A stretch of 64,000 nucleotides of DNA, taken from a virus. Below are positions 1-64,000 of the stretch, one piece after another; positions within the stretch are counted from its first letter, which is position 1, and each line of letters begins with the position of its first letter. The position numbers and the translations under genes are program-made. The stretch lies in IMG/VR virus record IMGVR_UViG_3300008113_000012, positions 44,456-108,455 of that record. One strand, 5' to 3'. Below the pieces are notes generated by a model that saw only the letters and a program-made list of their open reading frames with translations, had not been told where the DNA came from and did no database searches.

Positions 1-824
1 CATTCAAGATTGCAGAAAGCTATTCTGGTGCTGCTGGCACTGGTAAGGCAGCTTCTACAGCCGCTCTAGAAGGTGCAGCTGGTAAGCGTCTAAGCATTCA
101 AATCTTGAAGCAAACTGTAGAAGCTAAGACTCGTAAGTTATCAGCTCGCTGGACTTTCGAATCTGCACAAGATGCACAAGCCCAACAAGGTATTGACATC
201 GAAGCAGAAATCATGGCTGCTCTTGCACAAGAAATCACAGCAGAAATTGATCAAGAAATTATTTCTTCATTAACAACTCTAGCTGGTACACAGAACCAAC
301 AGGCTTATAACCAAGCTGCTGTTTCTGGTACTGCTACTTTCGTTGGTGACGAACATGCTGCTTTAGCAGTTATGATCAACCGTGTTGCTAACACAATCGC
401 CCAACGTACACGTCGTGGCGCTGGTAACTGGGCAGTTGTAAGCCCAACAGCATTGACAATTCTACAATCTGCTACTACAAGCGCATTTGCTCGTACAACA
501 GAAGGTACATTCGAAGCACCTACAAACACTAAGTTTGTTGGTACATTGAACAATGCTATGAAAGTTTATGTTAACACATATGCATCCAACGATACAATTC
601 TTGTTGGTTACAAAGGTGCTAACGAGAGCGATGCAGCAGCATTCTATTGCCCATACATTCCATTGATGAGCAGTGGTGTTGTTCTTGACCCATCAACATT
701 CGAGCCAGTCGTATCATTCATGACACGTTATGGTTATGTTGAGTTGTCAAACACAGCTAGTTCTCTAGGTAACGCAGCTGATTACCTAGGTACAGTTACT
801 ATCAGTAACGCTGTATTCAGCTAA
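1..824 (+). CDS. 23: Major capsid protein gp23, C-terminal part (5' truncated by window edge)
   Basis: This is the hexamer-forming shell protein of the T4-like head. The reading frame is open from base 3, so about 273 C-terminal residues are visible and the start lies left of the window. The segment VEAKTRKLSARWTFESAQD, followed by GIDIEAEIMAALAQEITAEI, matches the well conserved gp23 region that in T4 reads roughly VEAKTRxMKAxW...AQDLQAVHGLDAE. The frame ends in an isolated TAA and a strong terminator follows 29 nt later. The QQGID version is diverged from the usual VHGLD of T4 and cyanophages, which suggests a lineage outside the best-known cyanophage groups (inference). An in-frame ATG-free start near base 105 would be spurious. 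Confidence 0.93.
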   Translation, partial: FKIAESYSGAAGTGKAASTAALEGAAGKRLSIQILKQTVEAKTRKLSARWTFESAQDAQAQQGIDIEAEIMAALAQEITAEIDQEIISSLTTLAGTQNQQAYNQAAVSGTATFVGDEHAALAVMINRVANTIAQRTRRGAGNWAVVSPTALTILQSATTSAFARTTEGTFEAPTNTKFVGTLNNAMKVYVNTYASNDTILVGYKGANESDAAAFYCPYIPLMSSGVVLDPSTFEPVVSFMTRYGYVELSNTASSLGNAADYLGTVTISNAVFS

Positions 825-852
825 TCAACTTACCGCAAGGTACGTTAATTAT

Positions 853-874
853 AAAGGGCTCTTCGGAGCCCTTT
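853..874 (+). terminator. Intrinsic terminator after gp23
   Basis: A perfect 9-bp stem (AAAGGGCTC with GAGCCCTTT) closes a TTCG tetraloop, the classic hyperstable loop, 29 nt after the gp23 stop codon. The T run is short, provided mostly by the 3' arm. It likely ends or trims the abundant gp23 transcript. Confidence 0.85.
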
Positions 875-884
875 CTTACGAACG

Positions 885-892
885 GATAAATA
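885..892 (+). promoter_or_regulatory. T4-type late promoter GATAAATA
   Basis: The octamer GATAAATA matches the T4 late consensus TATAAATA at seven of eight positions. Late octamers are centred near -10, so transcription should start near base 898, leaving an 82-nt leader before the ATG at 980. Confidence 0.7.
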
Positions 893-901
893 TATTGTAT
901 G

Positions 902-958
902 ATTCACACAGGGTGAATTTTATGCGGAAATCCAACCGCGTATGGCCTAGAACGCCAT
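902..958 (+). promoter_or_regulatory. Late mRNA leader with three consecutive hairpins
   Basis: Three short stem-loops follow the predicted late start site one after another: ATTCAC/GTGAAT at 902-918, GCGG/CCGC at 924-939 and ATGGC/GCCAT at 942-958. The ribosome site AAGGAG and the ATG at 980 lie just after the last one, unpaired. The arrangement suggests mRNA stabilisation or protein binding. It does not resemble a tRNA: no T-arm or acceptor stem is present. Confidence 0.5.
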
Positions 959-979
959 GTTTCTTAAGGAGAAAATAAA

Positions 980-1690
980 ATGGGACGTCCTTTACATAAA
1001 AAATATTTTGGTAATACAATTACCCCGTTCAACAACTATGCACAAGGTGGCAACACTGGTGTAGGCGGAGAAGGCGTTGCTAGTGTAACAATCGCAGCAC
1101 CAATCACGGCAGATCTAACAGGAACAATTACTGTTACATTTTCAGCTCCTCAAATTTCAGGCGGCATTACTGCAACAGGTACTGCACAAGTTAACGGCAG
1201 CAATGACCTAACAGGTATTTTGATTACTAATGCTGGTTCTGGTTATACTTCAGTTCCAACATTCACAGTTGCCGACGGTAACGAGACTGCAACTTATACT
1301 AGTGGTTCAGGCGGCGTTACAGTTGCATTGACTAGCGGTGCAAGTGCTCGTCAAAACGCAATTAAATTTGAAGCACAAATTGGTTCAGGTACTGAAGTTA
1401 CTACAGGTGACATTATCAAACAAGTTGGAAATCACAGATTTAGAGTTAGAACAAGTGATGGTACAGAAACATGTAAACTAGTTGCTAGTGCAAATCTTGG
1501 TGTAAACGAAATGAGCATTACTGCTACTGACTCAGCAACTAACACTTATTTTGTAACTAAAATAACTGCCCGCCGTGTACAGCTAACTCAGATTGCAGGC
1601 GGTTCAAACTATGTATACGCAACCGGTGAAAGTGCTCCTTGGAAGTTTGATGCAGCCGCTGGTATCTACGTACAGATTGAAAATCAGTAA
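980..1690 (+). CDS. Virion structural protein, beta-rich (236 aa), next to gp23
   Basis: The start is supported by AAGGAG ten bases upstream. The protein begins MGRPLHKKYFGN, an opening seen in small structural proteins of aquatic T4-like phages, and continues with Gly/Thr/Val-rich beta sequence without charged helices. Residues around 80-100 (ITNAGSGYTSVPTFTVADG) carry the same GSGYT..PT.T motif that recurs in the two giant fibre proteins of this window, for example near 20945-21000 and 29950-30160. It is probably a surface-exposed head or fibre component; the position directly after gp23 would suit a head decoration protein, but this is inference. The exact function is unknown. Confidence 0.6.
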   Translation: MGRPLHKKYFGNTITPFNNYAQGGNTGVGGEGVASVTIAAPITADLTGTITVTFSAPQISGGITATGTAQVNGSNDLTGILITNAGSGYTSVPTFTVADGNETATYTSGSGGVTVALTSGASARQNAIKFEAQIGSGTEVTTGDIIKQVGNHRFRVRTSDGTETCKLVASANLGVNEMSITATDSATNTYFVTKITARRVQLTQIAGGSNYVYATGESAPWKFDAAAGIYVQIENQ

Positions 1691-1696
1691 TTAACA

Positions 1697-1714
1697 TAGG
1701 GACTACGGTCTCTA
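1697..1714 (+). other. Intergenic hairpin with TACG loop
   Basis: TAGGGAC pairs with GTCTCTA (one G-T wobble) around a TACG loop, a UNCG-type tetraloop. It lies between two structural genes, is followed by only three T residues, and could be a weak terminator or an RNA-processing/stability element. Confidence 0.4.
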
Positions 1715-1727
1715 TTTAGGAAAATAA

Positions 1728-2777
1728 ATGAAAGTAGTTAATGTATCCAATGGCGATTATAAACTGATTGTGCAAAGCGGTGGCGAGATCACTTTTAACA
1801 CTGGCAGTCAAACGGGTTTAGTTCGCATCACTGGTGACTTGCTAGTTGAAGGTAATACTACGACTGTACAGTCAGAAACAATGACTGTTAGAGACAACAT
1901 TATTGTTGTCAACGCAGGCGAAACTGGTAACGGTGTTTCATTAACTACTTCTGGTATTACTGTTGACAGAGGAAATTTTTCTGATGCATCATTATTGTTC
2001 GACGAAAGTGTGTCGCACCGCAATGCAGCAGGTAGTGCAACAAATGGTACATTTACATTTGTAAATGATTTAAACGCACTAGTTGGAATTCAGACCTGTA
2101 GTATTAATACCAGAGGTGACAACTTATATTTGATTAATGCGCCAGGATCAGGTTATGTGACTGTTACTGGTACAACAAATTACGAAACTAATATGTTAAG
2201 TTATGCTGCATATTGGCCTACATACCCAACAGGTTCTCCAACTTACAGTGGTCCTATTACTATCGTAGAGGATGATACTATTCCAAACATGAAGGCAGTG
2301 GCAGATTACTTAACTTCTGGATTATACTTCTTTGACGACTGGAGAATTATTGAAGCTAACACTAGTGTGTCAGTTTATGATAGTGCTGGTGGAAATACAT
2401 ACAGACCAACAGGTTACACACCACCTGTTACTAGTAACATTAGTTTTACTGTTGACGGAAATGAAAGAGGAAAATTTACTCCTTTAGGATTAGATGTTGA
2501 TAATATTAACGTTTATACAAATACTATCAATAACGCAACTGCTAATTTAGTACTAACATCAACTGCAACTGATAATATTGTTCAAGTTGATGCAGTCTTA
2601 CAATTAGACGACACTGGGTTAAGTCCAACTGCTGTTACAGGATCAACAAAGATTTATACAGTGAATTCAAATACAACTCCTGCTCCGGGAAAAACCGGTA
2701 TATATTTTACCAACCAAGGTAACTCAGACGAACTAGTTGCTAAGAATAGAGCACTATTGTTTAGCGTACTATTTTAA
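1728..2777 (+). CDS. Tail-fibre-like structural protein (349 aa)
   Basis: An all-beta, Asn/Thr/Val-rich protein. Residues about 35-70 read like the fibre motif G.L.VEGNTTTVQSETM.VRDNIIVVNAGE, which also resembles the shaft repeats of the larger fibres downstream. The C-terminal half ends in a short segment (PGKTGIYFTNQGNSDELV) typical of the terminal region of such structural proteins. No catalytic residues are visible. It starts 37 nt after the previous gene behind AGGAAAATAA and is followed after 9 nt by the next gene, so it is probably cotranscribed with its neighbours. Attachment to the baseplate or to another fibre is likely but the sequence does not say which. Confidence 0.6.
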   Translation: MKVVNVSNGDYKLIVQSGGEITFNTGSQTGLVRITGDLLVEGNTTTVQSETMTVRDNIIVVNAGETGNGVSLTTSGITVDRGNFSDASLLFDESVSHRNAAGSATNGTFTFVNDLNALVGIQTCSINTRGDNLYLINAPGSGYVTVTGTTNYETNMLSYAAYWPTYPTGSPTYSGPITIVEDDTIPNMKAVADYLTSGLYFFDDWRIIEANTSVSVYDSAGGNTYRPTGYTPPVTSNISFTVDGNERGKFTPLGLDVDNINVYTNTINNATANLVLTSTATDNIVQVDAVLQLDDTGLSPTAVTGSTKIYTVNSNTTPAPGKTGIYFTNQGNSDELVAKNRALLFSVLF

Positions 2778-2786
2778 GGAAAGAAC

Positions 2787-3119
2787 ATGGCAATTAAGAA
2801 TACAGCAATTCCAGCAACAACAGATACATCAATTTATACTAGTAGTGGTGTTAACGCTATTACAACTATTATTGTATGCAACACTAATACAACTCCTAGT
2901 ACTGGAGATAGAACACTAACTTTATATGCAGTAGAAAACAATGCAGGTGCTGTAGGTACTCCTGCTACTGGAAATATGATTGTACAAACACTAACAATTC
3001 CTGCCGGAGATACAATTAGTTTTGATCAAGAAAAAATGGTGTTAATTAATAACGATGCTATTTTTGCCTATACTAGCGGAACCGGATTAACAGCAACAGT
3101 AAGCACATTACCGGTATAA
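2787..3119 (+). CDS. Small beta-sandwich virion protein (110 aa), family member A
   Basis: This short all-beta protein belongs to a set of three look-alikes in the window, the others being at 13087 and 32510. Shared features are a length of 108-110 residues, a central N.T....V.L pattern, an IPAG or IPNG/IPPN turn near residue 70, then L.L....I.V and a C-terminal beta strand. Each member follows a fibre-like gene. The ribosome site is AAGGAAAG. A cap, adaptor or trimerising subunit for the preceding fibre would fit the gene order, but no function is established. Confidence 0.55.
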   Translation: MAIKNTAIPATTDTSIYTSSGVNAITTIIVCNTNTTPSTGDRTLTLYAVENNAGAVGTPATGNMIVQTLTIPAGDTISFDQEKMVLINNDAIFAYTSGTGLTATVSTLPV

Positions 3120-3124
3120 TACAC

Positions 3125-3856
3125 ATGAGATTTCTAAAAACACTAACGCTTAATCGTAGAGCAATTTATGATGACAGACTTGCAATTGATACTGCAAGTG
3201 GTGTTATAATGAATACTCCTAATAATCTTTTAATTCCTAAAGGATCTACTGCTGACAGACCAGTTAGTCCTGTTAACGGGATGATTCGTTACAATACTAC
3301 ATTAAACGAGATACCCGGATCACCAGGAACGTATTACGGCGATTTTGAAGTATACCAAGGAAGTTCTTGGAGAGTCGTTAGATTTAAAGAATCTAACGGA
3401 GTTACTCTTCAGGACGCTGGCACCGGAAATGATGTATGGACAACGTTTGGTCCTCTAACTCCTGATCCTTTTGATAATAATTATCAAGCTGAAGTTACAT
3501 GGAACGCAGCTCAGATTGCAAAAAATATAACAGTTATTGTAGAAAACGTTTATCAAATAGGTACAGTAAACTTTGAAATTGTACAAAACCCAACCACTAC
3601 TGGCACAGGTGCTGAGATTACAACAGGTGCATTTGTAGAAGGAACTCAGTATATAATTACCAACGTAGGCGATACTGATTTTACAACATTAGGTGCAAGT
3701 GCCAATACTGTTGGAGTTGTGTTTACTATTCCTGTAGCAGGAGGCACTGGCAACGGCACTACAGGTAAAGTAAGAAAAACAGGAACTTATCTAGAGTTTT
3801 ACACTTTTGTTCCTGACACAAAGAAAGTATACGTTCTCCAAAAGTTTGATCAGTAA
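3125..3856 (+). CDS. Fibre-associated structural protein (243 aa)
   Basis: Residues about 28-60 contain the motif LLIPKGSTADRPVSPVNGMIRYN, shortened here to its core STADRPVSPVNGMIRYNT, which also occurs near the C-termini of the 1268- and 1746-residue fibres (for example GDRPTPVTGMIRFN). A second module, YIITNVGDTDFTTLGASANT near residues 175-195, is a repeated beta motif seen in fibre proteins of aquatic T4-like phages. The gene starts six bases after the previous stop and overlaps no other gene. It is probably a short fibre or a connector between fibre segments. Confidence 0.55.
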   Translation: MRFLKTLTLNRRAIYDDRLAIDTASGVIMNTPNNLLIPKGSTADRPVSPVNGMIRYNTTLNEIPGSPGTYYGDFEVYQGSSWRVVRFKESNGVTLQDAGTGNDVWTTFGPLTPDPFDNNYQAEVTWNAAQIAKNITVIVENVYQIGTVNFEIVQNPTTTGTGAEITTGAFVEGTQYIITNVGDTDFTTLGASANTVGVVFTIPVAGGTGNGTTGKVRKTGTYLEFYTFVPDTKKVYVLQKFDQ

Positions 3857-3862
3857 AACCTC

Positions 3863-3870
3863 GCTAAATA
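3863..3870 (+). promoter_or_regulatory. Late promoter GCTAAATA
   Basis: The octamer GCTAAATA is the CTAAATA-type late box known from T4-like cyanophages. With the start about 13 nt from its first base, transcription begins near 3876 and gives a 12-nt leader containing GGAG before the ATG at 3888. Confidence 0.7.
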
Positions 3871-3887
3871 GTGTAATGGAGCACTAA

Positions 3888-6800
3888 ATGGCAAATGCAT
3901 TAGGTAGAATTTCTGGTCAACTTTTAAAAGATAATCTAACCCGCAGCGGCAATGATTTAAAGTTTGACGAGTTTGGATCAACTGATCCGTTACTAAACCT
4001 TAATGTTACTGGACGTTATATTAGTGTCAACTCAGACACTACATTTAGACCGCTGTTTGTTAACGGCAAAACATTTACATCTAATTTAATATCTTTAGAC
4101 GGACTGCAAGGCTCTTCAAATTTAAAATTAAGTGTCAACGGAAATACAATTGTATCAATACAAGATTTAAATCTTTTTGCAGCTACGCAAGTAAATGCAA
4201 ACATTATTGATACTGATAACATTCGTATCGACGGCAATGTTATATCAACTAAGACTCTTAATACAGTATTAGATATCACCCCAGCTGGCTCATTAGACAT
4301 TTACAACAAGCTAAATGTTACAGGTAATCTATGGGCAAAAGAAACAGCTCCAGGTAACGGTACAGGTAGAATTACTCTAGATGGTAATATTACTTTTGGA
4401 AGTGATGGCGCAGATACTATAAGTTTTGCCGCTGATATTAATACAGATATTAATCCAAATGTAGACGAATTATATAGTATAGGATCTACATCTCAAAAAT
4501 GGGAAGGACTATATACAGCATTAATCAACGGCCAGCAAGTTTCATCTACTAGCATTGCATCTGGCGGAATTGATTTAGCATCTAGACAAGGTAAAATTTG
4601 GTACGTAGCTTCCAATGGATTAGACACTAATGTTGGCGATCATCAGAACGGTGCATTTGCCACCATCAGAGAAGCACTATTAAACGCAACTGCTGGCGAT
4701 ACCGTTTATATCTATCCAGGCACTTATACTGAGATAACCCCGTTAACTATTCCTGTAGGAGTTACAGTTAAAGGTACAGGCATTAGATCAGTCACAGTAG
4801 TTCCAGATGCAACAACTGACACTGAAACAGTATTTTTAATAAACGGTGAGTCAACTATTAGCGACTTAACTGTTAAAGATTTTTATGCACCAGGTTATGC
4901 ATTTGCATTTGCTCCGGGATTTACAGTAACAAGTCGCAGCCCGTATGTACAAAACATAACTGTAATTACCAAAGGTAGTGTAATATCACCAAGTGATCCA
5001 AGAGGTTTTGATGAAGGAGATGCTGGTGGCGGTGCCCGTGTTGATGGTAGTCTAGCAACAGCATCTAGCAAAGAAGCTAGTATGTTATTCCACAGCGTGA
5101 CATTTATTACACCAGGTGTAGATGCGCTGGTAATGACTAACGGTGTACGTGTTGAATGGCTTAACTCTTTTAGTTACTTTGCTAACAGAGGAATATATGC
5201 TACACAAGGCACACTTGGACTTGCAAGTTTAGGTGTTAGATTTGGTGCTGAAATTCGAAGCATTGGATCTGCTAACGTATATGGTAACTACGGAGCCGAA
5301 GCTAACGGCGCAAGTACATTAATGTATTTGATACAGCACAACTTTGCCTATATTGGTGCAGGCAAAGATGTTACTAATGATCCAAGTTTAAATATTGCTG
5401 CTAATGAAACAGTTGAACTTGCAGCAGGTAAAATCTATTATCAAAGTTTAGACAACAAGGGTAATTTTAAAGTTGGAGATGCTTTTGGAGTTAGTTTTGA
5501 TACTGGGCGTGTTACTATTAGCGGAGTGTCTGTCTCAGCTGGCGGAGTAACATCAATTAATTTTGCCGCAGGAACTGACGAAACTGTTATCGACGCTACA
5601 CAAGTAACTGTTAACAATGTTACATTTAGCGATAATCTTATATCAACACTATCAGGTCCTGTTAATTTAGATAGCGGTACTGGTGAAATTAAATTAAATG
5701 CCAATACAGATGTAACAGACAATTTAATTATTGATGGTAATTTTAATATAGATGGACAATTAACAATCGGTAATGCGTACATTGATATCGTTAGATTTGA
5801 AGCACCTGTTGAATTTGATCTACGCCCAGTAACAGATGATGACTACACACTCGGCGGTCCTACAAACAAAAGTTGGGATTTTGTTTATCTTGATACATCG
5901 TATATTGGCAGCTACAAGTTAGAAAATGCAACTATTTCTACACTGCCTACTAATGCAGATGTTGAACTAAGAGCAGATACTACTGGTAAGATTTATGTTC
6001 CTACTAATAATGTAGAGTTCGATAATGACTTAACAGTTGATACTACTACTGCTTTAAAACTTACAATAGTTACAGGCGAGATAACGCAATACGGCGACTA
6101 CTACCAAACTGGAAATACTCTACAAACCGGCAATCGTGAAATAACTAACACTCTAGATGTAACAAATAACATTTATTTTGACAATATAAACATTGTTGAT
6201 AATAGAATTTTTACAACTAATTTAAATGATAGTCTAGAGCTAAGAGCGGCTGGCACAACTGGCAAAGTTATCTTCAATGAAATAACAGAGTTTAGCCAAA
6301 ATGCACTATTTGGAACATTAGAATCTAATGGTTTAGGCAACTCTGGTACTATTACTTCTGATATATTCTCAGACAGTGATATAGAAATTAACGACAACTA
6401 TATTACCACTACAGTTGGTAATAACGATCTTAGACTAGTTCCTAACGGCATTGGAAAATTATTGTTGCCTTTAGATCCTTTAGCAATTGATCAAGCATTA
6501 ACAGTAGAAGATACATCTACGCTAAAGAGCGTTAACATGAACGGGAATTTAGTGCATGTTGGCACTACTAGTCAAACAGGAAATGTAACACAGACTGGTA
6601 ATTTTGATTTATCTAATGACCTAACAGTAACAGGTACTAATGCGTTCTTTACTGATGTTCGTATAATTAACAATAGTATTGCTACTTCAACAGGTAATAA
6701 TAATTTAGAGTTACGTGCTAACGGAACTGGTATTATTAACATTACAGATTTTGCTGCATTTGGTCAAACATTAACAGTTAACGGTATAACTTCTACTACT

Positions 6801-7694
6801 ACTCTTAGTACAGTAACTGGTACTATTACTTCAGATATTTTTACCGACAGCGATATTGAAATTAATGACAACTATATTACCACTACAGTTGGTAATAATA
6901 ATTTAATACTAACTGCAAACGGAACAGGCGGCCTAAGGTTAGAAAAACTTAAATTCAATGCAGGAACACTCAGTACAGAAAGCAATAATGACAGTATTAT
7001 TTTATCAATACCTGCAGGCAATTTACTAATTGACAGTGCAACTGCATTAAAAATTCCTGTTGGAACTACTGTAAATCGTCCTACGCTAACACAAGGTGAA
7101 TTGAGATTTGACACGACTGATAATTTGTTTAGAGGATACAGTGCATCTACAGTTACCTTTGCAGGTGTGTATTCTGCAGATAGATTAACAAAAGTTTTGG
7201 CTCATCCAACTAATAACACTATAGGATTTACTACTAATAATAGTACATCAATGACTGTTAGCTCTACTGGATTTAATATTAATGCCTTAGCTGTAGATAA
7301 CTTGTTATTTAACAACAGTACAATTTCTTCAACAGCTACAAACACAAACATTACTTTAAATTCAAACGGCACTGGCTATGTTAAAATTGGAGATATAGCA
7401 TTAGAAACAAACGAGTTTCTAAACTTAAATGCAACTAATCCATTAATATTACAAAATACTGGAGCAGGTTATATCAAATTTGCTGGCACATATGGACTAG
7501 CAATTCCTTCAGGTGATATTAATTCTAGACCACTATCACCTGAAACAGGAGACTTACGTTGGAACACTGAACTAAGTGAAGCAGAAGTGTTTAACGGAGT
7601 AAACTATCAAGCTCTGTCAGGTAGTGGTGGAGATCTTCTTAGCGCAGAAGAAGTACAAGAAGCAACTAATCTTTGGGCCCTTGTACTAGGCTAA
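3888..7694 (+). CDS. Long tail-fibre protein with pectate-lyase-like helix (1268 aa)
   Basis: The N-terminus LGRISGQLLKDNLTRSGNDL is a conserved virion-attachment motif shared almost residue for residue with the next fibre at 7841. Order of parts: N-terminal head (1-40), beta shaft, a DUF1565/pectate-lyase-like section from about residue 235 (GKIWYVASNGLDTNVGDHQN, then YIYPGTYTE), a ..YY.S.D.KGNFKVGDAFGV knob near 520, then repeated shaft units with the signature N.ITTT..NN.L.L...GTG, and two ..RP....G.LR.NT motifs near the C-terminus. Low charge and Thr/Asn/Gly richness fit a trimeric beta-helical fibre. It binds host surface glycans by inference; no complete polysaccharide-lyase active site could be recognised. 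Paralogous to the 7841 gene. Confidence 0.75.
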   Translation: MANALGRISGQLLKDNLTRSGNDLKFDEFGSTDPLLNLNVTGRYISVNSDTTFRPLFVNGKTFTSNLISLDGLQGSSNLKLSVNGNTIVSIQDLNLFAATQVNANIIDTDNIRIDGNVISTKTLNTVLDITPAGSLDIYNKLNVTGNLWAKETAPGNGTGRITLDGNITFGSDGADTISFAADINTDINPNVDELYSIGSTSQKWEGLYTALINGQQVSSTSIASGGIDLASRQGKIWYVASNGLDTNVGDHQNGAFATIREALLNATAGDTVYIYPGTYTEITPLTIPVGVTVKGTGIRSVTVVPDATTDTETVFLINGESTISDLTVKDFYAPGYAFAFAPGFTVTSRSPYVQNITVITKGSVISPSDPRGFDEGDAGGGARVDGSLATASSKEASMLFHSVTFITPGVDALVMTNGVRVEWLNSFSYFANRGIYATQGTLGLASLGVRFGAEIRSIGSANVYGNYGAEANGASTLMYLIQHNFAYIGAGKDVTNDPSLNIAANETVELAAGKIYYQSLDNKGNFKVGDAFGVSFDTGRVTISGVSVSAGGVTSINFAAGTDETVIDATQVTVNNVTFSDNLISTLSGPVNLDSGTGEIKLNANTDVTDNLIIDGNFNIDGQLTIGNAYIDIVRFEAPVEFDLRPVTDDDYTLGGPTNKSWDFVYLDTSYIGSYKLENATISTLPTNADVELRADTTGKIYVPTNNVEFDNDLTVDTTTALKLTIVTGEITQYGDYYQTGNTLQTGNREITNTLDVTNNIYFDNINIVDNRIFTTNLNDSLELRAAGTTGKVIFNEITEFSQNALFGTLESNGLGNSGTITSDIFSDSDIEINDNYITTTVGNNDLRLVPNGIGKLLLPLDPLAIDQALTVEDTSTLKSVNMNGNLVHVGTTSQTGNVTQTGNFDLSNDLTVTGTNAFFTDVRIINNSIATSTGNNNLELRANGTGIINITDFAAFGQTLTVNGITSTTTLSTVTGTITSDIFTDSDIEINDNYITTTVGNNNLILTANGTGGLRLEKLKFNAGTLSTESNNDSIILSIPAGNLLIDSATALKIPVGTTVNRPTLTQGELRFDTTDNLFRGYSASTVTFAGVYSADRLTKVLAHPTNNTIGFTTNNSTSMTVSSTGFNINALAVDNLLFNNSTISSTATNTNITLNSNGTGYVKIGDIALETNEFLNLNATNPLILQNTGAGYIKFAGTYGLAIPSGDINSRPLSPETGDLRWNTELSEAEVFNGVNYQALSGSGGDLLSAEEVQEATNLWALVLG
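6393..6898 (+). repeat. 32-bp direct repeat inside the fibre shaft
   Basis: Bases 6393-6424 and 6867-6898 are identical over 32 bp (beginning GACAACTATATTACCACTAC). They code for the same shaft signature and show recent duplication or recombination of shaft units within one gene. Confidence 0.85.
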
Positions 7695-7705
7695 AACTCA
7701 AAACG

Positions 7706-7713
7706 GCTAAATA
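7706..7713 (+). promoter_or_regulatory. Late promoter GCTAAATA
   Basis: Same octamer as at 3863. The predicted start near 7719 leaves a 122-nt structured leader before the ATG at 7841, the longest leader in the fibre block. Confidence 0.7.
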
Positions 7714-7718
7714 CTACT

Positions 7719-7840
7719 GATTACAAGAAATGGCATTTCTTGTATGGTTAAACTGTGGTAAACCAGCAAAGAGCCCTCAGGGATGCAGACTCAAGTCTAA
7801 ACTAGGTTAACCGTGAAACACGGGGTCTAAAGGAGCGCAC
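7719..7840 (+). promoter_or_regulatory. Structured 122-nt leader of the 1746-aa fibre gene
   Basis: The leader opens with a perfect 10-bp hairpin (7722-7744, TACAAGAAAT with ATTTCTTGTA, loop GGC) three bases from the predicted RNA start. Smaller hairpins follow at 7787-7798 (AGAC/GTCT) and 7811-7823 (CCGTG/CACGG), and GGTTAA at 7746-7751 can pair with TTAACC at 7807-7812 to close the middle part. The ribosome site AAGGAG at 7830-7835 stays free. This is an untranslated structured RNA of unknown role; a group I intron or tRNA is not supported. Confidence 0.5.
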
Positions 7841-10800
7841 ATGAGCCAGCTTGGTCGAATTTCCGGTCAACTTTTAAAAGATAACCTAACCCGCAACGGC
7901 CATGACTTAACGTTTGATGCAACTGATGCACACCCAGAAGGCTTACTCCATTTAGACGTTAATAATCGTAGAGTTGGTATTAAAACACTTACTCCTGATC
8001 ACGAACTAGACGTAAACGGTACAACAAGAACAACAGATTTAGAAGTTACAAATCAAGCAGTGCTTGATGACTTAACATTTTCTACAGACACTATTACTAG
8101 CGGTACAGGCACGTTAAATTTAACCAACGGTACAGGCGATCAAATTAACTATCAAGCAAAACTAGTAGTTGACAATGTTGAACTTGAAAACAACGTAATT
8201 AGAACTAATAGTGCTGCAAATTTAGAACTCCGTCCAAACGGCACAGGAACTGTTGATGTCTACGCAGATACAAACATCTACGGTGATGTTTACGTATCTG
8301 GTAATATTCGTGCGGATGGTAATATTACAGTTGGTGATGCTAATACAGACAATATTACAATTAATGCAGATGTTGCAAGTGATATTATTCCAAATACCGA
8401 TATTACATACAAGCTAGGTAACGGCGGAACTAGTTATATAGAAGGTGTAGAATTTACACTAGGTGATGTTACTTTAACTGTTAGCGGAACAGGAACAACT
8501 GTTGTGTTGTCTATACCAGCAGCTGGTCCAACTTGGATTAATACATTAGTTGCACATACTACCGGTAAATCATATCAAATAGTTTTAGACAACGAGCCAG
8601 GCAGCTATTCTCTAGTTACATTAGGATCGTGGACTGGAACTAATCCACAAACAGTATCAACTAGTAACGACGGATTAATAGATGGCGTTTACAATGTTGC
8701 GTCAATTAGATTTGATCAAAAACGTTGGTTAGACTTATGGGTTAAAAATGTTTATACAGATGCAGTAGTATCTGGAGACATTACCATTGACGGAATCAAT
8801 TTAAATTCTACACAGGGTAAAATTTATTATGTTGCTACAAACGGTTCAGATTCTAATGCAGGCGAACATCAAAATGATCCGTTTGCCACAGTTAAGAAAG
8901 CTCTAAGTGTAGCAACTAGTGACGATGCTGTTTACATTTATCCAGGAACCTATACCGAAATATTTCCGTTAACTGTTCCTGTAGGAGTAGATCTTAGAGG
9001 CGCTGGAATACGTTCAGTAAAGATTACTCCAACTACTGCAACTCGCTATAACGATGCGTTTTTAATTAATGGCGAATCAACAGTTGAAGACATTACCATT
9101 GCTGATTTCTTCAGCGGCGGAAATTATTTTACAGTAACAGCAGCTAGTCTAAACTCAACAACAGTTAATGTTGGAACAGCACCATACGCTCACACATATG
9201 TAAGTGGCGGAACTATTAACATTGGCGGAACAGATTACACAATTACAAATGCTGTTTACACACATACAACTGGAGTTTTAGTACTAACTCATACTGGCGG
9301 TACAGCAACTCCGACTACTACAGTATTTTTATCTAATCTAACATTCAGCTGCAATGGTGGCGAAAGAGTATTTCCAGACAACGGATATGCATTCCGCTTT
9401 GCAACAGACTTTGCAGTTACAAGTCGTAGTCCATACATTAGAAACATAACTGTATTAACTAAGGGTAGTGTTACTAGCTTATCAGATCCATTAGGCTACA
9501 ACGAAGGTGATGCTGGTAAAGGTGCGTACATTGACGGTGCTTATGCAACTGCATTGAGTAAAGAAGCGTCAATGCTATTCCACAGTGTGACATTCATCTG
9601 TCCGGGTGTTGATGTAATTGTTGCTACTAACGGCACTCGAGTAGAATGGCTAAACTCGTTCACTTACTATGCAAATCGCAGTATGTATTTGTACAGCAGC
9701 AACGATGGATTTGCTGGCGCAGGTTTAACTAGATTAAAACTACCAGTAGCTACTCGAACAGGCACCTGGGCAGTAGGCAATACTGTTAGCTATTATGATA
9801 CCAATGGAACTACCGTATTAACTTCAGGTACTGTTACTAGCGTTGACGGTGACTGGGTTAACTTAACAGGAAGAGTACAAGGATTTTTAATTCCAGATGA
9901 TCGTGCTCCTAAGACTGTAACACTAAACGGTGATGCAAAATTAAGCACTGCACAGAAAAAGTTTGGTACAGCAAGTCTTGTATTAGATGGCACTGGTGAT
10001 TTTATCACATTAAGCAGTCAAGTTGACTTCGGCTACGGAACTGGTGATTTTACTATTGAGTTTTTCTGGAGACCTACTGCCATTGGAGTAGCTCAAGTTT
10101 TATTAGATTGTAGAACAGCAACTAACGATACTGCATTGTACTTGGAAATGAATGCTGCTGGCAATGTTAGATTATTTGTTAGCAATGCATATCGAATAAC
10201 ATCATCTGTAGTTTGTACAGCAGGAACATTTAATCACATAGCGTTATTCAGAACTGGAGGCACTACTAAGTTAGCAGTTAACGGAACTATCACTCCAACA
10301 ACATTTGCTGATGCTACAGACTATCCAGCAAGACCATTTAGACTAGGAGCCACTTGGGTAGGAACTGCTCCATGCACAGGATATTTTGACGAACTGCGTG
10401 TAGTAAAAGGTGTAACCAAATATACTACTACCGTTACTGTTCCTACAATACCATTCTTAGCTGACACATCAACAGTTCTATTATTGCACTTTAACGGATT
10501 AAACAACAGTACAAACGTTGTTGACGACGGTGTTACGTTTGTTGATATCCGCAGTTCAGCAGGCGGCGCAACTACAGACCTAGCTGTCGCAGACTATTCA
10601 GACTTTGGTGTTGAACTACGCTCAATTGGTTCAGCTGCTGTCTACGGTAACTACGGTATCTACGGTGACGGTGCTGGTGTTATTGCTTACCTAATTGGAC
10701 AAAACTTAGCCTACATTGGTAACGGCAAAGAGACTACAAACGATCCTACTACTGTTATACAAGCTAACGAAGTTGTTGAACTTGATAATGCCAAGATTTT

Positions 10801-13081
10801 CTATAACAGTGTGGACCACAAAGGTGATTTCCGTATCGGAGATTTATTCTACGTTAATCAAGCTACAGGTGAAGTTAGCTTTACAAACTCGGCAGTTAGT
10901 ATTGGCACAAGCCTGACATTTGACGACGGCGGCGGCAACATTACTTACATCGATGCTACTAAAATTGAAACCGGTGATTTTAGAATCAGCGATAACACAA
11001 TTGAAACATTAAGTTTAGATTTCAATGTTGATTCTGCGACTAATCAAATTAACCTACAGAGTAATGTTACTGTAACTGGCAACTTAGATGTTACAGGCGA
11101 TGTTACCGTTGGCGGCAATGTTACAATTGGTAACGAGTCAACTGACACTGTGCAATTTGTTGCCGGAGTTGACAGTGATATTTTACCTGCATTACCTAGT
11201 ACATATGATTTAGGTACCCCTACAGAACGTTGGAGTACATTATATTCTACAACGTTAATTAATGCTAACATTCAAATTAGCACTAATGTTATTACAACTA
11301 CTGATTCTAATTTAGATTTAACTTTACAAGCTAACGGCACAGGACGCATCTATGTACCTGCTAACAATGTTGAAATTACTAACAATCTAACAGTCAACGG
11401 AACTACAAATCTAGCAACAACCAACATTGGTGTAGTTGGTACCCCTGCGACTGTTACACACGTAGGCGGAGTAACTCAAACTGGAGACTTGTTCCAAACT
11501 GGTAACACTGAAATTACTGGAACATTAACTGTTGGGTCAACTGCACAGTTTGAAGACATACAAATAGATAATAATATTATTACTACTACAATTGGTAATA
11601 ATAATTTAGTATTAGAAGCTGCTGGTACAGGTAAGATTATTGTTCCTTTAGATAATGCTGAGGTAACAGGCACACTTACAGTAACAGGAACAACTAGTAC
11701 TACTACAATTAACAACTCTGGTACTGTTACTTCTACTATTTTTACTACTGGTAATTTAAGAATTACCACAAATAATATTACCACAACTGTAGCTGATACT
11801 GATCTAGTTTTAGAAGCAAGTGGTACCGGACGTATATATGTTCCAAGTAATGATGTTACACTAGGTAAAACACTAACTGTCACAGGCTTAACAACTCTAG
11901 TTGATACTGGTATTACTGGAACACTAACACATATTGGTGCAACTACACGAACAGGCGACGTTAATCAAACTGGCAACTATGTATTAACTGGAAACTTAAC
12001 AGTATCAAACATTGCACAGTTCAAAGATGTTAACATTACCAACAATGTAATCACAACAACTTTAACTAACAGCAATTTATTATTAGGTGCAGCCGGAACT
12101 GGAATTATTTCTGTACCTACTAACAACGTTACAATTGATAACAATCTAACCGTTACAGGAACAACATTCACAGCCAATATTAATAACAGCGGAACAGTTA
12201 CAGCTGGAACATTCAGCACTGGCAATATTAGTATAAATGGTAATACTATCCAGACTACTTCTACTAATAGTAATTTACAATTGCAAGCCGCTGGCACTGG
12301 ATTTATTGAACTTGAACAATTTGATGTACAAGAAAATGAATTAAGAATTAACAGCGGCACTGATATGACTATTGCGCCAAACGGCACAGGTATAGTTAAT
12401 ATCAATTCTACACAGAGTATTAAGTTACCAGTTGGTGCTACAGGAGATCGCCCTACACCAGTAACTGGTATGATTCGTTTCAATAATTCATTGAATAGAT
12501 ACGAAGGATACGATGGTGCTAATTGGATTAGACTAGACGGTGTTAGTGACAGTGACGGTAATACCTATATTACAGCTGAACTAACACCTGGTGCAAACGA
12601 TAACACTATTAGATTCGTCATCGATGGAACACAGGTTGCAGATTTAACATCAACAAGATTAGATGTTATTAACGTAGATGTTGATAGTATTAACATTAAT
12701 AATAATACTATTTCTACAACTACTACAAACACTGATTTGATCATAGCACCTAACGGTACCGGTGCACTAAGAATTGGGAACTTTGCCTTTCGTAGTAACT
12801 TGATCACAAATACTGTAAATAACAGTATCACATCATTTAATCAGACCGGTGACGGTTACGTTAAAATTAACAGCACTGGTGGATTTGTTATTCCTGTTGG
12901 TGAAACAGGACAACGCCCTGCACTATTTGAAGTTGGTATGATGCGCTACAACACAACAGATCAACGTGTTGAAATTTGGGACGGCGCTTTATGGGTAGGC
13001 GCAGGACAAGGCGCAGGCGGCGGAGTAACAGCTAACGAAGCACAAGACATTGGTATTGTTAGTGCAATTATATTTGGATAA
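7841..13081 (+). CDS. Long tail-fibre protein with pectate-lyase-like helix and LamG insert (1746 aa)
   Basis: Paralogue of the 3888 fibre: same LGRISGQLLKDNLTRNGHDL start, same DUF1565-type helix (GKIYYVATNGSDSNAGEHQN at about residue 325, YIYPGTYTE), same NLAYIGNGKETTNDPT and KGDFRIGDLFYVNQATG region. Between two aligned blocks it carries extra material at about residues 650-900: a linker, then a LamG/concanavalin-like jelly roll (LDGTGDFITLSSQVDFGYGT, FTIEFFWRP, GTFNHIALFRTGG, GYFDELRVVKGV), a fold that often binds sugars. The C-terminal third has at least five shaft units ending in AGTGKI.VP, then two ..RP....GM.R.N motifs. Strong ribosome site AAGGAG. Probably a host-glycan receptor-binding fibre (inference). 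Confidence 0.78.
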   Translation: MSQLGRISGQLLKDNLTRNGHDLTFDATDAHPEGLLHLDVNNRRVGIKTLTPDHELDVNGTTRTTDLEVTNQAVLDDLTFSTDTITSGTGTLNLTNGTGDQINYQAKLVVDNVELENNVIRTNSAANLELRPNGTGTVDVYADTNIYGDVYVSGNIRADGNITVGDANTDNITINADVASDIIPNTDITYKLGNGGTSYIEGVEFTLGDVTLTVSGTGTTVVLSIPAAGPTWINTLVAHTTGKSYQIVLDNEPGSYSLVTLGSWTGTNPQTVSTSNDGLIDGVYNVASIRFDQKRWLDLWVKNVYTDAVVSGDITIDGINLNSTQGKIYYVATNGSDSNAGEHQNDPFATVKKALSVATSDDAVYIYPGTYTEIFPLTVPVGVDLRGAGIRSVKITPTTATRYNDAFLINGESTVEDITIADFFSGGNYFTVTAASLNSTTVNVGTAPYAHTYVSGGTINIGGTDYTITNAVYTHTTGVLVLTHTGGTATPTTTVFLSNLTFSCNGGERVFPDNGYAFRFATDFAVTSRSPYIRNITVLTKGSVTSLSDPLGYNEGDAGKGAYIDGAYATALSKEASMLFHSVTFICPGVDVIVATNGTRVEWLNSFTYYANRSMYLYSSNDGFAGAGLTRLKLPVATRTGTWAVGNTVSYYDTNGTTVLTSGTVTSVDGDWVNLTGRVQGFLIPDDRAPKTVTLNGDAKLSTAQKKFGTASLVLDGTGDFITLSSQVDFGYGTGDFTIEFFWRPTAIGVAQVLLDCRTATNDTALYLEMNAAGNVRLFVSNAYRITSSVVCTAGTFNHIALFRTGGTTKLAVNGTITPTTFADATDYPARPFRLGATWVGTAPCTGYFDELRVVKGVTKYTTTVTVPTIPFLADTSTVLLLHFNGLNNSTNVVDDGVTFVDIRSSAGGATTDLAVADYSDFGVELRSIGSAAVYGNYGIYGDGAGVIAYLIGQNLAYIGNGKETTNDPTTVIQANEVVELDNAKIFYNSVDHKGDFRIGDLFYVNQATGEVSFTNSAVSIGTSLTFDDGGGNITYIDATKIETGDFRISDNTIETLSLDFNVDSATNQINLQSNVTVTGNLDVTGDVTVGGNVTIGNESTDTVQFVAGVDSDILPALPSTYDLGTPTERWSTLYSTTLINANIQISTNVITTTDSNLDLTLQANGTGRIYVPANNVEITNNLTVNGTTNLATTNIGVVGTPATVTHVGGVTQTGDLFQTGNTEITGTLTVGSTAQFEDIQIDNNIITTTIGNNNLVLEAAGTGKIIVPLDNAEVTGTLTVTGTTSTTTINNSGTVTSTIFTTGNLRITTNNITTTVADTDLVLEASGTGRIYVPSNDVTLGKTLTVTGLTTLVDTGITGTLTHIGATTRTGDVNQTGNYVLTGNLTVSNIAQFKDVNITNNVITTTLTNSNLLLGAAGTGIISVPTNNVTIDNNLTVTGTTFTANINNSGTVTAGTFSTGNISINGNTIQTTSTNSNLQLQAAGTGFIELEQFDVQENELRINSGTDMTIAPNGTGIVNINSTQSIKLPVGATGDRPTPVTGMIRFNNSLNRYEGYDGANWIRLDGVSDSDGNTYITAELTPGANDNTIRFVIDGTQVADLTSTRLDVINVDVDSININNNTISTTTTNTDLIIAPNGTGALRIGNFAFRSNLITNTVNNSITSFNQTGDGYVKINSTGGFVIPVGETGQRPALFEVGMMRYNTTDQRVEIWDGALWVGAGQGAGGGVTANEAQDIGIVSAIIFG

Positions 13082-13086
13082 AGAAC

Positions 13087-13416
13087 ATGGCATCATTTTT
13101 TAGAAATAAGGTATTGAAGGATGTGGGCGTGACCCCAGTAACTGCACTAACAACGGCAGCAAATACTCGTATGACTATCATCGGTATGAGTTTTGCTAAC
13201 TTAACAGAAAGTATTGTACTGCTTGATGTAAAACTTACAGATGCTACACCTACTACAGGTTACTATGCTAAACAAGTTTTAATACCTCCTAACTCTAGTT
13301 TAAGATTAGTAAATGGTGGTGAGAAATTAATTCTTGCAGAAAGTAATTCATTAATTGTTAATGCAAATGTAGCAGCAGGATTAGATGTTATTATCAGCTA
13401 CGTTGAATTAGTATAA
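13087..13416 (+). CDS. Small beta-sandwich virion protein (109 aa), family member B
   Basis: It starts six bases after the 1746-residue fibre with AAGAAC as weak ribosome site, so translation is likely coupled. The sequence has the layout of the proteins at 2787 and 32510: a hydrophobic beta strand (MTIIGMSFANLTESIVLLDV), an IPPN turn near residue 68, L.L.....LIV and a terminal strand ending ISYVELV. No motif for catalysis is present. It may cap or connect the preceding fibre; the role is unproven. Confidence 0.55.
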   Translation: MASFFRNKVLKDVGVTPVTALTTAANTRMTIIGMSFANLTESIVLLDVKLTDATPTTGYYAKQVLIPPNSSLRLVNGGEKLILAESNSLIVNANVAAGLDVIISYVELV

Positions 13417-13426
13417 GGAACATATC

Positions 13427-13801
13427 ATGGCATATTACGTTGGACAAAATAACAATTTAAATGAGATATTAGGGGAAGGAAATGCAAGATATTTTTATGC
13501 TTTGCGTAGAGACGACGATGGATTACTTTTCTTTGCAAAAATTGATCAATTAATTGATGAAGATACTATTACTATTAACAATTCTGGACTAACAGAAGAT
13601 GATTATACTGAATTTGAATACGGTGTTGACTTTTTTGACGGACGATTAGAAGAAGACCACAGCAGACCCTATGCAAATTTGCAATGGGATCAATTTAGAT
13701 GGGACAGCAAGAATGTGTATTATTATATAAACACTTCTGGAGAACTAATTGTAAGAATAAATCAAGCGTACACTTATCCACCTGAATTAATTGTAAGCTA
13801 A
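13427..13801 (+). CDS. Uncharacterised acidic structural protein (124 aa)
   Basis: The protein begins MAYYVGQNNNLNEILGEGNA and is rich in Asp, Glu, Tyr and Phe, unlike the neutral fibre proteins around it. It contains RYFYALRRDDDGLLFFAK and an aromatic stretch QWDQFRWDSKNVYYYINT. No signal peptide, membrane segment or known domain was recognised. It lies 10 nt after the preceding gene, behind AAGGAAC, and 21 nt before the giant fibre, so it is part of the fibre operon. It may be an adaptor between fibre and baseplate, but this is only positional inference. Confidence 0.5.
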   Translation: MAYYVGQNNNLNEILGEGNARYFYALRRDDDGLLFFAKIDQLIDEDTITINNSGLTEDDYTEFEYGVDFFDGRLEEDHSRPYANLQWDQFRWDSKNVYYYINTSGELIVRINQAYTYPPELIVS

Positions 13802-13822
13802 AAGACATAAGGAAAATTTAAA

Positions 13823-16800
13823 ATGGCAGCAGAATTTAAAATTGGCAGATTGCGTTACACATGGAAAGGCGCTTGGGGAACAGCAACTTTTTATAATAGA
13901 GATGCGGTTGCATCATTTGACGGTAAAACTTATGTTTGTTTAGTACCTCACACATCTAGTCAGTTTTACAGCGATTACAATTACGTCGATCCAGTAAACG
14001 GTAGTGCTCCTCGCTGGACATTAATGTTAGATGGAACTTCTTGGAAGGGTGAATGGCAACCTCTTACATCATATACACTAGGTGCTATTGTTCTTTATGG
14101 CGGAAGTTTATATAAGCGTATTGTTAATGCACCTAGCGGCCCAACATTTAATACTGCTAATTGGGAAATTTACATCGATGTAAACAGTAATTGGGCAGGA
14201 GAGTGGATCACAGCTACGCTATACAAATTAGGTGATATTGTAAAATATGGCGCAACTACTTACAGATGTATAGTTCAACATACTTCTGCACTCCTTCTTG
14301 AAACTAATTTAGCAAATTGGGAAATTGTAGAAGCTGGTATCGAATTTAAAGGCACATGGAATCCTAGCGCAGTGCGCTATAAAGTTAACGACATAGTTAA
14401 ATACGGCCCAGACTTGTGGATTGCTAACGTAGGCCATACTTCAGCACTGCCATTTAATGCCAGCACTGACATTGAGAATACATTACTGTCATGGCGCCTA
14501 TGGCTTCCAGGCGCAGAGTATACAACATCGTGGAGTTCGACTACAATTTATCAACCGGGCGAAGTTGTAATGTATGGAGGTTATTCATACGTTAACTTAA
14601 CTATTAATAATCAAAACATTTTACCAACTGCTCCGGGTAGTGATTGGGAAGTAGTCACTACTGGATATAGTTTTCAAAATGATTGGTTAGTAGGAACAGC
14701 ATATAAAATTGGTTCAGTTGTTAGACGCGGCGGCAATTTGTTCGAAGCAATAATAGATACTCAAGGTGAAGATCCTACAGAGGCCACTGTTACCGTAAAT
14801 TATACCGCTGCCGGCAGTAGCGGAACTACATTAGTAGTTAATGATACAACTGGAATATACCCAGGCATGATAATTTCTGGAGACGGATTCGGATTAGGAC
14901 AATTTGTTACGGAAGTAGTCGACGGAACTACACTAGCTATTAGCCTCGCACCAGACAATACAATTATTGACAATTACCCATTATCGCTAACAGGAGTTAA
15001 CGGAACAGACTGGAAATTAATTACACCTGGAATTAGATGGAGAAATAGATGGCTAGCTGGCAGCACTTACGTAGTTGGTGATATTGCAATATGGAATAAT
15101 GCAACATATAAGTGTGTTAAGACAAATGTAGCAAGTACACCTAATAGACCAGATAATAATATAACAAATGATATTTGGATTCTACATCTCCCACATGACC
15201 AGTACAACGTTTTAAATCTACCTGGAGATATGGTTGTTAATACAGATGGTACTAATGAAGCATTGTCTATCGGCCCTGAAGGTTTCTTATTAAAATCAAT
15301 CAACGGTATTCCAACATGGTCAAACGTATTCCAAACCCCAGCAGTATATTATGTCACTCCAGACGGAACTGATTTACCAGGCAGTGGCAGGACTTGGGAC
15401 AACCCGTACAAGTCTATAAAATATGCATGTGATCAGATTAATACAGGTATTTTTAATCTTTTTGCTAAAACTAGATTATTAAATAACAAAGAATTTTTAG
15501 TAGAAGAAGTAGTGCAATGGCAAATCTATCAAGTTGCTCAAGGTAATGCACCCTTTACTATTAATGTATTTCCAGACGAATTTAAAACTAGACGAGATAC
15601 TGGGTATCTAATTGATGCAATTATATTTGATTTATCTCGCGGAGGTAATAGTCAAACTGTTGCATTTGTTTTATCATTTTTTGATAGAGAATCAGATAAC
15701 AAGTTTGTCACTGACGAAGTAGCAGACGAAATTGATACATTTATTGCAACTTTAAATCATTTATTTGATATTATTCTTGATGTATTAAACGGGGTAACAG
15801 TCACTCCTTCATACATTGATCTTAACAACGTTGTTACAGATCTAGTACAAGTTATTGGCGCTCCAGTCGAAGTATTAGTCATTAATCTTGTAAATGATTA
15901 TAGATCAATAATCATTACACCACTAGTTGATGCTAACACTAATAACGTTCCTCCTGAAAATCAAGGATTAACATCAACCGTTATGGTTAAAACTGGCGCT
16001 TTCTTTGAAGACCTTCCTATTGTTGTTCCATCAAATACTGCATTAGTTGGCGATGAGTTACGAGGAACAGTAGTTTCTCCAAAAGTAACAATTAACACAA
16101 TTATTACTAGAACTTTGGCCAGCACTAACGTTTTTGTAACAGTATCTACAGTAGGAATGGTTGAAGGAATGGGAGTACAATTTGTATCATCAAATCCTGT
16201 AGACGACAAAACTACAATTTTTGGCGGAGTGACTGCAGGACAGACATATTATATTGTTGGAGAAATTACAGCTACTCAATTTCAAGTTAGTGAAACAGTA
16301 GGCGGTTCTCCAATAACAGTTACAAATAATATAGGTGTTATGAAAATTTACGGAGGCGATGCACTAAAAGATATGTTTTATGTGCAAAACGCTACAGGTA
16401 TTCGCAATATGACACTTACAGGATTGTTAGGTACGTTGACAGATGTAAATGATTTTAATACACGTAGACCAACAGGCGGCGCATATGTTAGTTTAGATCC
16501 AGGTTCTGGACCAGATGATACTAGTGCATGGATTATTAAACGAAGTCCTTATATACAGAACGTAACAACATTTGGCATTGGCTGTGTTGGGTTGAAAGTA
16601 GATGGAACACTTCACTTAGGTGGAAATAAATCAGTAGTTGCTAACGATTTTACGCAAATTTTAAGCGACGGCATAGGTGCGTGGATCACTGGACCAGATG
16701 CGTTATCAGAACTTGTTTCAGTATTCAGTTACTATAACTATGCTGGATATTTTGCTGAAGATGGAGGACGTATCCGTGCTACTAACGGTAACAGCTCATA

Positions 16801-19800
16801 TGGAACATTTGGTGTTATTGCTGAAGGATTTAATGAAGACGAAGACCCTATTTTGGGAAATATTTTCAATAGGTACTTTGAAGCAACAGCTGAACCGTTT
16901 AGCTCATTAGGTTCAAACGCAGAAATTTTAAAATTACAATATAGTCACGCAGGAGAAATGTATGTAGTTCCCACTACTAATCTGTTAAACTATAGTAATT
17001 TATTTACTAACTGGTCGAGTGACGGTGGTGTTACATTAATCCAATCTATAGTTTCACCGTTTGGAATATCTAACGCATGGTTATCTATCGGAAATACGTC
17101 AGCAGCAGATGCTAATTTATTTTATCAAGATATTACGATAACTCCATCTGGGGCACAATACACAGAAGTTGAAGGTACAAACGTACCTGGTGAAGGTTCA
17201 GGATCAGGCGCTAAATTTAATATTACAGTAACTAGTACTGAATATCTTATTGCCGTATTTGATGGAGGTACTGGTTATGTTGCTACTAACAAGATTAGAA
17301 TCCTTGGCTCACAGTTAGGAGGAGTTGACGGAGAAAATGATCTAGTCATTACTGTTACTGGACTTCTTGGTACTGCCATTTCAACCGTAAGCATTACGCC
17401 AACGGGCGAATATCCAAACACTGTGCAAGTAGGAAGCATACAACCTTACACATTTAGTATCTACTGTAAAAAGGGTACTGCGACATTATTTGAAGTAATA
17501 GCAACCTTTAGCGGATATTCTACAGCATCAAGTGGAATTACTTTTAATTTTAATACATTAGAAGTAACGCCTTTTGCATTAACAGGCGGCCTTACACCTA
17601 CAGTGTATTCTGCTATTCCTGTATCTGGAGCCGAAGGATGGTATAGATTGTCTTTTAGATTCAACGATGTATCTGCACTTAACAGCTCGTTAAGAATAAC
17701 CATATATCCAAGATCAAGAAATGGTAGTAGTAGCTATACATTATTATATGGATCACAATTAGAACTTGGAAATACTATAGGATTCTATCTAGATACTACT
17801 ACAAATAAATTTACTTCATATGCAAATTTTGAAATTACAGGCGCAGGCACTGGAGTTAGTGTAGTAGGAGACGAAATTAGAACTAAGAGTGTATATCAGA
17901 CTCGATTGTTAGAAGTTAACTCAGTTACTGGCGGTCAAAACTATTTGGTATCTACTAACAATGGACAAGCTGGTACTTTTGCTACCTTCACTATTGCGGC
18001 TTCTGACCAAGCTGGAGAAAAAGAATACTTAGGAATGCGACTATTCATTAATAGCGGAACAGGAGCAGGACAATACGGTACTATTTCATTCTTTGACACA
18101 CTACTTAAAACAGCGTCGATAGTAAAAGAATCTTTTATTCCAGTTGAAATCACATCAACAGAGACTACAACAGATACGTTTACACTAAGCGGTCCAAGTG
18201 ATGTAAATTCTCTATATGTTGGACAAATAGTTCAATTTGTTCCTACTACATACAATGTATCTGTAGGTATTGTTTCTCAAAGTAGTGTTAGCGCAACAGC
18301 AACAACAGGTGGCACTGTAAATACTATCACAGTTACTAGTACTTCAAGCCTAACAGTAGATATGCCTATAGTATTTACAGGAGTAACTTTTGGTGGAGTA
18401 ACTTCAAATTTTACATACTATGTGTTGACAATTATTGACGATACTAACATTCAAGTGTCTACTTTAATAGGCGGCGCAGTAGTATTATTAACAACAGTTT
18501 CACCTGGGTTAATGCAATTAAATTATCCTAATAACACCAGTTACCTGCAAGGTATTACTACAAATATGCAAGTAAATTTACCAATTTACTTTACAGGAAA
18601 TCCGTTATCATCTATAGTTGCAGGAACTACTTATTTTATTAATGAGATTTATGACGGAACTAATTTTACGATCTCTCCCTCATTAATTACACTAACTGCA
18701 ACCAATACTACAACAGTTAGCAATACAATAACAGTGAATGACACTACTGGGTTAAAGTCATTAACTCCAGTAATATTTACAGGAACTTCATTTGGAGGAG
18801 TGTTAGCTAATACCAAGTATTATATTAATCATGTAGTTGATGCAAGTAAAATTACTATCTCTGCATCTGTAACAACAACTACAATTACTTCTACAAAGAT
18901 AACAAGTAATTTAATCACAGCAACATCTACAACAGGATTTATAATTGGAAACCCAATTGTATTTACAGGTACAACATTTGGAGGTATTGTCAATGATCAA
19001 ACTTATTTTATATTGTATGTTGCAAACAGCACAAAGTTTACCGTAAGTAATACCTCAGTTGCATTGAATATTGCAGTATCTGAAACAACAGTATCTACAG
19101 ATCCAACACGACCAAATGAACTTACTGTAGCATCGTCTAACAACCTAACGCCGCTAAATCCAATTGTATTTACAGGTACAACATTTGGAGGTATAACTGC
19201 AAACATAACATATTTTGTAAACAGAATTATTGATGCACAACATATAACTGTTTCACCTAGTATTATTAGTGCAACGGCAACAGAAACTGAAGCAGTTTCT
19301 AATCTTATTACAGTAAATGATACCACTGGCTTTGTTCCTAATAATCCTGTAATATTTTCAGGTGATACTTTTGGTGGTCTTGTATCTGGAACCGTGTATT
19401 ATGTTTCGGCTGTAAACTCCATAACATCATTTACTGTTAGTACAGTTCCTTCAGGTTCGGCAGTTACATTAACTGATGGATTTGGTATTATAACAGTAAG
19501 AACTACTTCTGCAAATGTAACATTAACTTCAGCAACAGGTTCTTTTGCAGGTACTACCCGTTTAGGTGGAGCACCAGTATCTTTGACAACTGCAACAGGT
19601 AATTGTATTACTAGAACAACTGGTGCATCTGTAGCACTAACAACTGCAACTGGAACATTAACAGCTACTACTACATCTGCAAAAGAAGTATTGTCTAATG
19701 ATTTTGGATCTATGAATGGTATTTTTGAAGTTCCGTTGATTGGAGGTGTTGTACGCGGAGACCATTATTATGTAAAATCAATTCTACCTGGATCAACAAA

Positions 19801-21994
19801 CACATTTACTATTAGTGCAATTAGTCCAACTGGTACTACATTTAATTTGACAAATAATTCAGGGTCAATGCAAATGGTTGAAGAAGGATGGGATCATGTC
19901 AATCCAGGAACTGAGCTTGTTCCGGCATTCGATGCATCGACTATCTATAGTATTGAACCAAGAATTACATATAGTGCTCCACCGTTTTCTACAGGCGGCG
20001 CCACAATTATTTCTCAACCACCAGGTGCAGCATATGCAGACATTGCATACGGTAATGGTAGATACGCTGCTATTCCTAATACTGGTAATGTTTTAGTTAA
20101 CTCAGTAAACGGATTAGATTGGGATCAAATTATTTTGCCTGCTTCTAGAGTATGGTCGAGTATTGCATACGGTAACAAGTATTGGGTAATTATATCTAGC
20201 AACAGCTCGGTAACTGGGTCAACAGTATTATATTCTAATAGCAATCTAGCAACTTGGAAATCAACTAGTTTACCAGCAGCGGGTACTATAGAGAGTCCCG
20301 TAACATGGAGTAAAGTAGTATACGGCAATGGAAGATTTATTGCCATTACTTCAAACAGCAATGTTACTGCATATAGTACAAACTACGGTGCTAACTGGAC
20401 TAACGGCGGAGTATTAGCTGCCGCTTTATGGAGCGATATAGCCTACGGCGATAATAAATTTGTTGTAATTACTTCAAACGGAACAGCAGCAGCGTATAGC
20501 ACAAATGGAATCTCATGGACTCCTACAGTTCTACCTACTAATACTACTTGGGCTAGTGTTTCATACGGCAATGGTAGATTTGTTGCGGTTGCATCAGCGC
20601 CTGGTAAAGCCGCTTACAGCTTAGACGGAATTAATTGGGTAAGTTCTTTATATGACATATTTGCAACTAACATTGCATACGGCAACGGAGTCTTTGTTGC
20701 AACAGGGCACGAACCTTCACCGTCATCTGCTCTAGCATATATTAGCGAAGACGGCAATCGCTGGACTACTAGAGATTCTCAACTTAATATGGGGCATGTA
20801 ACGTTTGGATTAACTGACACGTATGACGGGTTGTTTGTTAGTGTAAAAGGACAAAGTTTTGCTAATATAATAGAAGCAGGCTCGGTAACTAAATCAAGGC
20901 CTGTTATTAATAGTGGAGTTATTATTGGTATTAACGAATGGGAACCAGGCGGCAATTACAGTACAGCTCCAACAGTTACAATCACAGATTCTAATGCAAC
21001 ACTAGTAGCATCAGTTCTTCCACTACTGGGTAACGGTGTATTAGCAAGCCCTACATTTATAAACAACGGTGTAGGTTATAATACCAATACAACTGTAATT
21101 AATATTACTGGACTAGGTTACGCAGATAGTTTTCAAATTGGTAGTAGTTTAATTATAATAGACTTGGATAGATTGCCGAGTTCTGGAGACAACTTAGCCA
21201 TTGCAGATAATTCTACTATCTATAAGGTAACTAGTGCAGAATTATTAGACGGCACACTAGCACCAAATATTACAGCACGAGTAAATATTGATCCTCCTAT
21301 GACTGTAGGATTGTCCCCTACTAACGGAAGACTTGTAAGTGTTCGTACAAAATATAGTCAGGTTCGATTGACAAATCACGATCTATTAAACATAGGCTTT
21401 GGTAACTTTGAGCAATCTAACTATCCAAGATTACCTGAAACAACTGTATTATCTCCGCAAAACGAAGCAATTGAAAGCAATTTTGGTCGAGTGTTTTACA
21501 GTTCAACAGATCAAGACGGTAACTTCCGTGTAGGTAAATTGTTTGCCGTAGAGCAAGCTACTGGTATTGTTACACTAAGTGCTAGTCAATTTGGATTAAG
21601 CGGACTAAGCGAGTTAAAACTTGGAGGTATTGCTGTTGGAGGCAACAGTGTTATTATTACACAATTTAGCACAGACAGTACATTCGTAGCAAATAGTAAC
21701 AATATTATTGCAACACAAAAAGCAATTAAAGCATACTTAGGTGCAAGATTAAGTCAAGGTGGATCTAATACATTTACTGGCGAATTAACTGCTGGAACAG
21801 TCAAGGTTGGTGGTCCAGACAAAATTCAAAGTACTGTTTCTGAAGGCAATGACGGGTCTGTAGTTAATATGACAAGTTTAACAAATATTCGCGGTGTAGG
21901 TGACGGAGTCGATGCTGCGTACGGTGCATGGGACGGTGATGGTATGGCAATGTTCTTCTTCCAGAAGAGTTTTGCCTCAGGAACAGCAATATAA
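13823..21994 (+). CDS. Giant modular tail/adhesin protein (2723 aa)
   Basis: Parts in order: seven chitin-binding-like modules in the first ~450 residues with the pattern W.G.W...T.Y..GDIV.YG...Y.C..HTS; a pectin-lyase-like section (YYVTPDGTDLPGSGRTWDNP near 510) interrupted by one helical module (RDTGYLIDAIIFDLSRGGN near 593); helix continuation (MFYVQNATGIRNMTL, GGRIRATNGNSSYGTFGVIA); a GSGAKFNI...GDG-type module near 1115-1190; six or more ~65-residue units with IVFTGTTFGGI (about 1490-1890); a propeller-like stretch of seven ..YGNGRFV.I....YS.NG..W units (about 2070-2340); and a C-terminal knob (STDQDGNFRVGKLFAVEQAT). Start supported by AAGGAAAATTTAAA. Likely a baseplate-anchored host-surface binding protein. 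Homologous over its length to the 22073 gene. Confidence 0.72.
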   Translation: MAAEFKIGRLRYTWKGAWGTATFYNRDAVASFDGKTYVCLVPHTSSQFYSDYNYVDPVNGSAPRWTLMLDGTSWKGEWQPLTSYTLGAIVLYGGSLYKRIVNAPSGPTFNTANWEIYIDVNSNWAGEWITATLYKLGDIVKYGATTYRCIVQHTSALLLETNLANWEIVEAGIEFKGTWNPSAVRYKVNDIVKYGPDLWIANVGHTSALPFNASTDIENTLLSWRLWLPGAEYTTSWSSTTIYQPGEVVMYGGYSYVNLTINNQNILPTAPGSDWEVVTTGYSFQNDWLVGTAYKIGSVVRRGGNLFEAIIDTQGEDPTEATVTVNYTAAGSSGTTLVVNDTTGIYPGMIISGDGFGLGQFVTEVVDGTTLAISLAPDNTIIDNYPLSLTGVNGTDWKLITPGIRWRNRWLAGSTYVVGDIAIWNNATYKCVKTNVASTPNRPDNNITNDIWILHLPHDQYNVLNLPGDMVVNTDGTNEALSIGPEGFLLKSINGIPTWSNVFQTPAVYYVTPDGTDLPGSGRTWDNPYKSIKYACDQINTGIFNLFAKTRLLNNKEFLVEEVVQWQIYQVAQGNAPFTINVFPDEFKTRRDTGYLIDAIIFDLSRGGNSQTVAFVLSFFDRESDNKFVTDEVADEIDTFIATLNHLFDIILDVLNGVTVTPSYIDLNNVVTDLVQVIGAPVEVLVINLVNDYRSIIITPLVDANTNNVPPENQGLTSTVMVKTGAFFEDLPIVVPSNTALVGDELRGTVVSPKVTINTIITRTLASTNVFVTVSTVGMVEGMGVQFVSSNPVDDKTTIFGGVTAGQTYYIVGEITATQFQVSETVGGSPITVTNNIGVMKIYGGDALKDMFYVQNATGIRNMTLTGLLGTLTDVNDFNTRRPTGGAYVSLDPGSGPDDTSAWIIKRSPYIQNVTTFGIGCVGLKVDGTLHLGGNKSVVANDFTQILSDGIGAWITGPDALSELVSVFSYYNYAGYFAEDGGRIRATNGNSSYGTFGVIAEGFNEDEDPILGNIFNRYFEATAEPFSSLGSNAEILKLQYSHAGEMYVVPTTNLLNYSNLFTNWSSDGGVTLIQSIVSPFGISNAWLSIGNTSAADANLFYQDITITPSGAQYTEVEGTNVPGEGSGSGAKFNITVTSTEYLIAVFDGGTGYVATNKIRILGSQLGGVDGENDLVITVTGLLGTAISTVSITPTGEYPNTVQVGSIQPYTFSIYCKKGTATLFEVIATFSGYSTASSGITFNFNTLEVTPFALTGGLTPTVYSAIPVSGAEGWYRLSFRFNDVSALNSSLRITIYPRSRNGSSSYTLLYGSQLELGNTIGFYLDTTTNKFTSYANFEITGAGTGVSVVGDEIRTKSVYQTRLLEVNSVTGGQNYLVSTNNGQAGTFATFTIAASDQAGEKEYLGMRLFINSGTGAGQYGTISFFDTLLKTASIVKESFIPVEITSTETTTDTFTLSGPSDVNSLYVGQIVQFVPTTYNVSVGIVSQSSVSATATTGGTVNTITVTSTSSLTVDMPIVFTGVTFGGVTSNFTYYVLTIIDDTNIQVSTLIGGAVVLLTTVSPGLMQLNYPNNTSYLQGITTNMQVNLPIYFTGNPLSSIVAGTTYFINEIYDGTNFTISPSLITLTATNTTTVSNTITVNDTTGLKSLTPVIFTGTSFGGVLANTKYYINHVVDASKITISASVTTTTITSTKITSNLITATSTTGFIIGNPIVFTGTTFGGIVNDQTYFILYVANSTKFTVSNTSVALNIAVSETTVSTDPTRPNELTVASSNNLTPLNPIVFTGTTFGGITANITYFVNRIIDAQHITVSPSIISATATETEAVSNLITVNDTTGFVPNNPVIFSGDTFGGLVSGTVYYVSAVNSITSFTVSTVPSGSAVTLTDGFGIITVRTTSANVTLTSATGSFAGTTRLGGAPVSLTTATGNCITRTTGASVALTTATGTLTATTTSAKEVLSNDFGSMNGIFEVPLIGGVVRGDHYYVKSILPGSTNTFTISAISPTGTTFNLTNNSGSMQMVEEGWDHVNPGTELVPAFDASTIYSIEPRITYSAPPFSTGGATIISQPPGAAYADIAYGNGRYAAIPNTGNVLVNSVNGLDWDQIILPASRVWSSIAYGNKYWVIISSNSSVTGSTVLYSNSNLATWKSTSLPAAGTIESPVTWSKVVYGNGRFIAITSNSNVTAYSTNYGANWTNGGVLAAALWSDIAYGDNKFVVITSNGTAAAYSTNGISWTPTVLPTNTTWASVSYGNGRFVAVASAPGKAAYSLDGINWVSSLYDIFATNIAYGNGVFVATGHEPSPSSALAYISEDGNRWTTRDSQLNMGHVTFGLTDTYDGLFVSVKGQSFANIIEAGSVTKSRPVINSGVIIGINEWEPGGNYSTAPTVTITDSNATLVASVLPLLGNGVLASPTFINNGVGYNTNTTVINITGLGYADSFQIGSSLIIIDLDRLPSSGDNLAIADNSTIYKVTSAELLDGTLAPNITARVNIDPPMTVGLSPTNGRLVSVRTKYSQVRLTNHDLLNIGFGNFEQSNYPRLPETTVLSPQNEAIESNFGRVFYSSTDQDGNFRVGKLFAVEQATGIVTLSASQFGLSGLSELKLGGIAVGGNSVIITQFSTDSTFVANSNNIIATQKAIKAYLGARLSQGGSNTFTGELTAGTVKVGGPDKIQSTVSEGNDGSVVNMTSLTNIRGVGDGVDAAYGAWDGDGMAMFFFQKSFASGTAI
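18954..19194 (+). repeat. 34-bp direct repeat inside the giant protein
   Basis: Bases 18954-18987 and 19161-19194 are identical over 34 bp (start CAATTGTATTTACAGGTACA), 207 bp apart, which equals one IVFTGTTFGG unit plus linker. This marks recent duplication or gene conversion among the tandem units. Confidence 0.85.
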
Positions 21995-22022
21995 TGATGT
22001 TCTTACAGAGAAAGGTAATAGA

Positions 22023-22041
22023 AAGTGTAAGATTTACACTT
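22023..22041 (+). other. Intergenic hairpin before the giant fibre gene
   Basis: A perfect 8-bp stem AAGTGTAA/TTACACTT with a GAT loop ends two bases before the late promoter octamer at 22043. It could be a weak terminator or processing site for transcripts arriving from the preceding gene; no T run follows. Confidence 0.45.
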
Positions 22042-22042
22042 A

Positions 22043-22050
22043 GATAAATA
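22043..22050 (+). promoter_or_regulatory. Late promoter GATAAATA
   Basis: Matches the late octamer; predicted start near 22056, giving a 17-nt leader with AAGGA before the ATG at 22073. Confidence 0.7.
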
Positions 22051-22072
22051 TAATGTAAAAGGATGAAAGCAA

Positions 22073-25000
22073 ATGGCTGAATTTAAACTAGGTAGAATTA
22101 GATTTGTATGGAAAGGTCAATGGACTGTAGGAACGCCATATCTAATTGATGACGTCGTGAGTAACGGCGGAAAAAGTTATATTTGTGTTGTAAATCATAC
22201 AGCATCTAGTTTATTCGATACAGACTTAGATTTTACACCAACAAAGTGGAATATTGTAGCTGACGGAACACAATGGAATGGTGACTGGGCTTCAGGAACA
22301 TATTATAATCCAGGTGCCGTTGTTAAGTATGGTGCAGTAGTTTATATTTGTGCAACAGGACATACTTCAGCCACCTATATTGCCCCAACATATTTAGGTT
22401 TAGAAGACGACTTAGAAAAGTGGGAAGTATTTGCAACATCATTCGAATGGAAAAGCAACTGGGCAACTTCTACAAGATATAAGCTAAATGATTTTGTAGT
22501 ATATGGCGGGACTACTTATGTTTGCACAGAAGGCCACGTTAGTGCTGCTACTGCAACACTAGGATTAGAGGATGATTCCGACAAGTGGGATATTTTTAAT
22601 CAAGGTGTTACCTATCTTGGTGACTGGAATGATGCAAGTATACGCTATAAGGAAAATGACGTAGTTAAATACGGAGCAAATTTATGGATTTGCGTCGATT
22701 ATCATACAAGTGAAGACCCGTTCGATGAAACAAAGTGGGATATATTTGTAAACGGTTTTGAATTTGAAAGCTCATGGAATAATAGTACAGAGTACCAACA
22801 AGGAGATGTTGTAACATATGGCGGTTATTCATATATTGCTAAAACAATTAACATTAATAAACAACCTACAAGTAATCTAGCAGACTGGAGTGTTTACACT
22901 ACAGGATTTAGTTTTACAGGAGAGTGGGATGTTGCTACAAATTATAAAATTGGATCAGTTATTAGGTATGGTGCATACACTTACGTATCAAAAGTTGATA
23001 ATCTAGGACAGACTCCAACCAACACTACCTATTGGGATTTATTAAACAACGGTTTTAGATGGACATCGACACCTGAGACATATCTAGCAGTAGCATCTGT
23101 TGGTGCAACTGGTTTAGGACAAGGTGCAAAATTTGATGTTACTCGTTCAAATACAGTATACACTGTAACAATTGCAAGTGGATTCCCAGGAACTGATTAT
23201 GCAGTCGGTGATAAAGTTAAAATATTAGGATCACTAGTCGGTGGCACTACACAAGCTAATGATATTACACTTACAGTTACTGGCATTACTGGCGGCGGTT
23301 CTACAGGACCGTTATCAACATTTACATGGACTGGCGCAGCAATTTCTTGGGCAGTTGATGTTAGTTATTTGTTAGGCGACATTGTATCGTTTAGTGCTAA
23401 TTCATACATATGTATTGACCCCCACCTTTCAAGTTTATTAAACAGACCTGACGCGGACACAGTTGGAGACTATTGGAATTTATTAACTGCTGGAGCAGAA
23501 TATAACGTTCTATTAGAAACTGGTGATTTGGTATACTACGGTGCAAACGGTCCGACTAGACTACCAGTCGGTATTAACGGTCAAGTTTTGCGAAGCCAAG
23601 ACGGATTCCCAATTTGGGCAAATTACGGTCTTATCAACAACTTAGTATACGTTGGACCACTAGGACGAGATGTAGCGTATCCAGCCGCTGGTGCAACAAT
23701 CGATCAGCCATGGAAAACTGTAAAATTTGCAACAAAACAAATTGAGGAAGGATACTTATATCCTAATGCAAGAACACTGTTGGCAAAAAATAAACAGTTT
23801 ATTATGAAAGAAATTACCAATTGGGTAATCTATACATATACAGTTGATATTACTGAGTCAACTGCTCTTACTGATGTGTTTACTTGTGCAAGCACTGCTA
23901 ACCTAACAGCAAATATGCCAATTGAGTTCTCTGGAACACTTGGCGGAGTTACAGCAGGACAAAAATATTATGTAAAAACTGTTGTAAGCAGTACAACATT
24001 TACAATTTCAGAAGCATTAGGTGGAACATTAAAACAATTAACTGATGCTACAGGTTCAATGACCGGTACACTATCATACGATAGTGATTTCTGTGAACGT
24101 GATGTTGGATTAATTGTTGAAGCATTAAAACACGATATTGCACATGGAGGAAATAGTAAGATTACTCTTGCCGCCAAGGCATATTACACACCGGCAGGCA
24201 ATGCATATATTAACAGTAATTTTGGAACACAAAAAATTCAAACTATTGCTGCATATAACTACTTAACTACTCTAGTAGTTAACGTTCTTAATAACGAGCC
24301 GTGGAGAAATTATCAAGCATTCAACGGTATTACTAATGGTATAACACAAGTTGTTGACGAATCATTACCTGTTGAAGCAGGAGTAACTACTACAGTTGGT
24401 GCACTGATGTCTATTATCACAACAGGTATCAATGTAGGTAATGCAACAGCAATCCCTGCACCAATTTATCCCAACACAACTATATCTGTCAAGACAGGTA
24501 CTTTTGCAGAAGTGTTGCCAATGGTTATTTCTCCATTTACTGCGGTGGTAGGAGACGAATTAAGAAGTACCGTAATTCAACCAGCACTAGCAAACGACTT
24601 GCTAGTGAACGACAAACCAAAAGCTACATCAGCACTAACTCGTATTAGTAATATTGTTAGCGATGTAATTCAAAATGTTGAGATAACCCCAACATCTGGC
24701 AACACTGAAACACAACTATATGTTGGCGGATACGCAGGCAACAGTACAACTACTACCGCAGTTGGAACCAAGACTGCAATTGTTTCAGCTATCTTATCAG
24801 GTGGACTTGGATCTGTTCCAAGTACAGTCTTAATAGACCCAACAGGGTATGATGCTGGATTTGAAAATGCTCGTAGACTAATTGTTTTAAACAAGGCATT
24901 CTTACAAGCTGAAATCGCTGCATACATGACAGTGAACTATAACACATTATGGAACACTACACTAACTGCTCCACAACGTGCAGCATGGTCTACTGAAGTT

Positions 25001-28000
25001 GGTTATCTTGTTGATGCACTAGCATATGATTTAACTTATGGCGGAAACTTAGAGAGTATAGTTACTGCACGTTTATATTATCCTTCAGGAGTATTTGCTG
25101 CACACTTAGGTGTAAAAGCCGCAGCAATTGCAATCTACTCACGTTTAGTAGCAATTATAAACTTCATTGCTGTAGGTGATAATAGTCCTAGCAGCTGGAC
25201 TAAGTCTGTAGGTAATGCACTTAACCAAGACGACTCTCTGCCACACGGTTCTGTAAATGCAGGAGTATTTGCAGAAGATAGGGTTCAAGAAATTTATACT
25301 TCAATTGATACAGAAGATCTTCCATTAACTGTTGAGCCTAGTATTACTTGGGTAACTGGTGGTCTAGTTGATGCTAAGAATGCAATTCAATCGTTAAAGG
25401 CAGGTATACAAGCGGGCGCCATTGAATATATTAACACAAATTATCCAACTTTAGTTTACGATACTGCCGCACATGCTATTGACGTTGGTTATCTAGTTGA
25501 TGCAGTTGCGTATGATATAATGTTTGGTGCTAACTTCCGCTCTATTAGAGTAGGTATGTTGTATTTCAGAGGAACTGCAAGTACTGAATTAAGTGTATCC
25601 ACAGATTTACCAGAATTACTAGATACTGTCACGTATGTTGACATTGCTATCAAACAAATTACCAACGGACAAGTAGGTTCAGTAGGTAGCGAACTAGCAG
25701 TATCAAGAGCCATAGCTAGTGCAGATGTAATTTATGATATTGTTGCTAGCGGATTAGGTGCAGTACCGTCATTAGTATTACCAGACCCAGTAGGTTATGA
25801 TATTAATTATTCAAGAGCAAGAGCACAGATTGTACAAAATTATGCTTTTATTAAAGCTGAGATTGCAGCATTCTTAAATCTAAACTACAACGCAGTTTGG
25901 GTTAGCCTTGGAGCAACAGGACAAGCAGGATGTGCTAGAGATATTGGTTACATCTTAGACGGTGTACGTTATGATATTACCTATGGTGGCAATACACAAT
26001 CATTAATTGTAGGCAGTGCTTACTATTCGAATTATGATTCAACTATTGATCTTGGTGAGATTGCAGCAACAGTTGCAGCCTACGCTAGAATTAAAACAAT
26101 TATTGGACAAATTGCACAAGCACAGGCAGTGACAATTACTCCCGGTAATGCAGTTTCTCAAGTTGGTGTAGGTGTTAGTGGCGGCAACGCTGCATCTGCG
26201 ACATTTGCACAAGATCGTGTACAAGATGTTATTGACTGGATCAATAATGGCGACGCTAATGCAACCATTGCACCTGATACTACATGGGCAACTTCGGCAA
26301 TAGAAACAGCATTTGCTGCCTTGCAAGATAAGAAAACAGAAATTGTTGCAGATGTAACATGGTGGGTCTACAAGAACTATCAAGATGTAAACTTTAACGA
26401 AGAACTATGTGCTAGAGATACTGGCTATATGGTTGATGCAATAAGCTATGATGTAGCATTTGGCAGTAACTTTGCTGCTATTACAGCAGGTAGAGCACTA
26501 CAACGTGCTACTGTTTCTGCTACGGTTGTTACAACAACTCAACGTCAAGCTGAACTAGGTGCTATTAATTTCTTAAAATACAAAGCTAAGACAGTGGCAG
26601 CTACAGGTGCAGTTGCACAGACTAAAGCTATTATATCTGATGTAATTGCAACTATTAATGGTGGATCAATTCCTCGACTACAGTGGAACAATCCTTCAAC
26701 AATCACTAGTGCGTATGCTGCCGCAACAGTATTGCTAAGAGATAATAAGGCATTTATTCAAGCAGAAATCACCGCATGGATTGATGTACAAATTGGTTTA
26801 GGTACTAGTGGATTTGTTGGTTTAGAATTCAGCAGAGCAGCATGTGAACGAGATGTTGGCTTAATTGTTGAAGCACTGGTATATGACTTAACATACGGCT
26901 ACGGTGTTGGTAACATTGGTAAAATTGCTACACTGATTGCAGGTAAAGCATATTATTCTGCATTAACTGGCGCCCTTGAAATTGACTCAGGTGACACAAC
27001 TGCTACTGTTGCAGCTTACAATAGATTAAAATCTGTTGCACAAAGTGTAGTACAAGATAATGCAGTAACACCAAGTGCAGGCAACACAGTTTCTCAAGTA
27101 AGAGCAGCATCTGGACAAACAGTTGGGTCAGGTGCAACAGCTACCTCAGTCGGAACTTTAGTTGATGTTATTACTAATATAATCACAAACGGATTAACAA
27201 CAGGTGTTCCTACTATAACAATTACCGCAGTAGCCGGAGGCACTACATTTACTAGCGGAACACATAATCTTGCAGTAGGAGATGTTGTTATTCCACAAGC
27301 GACAGGTAACGGTTTAGTTAGTGGAACAAGATATTATGTTGCATCTACTCCTTTAGGCACAACATTTACGTTGGCTGCATATCAAGGTGGCGCAGCAATT
27401 ACTACATTTACTAACGGTACTGGTTTAACTATTCTTGCTGAAATCAACAATTTGCCAAGTACAAGTTGGGTTATTGCAGGTCTAGTAACACAAAGAAATA
27501 ATCTACAAGCAACTAAAGCCACAATTAAAAATCAGATTACAGCGTATATTGAAACTAATTTTCCAACATTGTCATATGACTCAGCAACTTGCGAAAGAGA
27601 CATTGGGCTAATTATTGATTACATTGCCTATGATATGATGTTTGACAGCAACTATCTAACAATAACATCAGCTAGAAGTTATTTTAGAGCACAGGCTGAA
27701 CTAGTGTTAGGCGGGCAAAAAGAAGCAACAGTTGCATCGTTTAGATATCTTAAAACTCTATTGTTAACAGCAGTAGACGGTGATACTACTGCCACTCGTA
27801 GATTAAAAGTATTAATGGATATTATTATTGATACAATGGTTAACGGAACAGGATCAACTGCTGAAGTAGTAGGTACTGTTACTTACAAAAATGATGTAGG
27901 AATGTTTACTGGAGCAGAAGTTTTAAGATTAAATAAAAACTTCCTTGCAGAAGAAGCAACAGCATGGATTAAGCAAAACTTCAGCGGTACTGTAACTAGT

Positions 28001-31000
28001 GTAACTGCGTCATCTGACTTATACACTTCAAGTGCAGCACACAACTTAAAAGTTGGCGACCCCGTTGTATTCTCAGGAACAGCAATTGCCGGTAGCGGAA
28101 TTACTGTTGGAACAACGTACTTTGTATTGACTACTCCAAGTGCTACTACTTTAACAATTACTAATGCGCAAAACGGCACAACTCCCGTTAATGTAACAGC
28201 TGACGGTACCGGCTCAATGATTGTTAGATACTCATTTGATGAAGTATTGTTTGCCAAAGATATAGAAGAATACATTGAAGGTATTGTATATGATTTAGGG
28301 TATACTGGAAATTACAAAACTTTACGTGTTGCTGAATTATATAATAACACAGTATCTGGATCACAAACAGCTAACATGTTCTATGTTAGTAACGGTACTG
28401 GTTTAAGAAACTGCACACTAGCGGGCTTAAGCGGAACATTAACCGAAAGTAACGACTTTGGAACTAAGCGTCCAACTGCTGGTGCTTACGTAGCTTTAAA
28501 TCCAGGCTTTGGTCCTAACGACTCGAACGTATGGGTACAACAACGTTCACATTATTCTCAGAACGTTACTATGTTCGGCGTTGGCTGTTCTGGTGCCAAG
28601 ATTGATGGCGCTATACATGCTGGCGGTAATCGCTCAATGGTTAAGAACGACTTTACAACTATTATCAGCGATGGTTTTGGTGTATGGTGTACAGGCGCTA
28701 ACTCATTAACAGAACTTGTTTCAGTGTTTAACTACTATGGTTATGCGGGTTACATGGCAGAACTAGGCGGACGTATACGTGCTACTAACGGTAACAGCTC
28801 TTACGGTTCATTCGGTGTTATTGCTGAAGGTACTGATACATACGAGCAACCAATTTTTGCAGTAGTTGACAACGCAGGACAGCAGGCAGTTATTACTGAA
28901 ACAGTCGTTAACAGTATTGCAGGAACTGTTTCACGCCTTGAATTCAGCAATGCAGGTACTAACTACACTAACGTAGATATTGGTGTTAGTGGTGACGGTA
29001 TTAATGCAACTGCCATTGGGGATGAATTCCGTGACGGGGCTATCTTTGAAACAAGAATTATCGACTTAGATGACGGACAAGGTTTTGGCGGTACTAACTA
29101 TATCAATGCAATTAACGCTGCTCAAAGTGGCGATACTGCAAGTATTACAATTGCCAACTCTGATGTTGCATTATCAACTGCGTACCCTTCAATGCGTATT
29201 CAAATTACAGGCGGCTCTGGTATTGGACAATATGCAAATATTTTAACATATAATAACGGTACTAAAGTTGCACAGGTTATTAAAGATAGTTTTACAGCAT
29301 TAACTGTGACCACTACTACAATTACCAATAACTTGTTAACTGTAGCAAGCACAGCAACTATAACTCCTGGACAACAGATTTATCTAGGCGGAACTGCTAA
29401 CGGAGTTACGGCAAATGTATTGTACTATGTAAGAACTGCTAACTTCTCAGCTACACAGTTCTCTGTAAGTCTAACAGGCGCAGCCGGTACAGCAGTAACT
29501 ATTTCAGCGAACGGGGCAGTAAGTATTCCGTTGTATGCTGCTGGGTGGGATCATGTAATTCCAGGAACTACTATTGTTGCTGGTTTAGATTTAACATCTT
29601 CATATATTATTGAACCTAGAATTAGTTATACAGCTCCAGGTTATACTGCTACATCACGTACTATCCCAAGTGCTGCTTACAAAGCTGTTGCATATGGTAC
29701 AGGTAGATATGTTGCAGTAGGATCAAGTGGAACAACTACTGCATACAGCTTAAATGGAAAAGCATGGACAGCAGGCGGTGCACTTGGTGCTAGTGCATCA
29801 TGGACTGACATAGTGTTTGGTGGTGGACAAGGTGCAGTAGCCACTGCTCAAGTAGGTGGCTTAGGTGGCGCTGGCGCAGTGTTATCTGTAACAATGGGCG
29901 CCGTTAACAGTGTTGGAGATCCTGGTATAGATCAAGTAGTATCAGTCCAAATTGTCGATGGTGGTTATAACTATACAACACCACCGTCAATTATATTTAC
30001 AGGTACTGGTCTAGGTGCTGCTGCTACGTGTACTGTACTGAATGGAAAAATTGATTCTGTAACTATTGTTACTAACGGCTCAGGATATACTGTTGCACCA
30101 ACAGCAACAGCAGTATCGTCTAGAATTACCAAAATGGATATTAGCACATGGGGTCGTGGCTATACTGCTGCTCCAAGCGTGTCTCTAACTGCACCGTTTA
30201 CAGCAACAGCTTGGACGTCAGGCGGCGCTGCTACAGCAGGCACATACTATTCGTATGTAAACACAGTTGGTTTAGATAATATTACAAATTTCTATCTTGC
30301 TGGTGCAAGCGGAACCTTTAGTGCAGCCGCCCCAACATTCCAAACTGGAACTGGTGCAAGCGGAATATATGGTGTTGCATTAACTTATGTAGGAACACAG
30401 GCTAGAGGTACAGCAGTTTTAAGCAATACTGGTGTAAGCAGTATTACTATTAACGATCCAGGATTTGGTTATACAACAACGCCAACAATTACCATTATTG
30501 ATCCTTTGGCCAAGTTTGTTGCTATTGCAACCGGATCAACAACTAGTTCTTACTTACCAGCTAGCTCAGCAGTTGGCGCAGCCTGGATTGCAGGCGGCGC
30601 ACTACCAACTAGTACTATGGTTAGCCTAGCCTACGGCAATGGCTTCTACGTTACAGTTGGTGGAACATCAAGCGCATCATCGAGTACTACAGGAACAAGT
30701 TGGGTACCAAGAACATTACCTACACTAGGAGCAGGCACTTATTCATCTGTAGCCTACGGTAACGGATATTTTGTTGCAATCAGTACTGGCAGCAATGCAA
30801 CAGCAGTCAGTTCTAGTGGCACAACATGGGCAGCAGGCGGCAATTTACCTTCTAGTACAACATGGACAAGTGTTGCCTACGGTAACGGACGTTTTGTTGC
30901 TATTGCAAACGGACCAAGTAGAACAGTTGCCTACAGCATAAACAACGGTACAACATGGGCAGCAGCAAGTCCAGGACTACCGTCAAGCCAAGCATGGAGC

Positions 31001-32494
31001 AAAATTAGCTATGCTCAAGGATTATTTGTAGCAGTTGCTACAGGTAGTACAGTGTGTGCAACCAGCCAAGATGGTATCAATTGGGTAGAAAGAACAATGC
31101 CTGGCGCATCTTCTAATTGGAGTGGACTAGCATTTGGTAACACTAGCAGCAATCCGTTGTGGGTAGCAGTAACTACAACTTCAGGAACAGTGGCAGCTTC
31201 TCTAAATACTGGAGCAAGAGCACTGGCTCGTATGAGAGTAGTTAACGGTACAATTTTCGAAGTTAGAATGGTTGAACCGGGTAGTGCATATCCAAAAGGA
31301 ACTGTGACTGCTACTACGGCTACTACTAACATTATCAGTGTTGATAACACAGAAAATCTAGTGGCTAATCAACCAGTTATCTTCTCAAGTTGCGACACTG
31401 GCGGGCTAGTAACTGAAAAACTATATTACGTGATTGGTGCTAGTATTGTAACTAATACCAGCTTTCAAGTCAGCCTTGTTGCTGGCAGCGGAACTCCAGT
31501 TGTGCTAGTAACTACTACGGGACTAACTGGCAAGTATAGAGCAGGTGCAATAACTACACAATTTGATCCTAACAAGGTTGTTACAGCAGCATTGAATCCA
31601 AGAGCAGGTGACGGCGCCCTAGCTAATCCAAGTTTTAGCAGTAGAGGTACTGCGTACACTGTTGGTACAACAGTTGCTAACGGTGATGGCTCTGCTAACT
31701 TATATCAACCAAGTACATTTATTGCAGTCAGAAACTTATATGCAGTTCCTCAAGCAGGATCAAACGTGGTGTTTGGATCAATTCCAGGTGTATGGTATAA
31801 GCTAGTAGCTGTTACTAATGTGCTCGGTGATCCAGGTGACTATACCGGTACATTCCAGATTAGTCCTGCAATCAGTGTGCTACAAGCACCTATTGACGGA
31901 GACAGTATAACTACTACAATCAAGTACAGTCAAGTTCGTTTAACTGGACACGATTTCTTGTATATAGGTACTGGTAATCAAGCAGACACTAACTACCCAT
32001 TTGTTAATCCAGCAAACGCTGATATTAACAAGCAAACAGTTGCTAGTGGTGGCGGACGAGTGTTCTTTACATCAACTGACCAAGACGGTAACTTTAACGT
32101 TGGCGGATTGTTTGGAGTACAACAGTCAACTGGTACTGCTACACTAAACGCTGATGCGTTTAACTTGTCAGGATTGCAGAGCTTGCAGTTAGGATCGTTA
32201 AATATTGGTACAGGAAGTGCAATTATTAATCAGTTTAGTACAGACCCGTTCTTTACTGCTGATAGCGATAACATTGTTCCTACACAAAGGGCAATTAAAG
32301 CATATATTACAGCACAAATTGGTGGCGGTCAGAGCTCATTAAACGTAAATACACTAACGGCAGGTGTTGTGTATATTGCGAATAACTCAATCTCAACTAC
32401 ATCAGGCGGACAGTTAAATATAAAGTCAAAGATGAATTTCACAGGTGGTATTGACGGGGCACCCGTTGCACTTGGATTCTTCTTCCAAAGATAA
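22073..32494 (+). CDS. Giant modular tail/adhesin protein (3473 aa)
   Basis: Longest gene of the window and a paralogue of the 13823 gene. N-terminus: six to seven chitin-binding-like modules (WNGDWASGTYYNPGAVVKYG type). A pectin-lyase-like core is split: first half to about residue 840 (VVGDELRSTV), second half from about 2100 (MFYVSNGTGLRNCTLAGLSG, GGRIRATNGNSSYGSFGVIA). Between them lie seven tandem helical modules, besides one copy before the split, each with the core C.RDVGY.VDA..YD...GGN. Two beta units of the VFSG type are inserted among them. Then come GSGYT..PT.T motifs, a propeller-like YGNG.FV.I repeat region (about 2530-3040) and the knob STDQDGNFNVGGLFGVQQST. Ends GFFFQR, like FFFQK near the end of the paralogue. 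Probably a receptor-binding or polysaccharide-contacting tail appendage; enzyme activity not demonstrable. Confidence 0.72.
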   Translation: MAEFKLGRIRFVWKGQWTVGTPYLIDDVVSNGGKSYICVVNHTASSLFDTDLDFTPTKWNIVADGTQWNGDWASGTYYNPGAVVKYGAVVYICATGHTSATYIAPTYLGLEDDLEKWEVFATSFEWKSNWATSTRYKLNDFVVYGGTTYVCTEGHVSAATATLGLEDDSDKWDIFNQGVTYLGDWNDASIRYKENDVVKYGANLWICVDYHTSEDPFDETKWDIFVNGFEFESSWNNSTEYQQGDVVTYGGYSYIAKTININKQPTSNLADWSVYTTGFSFTGEWDVATNYKIGSVIRYGAYTYVSKVDNLGQTPTNTTYWDLLNNGFRWTSTPETYLAVASVGATGLGQGAKFDVTRSNTVYTVTIASGFPGTDYAVGDKVKILGSLVGGTTQANDITLTVTGITGGGSTGPLSTFTWTGAAISWAVDVSYLLGDIVSFSANSYICIDPHLSSLLNRPDADTVGDYWNLLTAGAEYNVLLETGDLVYYGANGPTRLPVGINGQVLRSQDGFPIWANYGLINNLVYVGPLGRDVAYPAAGATIDQPWKTVKFATKQIEEGYLYPNARTLLAKNKQFIMKEITNWVIYTYTVDITESTALTDVFTCASTANLTANMPIEFSGTLGGVTAGQKYYVKTVVSSTTFTISEALGGTLKQLTDATGSMTGTLSYDSDFCERDVGLIVEALKHDIAHGGNSKITLAAKAYYTPAGNAYINSNFGTQKIQTIAAYNYLTTLVVNVLNNEPWRNYQAFNGITNGITQVVDESLPVEAGVTTTVGALMSIITTGINVGNATAIPAPIYPNTTISVKTGTFAEVLPMVISPFTAVVGDELRSTVIQPALANDLLVNDKPKATSALTRISNIVSDVIQNVEITPTSGNTETQLYVGGYAGNSTTTTAVGTKTAIVSAILSGGLGSVPSTVLIDPTGYDAGFENARRLIVLNKAFLQAEIAAYMTVNYNTLWNTTLTAPQRAAWSTEVGYLVDALAYDLTYGGNLESIVTARLYYPSGVFAAHLGVKAAAIAIYSRLVAIINFIAVGDNSPSSWTKSVGNALNQDDSLPHGSVNAGVFAEDRVQEIYTSIDTEDLPLTVEPSITWVTGGLVDAKNAIQSLKAGIQAGAIEYINTNYPTLVYDTAAHAIDVGYLVDAVAYDIMFGANFRSIRVGMLYFRGTASTELSVSTDLPELLDTVTYVDIAIKQITNGQVGSVGSELAVSRAIASADVIYDIVASGLGAVPSLVLPDPVGYDINYSRARAQIVQNYAFIKAEIAAFLNLNYNAVWVSLGATGQAGCARDIGYILDGVRYDITYGGNTQSLIVGSAYYSNYDSTIDLGEIAATVAAYARIKTIIGQIAQAQAVTITPGNAVSQVGVGVSGGNAASATFAQDRVQDVIDWINNGDANATIAPDTTWATSAIETAFAALQDKKTEIVADVTWWVYKNYQDVNFNEELCARDTGYMVDAISYDVAFGSNFAAITAGRALQRATVSATVVTTTQRQAELGAINFLKYKAKTVAATGAVAQTKAIISDVIATINGGSIPRLQWNNPSTITSAYAAATVLLRDNKAFIQAEITAWIDVQIGLGTSGFVGLEFSRAACERDVGLIVEALVYDLTYGYGVGNIGKIATLIAGKAYYSALTGALEIDSGDTTATVAAYNRLKSVAQSVVQDNAVTPSAGNTVSQVRAASGQTVGSGATATSVGTLVDVITNIITNGLTTGVPTITITAVAGGTTFTSGTHNLAVGDVVIPQATGNGLVSGTRYYVASTPLGTTFTLAAYQGGAAITTFTNGTGLTILAEINNLPSTSWVIAGLVTQRNNLQATKATIKNQITAYIETNFPTLSYDSATCERDIGLIIDYIAYDMMFDSNYLTITSARSYFRAQAELVLGGQKEATVASFRYLKTLLLTAVDGDTTATRRLKVLMDIIIDTMVNGTGSTAEVVGTVTYKNDVGMFTGAEVLRLNKNFLAEEATAWIKQNFSGTVTSVTASSDLYTSSAAHNLKVGDPVVFSGTAIAGSGITVGTTYFVLTTPSATTLTITNAQNGTTPVNVTADGTGSMIVRYSFDEVLFAKDIEEYIEGIVYDLGYTGNYKTLRVAELYNNTVSGSQTANMFYVSNGTGLRNCTLAGLSGTLTESNDFGTKRPTAGAYVALNPGFGPNDSNVWVQQRSHYSQNVTMFGVGCSGAKIDGAIHAGGNRSMVKNDFTTIISDGFGVWCTGANSLTELVSVFNYYGYAGYMAELGGRIRATNGNSSYGSFGVIAEGTDTYEQPIFAVVDNAGQQAVITETVVNSIAGTVSRLEFSNAGTNYTNVDIGVSGDGINATAIGDEFRDGAIFETRIIDLDDGQGFGGTNYINAINAAQSGDTASITIANSDVALSTAYPSMRIQITGGSGIGQYANILTYNNGTKVAQVIKDSFTALTVTTTTITNNLLTVASTATITPGQQIYLGGTANGVTANVLYYVRTANFSATQFSVSLTGAAGTAVTISANGAVSIPLYAAGWDHVIPGTTIVAGLDLTSSYIIEPRISYTAPGYTATSRTIPSAAYKAVAYGTGRYVAVGSSGTTTAYSLNGKAWTAGGALGASASWTDIVFGGGQGAVATAQVGGLGGAGAVLSVTMGAVNSVGDPGIDQVVSVQIVDGGYNYTTPPSIIFTGTGLGAAATCTVLNGKIDSVTIVTNGSGYTVAPTATAVSSRITKMDISTWGRGYTAAPSVSLTAPFTATAWTSGGAATAGTYYSYVNTVGLDNITNFYLAGASGTFSAAAPTFQTGTGASGIYGVALTYVGTQARGTAVLSNTGVSSITINDPGFGYTTTPTITIIDPLAKFVAIATGSTTSSYLPASSAVGAAWIAGGALPTSTMVSLAYGNGFYVTVGGTSSASSSTTGTSWVPRTLPTLGAGTYSSVAYGNGYFVAISTGSNATAVSSSGTTWAAGGNLPSSTTWTSVAYGNGRFVAIANGPSRTVAYSINNGTTWAAASPGLPSSQAWSKISYAQGLFVAVATGSTVCATSQDGINWVERTMPGASSNWSGLAFGNTSSNPLWVAVTTTSGTVAASLNTGARALARMRVVNGTIFEVRMVEPGSAYPKGTVTATTATTNIISVDNTENLVANQPVIFSSCDTGGLVTEKLYYVIGASIVTNTSFQVSLVAGSGTPVVLVTTTGLTGKYRAGAITTQFDPNKVVTAALNPRAGDGALANPSFSSRGTAYTVGTTVANGDGSANLYQPSTFIAVRNLYAVPQAGSNVVFGSIPGVWYKLVAVTNVLGDPGDYTGTFQISPAISVLQAPIDGDSITTTIKYSQVRLTGHDFLYIGTGNQADTNYPFVNPANADINKQTVASGGGRVFFTSTDQDGNFNVGGLFGVQQSTGTATLNADAFNLSGLQSLQLGSLNIGTGSAIINQFSTDPFFTADSDNIVPTQRAIKAYITAQIGGGQSSLNVNTLTAGVVYIANNSISTTSGGQLNIKSKMNFTGGIDGAPVALGFFFQR
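23780..28345 (+). repeat. Eight copies of a ~150-residue helical module
   Basis: The conserved core with pattern RD.GY.VDA..YD...G.N is found near 24092, 24994, 25478, 25931, 26410, 26847, 27592 and 28253. Middle spacings are 440-480 bp, giving a unit of about 150 residues that contains NKAFL.AEI.A.....Y upstream and V.AY.RLK.I downstream of the core. The 13823 paralogue has one copy. The larger spacings hold inserted beta units. Divergence between copies is high, so this is an old amplification. Confidence 0.8.
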
Positions 32495-32509
32495 TTCGGA
32501 GAAATAAAA

Positions 32510-32836
32510 ATGGCATCAGGAAGATTAGGAAACGTAGCAATTTTAGCGGTACAAAGTCCGCCACAAACAGTGTATACTACTCCAACAGGATTTTACACAG
32601 TATGTAATGTGACTATTGTCAATAGAAATACCACTGCTGTGAGAATTCGATTGGCAATGGCGTCGGCAGGCACACCAACTGTGCAGGAGTGGATAGAATA
32701 CGATACAATTATCATCCCAAACGGTGTATTTGAGCGTACTGGACTTGTACTACAAGCCGGACTAAATATAGTAGTATATTCGGACACAGCCAACTTAGGT
32801 TGCACAGTGTACGGAATTGAAACTTCAACAACCTAA
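32510..32836 (+). CDS. Small beta-sandwich virion protein (108 aa), family member C
   Basis: Third member of the family at 2787 and 13087. It opens MASGRLGNVAILAVQSPPQT and contains VCNVTIVNRNTTAVRIRLAM, an IIPNGVFERTGLVLQAG turn and a terminal beta strand. Like the others it directly follows a fibre gene (15-nt gap, GGAGAAATAAAA upstream of the ATG). The family probably forms small beta-sandwich subunits at fibre ends or joints. Function not established. Confidence 0.55.
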   Translation: MASGRLGNVAILAVQSPPQTVYTTPTGFYTVCNVTIVNRNTTAVRIRLAMASAGTPTVQEWIEYDTIIIPNGVFERTGLVLQAGLNIVVYSDTANLGCTVYGIETSTT

Positions 32837-32852
32837 TTAGTAGAGATAACAG

Positions 32853-33548
32853 ATGGCACGTTTTAATAGTAAACAATCGATTATATCAGTAACCGGCACA
32901 ACTACGTTAACCTACGTTCTTGACGGGGCAGCAATAGTGATGACAGGAAGTTCTGGTTATGCGTTAACCTTAGCAGGTCCTGCCGCGTTTTCAGGCACAA
33001 CACAAACTATCTGGAACAACACTGCCAGCGGCGATGTTACTATAACTACCGCATCCGGCCAATTTGTCGGATACGGAGCAAGTGCTTCATTATCAATAAC
33101 ACTGCCGTTGAATAATGTTATTAGAATAATTTCAGACGGTACAAATTATTTTATTGCTAAAAGTTCATATGTTGACGACATACAGACATTAAAAACTACC
33201 TTTAACTTGGCTAACGCAACTGCTACTACTATTAACTTTGGTGGCGCAGCAACTTCTGTTCGTATTGGTGCAAGCACTGGTACTTCAGTTGTTAAAAATC
33301 AATTGATTGTTGTAGGAAGACAAACAAACATAACTGCTACAAGAGCATCGGGCGATTACACGTATGACGGTACTGGCAAGATAACTAATTTTGTATTTGG
33401 TAACAAAACAACCAGTGCTATTACCTATGACGGACTGGGTAGAATTAGCGGATTTACAGAAACAATCGTAGACGCAAATGGTAGTGGTACATATACTGTA
33501 ACAAGAACTGTTACATATACTGCTCGTAATGATCCTATCATAGCTTAA
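32853..33548 (+). CDS. Short fibre protein with YD-like repeats (231 aa)
   Basis: The first 110 residues are a beta-rich domain with VTGTTTLTYVLDGAAIVMTG and a DGTNYFIAKSS strand, typical of carbohydrate-proximal fibre domains. A linker (DDIQTLKTTFNLANATATTI) resembles trimeric shaft sequence. The C-terminal 60 residues contain YDGTGKITNF and ITYDGLGRISGFTE, which look like YD/RHS repeats, where Y-D-x-x-G-R/K-hydrophobic repeats build a beta sheet. It lies just before the cysteine-rich gene and probably belongs to the same fibre assembly. RHS homology rests on two repeats only, so it is tentative. Confidence 0.5.
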   Translation: MARFNSKQSIISVTGTTTLTYVLDGAAIVMTGSSGYALTLAGPAAFSGTTQTIWNNTASGDVTITTASGQFVGYGASASLSITLPLNNVIRIISDGTNYFIAKSSYVDDIQTLKTTFNLANATATTINFGGAATSVRIGASTGTSVVKNQLIVVGRQTNITATRASGDYTYDGTGKITNFVFGNKTTSAITYDGLGRISGFTETIVDANGSGTYTVTRTVTYTARNDPIIA

Positions 33549-33567
33549 TGAATAAAGAGGAAGATAA

Positions 33568-34470
33568 ATGGATGTCTTAACAAATAATCGAATACAAGTT
33601 GCAAACTGTAATATTGCAGGACTAACAACGTGTATAGGAAATACAAATACATGTGTAGGTAACGTACTTACATGTGTACAAGGTACTAACACCAGTCTTA
33701 GTAATACTAACACCTGTGTTGGTAACGTGCTAGGTTGCGTACAAAGTGCTAACAGTAATATTGGCGGATTGCAAACATGTATTCAAAATACCAACACTTG
33801 CAATAGTAATCAGCAAACATGTTTAACTAACATTTGGACCTGCGCCAACTCTCTGTGCGCATGTTTAGCAGGTAAATCAACAGGTACACTAGGCTACGAA
33901 CTAATTTCTGGTTGCTCTGGTAACTATGGTTGTATGTGTGTTGCAAGGCCAGGCAAATTCCAGCACTATGTAATTATGGGATCAGCATGTTGCTGGACAC
34001 ATTATTGCTCGCACATGACTATTGGATTTTACGGAGCCTGCAGTCAAGGCTGTTCAGCTAATAACGCAGGTAGTTGGTGCTGTAATCAGTGCTCATGCGG
34101 TATTATTTACAATTCAAAATGTAACAACGGTTCATATCAATACGGTTGTGCAGGAAACTTAGCATGGATTTTTGGATGTACTGGCGGATGTTATACTGCC
34201 TGTTCAGGCTGTAACTTTACATGGGTTATGGAAGTGATGCCTAATAATATTTGTGCATATGATAGAGCATTTAGATACCACATGAAAAGATCACAAGGCG
34301 GCGGGAACTATATGTGCTGTACTGGTATTGAAAATGCAGGACATTCACAGAACTGTTGCGGTGCTGACCCAACTTGTATGCAATACATATGCTTCTCTAA
34401 CCCAAGTGCTGTATGTTCTTTGGGATGTGCAAATATTGCTATATTTGGTGTACATCGTCTTGCTTGTTAA
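33568..34470 (+). CDS. Extremely cysteine-rich fibre-tip candidate (300 aa, 40 Cys)
   Basis: Forty of 300 residues are cysteine, against almost none in neighbouring fibres. Residues 14-99 form a heptad pattern: cysteines at 22, 29, 36, 50, 57, 71, 78, 85, 92 and 99 are exactly seven apart (Ser43 and Asn64 fill the two gaps), with Ile/Val/Leu at the next position, as expected for a trimeric coiled coil or similar fibre with stacked cysteines. The C-terminal 200 residues look like a compact beta domain (FQHYVIMGSACCWTHYCSH, NFTWVMEVMPNNICAYDRAF) with several CC pairs. The start is supported by AGAGGAAG. A likely fibre chaperone follows, so the gene sits where T4 encodes its distal fibre adhesin. 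No known family was recognised; metal binding is an alternative to disulfides. Confidence 0.65.
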   Translation: MDVLTNNRIQVANCNIAGLTTCIGNTNTCVGNVLTCVQGTNTSLSNTNTCVGNVLGCVQSANSNIGGLQTCIQNTNTCNSNQQTCLTNIWTCANSLCACLAGKSTGTLGYELISGCSGNYGCMCVARPGKFQHYVIMGSACCWTHYCSHMTIGFYGACSQGCSANNAGSWCCNQCSCGIIYNSKCNNGSYQYGCAGNLAWIFGCTGGCYTACSGCNFTWVMEVMPNNICAYDRAFRYHMKRSQGGGNYMCCTGIENAGHSQNCCGADPTCMQYICFSNPSAVCSLGCANIAIFGVHRLAC

Positions 34471-34488
34471 TTAATATCGGAAATTAAA

Positions 34489-34962
34489 ATGGATAAATCA
34501 GAATTTTATAAACTTTGGCACACTAGGCAAGAAGGTGCCGTGCTTAACGAGTACGGGTTCCCTCCAGTGTTATGGCTAGCACAACCAATAACAACTGAAG
34601 AACAATGGACTGATTTTCTCAATCTAGAAATGGAGCCAGTAGAGTTTGCAAAGTTAGATAAAGATGCTGCTGACATGCTTGGAATACCGTTTGTTCTTCC
34701 TCACGTGTTAGTAAGAAAATATCCTGAACCAACAGATCAACTTGACGGGATTTACAAAGCATTATTAGCAATTAAAGAATCTGGAATTGATATAGGCACA
34801 GCTGGAACTGAATATTTAGATAGCATAACTGCTGTTAAAACGTCAGTTCCTAAAACTTATGCACTTCCAGAGGCACCAGATCCTACTATGGGGGTTGAAA
34901 CTGAAGTACTTCCAGAAGAGACTTTACCAGAATTTCCACCGGACTATGAGCCACCAGCATAA
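34489..34962 (+). CDS. Putative tail-fibre assembly chaperone (157 aa)
   Basis: Residues about 78-112 (VRKYPEPTDQLDGIYKALLAIKESG) contain the YP...DQLD...KA motif common in phage tail-fibre assembly and XkdW-like proteins, here quoted only in part. The remainder is acidic and ends in a Pro/Glu-rich tail (EETLPEFPPDYEPPA). Such genes normally follow the adhesin they help fold, which matches the position behind the cysteine-rich gene. It is cytosolic, with no signal or membrane segment. The assignment rests on motif and position, so it is moderately secure. Confidence 0.5.
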   Translation: MDKSEFYKLWHTRQEGAVLNEYGFPPVLWLAQPITTEEQWTDFLNLEMEPVEFAKLDKDAADMLGIPFVLPHVLVRKYPEPTDQLDGIYKALLAIKESGIDIGTAGTEYLDSITAVKTSVPKTYALPEAPDPTMGVETEVLPEETLPEFPPDYEPPA

Positions 34963-34987
34963 TATCACAATTATATTAGACTAATTT

Positions 34988-35027
34988 GTACCCACATAAA
35001 TAGAAGCAAGAACTATTATGTGGGTAC
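34988..35027 (+). promoter_or_regulatory. Hairpin covering the translation start region of the glycosyltransferase gene
   Basis: The 5' arm GTACCCACATAAATAG (34988-35003) pairs with CTATTATGTGGGTAC (35013-35027), 15 bp with one bulged A and a 9-nt loop. It ends three bases before the ATG at 35031, so the ribosome-binding region is inside the 3' arm. A late promoter octamer lies in the 5' arm and its predicted start (35008) falls in the loop. Transcripts reading in from the fibre genes would carry the full hairpin; late transcripts starting here would not. Confidence 0.75.
34995..35002 (+). promoter_or_regulatory. Late promoter CATAAATA embedded in the hairpin
   Basis: Seven of eight positions match TATAAATA. 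Placing the octamer at -13 to -6 puts the first transcribed base at 35008, the middle of the hairpin loop, 23 nt before the ATG. Confidence 0.65.
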
Positions 35028-35030
35028 TTT

Positions 35031-36119
35031 ATGAATAAACCAACCAAAAAAGCATTTGTTATAAACGGAGGAGTCGGCCGCGTTCTTTGCGCTATTCCTG
35101 CATTAGAACACTATGCAAAGCTAAACAATAATGAATTAATTGTTGTAGCAGAAGCCTGGTCAGAGTTATTTCTATCAAGTAAAATTTTAAGAGACAAAGT
35201 TTATCTATTAACTGATAAAAATCTTTTTAATATTTTAAAAGATTACGAAATTATTTCTCCCGAACCGTATCGACTTAACGCATACTTTACTCAGAAAGTA
35301 AATTTAATACAAGCATTTGACATGCTAATTAATTACGATACTCCTCCTGAAAAAATTCCTGAAACTAAAAAATTCGATTTAGACATTGGAAAGTCAGATC
35401 AAATATTCGGATATACTTCAGTAGAAGAAGTAAAGAAATTATACAAAAAAGACAAAGTTATTGTATTTCAGCCTTTTGGTAGCGGAATAAAACAAAATGG
35501 ATCATTTCTATATGATGAAACTGGCAGGTCATTTGAGCCAAATGACGTTTACCAAATAATTAAAGAATTATCTAAAAATTATGCTATAATAATGTTTAGT
35601 AATTTTAATCCCTTTCCTGAAGGAGAACTTCCAGTAGTTGTACCTACTACTGTAAATCTTTTGCAATGGATGGGAGTTGTTAATGCAGCAGACTATTTTC
35701 TAGGTTGTGACTCAGTGGGACAACATTATGCCAATGCGCTAAACAAACCATCAACTGTTGTTATTGGATCTACTTATCCAGAGAATATTTCATATCCAGA
35801 TAATTCAAGATTTAAAATATTTGATCTAGGTAAAGATAGACGAAAGTATTCTCCTCTTAGAATAACTAATGATTTTGCAGTAGAACGCAATAATGAATCT
35901 TTAATGGTTTTAGATAAAGATCAGTTAAAATCAATTATTAAAAGTATTCAACATGTACTAGGTACAAAAAATAATTTTGTAGCAACACCGGAAACTAACA
36001 TATCTATACCTAATAATGCCTGCTGCCCGCCAAATACTCCAGAGTTCATGAAACCATCATTGCCAGCAACACCGGCACCATTAATAACAAATAATACACT
36101 AACTGAAATAAAAAAATAA
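35031..36119 (+). CDS. GT9-like (heptosyltransferase-type) glycosyltransferase (362 aa)
   Basis: The protein has the two-domain GT-B layout of ADP-heptose:LPS heptosyltransferases (CAZy GT9). Residues 9-25 (VINGGVGRVLCAIPALE) match the N-terminal GxGD-like phosphate-loop region, VFQPFGSGIKQNG near 145-157 begins the C-domain, and NAADYFLGCDSVGQHYANAL at about 218-237 with NKPSTVVIGSTYPENISYP corresponds to the D.G..H.A.A...P.V.L.G motif of the sugar-nucleotide site. It is cytosolic. The last ~45 residues (PNNACCPPNTPEFMKPS) are an unusual Pro/Cys-containing tail. First gene of a cassette with a carbamoyl- and a sulfotransferase, 11 nt apart. The donor sugar and acceptor cannot be read from sequence. 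Confidence 0.72.
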   Translation: MNKPTKKAFVINGGVGRVLCAIPALEHYAKLNNNELIVVAEAWSELFLSSKILRDKVYLLTDKNLFNILKDYEIISPEPYRLNAYFTQKVNLIQAFDMLINYDTPPEKIPETKKFDLDIGKSDQIFGYTSVEEVKKLYKKDKVIVFQPFGSGIKQNGSFLYDETGRSFEPNDVYQIIKELSKNYAIIMFSNFNPFPEGELPVVVPTTVNLLQWMGVVNAADYFLGCDSVGQHYANALNKPSTVVIGSTYPENISYPDNSRFKIFDLGKDRRKYSPLRITNDFAVERNNESLMVLDKDQLKSIIKSIQHVLGTKNNFVATPETNISIPNNACCPPNTPEFMKPSLPATPAPLITNNTLTEIKK

Positions 36120-36129
36120 AGGAAGTACA

Positions 36130-37932
36130 ATGAATCAAACAAAAACAGGTTATATTTTAGGTATTTCTCGAGGACACAATGCTGGTGTTTGTCTTTTGAA
36201 AGACGGCGAAATAGTGTTCAGTATCGAGGAAGAAAGACTTAGTAGATTTAAGTATGACGGAAGTCCTCTAGCTAGTATGAGGAAAGTTTTAGATTATACT
36301 GATAAAATTGACTACTTAGTAGTTGCACATACTCAGCCACTTAAAGGATGTCCGCAAATTGAATATTCAGGCGACGATATGTATACCGGCATGGCAAGAA
36401 AGTTAGGATTAATCGACAGAAAAGAAAATATTTGGAATCATCCTCAAGTAATTGATGTAAGTAATCAACATCATAAAATTCATGCAGCTTGTGCATTTTA
36501 TAATTCAGGATTTAAAAATGCAGTTGCAGTAGTAGTTGACGGCGCTGGCTCTGAATTTACATATAAAGGTAAAGAAAAAGAACACGCTTTATGGGAAGTA
36601 GAATCAATTTTTAACTGTTCTTACGATACTGGAATAACTACAAAATTTAAACATTTCGGTTGTAGAGACCCTATTCCAAATTCATATAGCACTACTATGA
36701 ATTTTGAGTATTTTGATGAGCCTGAGTCTCAATTTGAATGCATTATTACTGACCATGCAGGCATAGTAAAATGTTATGAAGCAGTTACAGAATATTGCGG
36801 ATTCGATGCTATCGAAGCAGGAAAGACTATGGGATTATTCCCTTACGGTAAACCAATCGATAACTTGCCTCCCTTGTTTCAGCAAGATATGAAATTTCCA
36901 ATTTCTAATAGAAACATTGTTATTCCTACATATCCAAATAGTGCAATACTCAACTCTGCAATGTACGGAGCTTTAGAACAATGGTTTTCTGAAGGAGTTG
37001 ATCCTACTACACTAGATAATAGAAGAGATGCTGCATATTGGGTTCAAACTCAAACTCAACAAGCAGTTCTTAATTTTATTATTAAAGCTGCTACACAGAC
37101 TGGAAATAACAACGTTGTTCTTAGTGGAGGTTACGGTTTAAATTGTGTTGCTAACTATTTTTATCTTACTAAATTAAATGAATTAGGTATTAATTTATAT
37201 GTTGAACCCGTATCAAATGATAGCGGAACCGCAGTTGGAGCAGCATTATTCTGGTACTATATTTCATCGGGTGATACTGCTCTTAGAAATAAAGCTAATA
37301 CATTATATCTTGGACCTCATTATAATTACACCGCAGAATATATTACAAATGCAGCAGCAAAAGTTGAAGCTGAGATTACAGATTGCACAGAAGACGATAT
37401 TGTAGATTTATTATCTCGCAAACACATTGTAGCCATGTTTCAAGGTCGCAGTGAAAATGGTCCTCGTGCATTAGGAAATCGTTCAATTTTATTCGATCCA
37501 AGATATAAAGACGGAAAGGCATATGTAAATCGTGTTAAAAATAGAGAATATTTTAGACCTTTTGCAGGTAGCATTTTAGCAGAACATGCACACGAATGGT
37601 TTGATTTGCGAGGTATGGAAGATAGTCCGCATATGATGTATGCTGTAAACTGTCAAGAAGGTGTAGCTGAAAAAATACCATCAGTTATTCATGAAGACGG
37701 AACTTGCAGAATTCAAACAGTAACAAAAGAGAATAACGAAAATTTTTATGCGCTAATTAATGCTTTCTACAAAAAAACTGGCATGCCAATTTTGTTTAAT
37801 ACAAGTTTCAACTTAGGCGGAGAACCTTTAGTAGAAACTCTTGAAGATGCATTATGGACTCTAGAAAATTCGTTAATTGAATACTTATACTTGCCTGAAT
37901 GCAAAAAACTTATTATATTAAAAAATGGCTAA
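36130..37932 (+). CDS. Carbamoyltransferase, NodU/CmcH family (600 aa)
   Basis: Members transfer a carbamoyl group from carbamoyl phosphate, through carbamoyl-AMP, to hydroxyls of sugars, antibiotics or, in some phages, 5-hydroxymethylcytosine. N-terminal Kae1-like domain: LGISRGHNAGVCLLKDGEIV at 10-29 and the metal-site motif HHKIHAACAFY near 114-124, VVVDGAGSE near 135, and SGGYGLNCVANYFY near 335. C-terminal YrdC-like domain: FQGRSENGPRALGNRSIL near 437-454, NREYFRPFAGSIL, and ILFNTSFNLGGEPLVETLED near the end. Length is normal for the family and all expected motifs are present, so it should be active. Start supported by AAAGGAAG. It overlaps the sulfotransferase gene by 8 nt, indicating coupled translation. 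Confidence 0.9.
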   Translation: MNQTKTGYILGISRGHNAGVCLLKDGEIVFSIEEERLSRFKYDGSPLASMRKVLDYTDKIDYLVVAHTQPLKGCPQIEYSGDDMYTGMARKLGLIDRKENIWNHPQVIDVSNQHHKIHAACAFYNSGFKNAVAVVVDGAGSEFTYKGKEKEHALWEVESIFNCSYDTGITTKFKHFGCRDPIPNSYSTTMNFEYFDEPESQFECIITDHAGIVKCYEAVTEYCGFDAIEAGKTMGLFPYGKPIDNLPPLFQQDMKFPISNRNIVIPTYPNSAILNSAMYGALEQWFSEGVDPTTLDNRRDAAYWVQTQTQQAVLNFIIKAATQTGNNNVVLSGGYGLNCVANYFYLTKLNELGINLYVEPVSNDSGTAVGAALFWYYISSGDTALRNKANTLYLGPHYNYTAEYITNAAAKVEAEITDCTEDDIVDLLSRKHIVAMFQGRSENGPRALGNRSILFDPRYKDGKAYVNRVKNREYFRPFAGSILAEHAHEWFDLRGMEDSPHMMYAVNCQEGVAEKIPSVIHEDGTCRIQTVTKENNENFYALINAFYKKTGMPILFNTSFNLGGEPLVETLEDALWTLENSLIEYLYLPECKKLIILKNG

Positions 37933-38674
37933 TATAAAGCAATTTGTTTGTCTTGGCGGTTTGCCTAGGACAGGATCCACTTTACTTTCTGCGATTCTTT
38001 CGCAAAATCCTGAGATACATGCAGAGGGCAATTCTGCTGTTTGTCAAATAATGTCCGATATATTGGTTACTTGCGAAACTCTTGCAAAAGAACAACTCAC
38101 GGCAAATAATAGAGAACATACTAAAATAGATTTAATTAAAGAAATTCCTAACATCTATTATAAAGATGTAACTGCTTCTGTTATTGTTGACAAGTGTAGA
38201 TCTTGGCCAACTAAGGATAATCAACTTTTATATAGACAACTCACTGCAAATCCTAAAACAATAATATTAACAAGACCTCTAGAAGAAATTGTTAAATCAT
38301 TTATAAATCTATTTGAAGAAAACGGATACACTGGCAATCTTGAAAAACGTTTTTCAGAGATATGGTCCGCAGCTATTACACATGCAATCGAAGGTATTAA
38401 ATGGGCTAAACAGAATAATACTGGAGAGTTTTTGTTTGTGTCGTACGATGAACTAACAACTGATACAGAAGCAACTATTAAAAAAATATATTCGTTTTGC
38501 GAATGGAAGAGTTTTAATCATAACTTTAATTCTATAGTAAACATGCATCCGGAAAATGACGATGTATATCAATTAAAAGGCATGCATGACATTAGAAGTA
38601 GTGTATCAAAAAGAAAATTAACTACACAACTATCTCCTGCAATGTTAAAACAATGCAGAGCATTAGACATTTAA
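37925..38674 (+). CDS. PAPS-dependent sulfotransferase (249 aa)
   Basis: The N-terminal GLPRTGSTLLSAILSQNP (residues 12-29) is the 5'-phosphosulfate binding loop of the sulfotransferase fold, and KTIILTRPLEEIVKSFINLF (about 113-132) fits the 3'-phosphate binding strand and helix. FLFVSYDELTTDTEATIKKI is a typical later motif of the family. It should move a sulfate group from PAPS to a hydroxyl or amine; sugars are the commonest acceptors in this branch. The start overlaps the carbamoyltransferase by 8 nt, and its stop overlaps the converging Nudix gene by 4 nt. Context says it acts in the same pathway as the glycosyl- and carbamoyltransferase. Confidence 0.8.
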   Translation: MANIKQFVCLGGLPRTGSTLLSAILSQNPEIHAEGNSAVCQIMSDILVTCETLAKEQLTANNREHTKIDLIKEIPNIYYKDVTASVIVDKCRSWPTKDNQLLYRQLTANPKTIILTRPLEEIVKSFINLFEENGYTGNLEKRFSEIWSAAITHAIEGIKWAKQNNTGEFLFVSYDELTTDTEATIKKIYSFCEWKSFNHNFNSIVNMHPENDDVYQLKGMHDIRSSVSKRKLTTQLSPAMLKQCRALDI

Positions 38675-39120
38675 ATTAAATCAATAATTTCAAATACTGT
38701 TTGTAATTTAGTCTTAATAGTCTTATTAGAAAAACTTACTCTTAGTCCTTGATGTAAAGGTTTAGGAGGATTTTCAATCGTTGCCCAAGCCCATCCAATA
38801 TGCTCTTCACTTAATATTGGAACAAATTCATTATCTACTAGGCATAGATATGTATGAAAATTAAATCCAGCATCATTACTAACAAACGTTTCGATAGGAA
38901 TTGTTTTTAAGATAGTAAAATTACTACCAACTTCTTCAGCAATTTCTCTCTGTAGTCCTTGCCAAGGATTTTCACCTTCGTTGTTAGTGCCTCCAACAAG
39001 CCCCCATGTACCGGAATGCTTGCCTTCTGCTTTTTGTAACAATAAAAATCTGCGAGTATTTTTGGCGTAAATTAATGCACCACTGCATACTATCTTGTCA
39101 GTTATAGAGCTATTCTCCAT
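38671..39120 (-). CDS. Nudix hydrolase (149 aa)
   Basis: Residues 44-66 form a complete 23-residue Nudix box, Gx5Ex7REUxEExG, with Gly44, Glu50, Arg58, Glu59, Glu62, Glu63 and Gly65, so catalytic metal ligands are present. The family cleaves nucleoside diphosphates linked to another group; with GGTNNEGENPWQG and the N-terminal ALIYAKNTRRFLLLQK it looks like an ADP-ribose/NADH or sugar-nucleotide type, but the substrate cannot be fixed. It is the last gene of a minus-strand operon after gp14 and gp15, starting inside the end of gp15 (19-nt overlap), and it converges on the sulfotransferase. A link to sugar-nucleotide turnover of the neighbouring cassette is possible. Confidence 0.88.
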   Translation of the reverse strand: MENSSITDKIVCSGALIYAKNTRRFLLLQKAEGKHSGTWGLVGGTNNEGENPWQGLQREIAEEVGSNFTILKTIPIETFVSNDAGFNFHTYLCLVDNEFVPILSEEHIGWAWATIENPPKPLHQGLRVSFSNKTIKTKLQTVFEIIDLI

Positions 39121-40982
39121 TGTCCTTTCTTATACTCGCCTTCAAATGTTTTTGCCCACTCAACTCCGTTCCATCTATATTGAGTCTCAGTATAGAAATT
39201 TGTTTGATGAACTAAAGTCTCTGTATTTTCTTGTGCTGAAAATACTGTTATCCAATTGTCTCCGTCCCACTCAATAATATCATTTACTTCTGCAACAGTA
39301 TCAGTACCGTCACTGTTCTTCCATGCATCAGGACCGTCGTAGTTTAGATTTAATTCATATGTGACTTCATCATCTGTTTGTATTTCTATATTTGAAACAA
39401 TTACAAATTCTTTATCAGCACTTTGACCACCAACTCTAAACGTACTAATACTACCTTGCGGACTATTTACACCAGTAACAGTTATGATGCAATCGTTTGT
39501 GACATTTATTCCGCCTAGCTTGTTACCTCTAACTCTAATTCTGTCACCTTCTGCGTATCCTGTTCCTGCACTATTCCCAATAACGGCAGAATACATACCA
39601 GTTGACAATAATTGTGTAACATTAAAAGTTGCACCACTACCGCTTCCTGAAATAGTTGTACTTATAGTATTATAAAAAACAGGATTAGCCAAAGGCGATG
39701 ACACTACTTCTACCCCATTAACTAATAATTTATGATCGTTAACTTTTTTATGTAGTATATTAGTATAAACATAATAAGATTTAGCAGCAGCAATAAATGT
39801 ATCTCTAATGGTGCCACCTATACTATCAACAATTAAATATCTAACGCCAGTTTCAATTAGTTGATCTGTCCTTTCTTTATTAGGACGTTTAGGGTTGAAA
39901 GAAGTCGGGTCAACGATAGCGTCAAAGTAGCCCCATCGTCCTTCTATCCTAGCAGGTCCTTCTATAAGTGTATTAGAAGGAAATGTATCACTATCCCATG
40001 ATGTAACTAACAGTGTAAAATCGGTTGGATGAACACTAATAGTACCAACTACTTCGGTGCCATCAGGCTGTCTTAGAAAGATTTTACTTAACCCTGAAGT
40101 TATTTTGCCCGGAAACTGACGTAGTGCCATGTCCCAAGATAACCAAGTACCGGGACTAACTTCGTTGCTACGCATACGAATAATATTAGATTCTACAACA
40201 ATGTCAAAATTACCTATTGTAACTCTAGTTTCAAATAATGCTCCGACTGGGTCAACTTGTCCAGTTGCAGTATCAACTCCTAGTCCTTCGATATAGTCTT
40301 GGACAGCATCGCTTTTACCGCCATATATGTTATTAACAATGCTAGTAACAATACCTAATTTCTTAACTTTAACTGGCGGGCTTAGCCATACTGGAGTTTT
40401 TAAAGTTAATGTAGCAATATCAATTGCACTGTTTGTTCCTACAGGAACACTTCGTGAACTAAACACTACATCGCCTAATTCAACAACGCTTAAACTAGTC
40501 CAGTCAATGTAATTATCTGTAGTTTGTATTTCTAAACTTGGGTTAAACAATGTTAGTAGTTGTTCAAGTATTTGTAATTTTTGATCAGTACTTGTACTCC
40601 ATATGTCAACTTTAAGACTAAGATCAAACGGAGTTGGCATTAAACGCTCAACAGTATATTGACCGCCTTGTGTATATTCATATGCACCAGTTTCTTCATT
40701 AATTGCACGTTCTCGTATGTGTAACTTACCTACATAAGTAGAGTCACCCATCCTGTCTCTGGCTAGATCTAAATCGCTAACATATACCGCAATACGAGGA
40801 GCACTAGCTACAGCATTTTCGCTGTTTTGATTAATGATACTGGCAGCTTGTCTATCTTGATCTCCATACATAACAGGAACACGAACTAAGGTTCCGTCAC
40901 TATACTTGACTACAAAGTTAGATACTAGTCTAACTACCTGTGTAATATATCGTCTTAATTGGCCGTCATAAAAATGTTGCAT
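39102..40982 (-). CDS. 15: Tail sheath stabiliser/completion protein gp15, extended (626 aa)
   Basis: The N-terminus, HFYDGQLRRYITQVVRLVSN followed by VRVPVMYGD, corresponds to T4 gp15, which has FYNSSFRRY...LFSN...FIRVPITYAS. The LMPTPFDLSLKVDIWSTSTD and ILEQLLTLFNP region also fits. gp15 forms the ring that ends the tail and joins sheath and tube to the neck. T4 gp15 has 272 residues; this one is more than twice as long. The extra C-terminal part (about residue 230 on) contains a GSGSGATFNV...GDRIRVRGNKLGG module (39430-39675) shared with the two giant adhesins, and ends with W.GD.W-type segments. Its ATG overlaps the gp14 stop as TAATG, so translation is coupled. Confidence 0.8.
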   Translation of the reverse strand: MQHFYDGQLRRYITQVVRLVSNFVVKYSDGTLVRVPVMYGDQDRQAASIINQNSENAVASAPRIAVYVSDLDLARDRMGDSTYVGKLHIRERAINEETGAYEYTQGGQYTVERLMPTPFDLSLKVDIWSTSTDQKLQILEQLLTLFNPSLEIQTTDNYIDWTSLSVVELGDVVFSSRSVPVGTNSAIDIATLTLKTPVWLSPPVKVKKLGIVTSIVNNIYGGKSDAVQDYIEGLGVDTATGQVDPVGALFETRVTIGNFDIVVESNIIRMRSNEVSPGTWLSWDMALRQFPGKITSGLSKIFLRQPDGTEVVGTISVHPTDFTLLVTSWDSDTFPSNTLIEGPARIEGRWGYFDAIVDPTSFNPKRPNKERTDQLIETGVRYLIVDSIGGTIRDTFIAAAKSYYVYTNILHKKVNDHKLLVNGVEVVSSPLANPVFYNTISTTISGSGSGATFNVTQLLSTGMYSAVIGNSAGTGYAEGDRIRVRGNKLGGINVTNDCIITVTGVNSPQGSISTFRVGGQSADKEFVIVSNIEIQTDDEVTYELNLNYDGPDAWKNSDGTDTVAEVNDIIEWDGDNWITVFSAQENTETLVHQTNFYTETQYRWNGVEWAKTFEGEYKKGQWRIAL

Positions 40983-42565
40983 TAGAAATCTGCCTTAGGT
41001 CTAAGAGCTTTACTGATACTCTGTCTTTCTGATTCTCGCTTATTGTATAATGTAACAGTCCATTGTCCAGGCAACGGTAATTTAACTCCATCAGGTAAAG
41101 TAATTCTAATAAAATTAGTTGTATTACCTACTACATTATACGATGTGATTATATTTTCATTCTCACTAACAACATAATCAAACTCTATAACAGACTGTTC
41201 AATTACAACATACAACGCTGTGTTGTACAAATCATAATCTATTAATGTATTGATAGTGTTACCTGTATTAGGCTGATTATCAATAAACGTCTGCCCAAAT
41301 GTAACAACATCATCAGCAACTGACATAGTGTAAGTATATTTTTTATTGTTAATAAATCCAAGTCTGTGAGTTTTTCTACTATCAGTGTTAGTCATAGTAT
41401 GACGTACAGCATCTTCTATCTTAATCCAACGTTGCCCGTCATATCTAAACAGTCTATTTGGCATCATATCGTTGCGCAAAAAGTAGTCATCAGCTTGTGC
41501 TCCTGCAGGGAAAGCAATACCAAACCCAAAATCTGCACCATTCGGTGGAACACCATCTCCGATCAAATATCCTGCATATCCAGCACGTTTAGGTTTTGCT
41601 GCCATTGCATCTGCACTAAGAGTAGTAGTGCTTGCATCTGGCGGAGTTGATGAATCATCTGCTGTATATAACTTAGGTTGTCCTTTTTCATCAACTGCTA
41701 ATGTATATAAATGTCTAGTTTCATATCCACTGTTCGGAGCATCTGCCTCAGCTTGTGCAATAATTGCATCATTAATTTGTAAATTTTTACTATTAGTACT
41801 GAGAATATCTTGTAGACTCTGACCACCATATGCACTAAAGAAACTAGAATTTGGAGGCGGAGTGTTGACAGGCGTGCTAGCTGTAACAGTATACAATGTA
41901 CCTTGATAGCGAACAATTTGTCCTGTAGTATATGTTTGTGTAGGATCATAATCTCCTACAAAGTTAGCATTGGTGTCTACTGGTTTAGTTAGAATATCAG
42001 CAAACTGTTGACTATCAACTATCTTTTTAAGTTTTAATCTGTATAAATGCGGATACCAAGTTTTACTAAATCCTTCAGCAGCACGACCTATATCATCAAT
42101 TACAAAATAACGAGGCATCGCAACGTCAAACTCATTAAGTGCAAATTCGTCACGTAGATGAGGTAGTTCTAATACGTCTCCGCTTAGTGGTTTACGCCCT
42201 ACTGTACTAACAAAATCATTAATATGCACAGTCATAAAAACTGTATCTTGATCAATAAACAATCCAAACTGACTTAAATTAAAATCAATATCTTGTACAT
42301 TATAAATGCCACGTAGTGTAAAGATAGAACTATCATATTTTCTATCACGATTTTCTAAAAATAGCAAGTCTTGTATGTTTGTTTCTTTAACTGCATCATA
42401 CATAGGTTGATCTGCTGTAGATTCTCCTTCGAGTGGATTTTTAGGTCCTAAGTATTTGTGCAAGTATATATCAGTACCGCCCACCTGAAACATTTCAGAT
42501 ATGTTGCGATCTAGGAACTTGTAATCGTTGCCCTTTTCGGGTTTGTAAAGTGATAAACGTGGCAT
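40982..42565 (-). CDS. 14: Neck protein gp14-like, with carbohydrate-binding-like insert (527 aa)
   Basis: The order and pattern (LENRDRKYDSSIFTLRGIYN, DFNLSQFGLFIDQDTVFMTV, LSGDVLELPHLRDEFALNEF, then KTWYPHLYRLKLKKI) fit T4 gp14, which connects head and tail with gp13; T4 gp14 has 256 residues. About residues 220-260 hold YDPTQTYTTGQIVRYQGTLY, a chitin-binding-like module of the kind that forms the N-termini of the giant adhesins. The start MPRLSLYKPEKGNDYKF at 42565 is preferred over an ATG at 42604, because the minus-strand late promoter (42573-42580) lies between them and would place the RNA start at about 42567. Gp15 follows with a 1-nt overlap. Confidence 0.68.
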   Translation of the reverse strand: MPRLSLYKPEKGNDYKFLDRNISEMFQVGGTDIYLHKYLGPKNPLEGESTADQPMYDAVKETNIQDLLFLENRDRKYDSSIFTLRGIYNVQDIDFNLSQFGLFIDQDTVFMTVHINDFVSTVGRKPLSGDVLELPHLRDEFALNEFDVAMPRYFVIDDIGRAAEGFSKTWYPHLYRLKLKKIVDSQQFADILTKPVDTNANFVGDYDPTQTYTTGQIVRYQGTLYTVTASTPVNTPPPNSSFFSAYGGQSLQDILSTNSKNLQINDAIIAQAEADAPNSGYETRHLYTLAVDEKGQPKLYTADDSSTPPDASTTTLSADAMAAKPKRAGYAGYLIGDGVPPNGADFGFGIAFPAGAQADDYFLRNDMMPNRLFRYDGQRWIKIEDAVRHTMTNTDSRKTHRLGFINNKKYTYTMSVADDVVTFGQTFIDNQPNTGNTINTLIDYDLYNTALYVVIEQSVIEFDYVVSENENIITSYNVVGNTTNFIRITLPDGVKLPLPGQWTVTLYNKRESERQSISKALRPKADF

Positions 42566-42572
42566 AGTAGTA

Positions 42573-42580
42573 TATTTAGC
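42573..42580 (-). promoter_or_regulatory. Minus-strand late promoter GCTAAATA for gp14-gp15-Nudix
   Basis: Read on the minus strand the octamer is GCTAAATA, with a predicted RNA start near 42567, two bases before the gp14 ATG. It is back to back with the plus-strand octamer at 42582. Confidence 0.65.
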
Positions 42581-42581
42581 G

Positions 42582-42589
42582 CATAAATA
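42582..42589 (+). promoter_or_regulatory. Plus-strand late promoter CATAAATA for gp13
   Basis: CATAAATA lies one base from the divergent minus-strand octamer. Predicted start near 42595 gives a 10-nt leader with GGGAG before the gp13 ATG at 42605. Confidence 0.7.
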
Positions 42590-42604
42590 ATACGGGAGAT
42601 ACAA

Positions 42605-43366
42605 ATGTCAGACAATCCACAAGCAGTTAAACAACAAGTTTTTGATTATTGCCGCACTATGCTAGGTGACGGTATGATTGACGTTGAACTCGATCCAATT
42701 CACTATGAAACAGCACTGGACAAGGCTCTAGTACGTTTTAGACAACGAAGCCCTAATGCAGTAGAAGAAAGCTACATGTTTTTAGAATTAAAAAAGGATC
42801 AAAATGATTACATATTGCCTAGAGAAGTTATTAATGTGCAATCAGTATTTCGTAGAACTTTGGGATCAAGAACTGGTGGAGGAACTGGTACAAACTTTGA
42901 ACCTTTCAATCTTGCGTACACTAATACGTATTTGTTAAACAGCACCATGCTGGGCGGCATAGCTACCTACTATATGTTTGCCAGTTATCAAGAAATGATT
43001 GGTAAAATTTTTGGTAGTTTTATTGAATTTCAATGGATTCCTACAAGCCGCATACTAAGAATATTACAACGTCCATTTAGTGAAGGCGAAACACTATTAC
43101 TACGCTGCCAGAACTTTAGACCAGATTACACAATTATTGAAGACATTTATGCTAAACAGTGGATACGTGACTATAGTCTAGCTAACTGTAAAATTATGTT
43201 AGGTGAAGCCCGTAGCAAGTTTGCTAGTATTGCTGGCCCGCAAGGTGGCGGCAGTCTAAATGGTGGGGATCTAAAGAGTGACGGTAAAGCAGATTTAGAA
43301 AAGTTAGATAAAGAATTAGAAACACTTGTTAGTGGTGGTACAGGTTATACATTTATCATAGGTTAA
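42605..43366 (+). CDS. 13: Neck protein gp13 (253 aa)
   Basis: It matches the gp13 family: MLGDGMIDVELDPIHYETAL near the start corresponds to T4 [20 protein letters not shown], and the C-terminal part with YAKQWIRDYSLANCKIMLGE, GGGSLNGGDLKSDG and a helix LEKLDKELETL mirrors KRQWG...LPGGIMLNG..YNDAQEEIQRLEEEL. Together with gp14, gp13 forms the neck that closes the filled head and receives the tail. T4 gp13 has 309 residues. It stands on the plus strand, transcribed away from gp14, which differs from the colinear 13-14-15 order of T4. Confidence 0.85.
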   Translation: MSDNPQAVKQQVFDYCRTMLGDGMIDVELDPIHYETALDKALVRFRQRSPNAVEESYMFLELKKDQNDYILPREVINVQSVFRRTLGSRTGGGTGTNFEPFNLAYTNTYLLNSTMLGGIATYYMFASYQEMIGKIFGSFIEFQWIPTSRILRILQRPFSEGETLLLRCQNFRPDYTIIEDIYAKQWIRDYSLANCKIMLGEARSKFASIAGPQGGGSLNGGDLKSDGKADLEKLDKELETLVSGGTGYTFIIG

Positions 43367-43368
43367 AG

Positions 43369-43746
43369 ATGAAAGTTTACGATATTATTACAGAAGTTCG
43401 ACAGCCCAAGCCAACTAAAAGACAAGCACAGTCTACTAAGGGCATGGATATCTACGGTGATAAAGAAAGATCCGACAGCACCTATGTAGCGTTTAAGCTA
43501 GGGCAAGCTATGGCCTGTACAGACGGCAAATCAAAACCAGATATGGATGGGAAAAGCTGGTATGGTAAAAAGAAAACTATCCATCCTTATACTAAAGAAG
43601 AACACGACATGTTTGTTCAAGCTGCTAAAGTAGTAGGCGCAGATTACGAAGATTTAAATCACGGTGACATGCGTAGTTTAGAACTAGACACTACTAATAA
43701 AACAAGTCCAGTAGCTAAACCAAAGCGCAACAAATACGGTATATAA
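43369..43746 (+). CDS. Conserved T4-like protein of unknown role with a capsid-targeting-like N-terminus (125 aa)
   Basis: The central HPYTKEEHDMFVQAAKVVG, followed by DYEDLNHGDMRSLEL, is a block common in aquatic T4-like phages with no assigned function. The first residues MKVYDIITEV resemble the T4 internal-protein targeting peptide MKTYQEFIAE, which ends in an [I/L]-x-E site cut by the gp21 protease; here ITE would be the cut site. The protein is basic and Lys/Asp-rich. It starts 2 nt after the gp13 stop, so it is cotranslated with a neck gene. A head-internal protein is a plausible inference, not shown. Confidence 0.55.
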   Translation: MKVYDIITEVRQPKPTKRQAQSTKGMDIYGDKERSDSTYVAFKLGQAMACTDGKSKPDMDGKSWYGKKKTIHPYTKEEHDMFVQAAKVVGADYEDLNHGDMRSLELDTTNKTSPVAKPKRNKYGI

Positions 43747-43750
43747 ATTT

Positions 43751-43779
43751 TTAACTAGTTAGGAGAAGTACTATATAAT
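43751..43779 (+). promoter_or_regulatory. Sigma70-like promoter TTAACT-17-TATAAT
   Basis: A perfect -10 box TATAAT (43774-43779) stands 17 bp from TTAACT (43751-43756). The predicted start near 43786 gives a short leader for the gene at 43800. It would allow early expression inside an otherwise late region. Confidence 0.6.
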
Positions 43780-43799
43780 AGTAAATCTCTACACTGGAT

Positions 43800-44642
43800 A
43801 TGAAAAATAAAATATCAACTCTATACATTACCGGCGACAGTTTTAGTCAAATAATTCCCGACGATGTAAACGACCAACTTTGGCCGATACAGTTAGCTAG
43901 GGTTATCAATGCTAAACTACAAAACACTAGTTGTTACGGAGTTTCACAAGACTGGAATTGGTCTATTTTAGAAGAATGGTCAGATAAAATAACTTCAGAC
44001 GATCAGCTAATTGTAGTACTCACTGATCCGGGAAGATTTTGGTTCATTGAAGATAAACCTGAACTTTCAAATTCATGGATAGTAGAATCAGAATTTGAAA
44101 AATTAATAGGTAATAGTGAAATCAAAAAAGCAATCGAGTATTATATCCAATATATACAGCGACCTAAGATAGATTGTAGATTTTTAATGCATCGATTAGG
44201 CTGGCTTAATAATCTTGTAAGAATAAACAATTGGAAGAAGCCGTTAATACTACTAGCATTTGATCAATTCGTACCAAATCCTCAGCACTATCCTGATCTA
44301 ACAATTGTGCCCGGCAATTTAATGCATGTTTCCCATGCTGAAACAGATATCAATGATCCCATTGATTATAAATTTGTTGACACCCGACATAATCATTTTA
44401 CATTATCTAACCATACTATTTTAGCTACTAAAATAGGAAAGTTTCTAACAACTGGCGAAGAGATTGACTTAAAATCAGGTTTTATCAAAAACGTGTATAC
44501 GCAGACAGCAATTAATAATCCTGACTTTGTCAAGAATGAGTTGTCATTGGCAAATTTTGAAAGATATAAATTATACAAGTCAACACAGCCTGGAGACCAT
44601 ATTTCAATTATGAATCGCATTCGTGCTATGCAAAGAAAATAA
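43800..44642 (+). CDS. Putative SGNH/GDSL-type hydrolase (280 aa)
   Basis: The N-terminus TLYITGDSFSQ has the block I motif GDSx with Ser14 as possible nucleophile. Near residues 194-205 DTRHNHFTLSNHTILA provides the D..H-like motif of block V. Between them are strands and helices with a VLTDPGRFWF segment. SGNH enzymes remove acyl groups from sugars or lipids. It has its own sigma70-like promoter, so it may act early. The central blocks (Gly and Asn of the oxyanion hole) were not identified with certainty, so catalysis is uncertain. No signal peptide is visible; it would be cytosolic unless carried on the virion. Confidence 0.45.
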   Translation: MKNKISTLYITGDSFSQIIPDDVNDQLWPIQLARVINAKLQNTSCYGVSQDWNWSILEEWSDKITSDDQLIVVLTDPGRFWFIEDKPELSNSWIVESEFEKLIGNSEIKKAIEYYIQYIQRPKIDCRFLMHRLGWLNNLVRINNWKKPLILLAFDQFVPNPQHYPDLTIVPGNLMHVSHAETDINDPIDYKFVDTRHNHFTLSNHTILATKIGKFLTTGEEIDLKSGFIKNVYTQTAINNPDFVKNELSLANFERYKLYKSTQPGDHISIMNRIRAMQRK

Positions 44643-44662
44643 TCAATCGGCAAAAAAATTTA

Positions 44663-44691
44663 TTGACAATTATATCTAATTATAGTACATT
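44663..44691 (+). promoter_or_regulatory. Sigma70-like promoter TTGACA-17-TACATT
   Basis: A perfect -35 TTGACA (44663-44668) stands 17 bp from TACATT (44686-44691). The start near 44698 precedes GGGGGCA and the ATG at 44713. It fits early transcription of the nucleotide-metabolism gene gp1. Confidence 0.65.
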
Positions 44692-44712
44692 ATACTATTA
44701 CATGGGGGCAAT

Positions 44713-45408
44713 ATGATTATAGGTGTATGCGGGTTTATTGGTTCTGGCAAAGATACTGTTGCTGACTATCTTACAAATTTTCACGGATTTAGACGAGAAT
44801 CATTTGCCAATAGTTTGAAAGATGCAGTAGCACATGTATTTGGTTGGGACAGAACAATGCTCGAAGGGCGTACAAAACAGGCCCGTGAATGGCGTGAACA
44901 AGTAGATCCTTGGTGGGCAGACCGACTCGGCATTCCAACTCTTACTCCTCGTTGGGTCTTACAATATTGGGGAACAGAAGTGTGCCGTCGAGCATTTCAC
45001 GATGACATTTGGATTGCCAGCCTTGAAAATAAACTCCGAAACAGCCGAGACGACATTGTTATTAGTGACTGTCGCTTCCCTAACGAAATTAAATCAATTA
45101 AAGATGCAGGTGGCATTGTAGTACGTGTAGTTCGAGGACCTGAGCCAGACTGGTATCAAGATGCTATAGATATGAATGCAGGTGACCGTTGTATAACTTA
45201 TATGACTGCTAAAGTACGTATGCAAAAATTGGGAATACATGCTAGTGAAACTGCATGGGTTGGAACTAAGTTTGACTTAGTTCTAGATAACAATGCCACT
45301 ATTGATGACTTGTTTGCACAAGTTAAAAGTCTGGTTTTAGAGACCCCTGCTTCCATTGAAAACCCTCCTTATGGAGAGTCCTTTGGCAGTTTGCACACAC
45401 TGTCTTAA
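44713..45408 (+). CDS. 1: Deoxynucleoside monophosphate kinase gp1 (231 aa)
   Basis: The enzyme phosphorylates dNMPs (in T4 also the hydroxymethyl-dCMP) for phage DNA synthesis. Walker A is GFIGSGKDT at residues 7-15; RESFANSLKDAVAHVFGW and PRWVLQYWGTEVCRR (around 78-92) are typical for the family, as is IVISDCRFPNEIKSIKDAGG (about 114-133). T4 gp1 has 241 residues. The last ~25 residues (ETPASIENPPYGESFGSLHTLS) run into the opposing HNH gene over 86 nt and look unlike a kinase C-terminus; they may be read-through into sequence brought in with the endonuclease. Confidence 0.88.
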   Translation: MIIGVCGFIGSGKDTVADYLTNFHGFRRESFANSLKDAVAHVFGWDRTMLEGRTKQAREWREQVDPWWADRLGIPTLTPRWVLQYWGTEVCRRAFHDDIWIASLENKLRNSRDDIVISDCRFPNEIKSIKDAGGIVVRVVRGPEPDWYQDAIDMNAGDRCITYMTAKVRMQKLGIHASETAWVGTKFDLVLDNNATIDDLFAQVKSLVLETPASIENPPYGESFGSLHTLS

Positions 45409-45664
45409 GATTTGCAGGACGGGAGTTATTTAGATTCCCGTCTACGTGGAACACATTAAACTGTTCCTTATACTTGCTTTTATAGCCACACTTATCGCAT
45501 TCTGACTTCATGCGATATCCATCTTGATACCACTTGGGCATACCTTTGCCTATTCCCCCATATCGAGCGCACACTTCGCATTTAGAGCGATAGAATACTC
45601 TACCTTCTTTACGATAGTTAATAGCAGCTGGTCTTAGCCCGCATCCGCATAGTGGTCTTATCAT
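45323..45664 (-). CDS. HNH endonuclease, homing type (113 aa)
   Basis: Four CxxC-like pairs (Cys6/8, 29/32, 56/59, 90/93) and the HNH core FNVFHVDGNLNN...NLKTVCANCQR (His73, Asn77-80, Asn85) identify the zinc-stabilised HNH family widespread as free-standing endonucleases in T4-like phages. It cuts DNA with limited sequence specificity and may spread into related genomes by recombination. It converges on and overlaps gp1 by 86 nt. A minus-strand late promoter GCTAAATA begins 12 bases before the ATG, so its mRNA would have almost no leader. Confidence 0.85.
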   Translation of the reverse strand: MIRPLCGCGLRPAAINYRKEGRVFYRSKCEVCARYGGIGKGMPKWYQDGYRMKSECDKCGYKSKYKEQFNVFHVDGNLNNSRPANLKTVCANCQRTLHKEGFQWKQGSLKPDF

Positions 45665-45668
45665 AGTG

Positions 45669-45676
45669 TATTTAGC
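45669..45676 (-). promoter_or_regulatory. Minus-strand late promoter GCTAAATA for the HNH gene
   Basis: Octamer GCTAAATA read on the minus strand; predicted RNA start 45663, within one base of the ATG at 45664. Confidence 0.6.
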
Positions 45677-45731
45677 TGCCCTTTTCGACGCCTTTTTGGT
45701 GGGTTATAACAAGCCAATTTTTGTTTTTATC

Positions 45732-45739
45732 AATAAATA
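45732..45739 (+). promoter_or_regulatory. Late promoter AATAAATA for gp18
   Basis: AATAAATA with predicted start near 45745 and a 28-nt leader containing TTAGGAGA before the ATG at 45773. Confidence 0.65.
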
Positions 45740-45772
45740 CTAGTAGAACAAAAACCTTAGGAGATTCCAAAG

Positions 45773-48700
45773 ATGGCATTAAGTTCACCAGGCGTAGAAG
45801 TCAAAGTAATTGACGAATCATTTTATACACCAGCAGCACCAGGTACAGTACCTTTAATTATTGTAGCTTCTGCTGAAAATAAAGCAAACAGCGGAGCTAC
45901 CGGAACCGCCCCGGGTACACTTAAAGCTAACGCTGGAGAAGTTTATCTTCTAACAAGTCAGAGAGATCTCGGAGACACATTTGGTGATCCAATCTTCAAA
46001 ACTGATGCAAGCAATAATCCAGTTCATGCCGGTGAGCAAAACGAATACGGTCTACAAGCCGCATACAGTTTACTAGGTGTTAGCAATCGTGCATTTGTTG
46101 TACGTGCTGACTTAGATCTAGCACAATTAGATGCCCAAGCAACTGAACCAGATGCAACACCTGCAAATGGTACGCACTGGTTAGATACACAAATTACAGC
46201 ATTTGGTATCTTTGAATGGAATGGAGCAAGTGCTATTACTAGAGGTGGACAAAAGTTTACTAATAAAATTCCACGTGTAATTACAGATCCAACTCAAGTA
46301 GTTGACACAGATTATGGTCTAGCACCATTATCTTCAATTGGTTCAATCGGTGATTATGCCGTTGTTATGACTGATGCAGACTCAAATACTCCAGCACTAA
46401 CAACATCAGTTCCAGGTACAGTATGGTATAAGAGCCGCGGTGTAGCTCCTGGTCAAACTCCAGGACAGTGGGTTAAAGTGGGAACTGATGAATGGTTTAA
46501 AGCATGGCCAACTATTACTGGTTCTGCTGTAAATCCTACAGCAACAGCAGGTAATACATTAACAATTACTGCTGACGGTGTTACTAGTGCAGGCATCGCA
46601 TTTGGTGCATCTTTACAAGAATTAGTTGATAACATTAACGATGTCATGGACGGAACTGGCATTACTGCTGCTCGTGTTAACGGTAAACTAGAAATTTACT
46701 GCGACGGAACAGTTGGTGGAGATCCGACAGACAGTGCAACTAGTAATGCAATTACTATTGCAGCCGGAACAACTGCTGCAGAAACTGCTCCTCTAGTTGG
46801 AGCATCGGCTTCAGTTAGTGCGTTAGGTATTAAAACAGGAACATACTATGCTCCAAGATTGCAAATTACTCCGCACACACAACCACCACAATACAAGAGT
46901 ACTGCTGCTGGACCTCGTCCAACAGGTAGTATATGGTTAAAAACAACTGAGCCTAATCTAGGTGCTCGTTTCCGTGTTAAGCGTTGGAACGAAACTACCC
47001 TAGCATGGGAAACAGTTAATTCTCCTGTTTATCTAACTGGCCAGGAAGCAATTTATAATCTTGATAAATCCGGTGGCGGCAAGAACTTAGCAGTTGGCCA
47101 ACTATATGTTCAGGCTAATTACACTGAACAAAACGGTACAGATGATACTCCAAGAATTGCAGAATGGAAAGTTTGGAGACGAAGCGGAACTAGTGCAATG
47201 ACACAGATTAGATCAGTAGCTAATCCAGCAGGTGTTGGAACTGGTACTGTTTCTAGAACAATTAAAATTGCAGAAAGCGTATTAGATAGTACAGTACTTG
47301 GTGACTACGATGGCGATGGCACTTACAGCAACAAGACTGTTACATGGACTACTACAGGCACACAAGGTGATGCAGCAGCTTTAGCTACTGCAATTAACGC
47401 AGCAAATTTTAGTAATATCGAAGCATCTGTTGATAGCCAATTCCGAATTACTATTAGTCATCGTTTAGGTGGCGAATTTAGAATTATTAACGGTTCTGCA
47501 AAAGGCGATGTTGCTAATCCTTTAACCTTATACGGATTTGCTGCATACAACTACGAACCGGGCGCCTCGAATGCAGGCGCTACTGAATATTTGCAAAATG
47601 CACCAAGTGGCGATTTAGTTCATGACTTAATTGCTAGTAACTGGGTGCCGTTAGTTTATTCTGCAAGCAATGATGCTCCAAGTCGTATCCCAGCAGAAGG
47701 TAGACTATGGTATAGTTCAGTAATCGACGAAGTCGATCTTATGGTACATGATGGCGATAACTGGGTAGGTTATCAAAACTTTGATGAGTATACTGGTACA
47801 GATCCAGAAGGTCCAATTGTTAGTGCAACTGCTCCAGAAACACAAAGTGATGGTACAGCATTAGTTACAGGTGACTTATGGGTTAGCACAGCTGACATAG
47901 AGAACTTCCCACAAATTTACAAGTTCAATTTTGATCTAGAAAATGTACCTATTGCAAAAAGATGGATTTTATTAGACACAACAGATCAAACATCTGAAGA
48001 TGGTGTTTTATTTGCTGATGCACGATATAACACTAGTGGTATAAACAGCTACGAAGCTGGTTCTATTGTATCATTATTGACTAGCGATTACCTAGACCCA
48101 GACGCTCCGGACCCAGCATTATATCCACGTGGTATGTTGCTATGGAACCTACGTCGAAGCGGGTTCAATGTAAAAGAATTCAAACGTGACTATATTGACA
48201 CAGCTGAAGACAACGTTCGTTATGACCCATCAAATACTGGTGGCGAGTCGCAAGCCGATTACTGGCCACACCGTTGGGTGACTGCATCTGGCAATCAAGC
48301 CGATGGCTCAGGTAGTTTTGGTCGTAAGTCACAACGTGCAGTAGTTGTTAAAGCTCTACAGGCTACAGCTAATAGCAATCAACAAATCCGTGACGAAGAC
48401 GGACGTATTTTTAACTTGATCGCTTGCCCAGGATATCCTGAACTAATTGGCGAAATGGTTAACTTAAACTATGATCGTGGATTAACAGCGTTTGTAGTTG
48501 GTGATACTCCAGCTCGTCTAACTCCAGATGCAACTTCATTGCTTGCATGGGGTAATAACGCAGACGGTGCATTAGAAGACAACGATATTGGCGCAGCTAG
48601 TTTCGATGAATATATGGCTATGTTCTATCCATGGGGCTTCACAAGTGATAACGCTGGCAATAACATTGCAGTTCCTCCAAGTCACATGATTTTAAGAACT

Positions 48701-49261
48701 ATTGCTCTAAGCGACCAAGTTAGCTATCCATGGTTTGCGCCAGCTGGTGTACGTCGTGGTGGTATTACTAACGCAACAGCAGTTGGTTATATCAGTTCAG
48801 AAGGTGAATTCAAGTCAGTTGCATTGAACAACGGACAACGTGATACACTATATGAAACAAAAGTTAACCCGATCACATTCTTTACTGGAACAGGATTAGT
48901 TAACTACGGACAAAAGACACGTGCTCGCGCAGCCAGTGCTTTAGATCGTATTAACGTAGCACGTTTAGTAATTTACTTACGTAGACAACTAAGCATCCTA
49001 GCTAAGCCATACATTTTTGAACCTAATGATAAAATCACTAGAGACGAAGTTAAAGGCGCAGTCGAAAGTCTGTTGTTAGAGCTAGTCGGACAACGTGCTC
49101 TATATGACTATTTGGTAGTTTGTGATGAAAGTAACAATACTCCAAACAGAATCGATAGAAACGAGCTATGGATTGACATTGCAATTGAACCAGTCAAAGC
49201 AGTTGAATTTATCTACATTCCACTACGTTTGAAGAATACTGGCGAAATCGCAGGTCTATAA
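45773..49261 (+). CDS. 18: Tail sheath protein gp18, enlarged (1162 aa)
   Basis: The contractile sheath subunit. MALSSPGVEVKVIDESFY is the conserved N-terminus, and the C-terminal 250 residues (LRTIALSDQVSYPWFAPAGV, LGAL-like DRINVARLVIYLRRQLSILA, PYIFEPNDKITRDEV, then IDIAIEPVKAVEFIYIPLRL) match the T4 gp18 core. T4 gp18 has 659 residues; the extra length lies in the middle, where several outward domains appear to be inserted, among them ITADGVTSAGIAFGASLQEL near 265-285 and a related one near 495-590 (AALATAINAANFSNIEASVD). Those inserts would face outward on the sheath surface (inference). The ribosome site is TTAGGAGA. The tube gene follows 17 nt later. Confidence 0.92.
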   Translation: MALSSPGVEVKVIDESFYTPAAPGTVPLIIVASAENKANSGATGTAPGTLKANAGEVYLLTSQRDLGDTFGDPIFKTDASNNPVHAGEQNEYGLQAAYSLLGVSNRAFVVRADLDLAQLDAQATEPDATPANGTHWLDTQITAFGIFEWNGASAITRGGQKFTNKIPRVITDPTQVVDTDYGLAPLSSIGSIGDYAVVMTDADSNTPALTTSVPGTVWYKSRGVAPGQTPGQWVKVGTDEWFKAWPTITGSAVNPTATAGNTLTITADGVTSAGIAFGASLQELVDNINDVMDGTGITAARVNGKLEIYCDGTVGGDPTDSATSNAITIAAGTTAAETAPLVGASASVSALGIKTGTYYAPRLQITPHTQPPQYKSTAAGPRPTGSIWLKTTEPNLGARFRVKRWNETTLAWETVNSPVYLTGQEAIYNLDKSGGGKNLAVGQLYVQANYTEQNGTDDTPRIAEWKVWRRSGTSAMTQIRSVANPAGVGTGTVSRTIKIAESVLDSTVLGDYDGDGTYSNKTVTWTTTGTQGDAAALATAINAANFSNIEASVDSQFRITISHRLGGEFRIINGSAKGDVANPLTLYGFAAYNYEPGASNAGATEYLQNAPSGDLVHDLIASNWVPLVYSASNDAPSRIPAEGRLWYSSVIDEVDLMVHDGDNWVGYQNFDEYTGTDPEGPIVSATAPETQSDGTALVTGDLWVSTADIENFPQIYKFNFDLENVPIAKRWILLDTTDQTSEDGVLFADARYNTSGINSYEAGSIVSLLTSDYLDPDAPDPALYPRGMLLWNLRRSGFNVKEFKRDYIDTAEDNVRYDPSNTGGESQADYWPHRWVTASGNQADGSGSFGRKSQRAVVVKALQATANSNQQIRDEDGRIFNLIACPGYPELIGEMVNLNYDRGLTAFVVGDTPARLTPDATSLLAWGNNADGALEDNDIGAASFDEYMAMFYPWGFTSDNAGNNIAVPPSHMILRTIALSDQVSYPWFAPAGVRRGGITNATAVGYISSEGEFKSVALNNGQRDTLYETKVNPITFFTGTGLVNYGQKTRARAASALDRINVARLVIYLRRQLSILAKPYIFEPNDKITRDEVKGAVESLLLELVGQRALYDYLVVCDESNNTPNRIDRNELWIDIAIEPVKAVEFIYIPLRLKNTGEIAGL

Positions 49262-49278
49262 TATAAAGGAAGAATAAC

Positions 49279-49905
49279 ATGGCAATCGCAACATTATCAA
49301 GATTTACAGTGCCCCTAGCTAGCGATCAATCTGCTAGCACACAAGGCATGTTGATGCCAAAGTTGAAATATCGCTTTAGAGTGATGTTTGAAAACTTTGG
49401 TGTATCAACACCGACTACAGAACTTACTAAACAGGTCATTACTGCTGTTAAGCCAAACGTACAGTTTGCAAACCAAGTAATTGAAATTTACAACAGTAAA
49501 ATCAACTATGCTGGTAAGCACACATGGCAACCGATGGCAATCAGTTTACGTGATGACGTAACCGGTCAAGTTAGTAAACTAGTAGGCGAACAGATGCAAA
49601 AGCAGTTTGACTTCTTTGAACAAGCATCAGCAGCTAGTGCAGTTGACTATAAGTTTACATTACGTATTGAAGTACTTGACGGCGGCAACGGCGCAAGCAC
49701 ACCAAACGTTTTAGAAACATGGGAATGCTACGGATGCTACATTGTAACTGCTAACTACCAGAACTTGAGTTATGCTGAACAAGGTCCAATGCAAATTGAC
49801 TTGTCAATTCAGCCAGATAACTGTTTACAAATTCCGACTGGTGCAGGTATTGGTGCTACTGTAGCACGTACTACTGGCACAAACGCAACAGGCGGCGGTG
49901 TTTAA
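49279..49905 (+). CDS. 19: Tail tube protein gp19 (208 aa)
   Basis: The inner tube subunit of the contractile tail. LKYRFRVMFENFG near residues 29-41, VKPNVQFANQVIEIYNSKIN and LRDDVTGQVSKLVGEQMQKQ follow the tube family pattern, and ETWECYGCYIVTANYQNLSY near the end is the conserved outer strand. T4 gp19 has 163 residues, so there is a short N-terminal leader and a Gly/Thr-rich C-terminal tail. It lies directly behind the sheath gene, the conserved 18-19 order, and before a strong terminator. Ribosome site AAAGGAAG. Confidence 0.92.
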   Translation: MAIATLSRFTVPLASDQSASTQGMLMPKLKYRFRVMFENFGVSTPTTELTKQVITAVKPNVQFANQVIEIYNSKINYAGKHTWQPMAISLRDDVTGQVSKLVGEQMQKQFDFFEQASAASAVDYKFTLRIEVLDGGNGASTPNVLETWECYGCYIVTANYQNLSYAEQGPMQIDLSIQPDNCLQIPTGAGIGATVARTTGTNATGGGV

Positions 49906-49916
49906 ATAACTTCAAG

Positions 49917-49941
49917 AAAAGCAGCTTAGGCTGCTTTTTTT
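49917..49941 (+). terminator. Intrinsic terminator after gp19
   Basis: AAAAGCAGC/GCTGCTTTT stem with TTAG loop and a run of seven T residues. It ends the sheath-tube transcript. Confidence 0.88.
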
Positions 49942-49975
49942 GTGATTTTTATTATCTACCCAGTTAATAGGGATG

Positions 49976-49983
49976 GATAAATA
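49976..49983 (+). promoter_or_regulatory. Late promoter GATAAATA, predicted leaderless
   Basis: GATAAATA begins exactly 13 nt before the ATG at 49989. With the octamer at -13 to -6, the first RNA base would be the A of the start codon. No Shine-Dalgarno sequence lies in between. Confidence 0.65.
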
Positions 49984-49988
49984 TTACT

Positions 49989-51032
49989 ATGCCAAGTTAC
50001 GCTAATAGACAATTCATCAGTTCAGGTCCTGCATTACGCGACTTTCAACATGCCGCACGAGCATTTGTTGACGGCGATTTTGCACTAGCTCCGAGGCTAA
50101 AGTTTCAACACCATGTTGTATTCAGTACACTTGGAGGTTCAAATGCTCAACTAAGTTTGTTAGCAAAAACTGCTGACACTCCTAAGTTTGCAGTAACAAC
50201 TGAAACTGCTAATCAGTATAATAAAAAAAATGTCATTATGACCGGTATTACATACAGTCCTATAACATTTAAATTGTATGATGACAACTCAGGCGTTGCT
50301 AGAAAATTGTGGGAAAGTTACTATGCTTACACATTTGGCGACCACGGTGCAGCAAAAGCAGGGTTGTATGGAAAAAGTTTAGGACCTAATTTTACTAGTT
50401 ATGGTTTAGAAAATCAACCTATAGTACCGTTTTTAAATTACATTAAAGTGCATACCTTTGCAAAACGCAGTTGGTCCGGTTATACATTAATTAATCCAGT
50501 TATTACTGCATGGTCAAGTGATAACTTTGATTGGACAAGTTCATCACCTGCAGAGCACACGTTAACGGTGGCGTATGATGCTGTAACATTTGACGGTGGC
50601 AGCGCAGGTGCTGGCAGTCCTCCTAACTTTGGTAACCAGGGATATGACTCAACACCTAGTCCTTTGCGTACAGCAGGTGGAGGCTCATCACCTGTTTCTG
50701 GAGTTCCTAACGGACAAAAGAACGGTGCAGCACAAGTGTTTGGTACTGAGACTAGAAAAACTGACCCGTCATCTACCTTTAAAACATTACCAGCTAATAA
50801 CGCATCAATTAATACATACAACAATGTAGTAGGATTAACACCTCAAGGTTCCGCAAATTCTACAAAAAACATTGTGCTTGGAGCGGCAATAGGAGCGGCA
50901 ATAGGAGCGGCTGTCGGCGCAGCAATAGGAGCAGCAGCCGGCAACGGCGCATTTAATAATACATCATTTCCATTAAGCGATAGAGATAATAAAACATCTG
51001 CTACTGCAAGACGAGTAGTAAATAAGGCATAA
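49989..51032 (+). CDS. Tail-tube-like structural protein with glycine-zipper tail (347 aa)
   Basis: The first 200 residues have a tube-like pattern: LAPRLKFQHHVVFSTLGG, VTTETANQYNKKNVIMTGIT, YSPITFKLYDDNSG, then HTLTVAYDAVTFDGG. This suggests a tube-fold protein such as the tube initiator gp54 or a second tube-type subunit; which one cannot be decided. A Gly/Ser/Pro linker follows (about 205-290), then residues 297-318 are a glycine zipper, repeats of GAAI (GAAIGAAIGAAVGAAIGAAA), able to pack as a transmembrane-like or coiled helix. It stands between gp19 and gp4, with its own promoter 13 nt before the ATG. Confidence 0.6.
   Translation: MPSYANRQFISSGPALRDFQHAARAFVDGDFALAPRLKFQHHVVFSTLGGSNAQLSLLAKTADTPKFAVTTETANQYNKKNVIMTGITYSPITFKLYDDNSGVARKLWESYYAYTFGDHGAAKAGLYGKSLGPNFTSYGLENQPIVPFLNYIKVHTFAKRSWSGYTLINPVITAWSSDNFDWTSSSPAEHTLTVAYDAVTFDGGSAGAGSPPNFGNQGYDSTPSPLRTAGGGSSPVSGVPNGQKNGAAQVFGTETRKTDPSSTFKTLPANNASINTYNNVVGLTPQGSANSTKNIVLGAAIGAAIGAAVGAAIGAAAGNGAFNNTSFPLSDRDNKTSATARRVVNKA
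50879..50942 (+). repeat. 12-bp tandem repeats coding the glycine zipper
   Basis: Units of the type GGAGCGGCAATA recur about five times with third-position changes in the later copies. The first copies are identical, pointing to slippage or recent expansion. Translation is repeated GAAI. Confidence 0.8.
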
Positions 51033-51033
51033 A

Positions 51034-51414
51034 ATGGCAGTTGAACAAACAAGTAATTTACCTAAACGTACTTCAGCAGATAGTAGTGATGAAGTTAGAA
51101 ATTTCTTTGACAAATATTTCTTACATCAAATTACATTTCCAACAAATCAAATTGATGCAATTGTTGGATTCTTTTTAAAAAGAGGATTTGACGACAGTGC
51201 TGCTCGAAGCACATCAATTGTATTGTTAAATCAATCTAGATTAGAAAATGTAAATCCTTTTGAATTGCTTGACACATTAAAAGGGTTAAGCGAAGCGCAA
51301 TTAAGTAAGGTAGTAACAGAAGTACTTAACGTTTATAGAGACAGGCGATCTGCTCTAGGATATAAATTAACTAGTGTTGAAGAAACTGTTGAGAGTCGAA
51401 ATATTATACAGTAA
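51034..51414 (+). CDS. Conserved T4-like structural/assembly protein, unknown (126 aa)
   Basis: A largely helical protein: DEVRNFFDKYFLHQITFPTN, then DAIVGFFLKRGFDDSAARST, and a C-terminal ELLDTLKGLSEAQLSKVVTE helix pair. No cysteine or catalytic motif is seen. It starts one base after the previous stop and its stop shares a base with the gp4 start (TAATG), so translation is chained. A weak late box variant (AGTAAATA, 51017-51024) precedes it. The position beside tube and head-completion genes suggests a tail-assembly role, which is inference only. Confidence 0.5.
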   Translation: MAVEQTSNLPKRTSADSSDEVRNFFDKYFLHQITFPTNQIDAIVGFFLKRGFDDSAARSTSIVLLNQSRLENVNPFELLDTLKGLSEAQLSKVVTEVLNVYRDRRSALGYKLTSVEETVESRNIIQ

Positions 51415-51851
51415 TGGCTCGCTTTGCACAAGGAAAATACACACTAGTTAACCCAGACAAGTATGTAGGAAACAAAACTCCAACATATCGTAGCTCTTGG
51501 GAATGGCACTTTATGCGATTCTGTGACTCAGATGCTCGCATACTAAAGTGGGCTAGTGAAGCAATTAAAATACCCTATAAAGATCCATTCACTGGTAAAG
51601 GAACAGTATATGTTCCTGATTTTTTTATACAATATGCAGATGCTCAGGGCAAAATGCAAGTTGAATTAATAGAAGTTAAACCACAAAATCAAACACTACA
51701 AGAAAAAGTTGGCAAGAATCGCAACAACCAACTTCAATATGCAAAGAATCAAATAAAATGGCGAGCAGCCTACGAGTGGTGTTCTAGGCAAGGTATTAAA
51801 TTTAGAATACTAACTGAGCAAGAGTTATTTCATCAAGGCAAAAAAAGATAA
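51414..51851 (+). CDS. 4: Head completion protein gp4, nuclease-fold (145 aa)
   Basis: It matches the T4 gp4 (also 50/65) family, 150 residues in T4, required to finish the head before tail joining. KYTLVNPDKYVGNKTPTYRS followed by SWEWHFMRFCD corresponds to T4 YQPVNPAKYIGKTNPVTYRSLWERKFMVYCD. The downstream YVPDFFIQYADAQGKMQVEL, then IEVKPQNQT, has the D...E.K pattern of PD-(D/E)xK/TnsA-like nucleases, suggesting end-trimming of packaged DNA. WRAAYEWCSRQGIKFRILTE is the conserved C-terminus. Confidence 0.87.
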   Translation: MARFAQGKYTLVNPDKYVGNKTPTYRSSWEWHFMRFCDSDARILKWASEAIKIPYKDPFTGKGTVYVPDFFIQYADAQGKMQVELIEVKPQNQTLQEKVGKNRNNQLQYAKNQIKWRAAYEWCSRQGIKFRILTEQELFHQGKKR

Positions 51852-51859
51852 GTAGTATT

Positions 51860-52336
51860 ATGAAAAATCTTGAAGAAATCTTAAACTTGCCTGAAAGCAA
51901 AAAGACTATTAAAAAAGCAGAAAAACAAAAAGCTGATGAAGTAGCCCAGCCGTTTCTTCGTGACATGTCAGAGTTTGACAAAATTGCCGCTAGTTTACCT
52001 GCGGTAAAAGGTTTAGGCGACGCAGCTGATGCAGAGTTTGATGCACTGGCACAACGAGCTACAGATGCCTATGACGACCTTATGGATCTAGGCATGAATG
52101 TAGAAGCACGTTACAGTGGGCGTATTTTTGAGGTAGCGGGCGGCATGCTAAAAAATGCAATTGATGCCAAAGCTGCCAAAATTGACAAAAAACTCAAGAT
52201 GATTGAGTTACAACTTAAGAAACAAAAATTAGATCAAGATGCCGGACAAGATGACGGCGGAATTGATGTTACAGGATCCGGTGTTATTGTATCTGATCGT
52301 AATAGCTTAATTGAAAAACTTAAGAATATGAAATAA
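51860..52336 (+). CDS. 16: Small terminase gp16 (158 aa)
   Basis: The helical middle (AYDDLMDLGMNVEARYSGRI, then FEVAGGMLKNAIDAKAAKID) and the C-terminal GSGVIVSDRNSLIEKLKN mirror T4 gp16 (164 aa), where a coiled-coil ring-forming region is followed by ATVFMGSPTELMDEI. Small terminase rings recognise DNA and stimulate the gp17 motor. It is separated from gp17 by two further genes here, whereas the two are adjacent in T4. The sequence GATAAGTA lies exactly 13 nt before the ATG, a one-base variant of the late octamer, and there is no ribosome site. Confidence 0.78.
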   Translation: MKNLEEILNLPESKKTIKKAEKQKADEVAQPFLRDMSEFDKIAASLPAVKGLGDAADAEFDALAQRATDAYDDLMDLGMNVEARYSGRIFEVAGGMLKNAIDAKAAKIDKKLKMIELQLKKQKLDQDAGQDDGGIDVTGSGVIVSDRNSLIEKLKNMK

Positions 52337-52339
52337 ATA
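52332..52339 (+). promoter_or_regulatory. Late promoter AATAAATA
   Basis: AATAAATA overlaps the gp16 stop codon; the predicted start near 52345 leaves a 14-nt leader containing AGGA before the ATG at 52359. Confidence 0.6.
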
Positions 52340-52358
52340 TAATATCAGGATCTTACCT

Positions 52359-52970
52359 ATGAAATCGTTTATTGAATACTTAACAGAAAGTAAAGAAGAG
52401 AAGAAATACTCTTTTAAAATTAAAATCGCCGGCGACCTTCCAGAGAACTGCGAAGATGTTATGGAAACCGCCTTGCAAAAATATCAAATAGCTAAGTTTG
52501 CAAAAACTAAGACTACTCCTATACAAGCTAAGTTGCGTGACTTTCCTACTATGGAAAACGCACAAGTAACTGTATTTGATGTCGATCTAGAATACCCTAC
52601 TACTAGTCAAGTATTAGTAAATTATATGGCAGAACAAACTGGCCTTACTGCTGATCGTATTCGAGTTCGTAGTCCTTTAGAAGAAGCAGAGTCTGAATTA
52701 AATTTAGAACATGCCGACGAGAAAGATGCTAAAGCTATGTTAACACAAGACTATGCTAAAGAAAATAATCAAGGTATTGTAGGCGATAAAGGTGTTAGTA
52801 ATTTCTTAAAAGAACTTGCCAAAGCACGTAAAGATACAGAACCTACACAGTACAAAGGTGTGAATGATGCTATCCTAGCAAAGAAAGCCCCTAAAGAAAA
52901 ATCACAAGAACAAGCTAAACCTGTTGCCGGCAAAAGTCCAATTGGTTCTGCTAAAGGAAAAACAAAATGA
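52359..52970 (+). CDS. Unknown head-associated candidate with targeting-like N-terminus (203 aa)
   Basis: It begins MKSFIEYLTESKEEKKYSF, closely like the T4 internal-protein capsid-targeting peptide MKTYQEFIAE-A with an L-T-E cleavage-like site after residue 10. Residues 20-105 form a small alpha/beta domain (FKIKIAGDLPENCEDVMETA; AQVTVFDVDLEYPTTSQVLV), and the C-terminal 90 residues are charged, Lys/Glu-rich and probably flexible. The next gene overlaps by 4 nt (ATGA). Position between gp16 and gp17 also suggests a head or packaging role. Family unknown. Confidence 0.55.
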   Translation: MKSFIEYLTESKEEKKYSFKIKIAGDLPENCEDVMETALQKYQIAKFAKTKTTPIQAKLRDFPTMENAQVTVFDVDLEYPTTSQVLVNYMAEQTGLTADRIRVRSPLEEAESELNLEHADEKDAKAMLTQDYAKENNQGIVGDKGVSNFLKELAKARKDTEPTQYKGVNDAILAKKAPKEKSQEQAKPVAGKSPIGSAKGKTK

Positions 52971-53557
52971 ACTTTAATGAACTATTCCAGAAAATGAGAG
53001 AGTTGGATGCACCGGTTAGTGAAGAACTAAAAGGCGGCCAAAAAGAACTAGATACTGACAAAGATGGCGACATCGAAGCTGATGATCTAAAAGACTTACG
53101 TGATAAAAAAGTTGATGAAGAACTCGTTGATGAGTGTGGTATGGGATCAATGTCAGGAATGAGTCAAGGGCAACAAGACAATGTTAATATGAGTATTAAC
53201 ATGAACGGTAGTGGCGCTGGCGGCATCCGTGACTTGATGAATATACTACGAGATCTTGAAGATGGTAGCAACGATCCAGATAGCGGAGAATTAGGTGACT
53301 TAATTGGAGCTATGGGAGATGAACCACGAGGTAAGGTTGCAGTAATTGATAATGATATGGAAATGCCTGTTGGCGAGTTTGCTAACAGCCCAGATGAAAT
53401 GTATGCAGACGTTAGTGATGTAACTCCCACAGGAAATGACTTGCACAGTAAGGGTGCTGAAGCTGAAAAAGTAAATGGCGGCGGCAATCCAATGGGAGTT
53501 GACGAAGAACTAATGAGCAGATTGACTAGTATGTATGAGTCAATCAAAAATAGATAA
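52967..53557 (+). CDS. Acidic protein with EF-hand-like loop (196 aa)
   Basis: Residues 29-40 are a 12-residue calcium-loop pattern, DxDxDGxIxxxD, with Asp29, Asp31, Asp33, Gly34, Ile36 and Asp40. The rest is very acidic and Gly/Met/Asn-rich (GMGSMSGMSQGQQ; MSINMNGSGAGG), probably disordered, with a C-terminal helix LMSRLTSMYESIKNR. It overlaps the preceding gene by 4 nt and is followed by two hairpins. It may be a scaffold-like or internal head component that binds metal; a role is not established. Confidence 0.55.
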   Translation: MNFNELFQKMRELDAPVSEELKGGQKELDTDKDGDIEADDLKDLRDKKVDEELVDECGMGSMSGMSQGQQDNVNMSINMNGSGAGGIRDLMNILRDLEDGSNDPDSGELGDLIGAMGDEPRGKVAVIDNDMEMPVGEFANSPDEMYADVSDVTPTGNDLHSKGAEAEKVNGGGNPMGVDEELMSRLTSMYESIKNR

Positions 53558-53569
53558 CCAGTGCAGTAC

Positions 53570-53617
53570 TAGGGTGATTAAGACCCTACTCAAAGCGACC
53601 CATAGGGTCGCTTTTTT
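53570..53617 (+). terminator. Double hairpin terminator before gp17
   Basis: A small stem TAGGGT/ACCCTA (53570-53588) precedes a perfect 10-bp stem AAAGCGACCC/GGGTCGCTTT with ATA loop (53592-53614) and a T run to 53617. The second is a good intrinsic terminator. Confidence 0.88.
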
Positions 53618-53619
53618 AT

Positions 53620-53627
53620 TGTAAATA
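53620..53627 (+). promoter_or_regulatory. Late promoter TGTAAATA for gp17, predicted leaderless
   Basis: TGTAAATA starts 13 nt before the gp17 ATG at 53633, directly behind the terminator. The predicted first RNA base is the A of ATG and no ribosome site is present. Confidence 0.55.
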
Positions 53628-53632
53628 GTATT

Positions 53633-55228
53633 ATGGCAAGTAAATCATTAGATGGCGTTTTAACTAAAAAAGCTCACACAAGAGAAACATTCACTGAGTC
53701 CCATATTCAGGACTTGATTGCGTGTTCTAATCCTGAGGACGGTTATCATTATTTTTGTAAAAATTATTTTTACATACAACATCCTGTTAAAGGTAAAATG
53801 TTATTCCAACCATTTGATTTCCAAACTAGACTGTTAGATGCATATCATAATCATCGATTTAATGTAAACATGCTACCACGTCAGATGGGCAAGACTACCT
53901 GTGCTGCTGGCTATCTACTCTGGTTTGCAATGTTTCATCCAGACCAGACTATTCTTATTTCAGCGCATAAATTTACTGGCTCGCAAGAAATTATGCAGCG
54001 TATTCGATACGCATATGAACTATGTCCTGATCATATTCGTTCTGGAGTAGTAAACTATAACAAGGGCTCTATTGAGTTTGATAATGGATCACGTATTGTC
54101 TCTACAACTACTACTGGCAACACAGGTCGTGGTATGTCTATTTCCTTACTATACTGTGACGAGTTTGCTTTTGTACCTCCAAACATCGCAGATGAATTTT
54201 GGACTTCAATTTCCCCGACACTAGCAACTGGTGGACGAGCAATTCTAACATCAACACCTAACAGTGACGAAGATACATTTGCTATCATATGGAAAGAAGC
54301 TAACAAGAAGTTTGACGAGTTTGGTAACGAACAAGAGATAGGCGTTAACGGATTCTTTCCTTTTACTTGCTCATGGAGTGAACACCCAGATCGTGACGAT
54401 GCTTGGGCAACAACTGAGCGTGGACGTATTGGCGAAGAACGATTCCGCCGTGAATATAACTGCGAATTCTTAGTCTACGATGAAACACTGATTAACAGTA
54501 TTCACCTAGCTGGAATGGAAGGCGCCAAACCTCTGATGCAGATGGGACAAACACGTTGGTATAAAGAACCAAGCAAAGATAATATCTATGCAGTTAGTTT
54601 AGATCCAAGCCTAGGAACAGGGGGAAACTCTGCAGGTATACAAGTGTTTGAGTTACCTAGTTTTACTCAGGTAGCAGAGTGGCATCATAATTTAACACCT
54701 ATACAGGGACAAATTAGAATCTTAAAAGAAATACTAAATTATATTAAAGATACGATCGGCGAAGACAGTGTTAGTAATATATACTGGTCAATTGAAAATA
54801 ACAATATTGGCGAAGCAGGGTTAGTCTGCATTAGAGATATCGGTGAAGATCAATTTCCTGGACTGTTTGTAAGCGAGCCAATGCGTAAAGGGCACGTTCG
54901 TAAATTCCGTAAAGGATTTAATACCACACACAAAACAAAAATATCTGCTGCTGCTCGTTTAAAATATCTAATAGAATCTAATAAAATGAAGATTAACAGC
55001 AAGCCTTTAATAACTGAGCTTAAGGCATTTATTGCATCAGGCGTTACATTTAAGGCTAAAGTAGGAGAAGAAGACGATTTAGTAAGTGCATTGTTATTAA
55101 TTGTACGTATGAGCCAAGTGCTAGCAGACTGGGATTCTAGAGTATTTGAATCCTTCAGCAGTAATGATGGATACGACGAAGACGATTTTGACTTGCCAAT
55201 GCCTATATTTGTTTCGTCTAGTTTATGA
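53633..55228 (+). CDS. 17: Large terminase gp17 (531 aa)
   Basis: ATP-driven DNA packaging motor and headful nuclease. The adenine/Walker A region NMLPRQMGKTTCAAGYLLWF lies at about residues 80-99, Walker B LLYCDEFAF near 171-179, and coupling motif TSTPNSDEDTFA near 204-215. The RNase-H-type nuclease begins with YAVSLDPSLGTGGN at about 318-331 (first catalytic Asp), with a later SIENNNIGEAG (about 386) supplying the acidic residue and EDDLVSALLL near 480. T4 gp17 has 610 residues. It overlaps the next gene by four bases (ATGA). Confidence 0.95.
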   Translation: MASKSLDGVLTKKAHTRETFTESHIQDLIACSNPEDGYHYFCKNYFYIQHPVKGKMLFQPFDFQTRLLDAYHNHRFNVNMLPRQMGKTTCAAGYLLWFAMFHPDQTILISAHKFTGSQEIMQRIRYAYELCPDHIRSGVVNYNKGSIEFDNGSRIVSTTTTGNTGRGMSISLLYCDEFAFVPPNIADEFWTSISPTLATGGRAILTSTPNSDEDTFAIIWKEANKKFDEFGNEQEIGVNGFFPFTCSWSEHPDRDDAWATTERGRIGEERFRREYNCEFLVYDETLINSIHLAGMEGAKPLMQMGQTRWYKEPSKDNIYAVSLDPSLGTGGNSAGIQVFELPSFTQVAEWHHNLTPIQGQIRILKEILNYIKDTIGEDSVSNIYWSIENNNIGEAGLVCIRDIGEDQFPGLFVSEPMRKGHVRKFRKGFNTTHKTKISAAARLKYLIESNKMKINSKPLITELKAFIASGVTFKAKVGEEDDLVSALLLIVRMSQVLADWDSRVFESFSSNDGYDEDDFDLPMPIFVSSSL

Positions 55229-57759
55229 TAAATATCAATATGGACAAAAACCTCAACCCTATTGCCGCTGAATTATTTGGGAAAATTCGCACACAATTTC
55301 CTAAGATTCAACTTGGTGATGCTAACAGTGCAGTTACTGATCGCCCTGAAGACGCACGTTTCTTTGAATTTGACTTTGTTAAAAAAGGAGCCAGTCTTGG
55401 TACAGTTTCAGTAGACATATCTGAAGATGACGGAATGGTTGTGATTTATAGCAATGAAATTACAGACGGGCAACCTGCCGGTGTAGCAAAACAGTGGTTT
55501 AATTTTCTAAGAGAATTACGAGAATTTGCCAAACAAAACATGATGAAGTTCTCTATTAGAGATACTACAAAAAGCAATTTAGATAAAAGAGATTATCAAC
55601 ACTTAGCCAATAAACACGGAGAAGCGGCAATGAATGAAAGTAAATTATGGGGAACTAACAAGACAAGTTTCCAAAATATAGGTGAAGCTAAACTAATTGT
55701 TAGACACAATCAGCCTGTTAATCTTGACCTTGCCGCAGGACGTACTATGCACATCGAAAGCATTTATGTTGAAAGTGCAGAGGGTGAAAGATTTAAGTAT
55801 CCATTTAAACATTTAAACGGTGCTCGTGCATTAGCTAATCACGTATCACATGGTGGTAATAGTTATGATCCTATTGGACAACATATTATTGGCCTAAGTG
55901 AAGAAATGAACAAGCTACGTATGTTCAAAGGTTATGTAAGTCGTAATCCAGTTGTTAGTGAAGCAATGGGTGCAATTAACAATAAAGTGTTTGAACGTAT
56001 TGATCAAGTTAAAAAAGAAATTCATCAATTACAAAGCCCTAACTATTACGCATCATTTGCAGAATCTTTTGCCAGTGTAGAAGAACAGATGATCCCAGAA
56101 GATGTAGTTAATGATTGGATTGATCGCTTAACTATCCGTAGTTTTAATGAAGAACTAAAAAATGTATTCCCATACATTTATAAACTAGTTGGAGAAGAAG
56201 TTGATGTTATTAAAGAATTATCTGCAGATGATTTGCTAGCCGAAAATCCTAATGATTCAACACCACACGTTCCAAAAGACTACCAAACAAGAGAGCCTTT
56301 AAAGAAAGGTCCAGATGGTAAGTGGCGCAATAGCAAAGGCGAAGAGCGCGATAGTATGCACGGTGGCCCACTCAGACCAGACGGTAGTGCAACAATGCGT
56401 AGCATGACTTCACGCAAAGAAGAATCTTTAGAAGATGCATATGAATCTTTCTTAAACAATCTAGTCAGTGAAGAAAGCGATCTGTTTAACAACGACGAAA
56501 CATCAAGTGTGGCGCTACAAAAACTAAATGCACTAATGGGACAAGAGTTCCCAGGCGGCGCTGACGGTACTAATGCTATTCAAAGTCTTGCTGGAATTAT
56601 TGACGATGAAGAATTAAACAACGCATTAAAAGTTGTTGCTAATTTAGATCCAGAAAGCGATCTACGTGACATTGTTAAACAATATCTCGAAAAGAAAGAT
56701 GAAGAAAATGGAACTGACATTGCTACAAAGGTAAACTTTGGAGAACCAAGTGCTACACCTGCTCCAGCTGAACCGGTGGCAGCAGCTCCTGCTCCAGAAG
56801 CTCCTCCAGCTGAACCGGTGGCACCTGCTCCTGCTGCTCCGGTAGCTGAAGAAAAAGAAGATCCTCCGTTTGACGGTCCTTACAAAAAGCCAGGCGACAA
56901 CAAAGACCAGTTTGGAAACACTGTTAAGAATCCTGCTCGTCATGCCGCTAAGAAAGGTATGGCAGCAGCCATTGCTAAAGCCAAGAAAGCTGGTGCTACT
57001 GCTGAGACTATGGTTAACTTTGGGTCCGGCGAAATGTCATTAGGTGAAGCAATTACTAAAGCCGGAATGGATGTTGAAGAATTTTTTGAAAGTAGCGGTA
57101 AGCAAAACGAAGTAGTTGAGTTTGTTAAATCAATGTATGATGAGACAACTGGTAATTTTCCTAAAGGTGAAACTGGAGTATTGCTAGCAGTTGAAAAACA
57201 ATTTGGCGAAGATGCTGCTCACATAGCACATAAAGTTATCAGCGAATTGTCACACGTTTATGAGTCAAATCGTCTGCGTCAGTTAGCCGGTTTGGAAGAA
57301 GGGTATTACGATCTTAACAGTGACTTACCCGGAATGGAACCAATTGACTTTTCATCTAAACCCAGTTTCAAAGAGTTGATTACTCGTTATACACAACTTG
57401 TTTATCAAGGTCACGCTAGCGAAACAAGTCCTGAAGAAGATCGAGAATACGACGAGATCGAGCAGTACGTTGCAAAACGCTTCGGCGAAAAAGGTTCTGC
57501 ACATTTACAAAAAGCTGGCGAAGTCAGTTATTGGGGTAGAGATGACAAGCCGTTTGGTCGTGACTCTCGTAGCAGCAACCTAGGTCGTCCAAATCAACCT
57601 AGCGGAGATTTCCGTACAACCAAGGCAGGCAAGATGCATGGTCAAGATGCTAAGATGATGAAAAATAAAGTTGCTGATAGATTAGGTCGTCATCCCGAAC
57701 CTAACTTGCCAGAATCTTCAGAATTGGCTGCAATGTTAAGAATTGCCGGTTTAAGATGA
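55225..57759 (+). CDS. Large virion/head-associated protein, function unknown (844 aa; 839 from inner start)
   Basis: Two starts are possible: 55225 (ATGA overlap with gp17, coupled) and 55240 (MDKNLNPIAAELF, at the predicted RNA start); both may be used. The N-terminal 330 residues are alpha/beta with an RFFEFDFVKKGASLGTVSVD strand pair and helical EEMNKLRMFKGYVSRNPVVS. A Lys/Asp-rich loop (360-400) follows, then an acidic helical region, a Pro/Ala/Glu linker (about 510-550), and a C-terminal helical part with two LR.LAGL-type peptides, NRLRQLAGLEE near 690 and the final AAMLRIAGLR. It is not a known enzyme by its motifs. Position after gp17 suggests a packaged or head-bound structural protein. 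Confidence 0.55.
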   Translation: MININMDKNLNPIAAELFGKIRTQFPKIQLGDANSAVTDRPEDARFFEFDFVKKGASLGTVSVDISEDDGMVVIYSNEITDGQPAGVAKQWFNFLRELREFAKQNMMKFSIRDTTKSNLDKRDYQHLANKHGEAAMNESKLWGTNKTSFQNIGEAKLIVRHNQPVNLDLAAGRTMHIESIYVESAEGERFKYPFKHLNGARALANHVSHGGNSYDPIGQHIIGLSEEMNKLRMFKGYVSRNPVVSEAMGAINNKVFERIDQVKKEIHQLQSPNYYASFAESFASVEEQMIPEDVVNDWIDRLTIRSFNEELKNVFPYIYKLVGEEVDVIKELSADDLLAENPNDSTPHVPKDYQTREPLKKGPDGKWRNSKGEERDSMHGGPLRPDGSATMRSMTSRKEESLEDAYESFLNNLVSEESDLFNNDETSSVALQKLNALMGQEFPGGADGTNAIQSLAGIIDDEELNNALKVVANLDPESDLRDIVKQYLEKKDEENGTDIATKVNFGEPSATPAPAEPVAAAPAPEAPPAEPVAPAPAAPVAEEKEDPPFDGPYKKPGDNKDQFGNTVKNPARHAAKKGMAAAIAKAKKAGATAETMVNFGSGEMSLGEAITKAGMDVEEFFESSGKQNEVVEFVKSMYDETTGNFPKGETGVLLAVEKQFGEDAAHIAHKVISELSHVYESNRLRQLAGLEEGYYDLNSDLPGMEPIDFSSKPSFKELITRYTQLVYQGHASETSPEEDREYDEIEQYVAKRFGEKGSAHLQKAGEVSYWGRDDKPFGRDSRSSNLGRPNQPSGDFRTTKAGKMHGQDAKMMKNKVADRLGRHPEPNLPESSELAAMLRIAGLR
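55227..55234 (+). promoter_or_regulatory. Late promoter GATAAATA inside the gp17 end, predicted leaderless
   Basis: GATAAATA begins 13 nt before an in-frame ATG at 55240, so an RNA from this promoter would start at that codon rather than at the upstream ATG at 55225. Confidence 0.55.
56764..56823 (+). repeat. 18-bp direct repeat in the Pro/Ala linker
   Basis: CCAGCTGAACCGGTGGCA occurs at 56764-56781 and 56806-56823. It codes for the repeated PAEPVA of the flexible linker. Confidence 0.85.
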
Positions 57760-57783
57760 TTGGTAAAAATAAATCATAATTAA

Positions 57784-57799
57784 GCAAGATTTCTCTTGC
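57784..57799 (+). other. Hairpin GCAAGA/TCTTGC
   Basis: A 6-bp stem with TTTC loop, shortly after the 844-residue gene. No T run follows; its role is unclear, perhaps processing. Confidence 0.4.
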
Positions 57800-57824
57800 A
57801 ATGATAAATAAAAGTGCGTACAAT
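57796..57824 (+). promoter_or_regulatory. Sigma70-like promoter TTGCAA-17-TACAAT for gp32
   Basis: TTGCAA (57796-57801) and TACAAT (57819-57824) are 17 bp apart. Predicted start near 57831 is within the 3' part of the terminator hairpin, so transcripts from here escape that terminator. Confidence 0.5.
57803..57810 (+). promoter_or_regulatory. Late promoter GATAAATA before gp32
   Basis: GATAAATA abuts the terminator stem; its predicted start near 57816 lies in the 5' arm of the stem. Confidence 0.55.
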
Positions 57825-57843
57825 ACAATGTATGCACTTTTTT
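57811..57843 (+). terminator. Intrinsic terminator between structural genes and gp32
   Basis: An 11-bp stem AAAGTGCGTAC/GTATGCACTTT (one G-T pair), 8-nt loop, then a T run. It separates structural from replication transcripts. Confidence 0.8.
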
Positions 57844-57863
57844 ACTTTACAATGGTGTAAAGT
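57844..57863 (+). promoter_or_regulatory. 5' hairpin in the gp32 mRNA leader
   Basis: A perfect 8-bp stem ACTTTACA/TGTAAAGT with ATGG loop, followed by about 60 nt of A-rich unpaired leader up to the AGGAGA ribosome site. T4 gp32 controls its own mRNA through a structured 5' element followed by an unstructured leader; this layout is similar, but a pseudoknot partner was not found. Confidence 0.45.
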
Positions 57864-57923
57864 AGATATAGGCAAAACTAGCAGAAATGCAAAACAAACT
57901 TAGGCTAACAATAGGAGATAATC

Positions 57924-57986
57924 ATGGCATCATTAGCTGAAACGGAAATCCTGACAATACATTTTTCTGGGTCGAGAGGGCAATGA
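57924..57986 (+). pseudogene. 32: Remnant 5' end of gp32 (20 codons, wrong frame)
   Basis: Behind a strong ribosome site (AGGAGA) an ATG opens MASLAETE..., a start like those of gp32 in aquatic T4-like phages, but the frame ends after 20 codons. From base 41 of this line (57941) the gp32 frame reads NGNPDNTFFWVERAMIKLPF in the frame one base earlier. So the normal start and the normal continuation are both present, joined out of frame, with the intervening ~40-60 codons missing. Confidence 0.6.
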
Positions 57987-58813
57987 TTAAACTGCCATTC
58001 GCCGGAGTAAAGGGTTCTACTGACAGTAAGCCAGTGACCGTTAATGTCCCTTGTATGGAAATGTACAACGACGGCACAGCCTGCCCAATCTTGTCCGAAG
58101 TACGTGGTTGGTTCAAAGATCCAGCATTAGAAGATATGGGTCGTAAGTACTGGAAGAAACGTAGTTACATCTTCCAAGGATATGTTGTTGAAGATGGTTT
58201 GAAAGAAGAAAATCGTCCAGAAAATGCAATCCGTAGATTCATCATCGGACCACAGATCTTCCAATTAATCCGTGGCGCATTGCTCGATCCAGAAATGGAC
58301 GACTTGCCAACTGACGCAGTAAACGGCGTTGACTTTAAGTTGATCAAGACTTCAAAAGGTGGTTATGCTGACTACTCTACATCAAAGTGGAGCCGTCGTA
58401 CACGCCCACTAGACAGTGCAGAGGTTGCTAATTTAGAACAACACGGCTTGTTCAAACTAAGCGATTATTTGCCTAAGAAGCCAACTGATGTTGAGTTGAA
58501 AGTTATCAAAGAGATGTTTGAGGCATCAGTTGACGGCGAGCCATACGACATGGATCGTTGGGGTCAATACTTCAAACCAGCAGGCATGGGCCAGGCAACT
58601 GGTGATCCTAACTCTGCTCCTAAGGCAACTCCTGTTGCTCGTACTGCACCAGTGGCAGCACCTGCCGCAGAAGATGCAGCTCCTTGGGAAGAAGAAGTTG
58701 CTACAGCTGAGAAATCATTCTCAGCACCTAAGCAAGAAACAGCACCAGCTGCCGCAGGCGGTGGTCGTGCAGAAGACATTCTTGCTATGATTCGCAATCG
58801 TAACAAGCAGTAA
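57983..58813 (+). CDS. 32: Single-stranded DNA-binding protein gp32, N-terminally incomplete (276 aa)
   Basis: gp32 coats single-stranded DNA in replication, recombination and repair. VKGSTDSKPVTVNVPCMEMY, WKKRSYIFQGYVVEDGL, FIIGPQIFQLIRGALLD and GVDFKLIKTSKGGYADYSTS fit the OB-fold core of aquatic T4-like gp32, and an Ala/Pro-rich linker leads to the typical end EDILAMIRNRNK. The first in-frame ATG is at 57983, but homologous coding sequence extends to 57941 (DNTFFWVERAM), and the self-association N-domain and first core strand are absent. As written, the protein would lack cooperative binding. See the finding on the 5' lesion. Confidence 0.8.
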   Translation: MIKLPFAGVKGSTDSKPVTVNVPCMEMYNDGTACPILSEVRGWFKDPALEDMGRKYWKKRSYIFQGYVVEDGLKEENRPENAIRRFIIGPQIFQLIRGALLDPEMDDLPTDAVNGVDFKLIKTSKGGYADYSTSKWSRRTRPLDSAEVANLEQHGLFKLSDYLPKKPTDVELKVIKEMFEASVDGEPYDMDRWGQYFKPAGMGQATGDPNSAPKATPVARTAPVAAPAAEDAAPWEEEVATAEKSFSAPKQETAPAAAGGGRAEDILAMIRNRNKQ

Positions 58814-58823
58814 GTAATACGCT

Positions 58824-58854
58824 ACGGGCCTCTACAATTTAATTGTATGCCCGT
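58824..58854 (+). other. Composite hairpin after gp32
   Basis: ACGGGC/GCCCGT forms the base and TACAAT/ATTGTA the top of a two-part hairpin. It starts 12 bases after the gp32 stop and has no T run; it is probably an RNA processing or 3'-end stability element. Confidence 0.5.
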
Positions 58855-58875
58855 GCCGTGTCACCTAACAGCACT

Positions 58876-59520
58876 ATGCAAACACCATTTTCTTTAAATC
58901 GACCAATTATCTATCCGTTGTTTTCAACGCCGATATACTATGTGCCCGATACAAAAATTCAAATAGATAGTACCTTGTTGAACAGGTTGCTAGATAGAAC
59001 AGAATTTCCGGATTTTGTAGAAACTGCTGGATTAAGTAAAAATCAATTTATATTAGATAATCCAGATTTTAAAGATATTCGTAAACTCTGCGAATTACAC
59101 TTACAAGAGTACACAACACAAGTATGTGGTCTCGATAATGAATTTTACATTACTAATTCATGGTTGAGTCGTAATGACCCAAATATAGATCACCCGCCTC
59201 ATGCACATATAAACAGTATTTTTAGTGGGTGTCTGTATCTTAAAAGTTCGCAAAACAGCGAACTATCTTTTGGATCATTAGATCAATTAAGTAAAACGTG
59301 GCCATTAGCATTTAATAGAAAACGAACTAACATATATAATGCCACTAGTTGGTCAGTGCCAGTAGATACTGGTGCAATAGTAATATGGCCTAGCAATGTG
59401 TTTCATAGTAGCAATCCGAATCCGTTAAAAGACACTAGAGTAGTAATGTGCTTCAATACATTTATACAAGGTGATCTAACTGATCCCAAAAAATACGTAA
59501 CTAATTTGGTATTAAAATAA
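58876..59520 (+). CDS. 2-oxoglutarate/Fe(II)-dependent oxygenase-like protein (214 aa)
   Basis: The protein fits the small 2OG-Fe(II) oxygenase family common in aquatic T4-like phages: YPLFSTPIYYV at the start, DHPPHAHINSIFSGCLYLK with His106, His109 and His111 near the metal site, and GAIVIWPSNVFHSSNPN with the distal His177, followed by TRVVMCFNTF with the 2-oxoglutarate-binding Arg. The start at 58876 (MQTPFSLNRPIIYP) is preferred to an upstream TTG at 58843, which lies within the hairpin. The substrate is unknown; hydroxylation of protein, nucleotide or sugar is possible. It lies between gp32 and uvsX in the replication block. Confidence 0.75.
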   Translation: MQTPFSLNRPIIYPLFSTPIYYVPDTKIQIDSTLLNRLLDRTEFPDFVETAGLSKNQFILDNPDFKDIRKLCELHLQEYTTQVCGLDNEFYITNSWLSRNDPNIDHPPHAHINSIFSGCLYLKSSQNSELSFGSLDQLSKTWPLAFNRKRTNIYNATSWSVPVDTGAIVIWPSNVFHSSNPNPLKDTRVVMCFNTFIQGDLTDPKKYVTNLVLK

Positions 59521-59532
59521 TAGGAGATTAAT

Positions 59533-59727
59533 ATGTCTAAAAAATTAAACAAACTTACAAAAGTAAATGAATCATTTACAATTAATCGTTATGACAACGG
59601 CTTCATGATCGAAGTTAGTGGTCGTGATAAAGATAACGAATGGAAAAACTGCAAAGTAATGTGCAGTACAGAAGCTGAACTATTTGAAGTAGTCAAAGAA
59701 GCGTTAGCAATGGAAATGGATAGTTAA
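59533..59727 (+). CDS. Small conserved protein, unknown (64 aa)
   Basis: A short alpha/beta protein, MSKKLNKLTKVNESFTINRY then NGFMIEVSGRDKDNEWKNCK and a helix ELFEVVKEALAMEMD. The ribosome site is TAGGAGA. It ends 2 nt before uvsX, so it is cotranscribed with the recombinase. Small proteins of this type are frequent next to uvsX in aquatic T4-like phages. No function is known. Confidence 0.6.
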   Translation: MSKKLNKLTKVNESFTINRYDNGFMIEVSGRDKDNEWKNCKVMCSTEAELFEVVKEALAMEMDS

Positions 59728-59729
59728 TC

Positions 59730-60809
59730 ATGGCAACAAAAGCATTTGACTTATCGAAATTCCGTAAAACCCTAACCAAGAGCATTGATGGTTTAGGTGT
59801 TGGCTTTAATGATCCTACAGATTGGATCTCAACAGGCAACTATGCTCTAAACTATTTGATTAGTTCAGATTTTAACAAAGGTGTGCCACTTGGTAAAGTG
59901 ACAGTCCTTGCAGGTGAATCAGGTGCTGGCAAGAGCTACATCTGTTCAGGCAACCTTATCAAAGCCGCTCAACAACAAGGCATTTATGTAGTGTTAGTTG
60001 ACAGCGAAAACGCTCTTGATGAGAAATGGCTTCATGCACTTGGCGTAGATACAAGTGAACAAAAGCTATTAAAACTTAACATGGCTATGATTGACGACGT
60101 GGCAAAAACCATTAGTGAATTCATGAAAGAGTATAAAACAATGGATGAAGCAACTCGTCCTAAAGTATTGTTTGTAATTGACTCATTGGGTATGTTGTTA
60201 ACTCCTACTGACGTTAATCAGTTCGAAGCAGGTGAAATGAAAGGTGACATGGGTCGTAAGCCTAAGGCACTTACAAGTCTTGTTCGTAACTGTGTAAACA
60301 TGTTTGGTAGTTATAATGTTGGATTAGTTTGTACTAATCACACATACGCAAGCCAGGATATGTTTGATCCAGATGACAAAATCTCAGGCGGTCAAGGCTT
60401 TATCTATGCGTCTAGCATTGTTATTGCTATGCGTAAATTGAAATTAAAAACTGATGCTGATGGTAATAAAACTACAACTGTCAACGGTATCCGTGCAGCC
60501 TGTAAGATTATGAAAACACGCTATGCTAAGCCGTTTGAATCTGTTCAAGTTGAGATTCCGTATGCAACAGGTATGAGTCCTTATAGCGGCTTAACAGACC
60601 TGTGTGAGGCAAAAGGTTTTCTTACAAAAGATGGCAACAGACTTAAATACGTTTCTACAGATGGTACAGAGATTAAAATGTATCGTAAGGAATGGGAACG
60701 TAATGAAGAAGGATGCCTTGACAAAGTTATGTCAGAGTTTAATGATGTTCGCTCAGTTCCTACAGTACAACTTGCCATTGATGAAGAAACTGGAGAAATT
60801 ATAGAATGA
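59730..60809 (+). CDS. uvsX: RecA-like recombinase UvsX (359 aa)
   Basis: The phage strand-exchange protein. Walker A is GESGAGKSY at residues 63-71, the Walker B strand PKVLFVIDSLGML lies near 144-156, and the DNA-binding loop region FEAGEMKGDMGRKPKALTSL near 165-184 is typical for UvsX. LVCTNHTYASQDMFDPDDKI and GGQGFIYASSIVIAM follow. T4 UvsX has 391 residues. It stands between a small gene and an acidic gene, with uvsY downstream, and should work with gp32 and UvsY in recombination-dependent replication. Confidence 0.96.
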   Translation: MATKAFDLSKFRKTLTKSIDGLGVGFNDPTDWISTGNYALNYLISSDFNKGVPLGKVTVLAGESGAGKSYICSGNLIKAAQQQGIYVVLVDSENALDEKWLHALGVDTSEQKLLKLNMAMIDDVAKTISEFMKEYKTMDEATRPKVLFVIDSLGMLLTPTDVNQFEAGEMKGDMGRKPKALTSLVRNCVNMFGSYNVGLVCTNHTYASQDMFDPDDKISGGQGFIYASSIVIAMRKLKLKTDADGNKTTTVNGIRAACKIMKTRYAKPFESVQVEIPYATGMSPYSGLTDLCEAKGFLTKDGNRLKYVSTDGTEIKMYRKEWERNEEGCLDKVMSEFNDVRSVPTVQLAIDEETGEIIE

Positions 60810-61054
60810 ACGAAAATCATATTGGTGATATTTGGATGTTGTTTAAAGAGTACGTTGATAAAAAAGTACTTGATGTATTAGCAGAAAGATACGTTGATTT
60901 GTTAGCAGATCACGGTGTCAGCGATAAGGTTATGGCCGGCGCCTCTGGTGTTGACGATGACCTTGACAATGCTATTGACTTTTATCTAGATGAAACAAGT
61001 GACGAAGAAGAACTCGACGAAGAAGATTTAGATTCTTATGAAGATGATGAATAA
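60806..61054 (+). CDS. Small acidic protein between uvsX and uvsY (82 aa)
   Basis: It begins NHIGDIWMLFKEYVDKKVLD and ends in a run of Asp/Glu (EELDEEDLDSYEDDE). The helical part with ERYVDLLADHGVSDKVM is shared with proteins of T4-like cyanophages at the same place. It overlaps uvsX by 4 nt. The acidic tail could mimic DNA or contact gp32 or UvsX, which is inference. Confidence 0.65.
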   Translation: MNENHIGDIWMLFKEYVDKKVLDVLAERYVDLLADHGVSDKVMAGASGVDDDLDNAIDFYLDETSDEEELDEEDLDSYEDDE

Positions 61055-61057
61055 TCT

Positions 61058-61513
61058 ATGACTTGGTATACAAAAGTTTCAAAAGACATCTCGTATATTC
61101 CCGATGCCGTGGCGCACTATGAGCTTGAATTACAGGCAGCAAAGACAGATGCTCGCATAGCGGGGAACATTGAAAAAGCCGCTGCCAGGATGCCTGGCAT
61201 TGTGGAAGAACGATTTGGTCAGCTACAAGAAATTGAAGCAATTTTGGAATATTTGAATATTGAGTTACGTCGACTTAAGAGTCAACACTTCAGAAAATAT
61301 TTAGAAAACTATCAAAGGGCTTTATCTTCGAGAGACTGTGAAAAGTTTGTTGAAGGTGAGTCTGATGTAGTAGATTTTGAAAAAATTATCAACGAATTTG
61401 CCTTGCTACGTAACAAGTGGCTTGGCATTACTAAAGCTCTTGACCAGAAACAATGGCAAATAACAAATATTGTTAAGTTGCGAGTTGCTGGTATGGAAGA
61501 CGCTACCCTATAA
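61058..61513 (+). CDS. uvsY: Recombination mediator UvsY (151 aa)
   Basis: UvsY loads UvsX onto gp32-covered single strands. The pattern ELELQAAKTDARIAGNIEKA, MPGIVEERFGQLQEIEAILE, LEYLNIELRRLKSQHFRKYL, YQRALSSRDCEKFVEGESDV and LDQKQWQITNIVKLRVAGME is the UvsY signature of aquatic T4-like phages. T4 UvsY has 137 residues. It stands four bases after the acidic gene, in the same operon as uvsX. Confidence 0.92.
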   Translation: MTWYTKVSKDISYIPDAVAHYELELQAAKTDARIAGNIEKAAARMPGIVEERFGQLQEIEAILEYLNIELRRLKSQHFRKYLENYQRALSSRDCEKFVEGESDVVDFEKIINEFALLRNKWLGITKALDQKQWQITNIVKLRVAGMEDATL

Positions 61514-61552
61514 ATCAATAACACCAAAATTTAGGTATTTTTCTGTAAACTC

Positions 61553-61581
61553 TTGACTTTCTGTCAACAGTAGTATACAAT
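61553..61581 (+). promoter_or_regulatory. Sigma70-like promoter TTGACT-17-TACAAT
   Basis: TTGACT (61553-61558) and TACAAT (61576-61581), 17 bp apart. A start seven bases after the -10 box would be 61588, the A of the downstream ATG, so this early transcript may be leaderless. Confidence 0.65.
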
Positions 61582-61587
61582 TTACTT

Positions 61588-62766
61588 ATGATAACAACTG
61601 ACTCATTGCTCATAGAGCTGTTCCAACAAGGAATCGAAAGACTGGAAATTACTATCCCAACTAGAGATAAGAAAATTTTAATCAGCCTTTCAAAACAAAT
61701 TATATCGGGTCACTTTTTAACCGAAAATCAGGCAAAATTGCTGGGGAAAATTCTCAAAGAAAATTCCAAGCATTTGCCTCAGTTGACTGAAGAGCATCGT
61801 GCTGTAGTTGAGTTTCCAACATGGAGCCAACCTTTTAGAGTCATCGAACAGCTGAGAAAAATATTCATTGTCAAAGACAATGATAGTCGAATAATTGTCG
61901 AATTTACCTATAATAAGCGACTGCGACAGGTCATTGCAGACCTTAATAAATCCATTGAAGGTCAGATGCTATCAATTAATGGGAAGCAGTACAGCATCCC
62001 ACTAACTGAACAGAATGTACATACCGTAGTCAATACCTTCAAATCACAAGGCTTTGACATTGACCCAATTTTGATGAGATTTTATGAAGAAATTTTAGAA
62101 ATTTTGTTAGGTACTGCTGACCAGTTTGAAATATTCAAAATTACAAATGACAAGATGTTGTCGTTAATAAAGAAAGATGTAACAGACATCGATGAAAATA
62201 ATTTAAAACTTCTTAATGATCGAAGTCATCGATTTCAATACTCGATTTATCCTAAAAATTCAGAAATTTCACTGTCAAATTCACTAGCAAACAGGCCTGG
62301 CACAAAGGTCTGGATTGACAGCAACACTACTCCTATTACAGATATTATTCAGGCACTACAGACATTAAATCGACTTCCAGTACTATTAGTATTTAATGGC
62401 CACGACTCAAAGGAATCATTGCAAAATCTGAAAAAATTAGCAGGTGCTTTAGAAAATAACAACATTAAGACTAGTGCCGGAATTTACTTTAGATTTGACA
62501 ATGTCACAGACAATAACAAAGAATTTAATCAACTCATCTCTCATCTAGGATATAACACACCCCTAGATGACACAATTTTAGTAGCAGGAATTGCTAACAA
62601 TAAATTGCCAAAATTCATGTTAAAAAATGGATGGTATCCTAGCAGTGTTATTAGTTTTTCAAATAATTTTAAAAGTAATAAAACCAGTGTCTATTGCGAT
62701 GCAGTTGATTTGATAGTATACTACAATGACAAACGTCCCTTAGGAGGGGTAGATGCCATCGTGTAA
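61588..62766 (+). CDS. Unknown protein preceding uvsW (392 aa)
   Basis: An alpha/beta protein with no motif that I recognise. Residues 1-180 are helical and charged (LIELFQQGIERLEITIPTRD; KQIISGHFLTENQAKLLGKI; VAEFPTW-like VVEFPTWSQPFRVIEQLRKI). The C-terminal half has parallel-beta character (PVLLVFNGHDSKESLQNLKK; LVAGIANNKLPKFMLKNGWY) but no P-loop. It has its own early promoter and overlaps uvsW by 14 nt. A role with UvsW in repair or replication is likely from context only. Lys/Asn-rich composition matches the neighbours, so there is no sign of recent transfer. Confidence 0.5.
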   Translation: MITTDSLLIELFQQGIERLEITIPTRDKKILISLSKQIISGHFLTENQAKLLGKILKENSKHLPQLTEEHRAVVEFPTWSQPFRVIEQLRKIFIVKDNDSRIIVEFTYNKRLRQVIADLNKSIEGQMLSINGKQYSIPLTEQNVHTVVNTFKSQGFDIDPILMRFYEEILEILLGTADQFEIFKITNDKMLSLIKKDVTDIDENNLKLLNDRSHRFQYSIYPKNSEISLSNSLANRPGTKVWIDSNTTPITDIIQALQTLNRLPVLLVFNGHDSKESLQNLKKLAGALENNNIKTSAGIYFRFDNVTDNNKEFNQLISHLGYNTPLDDTILVAGIANNKLPKFMLKNGWYPSSVISFSNNFKSNKTSVYCDAVDLIVYYNDKRPLGGVDAIV

Positions 62767-64000
62767 ATTAATTATCCAAGATGAGGTAAATCTTAAGGTA
62801 GAAGGGCTTCCTGTTGAAATTCGACGCAAGTTAGCAAATACTTTTAAGTATGAGGATCCAACTGCCCGATATCGTCCAGCATACAAGTTAGGACGATGGG
62901 ATGGCGCAATTACCTTATTCGGATTAGGTGGCAATGGCTATCTTAGTCAGTTGCCTAAAATCTTAGAAGTTCTGGAAAAAAGTGGTGTTGAGATAACAGA
63001 AATTGTCGACAACCGTGCGCCTATTAATTTACAATTTCCTCGTGTTGAAACAGACTTCTGGGGAGATCAGACATGGCCTGTAGGACATCGTTTTGCAGGC
63101 GAGCCAATTAGACTACGAGAAGATCAAGTAGAAGTAGTTAACAAATTTCTCGAAAATCCTCAGTGTCTACAGGAAATTGCCACTGGCTTTGGTAAGACAA
63201 TTACCACTGCAACATTGGCAAAGATTTGTGAACCTTATGGCAGAACTTTTACTATTGTGCCTAATAAGAGTCTTGTTGAACAAACAGAAGAAGACTTTAT
63301 CAACTGTGGATTAGATGTCGGTGTCTACTATGGTGATCGTAAAGATCTATACAAAACACACACTATTGCTACATGGCAAAGTCTTAACATCCTTGACAAG
63401 AAAAGCAAGAATCACGAGCAAGATATTCTAACCCTTGCTGAATTTCTCGACGGCGTTCAAACAATTATGGTTGATGAAGTACACATGGCTAAGGCTACTG
63501 TGCTGAGAAATTTGTTAACACAAAACTTTAATAATGCCGCAATCCGATGGGGATTAACAGGCACAGTACCTAAAGAAGACTTTGAAGCAGAACAGATTTT
63601 TGCAAGTCTTGGTCCAGTAGTACACGAAGTTCATGCACACGAATTACAAGCACAAGGTGTATTGTCAGCTTGTCACGTAAACATTACACAACTTATTGAC
63701 TTACCAGAATTTAAGTCATATGCCGAAGAATACAAGTATCTTGTCACTGATGAAGACAGGATGATTTTTATATCAAAACTAGTAAATGGTATTTCTAATA
63801 GTGGCAATACTCTTGTACTAGTAAATCGAATAGAGACAGGTAAATTTATTGTCAACGAAATTCCAGACAGTGTCTTTATTTCAGGTGAAGTAAAAACTAA
63901 AGATAGAAAGAGTGAATACGATGAAGTTAAAACTGTTGATAACAAGATTATTGTGGCGACTTACGGTGTGGCCGCTGTGGGTATTAATATCCCCCGTATT
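62753..64000 (+). CDS. uvsW: UvsW helicase, N-terminal part (3' truncated by window edge)
   Basis: UvsW is the superfamily 2 helicase that unwinds R-loops and branched DNA and ends origin-type replication. The visible 416 residues start MPSCKLIIQDEVNLKVEG and include the N-terminal DNA-binding part with DPTARYRPAYKLGRWDGAIT, Walker A QEIATGFGKTITTATLA near 141-157, motif Ia TFTIVPNKSLVEQTEEDF, DEVH box MVDEVHMAK near 239-247, motif III RWGLTGT, and motifs IV-V up to VATYGVAAVGINIPR. T4 UvsW has 503 residues. The ATG follows AGGAGG at the ideal distance and lies inside the end of the preceding gene. Confidence 0.95.
   Translation, partial: MPSCKLIIQDEVNLKVEGLPVEIRRKLANTFKYEDPTARYRPAYKLGRWDGAITLFGLGGNGYLSQLPKILEVLEKSGVEITEIVDNRAPINLQFPRVETDFWGDQTWPVGHRFAGEPIRLREDQVEVVNKFLENPQCLQEIATGFGKTITTATLAKICEPYGRTFTIVPNKSLVEQTEEDFINCGLDVGVYYGDRKDLYKTHTIATWQSLNILDKKSKNHEQDILTLAEFLDGVQTIMVDEVHMAKATVLRNLLTQNFNNAAIRWGLTGTVPKEDFEAEQIFASLGPVVHEVHAHELQAQGVLSACHVNITQLIDLPEFKSYAEEYKYLVTDEDRMIFISKLVNGISNSGNTLVLVNRIETGKFIVNEIPDSVFISGEVKTKDRKSEYDEVKTVDNKIIVATYGVAAVGINIPRI

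Follow-up and report, generated by a model that had tools for sequence, protein, structure and literature searches.

Predicted cysteine-rich tail-fibre heads encoded upstream of a heptosyltransferase-like gene in aquatic phages

Two of the closest described systems are possible parallels to the present locus in the way they work. The autotransporter heptosyltransferases (TibC/AAH) are GT9-related enzymes encoded beside a repetitive adhesin and modify Ser/Thr, whereas the candidate substrate here is a Cys-rich phage fibre. In the glycocins, a sugar is placed on cysteine by the product of an adjacent gene, a SunS-type S-glycosyltransferase; glycocins are small secreted peptides with GT2 enzymes, unlike a phage head with a GT9-like gene, and the parallel is one of function. 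Known S-glycosyltransferases such as SunS are GT2 enzymes, and to our knowledge no GT9 enzyme modifies cysteine. Cysteine is normally rare in phage fibres. No description of Cys-rich cyanophage fibres, or of Cys-rich heads paired with a GT9-like gene, was found in the literature searched.

The DNA analysed (the window) is a stretch of 64,000 nucleotides, positions 44,456 to 108,455 of the IMG/VR virus record IMGVR_UViG_3300008113_000012. The genes of interest are on the plus strand and are preceded by the gene for a giant fibre protein (22073..32494, 3473 aa), which is syntenic with the annotated tail-fibre proteins of P-SSM2, S-SSM7, and Syn1. It is followed by the genes for a 108-aa fibre-associated protein of the MASGxLG family (32510..32836; 41-48% identical to the cyanophage orthologues of this slot; phrog_11338, tail fibre) and a 231-aa protein (32853..33548), which in its C-terminal part resembles the short protein encoded at the corresponding position of P-SSM2 and which has a weak match to a virion structural phrog. 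The Cys-rich head gene (33568..34470) comes next and is followed by a small gene for a chaperone-like protein (34489..34962; phrog_2504), which is alignable to T4-like GC 516 of Syn1 and P-HM1. Downstream are a GT9-like (heptosyltransferase-like) protein (35031..36119; phrog_8954, PHROG E = 1.8e-126), a NodU/Nol-like carbamoyltransferase (36130..37932; Pfam Carbam_trans_C/N, phrog_1601; closest to S-SSM7 at 58%), and a sulfotransferase-like protein (37925..38674; Pfam Sulfotransfer_3, 2.2e-16). No glutaredoxin, thioredoxin, or DsbA gene was found in the contig, and none of the psbA, CpeT, and hli families was found in its 108 kb, so that these markers lend no support to a cyanobacterial host. 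A 113-aa ORF on the minus strand (45323-45664) has 8 Cys in a zinc-finger-like arrangement and is possibly an HNH-type endonuclease.

The head gene starts with ATG and encodes 300 aa (P0001) with 40 Cys (13.3%), the highest Cys content among the window ORFs of at least 100 aa (next 7.1%, then 2.4%). The N-terminal anchor and heptad stalk (residues 1-105; 33568..33882) have 12 Cys, and the C-terminal head (residues 106-300; 33883..34467) has 28. Ten of the 12 (residues 22, 29, 36, 50, 57, 71, 78, 85, 92, and 99) share one register (all i mod 7 = 1), leaving residues 14 and 97 as the only non-register Cys of this part; when 12 Cys were placed at random in 105 positions, ten in one register were obtained in 0 of 200,000 trials. 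The residues after the ten heptad Cys are I, V, V, V, V, I, N, L, A, and L, so that 8 of 10 are V/I/L. The original prediction, which had described 40 Cys, ten of them on an exact heptad and nearly all of these before an aliphatic residue, with 28 further Cys in the C-terminal domain, was thus borne out by the ORF translation. Part of the regularity in the stalk is due to internal duplication, since its DNA contains a 52-nt repeat pair (77% identity, spacing 63 nt) as well as 21-nt units.

The anchor is similar to the M(A/S)D(V/I)LxYNALxEN of other Cys-rich heads. The a/d hydrophobic heptad expected of a trimeric coiled-coil stalk is present in the N-terminal part of P0001; in the register table, position a is 85-91% V/I/L and position d 45-46% (mixed L/V/T), and the Cys are at g. 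The full-length AF2 model (pLDDT 35) was of too low a confidence to interpret, the stalk appearing as short helices of low pLDDT. In ideal Crick geometry, assuming a canonical parallel trimeric coiled coil, the g-g' CA distance is 10.7-11.5 Angstrom, and a direct interchain disulfide ladder is therefore unlikely. The predicted heptad ladder is accordingly supported as a genuine N-terminal heptad array but not as a stack of Cys placed for interchain disulfides. The same distance is an argument against a hardening mechanism in which head and stalk fold in the reduced state in the cytosol and form disulfides once the cell has lysed, within chains in the head and possibly between chains elsewhere, to give a rigid, protease-resistant tip, the GT9-like enzyme doing something else. 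No convincing relative was found using the stalk alone as query. The Cys heptad stalk is limited to the window type and one homologue (L003), in which the heptads are kept with Cys in 7 of 11; the marine homologues have short or different stalks.

A relative of P0001 with 61% identity is present in L003, and more distant relatives were found in L004 (marine single-cell virus AG-345-P14), L006, L040/L041, L042, and L048/L049; the Cys are conserved in the relatives in L003, L004, L006, L040, L042, and L048. Across six aligned heads 17 Cys are invariant, and in each pair compared the Cys positions coincided more often than those of other residues. TGT and TGC are mixed in 14 of the 17 invariant columns, and these switches argue for selection on the amino acid. 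A sequencing or frame artefact as the source of the Cys was rejected because independent contigs preserve the Cys while switching synonymously between TGT and TGC. Conservation, sharing, and codon switching all favour disulfide hardening, as does the fact that the proteins act outside the cell. The head Cys occur in the clusters CCxxCxC, CxxxCxxxC, and CCGxxPxC, which could instead coordinate metal ions and organise the tip. Invariant clustered Cys would fit such a role, and the T4 gp37 tip is a precedent for iron binding; against it, no recognised metal-site family was found in Pfam, no His pattern was noticed, and the same Cys density is seen in an unrelated head with variable Cys positions (see below). 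Metal binding was considered very improbable.

The AF2 model of the isolated head, made from six sequences, was all beta (pTM 0.70, mean pLDDT 64). Using Foldseek against BFVD, 46 matches were obtained at E <= 0.001 (prob 1.00, TMq about 0.36-0.57), including a 294-aa protein of Prochlorococcus phage Syn1, S-CAM7, and side-tail-fibre proteins. Matches to the PDB were weak, the best being the G7C gp63.1 tail fibre (prob 0.72). By sequence, no relatives of the head were found in the genome contigs, and for P0001 no relatives were found in the PDB and no PHROG below E 0.09. On the basis of the modelled fold, P0001 is a tail-fibre head, and the original prediction of a fibre-tip protein agrees with these fold matches and with the position of the gene beside a giant fibre gene and a chaperone-like gene.

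The same slot was compared in other phages. The slot upstream of the phrog_8954 gene is filled by heads with 6-13% Cys that belong to no fewer than two unrelated sequence families. The remark in the original prediction that no such family was recognised did not hold: T4-like cyanophages and IMG/VR viruses commonly have a Cys-rich head here. In P-SSM2, S-CAM1, S-CAM3, S-SSM7, Sf-FS3, AG-345-F15, and AG-345-O18 the slot has 2-3 Cys-rich proteins (about 8-12% Cys), mostly of a Gly-rich type. These Gly-rich proteins (phrog_4205/phrog_35878; PSSM2_304/306 in P-SSM2, and those of S-CAM1, S-CAM3, S-SSM7, and Sf-FS3) resemble P0001 in slot, in a Cys content of 8-12%, in the downstream GT9-like gene, and in some cases in the anchor, but their head is IWGxGGG, Gly_rich_2-like, and their Cys positions are far less conserved. 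No homology was detectable between window-type and Gly-rich heads (hhalign probability 0.2%), and both types occur in tandem in L040 and L042. In AG-345-O18, a 758-aa protein with 73 Cys (L056 5017-7293) resembles the 105-aa MASGxLG fibre-associated protein at both ends and has the look of a MASGxLG protein interrupted by a Cys-rich domain; no relative of it was found in phage records.

Cys-poor proteins are in the slot in P-HM1, MED4-213, S-RIM32, Syn1, and S-CAM8. In Syn1, Syn1_102 (GC 515; 294 aa by coordinates) is located between the tail fibre and GC 516, which aligns with the window gene 34489-34962; from its length and position, Syn1_102 is probably the 294-aa Syn1 protein matched in BFVD. 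The T4-like GC 515 heads (phrog_2415; Syn1_102, PHM1_099, CPMG_00023, and S-RIM32 R1080702_109) share with P0001 the slot, immediately downstream of the giant fibre gene and upstream of that for the small GC 516 protein, and a similar fold is suggested, but they have only 2-3 Cys, no GT9-like gene downstream, and no sequence similarity to P0001 (hhalign 0.4%).

In the Gly-rich family, 263 alignment columns have any Cys and only 3 reach 90%, and the Cys counts showed no even-number bias (28 even, 36 odd). Many non-conserved Cys in a sister family and the absent even bias both count against disulfide hardening, which also leaves the link to the GT9-like gene unexplained, and we regard it as rather unlikely. 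Given that link, the changing Cys positions of the Gly-rich heads, and counts that do not favour even numbers, modification of the Cys is at least as plausible. S-modification fits the g-position array as well as the Cys turnover and the absent even bias, and the lack of a glutaredoxin, thioredoxin, or DsbA gene in the contig is counted on the same side. The 17 invariant Cys of the P0001 family speak against modification, since disulfides or metal sites would account for them no less well.

The identity of the partner gene was examined by profile and PDB searches. The Pfam Glyco_transf_9 profile scored 17.7 bits against the window gene product, which is sub-threshold (cut-off 22), and 22.0 bits against the S-CAM1 orthologue at the same cut-off. 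PDB heptosyltransferases were matched at E 0.004-0.008 over the C-terminal half, which carries a nucleotide-sugar motif (GCDSxGQHxAxA...P...GST). This motif is shared with the GT9 heptosyltransferases WaaC and WaaF, from which phrog_8954 differs in scores at or below family cut-offs and in having Gly-Arg for Gly-Asp: in a weak HMMER alignment, a GxGR that is invariant in the GT9-like proteins (Arg17) stands where WaaC has Gly-Asp. The Asp aligned to Arg17 is the proposed catalytic base of WaaC, and its replacement means that catalysis may differ or be absent in the GT9-like protein. Both the replacement and the low Pfam scores count against modification of the Cys by this protein. No match to the NCBIfam TibC/AAH-type family was found. 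Among 50,697 phage records, full-length phrog_8954 relatives were found in P-SSM2/5, S-SSM7/6a, Sf-FS3, S-CAM1/3, and AG-345 records, and every locus inspected among these had Cys-rich heads.

For the genomic link, IMG/VR loci were fetched by the GT9-like gene alone (80 of 558 relatives), and the 65 with at least 3 kb upstream were analysed. One to three ORFs of 6-13% Cys were present within 4.5 kb upstream on the same strand in 64 of the 65, and at the remaining locus (L101) the Cys-rich head is fused to the C-terminus of the giant fibre, whose last 270 aa contain 22 Cys. Only 0.4% of the 477 other ORFs reach 5% Cys or more. In 18 control loci (16 distinct records) with the same slot and no GT9-like gene, no ORF of at least 120 aa was above 3.7% Cys. 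The 65 GT9-like proteins form 39, 30, 20, and 2 clusters at 95, 80, 70, and 60% identity, and the nominal Fisher value for the link is too optimistic because the loci are not independent events. Like the fibre-head identity and the Cys conservation, the link was established computationally.

More distant phrog_8954 members (E 1e-22 to 1e-26) were found in Vibrio phages D505 and SBP1 and Aeromonas phage HJ05. The tail proteins beside these genes have 13-17 Cys in one 150-aa stretch, compared with 0-9 in the other genes inspected. In the Vibrio phage tail proteins (L058 9735-15005 and L060 9739-12516) the Cys are scattered along a stalk that is rich in Ala and probably helical. In the HJ05 fibre (L059 7306-8985), directly upstream of the phrog_8954 gene, 17 Cys lie in one C-terminal 150-aa stretch and fill the head. 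No carbamoyltransferase was annotated near the distant Vibrio and Aeromonas genes, so that the head and the GT9-like gene form the minimal pair. As the link spans different heads, Cys density itself may be what the partner needs.

Another account of the link is that Cys-rich heads and the GT9-like gene move jointly in a single fibre/sugar module; the enzyme would then have host glycans or Ser/Thr of the fibre as its target and would not act directly on Cys. The gene order was identical throughout the inspected cassettes, the stalk is rich in Thr/Ser/Asn, ADP-heptose-type genes are annotated nearby in cyanophages, and modules mix: the window terminase (53633-55228) is closest to those of PA5oct-type jumbo phages (55%), while the carbamoyltransferase is nearest S-SSM7. 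The fibre cassette thus appears to move between phage lineages. Inheritance as a cassette could yield part of the linkage and is to that extent an argument against modification. On the other side, the link holds across unrelated heads and reaches distant phages of Vibrio and Aeromonas, in which the tail proteins are dotted with Cys, and a host LPS target is weakened by the absence of heptose from cyanobacterial LPS reported in PMC4515613. We consider common travel without action on Cys unlikely.

The reading we favour, held tentatively and at somewhat less than an even chance, is that the Cys of P0001 are kept together with the adjacent GT9-like enzyme and are modified by it on a receptor-binding fibre head. 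P0001 would be the receptor-binding head of a T4-like phage tail fibre, with a short anchor, the heptad stalk, and the all-beta head. Its thiols would stay reduced in the host cytosol, and the GT9-like enzyme would put an S-linked sugar, possibly heptose, on Cys either ahead of fibre assembly or in its course. The sugar would then be elaborated by the carbamoyltransferase and sulfotransferase encoded nearby, and the mature tip would be densely covered in modified thiols serving in host binding, stability, or masking. Cys as the acceptor, a sugar nucleotide as the donor, and the biological role are what we infer. No sequon was evident around the Cys. The nearby carbamoyltransferase and sulfotransferase genes, together with genes of ADP-heptose type that are annotated next to the cassette in P-SSM2 and S-CAM1, suggest sugar chemistry; ADP-heptose-type genes were not seen in the window, and the 108-kb contig yielded no phosphoheptose isomerase. 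In L041, sugar-phosphatase-like (1119-1745) and cytidylyltransferase-like (269-673) genes are located near the carbamoyltransferase gene, consistent with a sugar-nucleotide pathway.

A wider form of this reading, possible though doubtful, is a dedicated phage thiol-modification system in which the GT9-derived enzyme phrog_8954 glycosylates many Cys of the adjacent head or stalk, Cys density being selected as acceptor density, independent of fold and movable from head to head. If the modification is real, the pairing of Cys-rich heads with the GT9-like gene may represent a system of a new kind, the head itself being a variant of known fibre heads. The phages concerned are abundant aquatic ones and include the cultured P-SSM2, S-CAM1, and S-SSM7. 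An essentially one-to-one link between head and enzyme would point to undescribed covalent chemistry at the phage-host interface. If true, it would provide a function for phrog_8954, phrog_4205, and phrog_35878, all listed as of unknown function, and a reason for the presence of carbamoyltransferase and ADP-heptose-type genes in cyanophages despite the reported heptose-free LPS of cyanobacteria.
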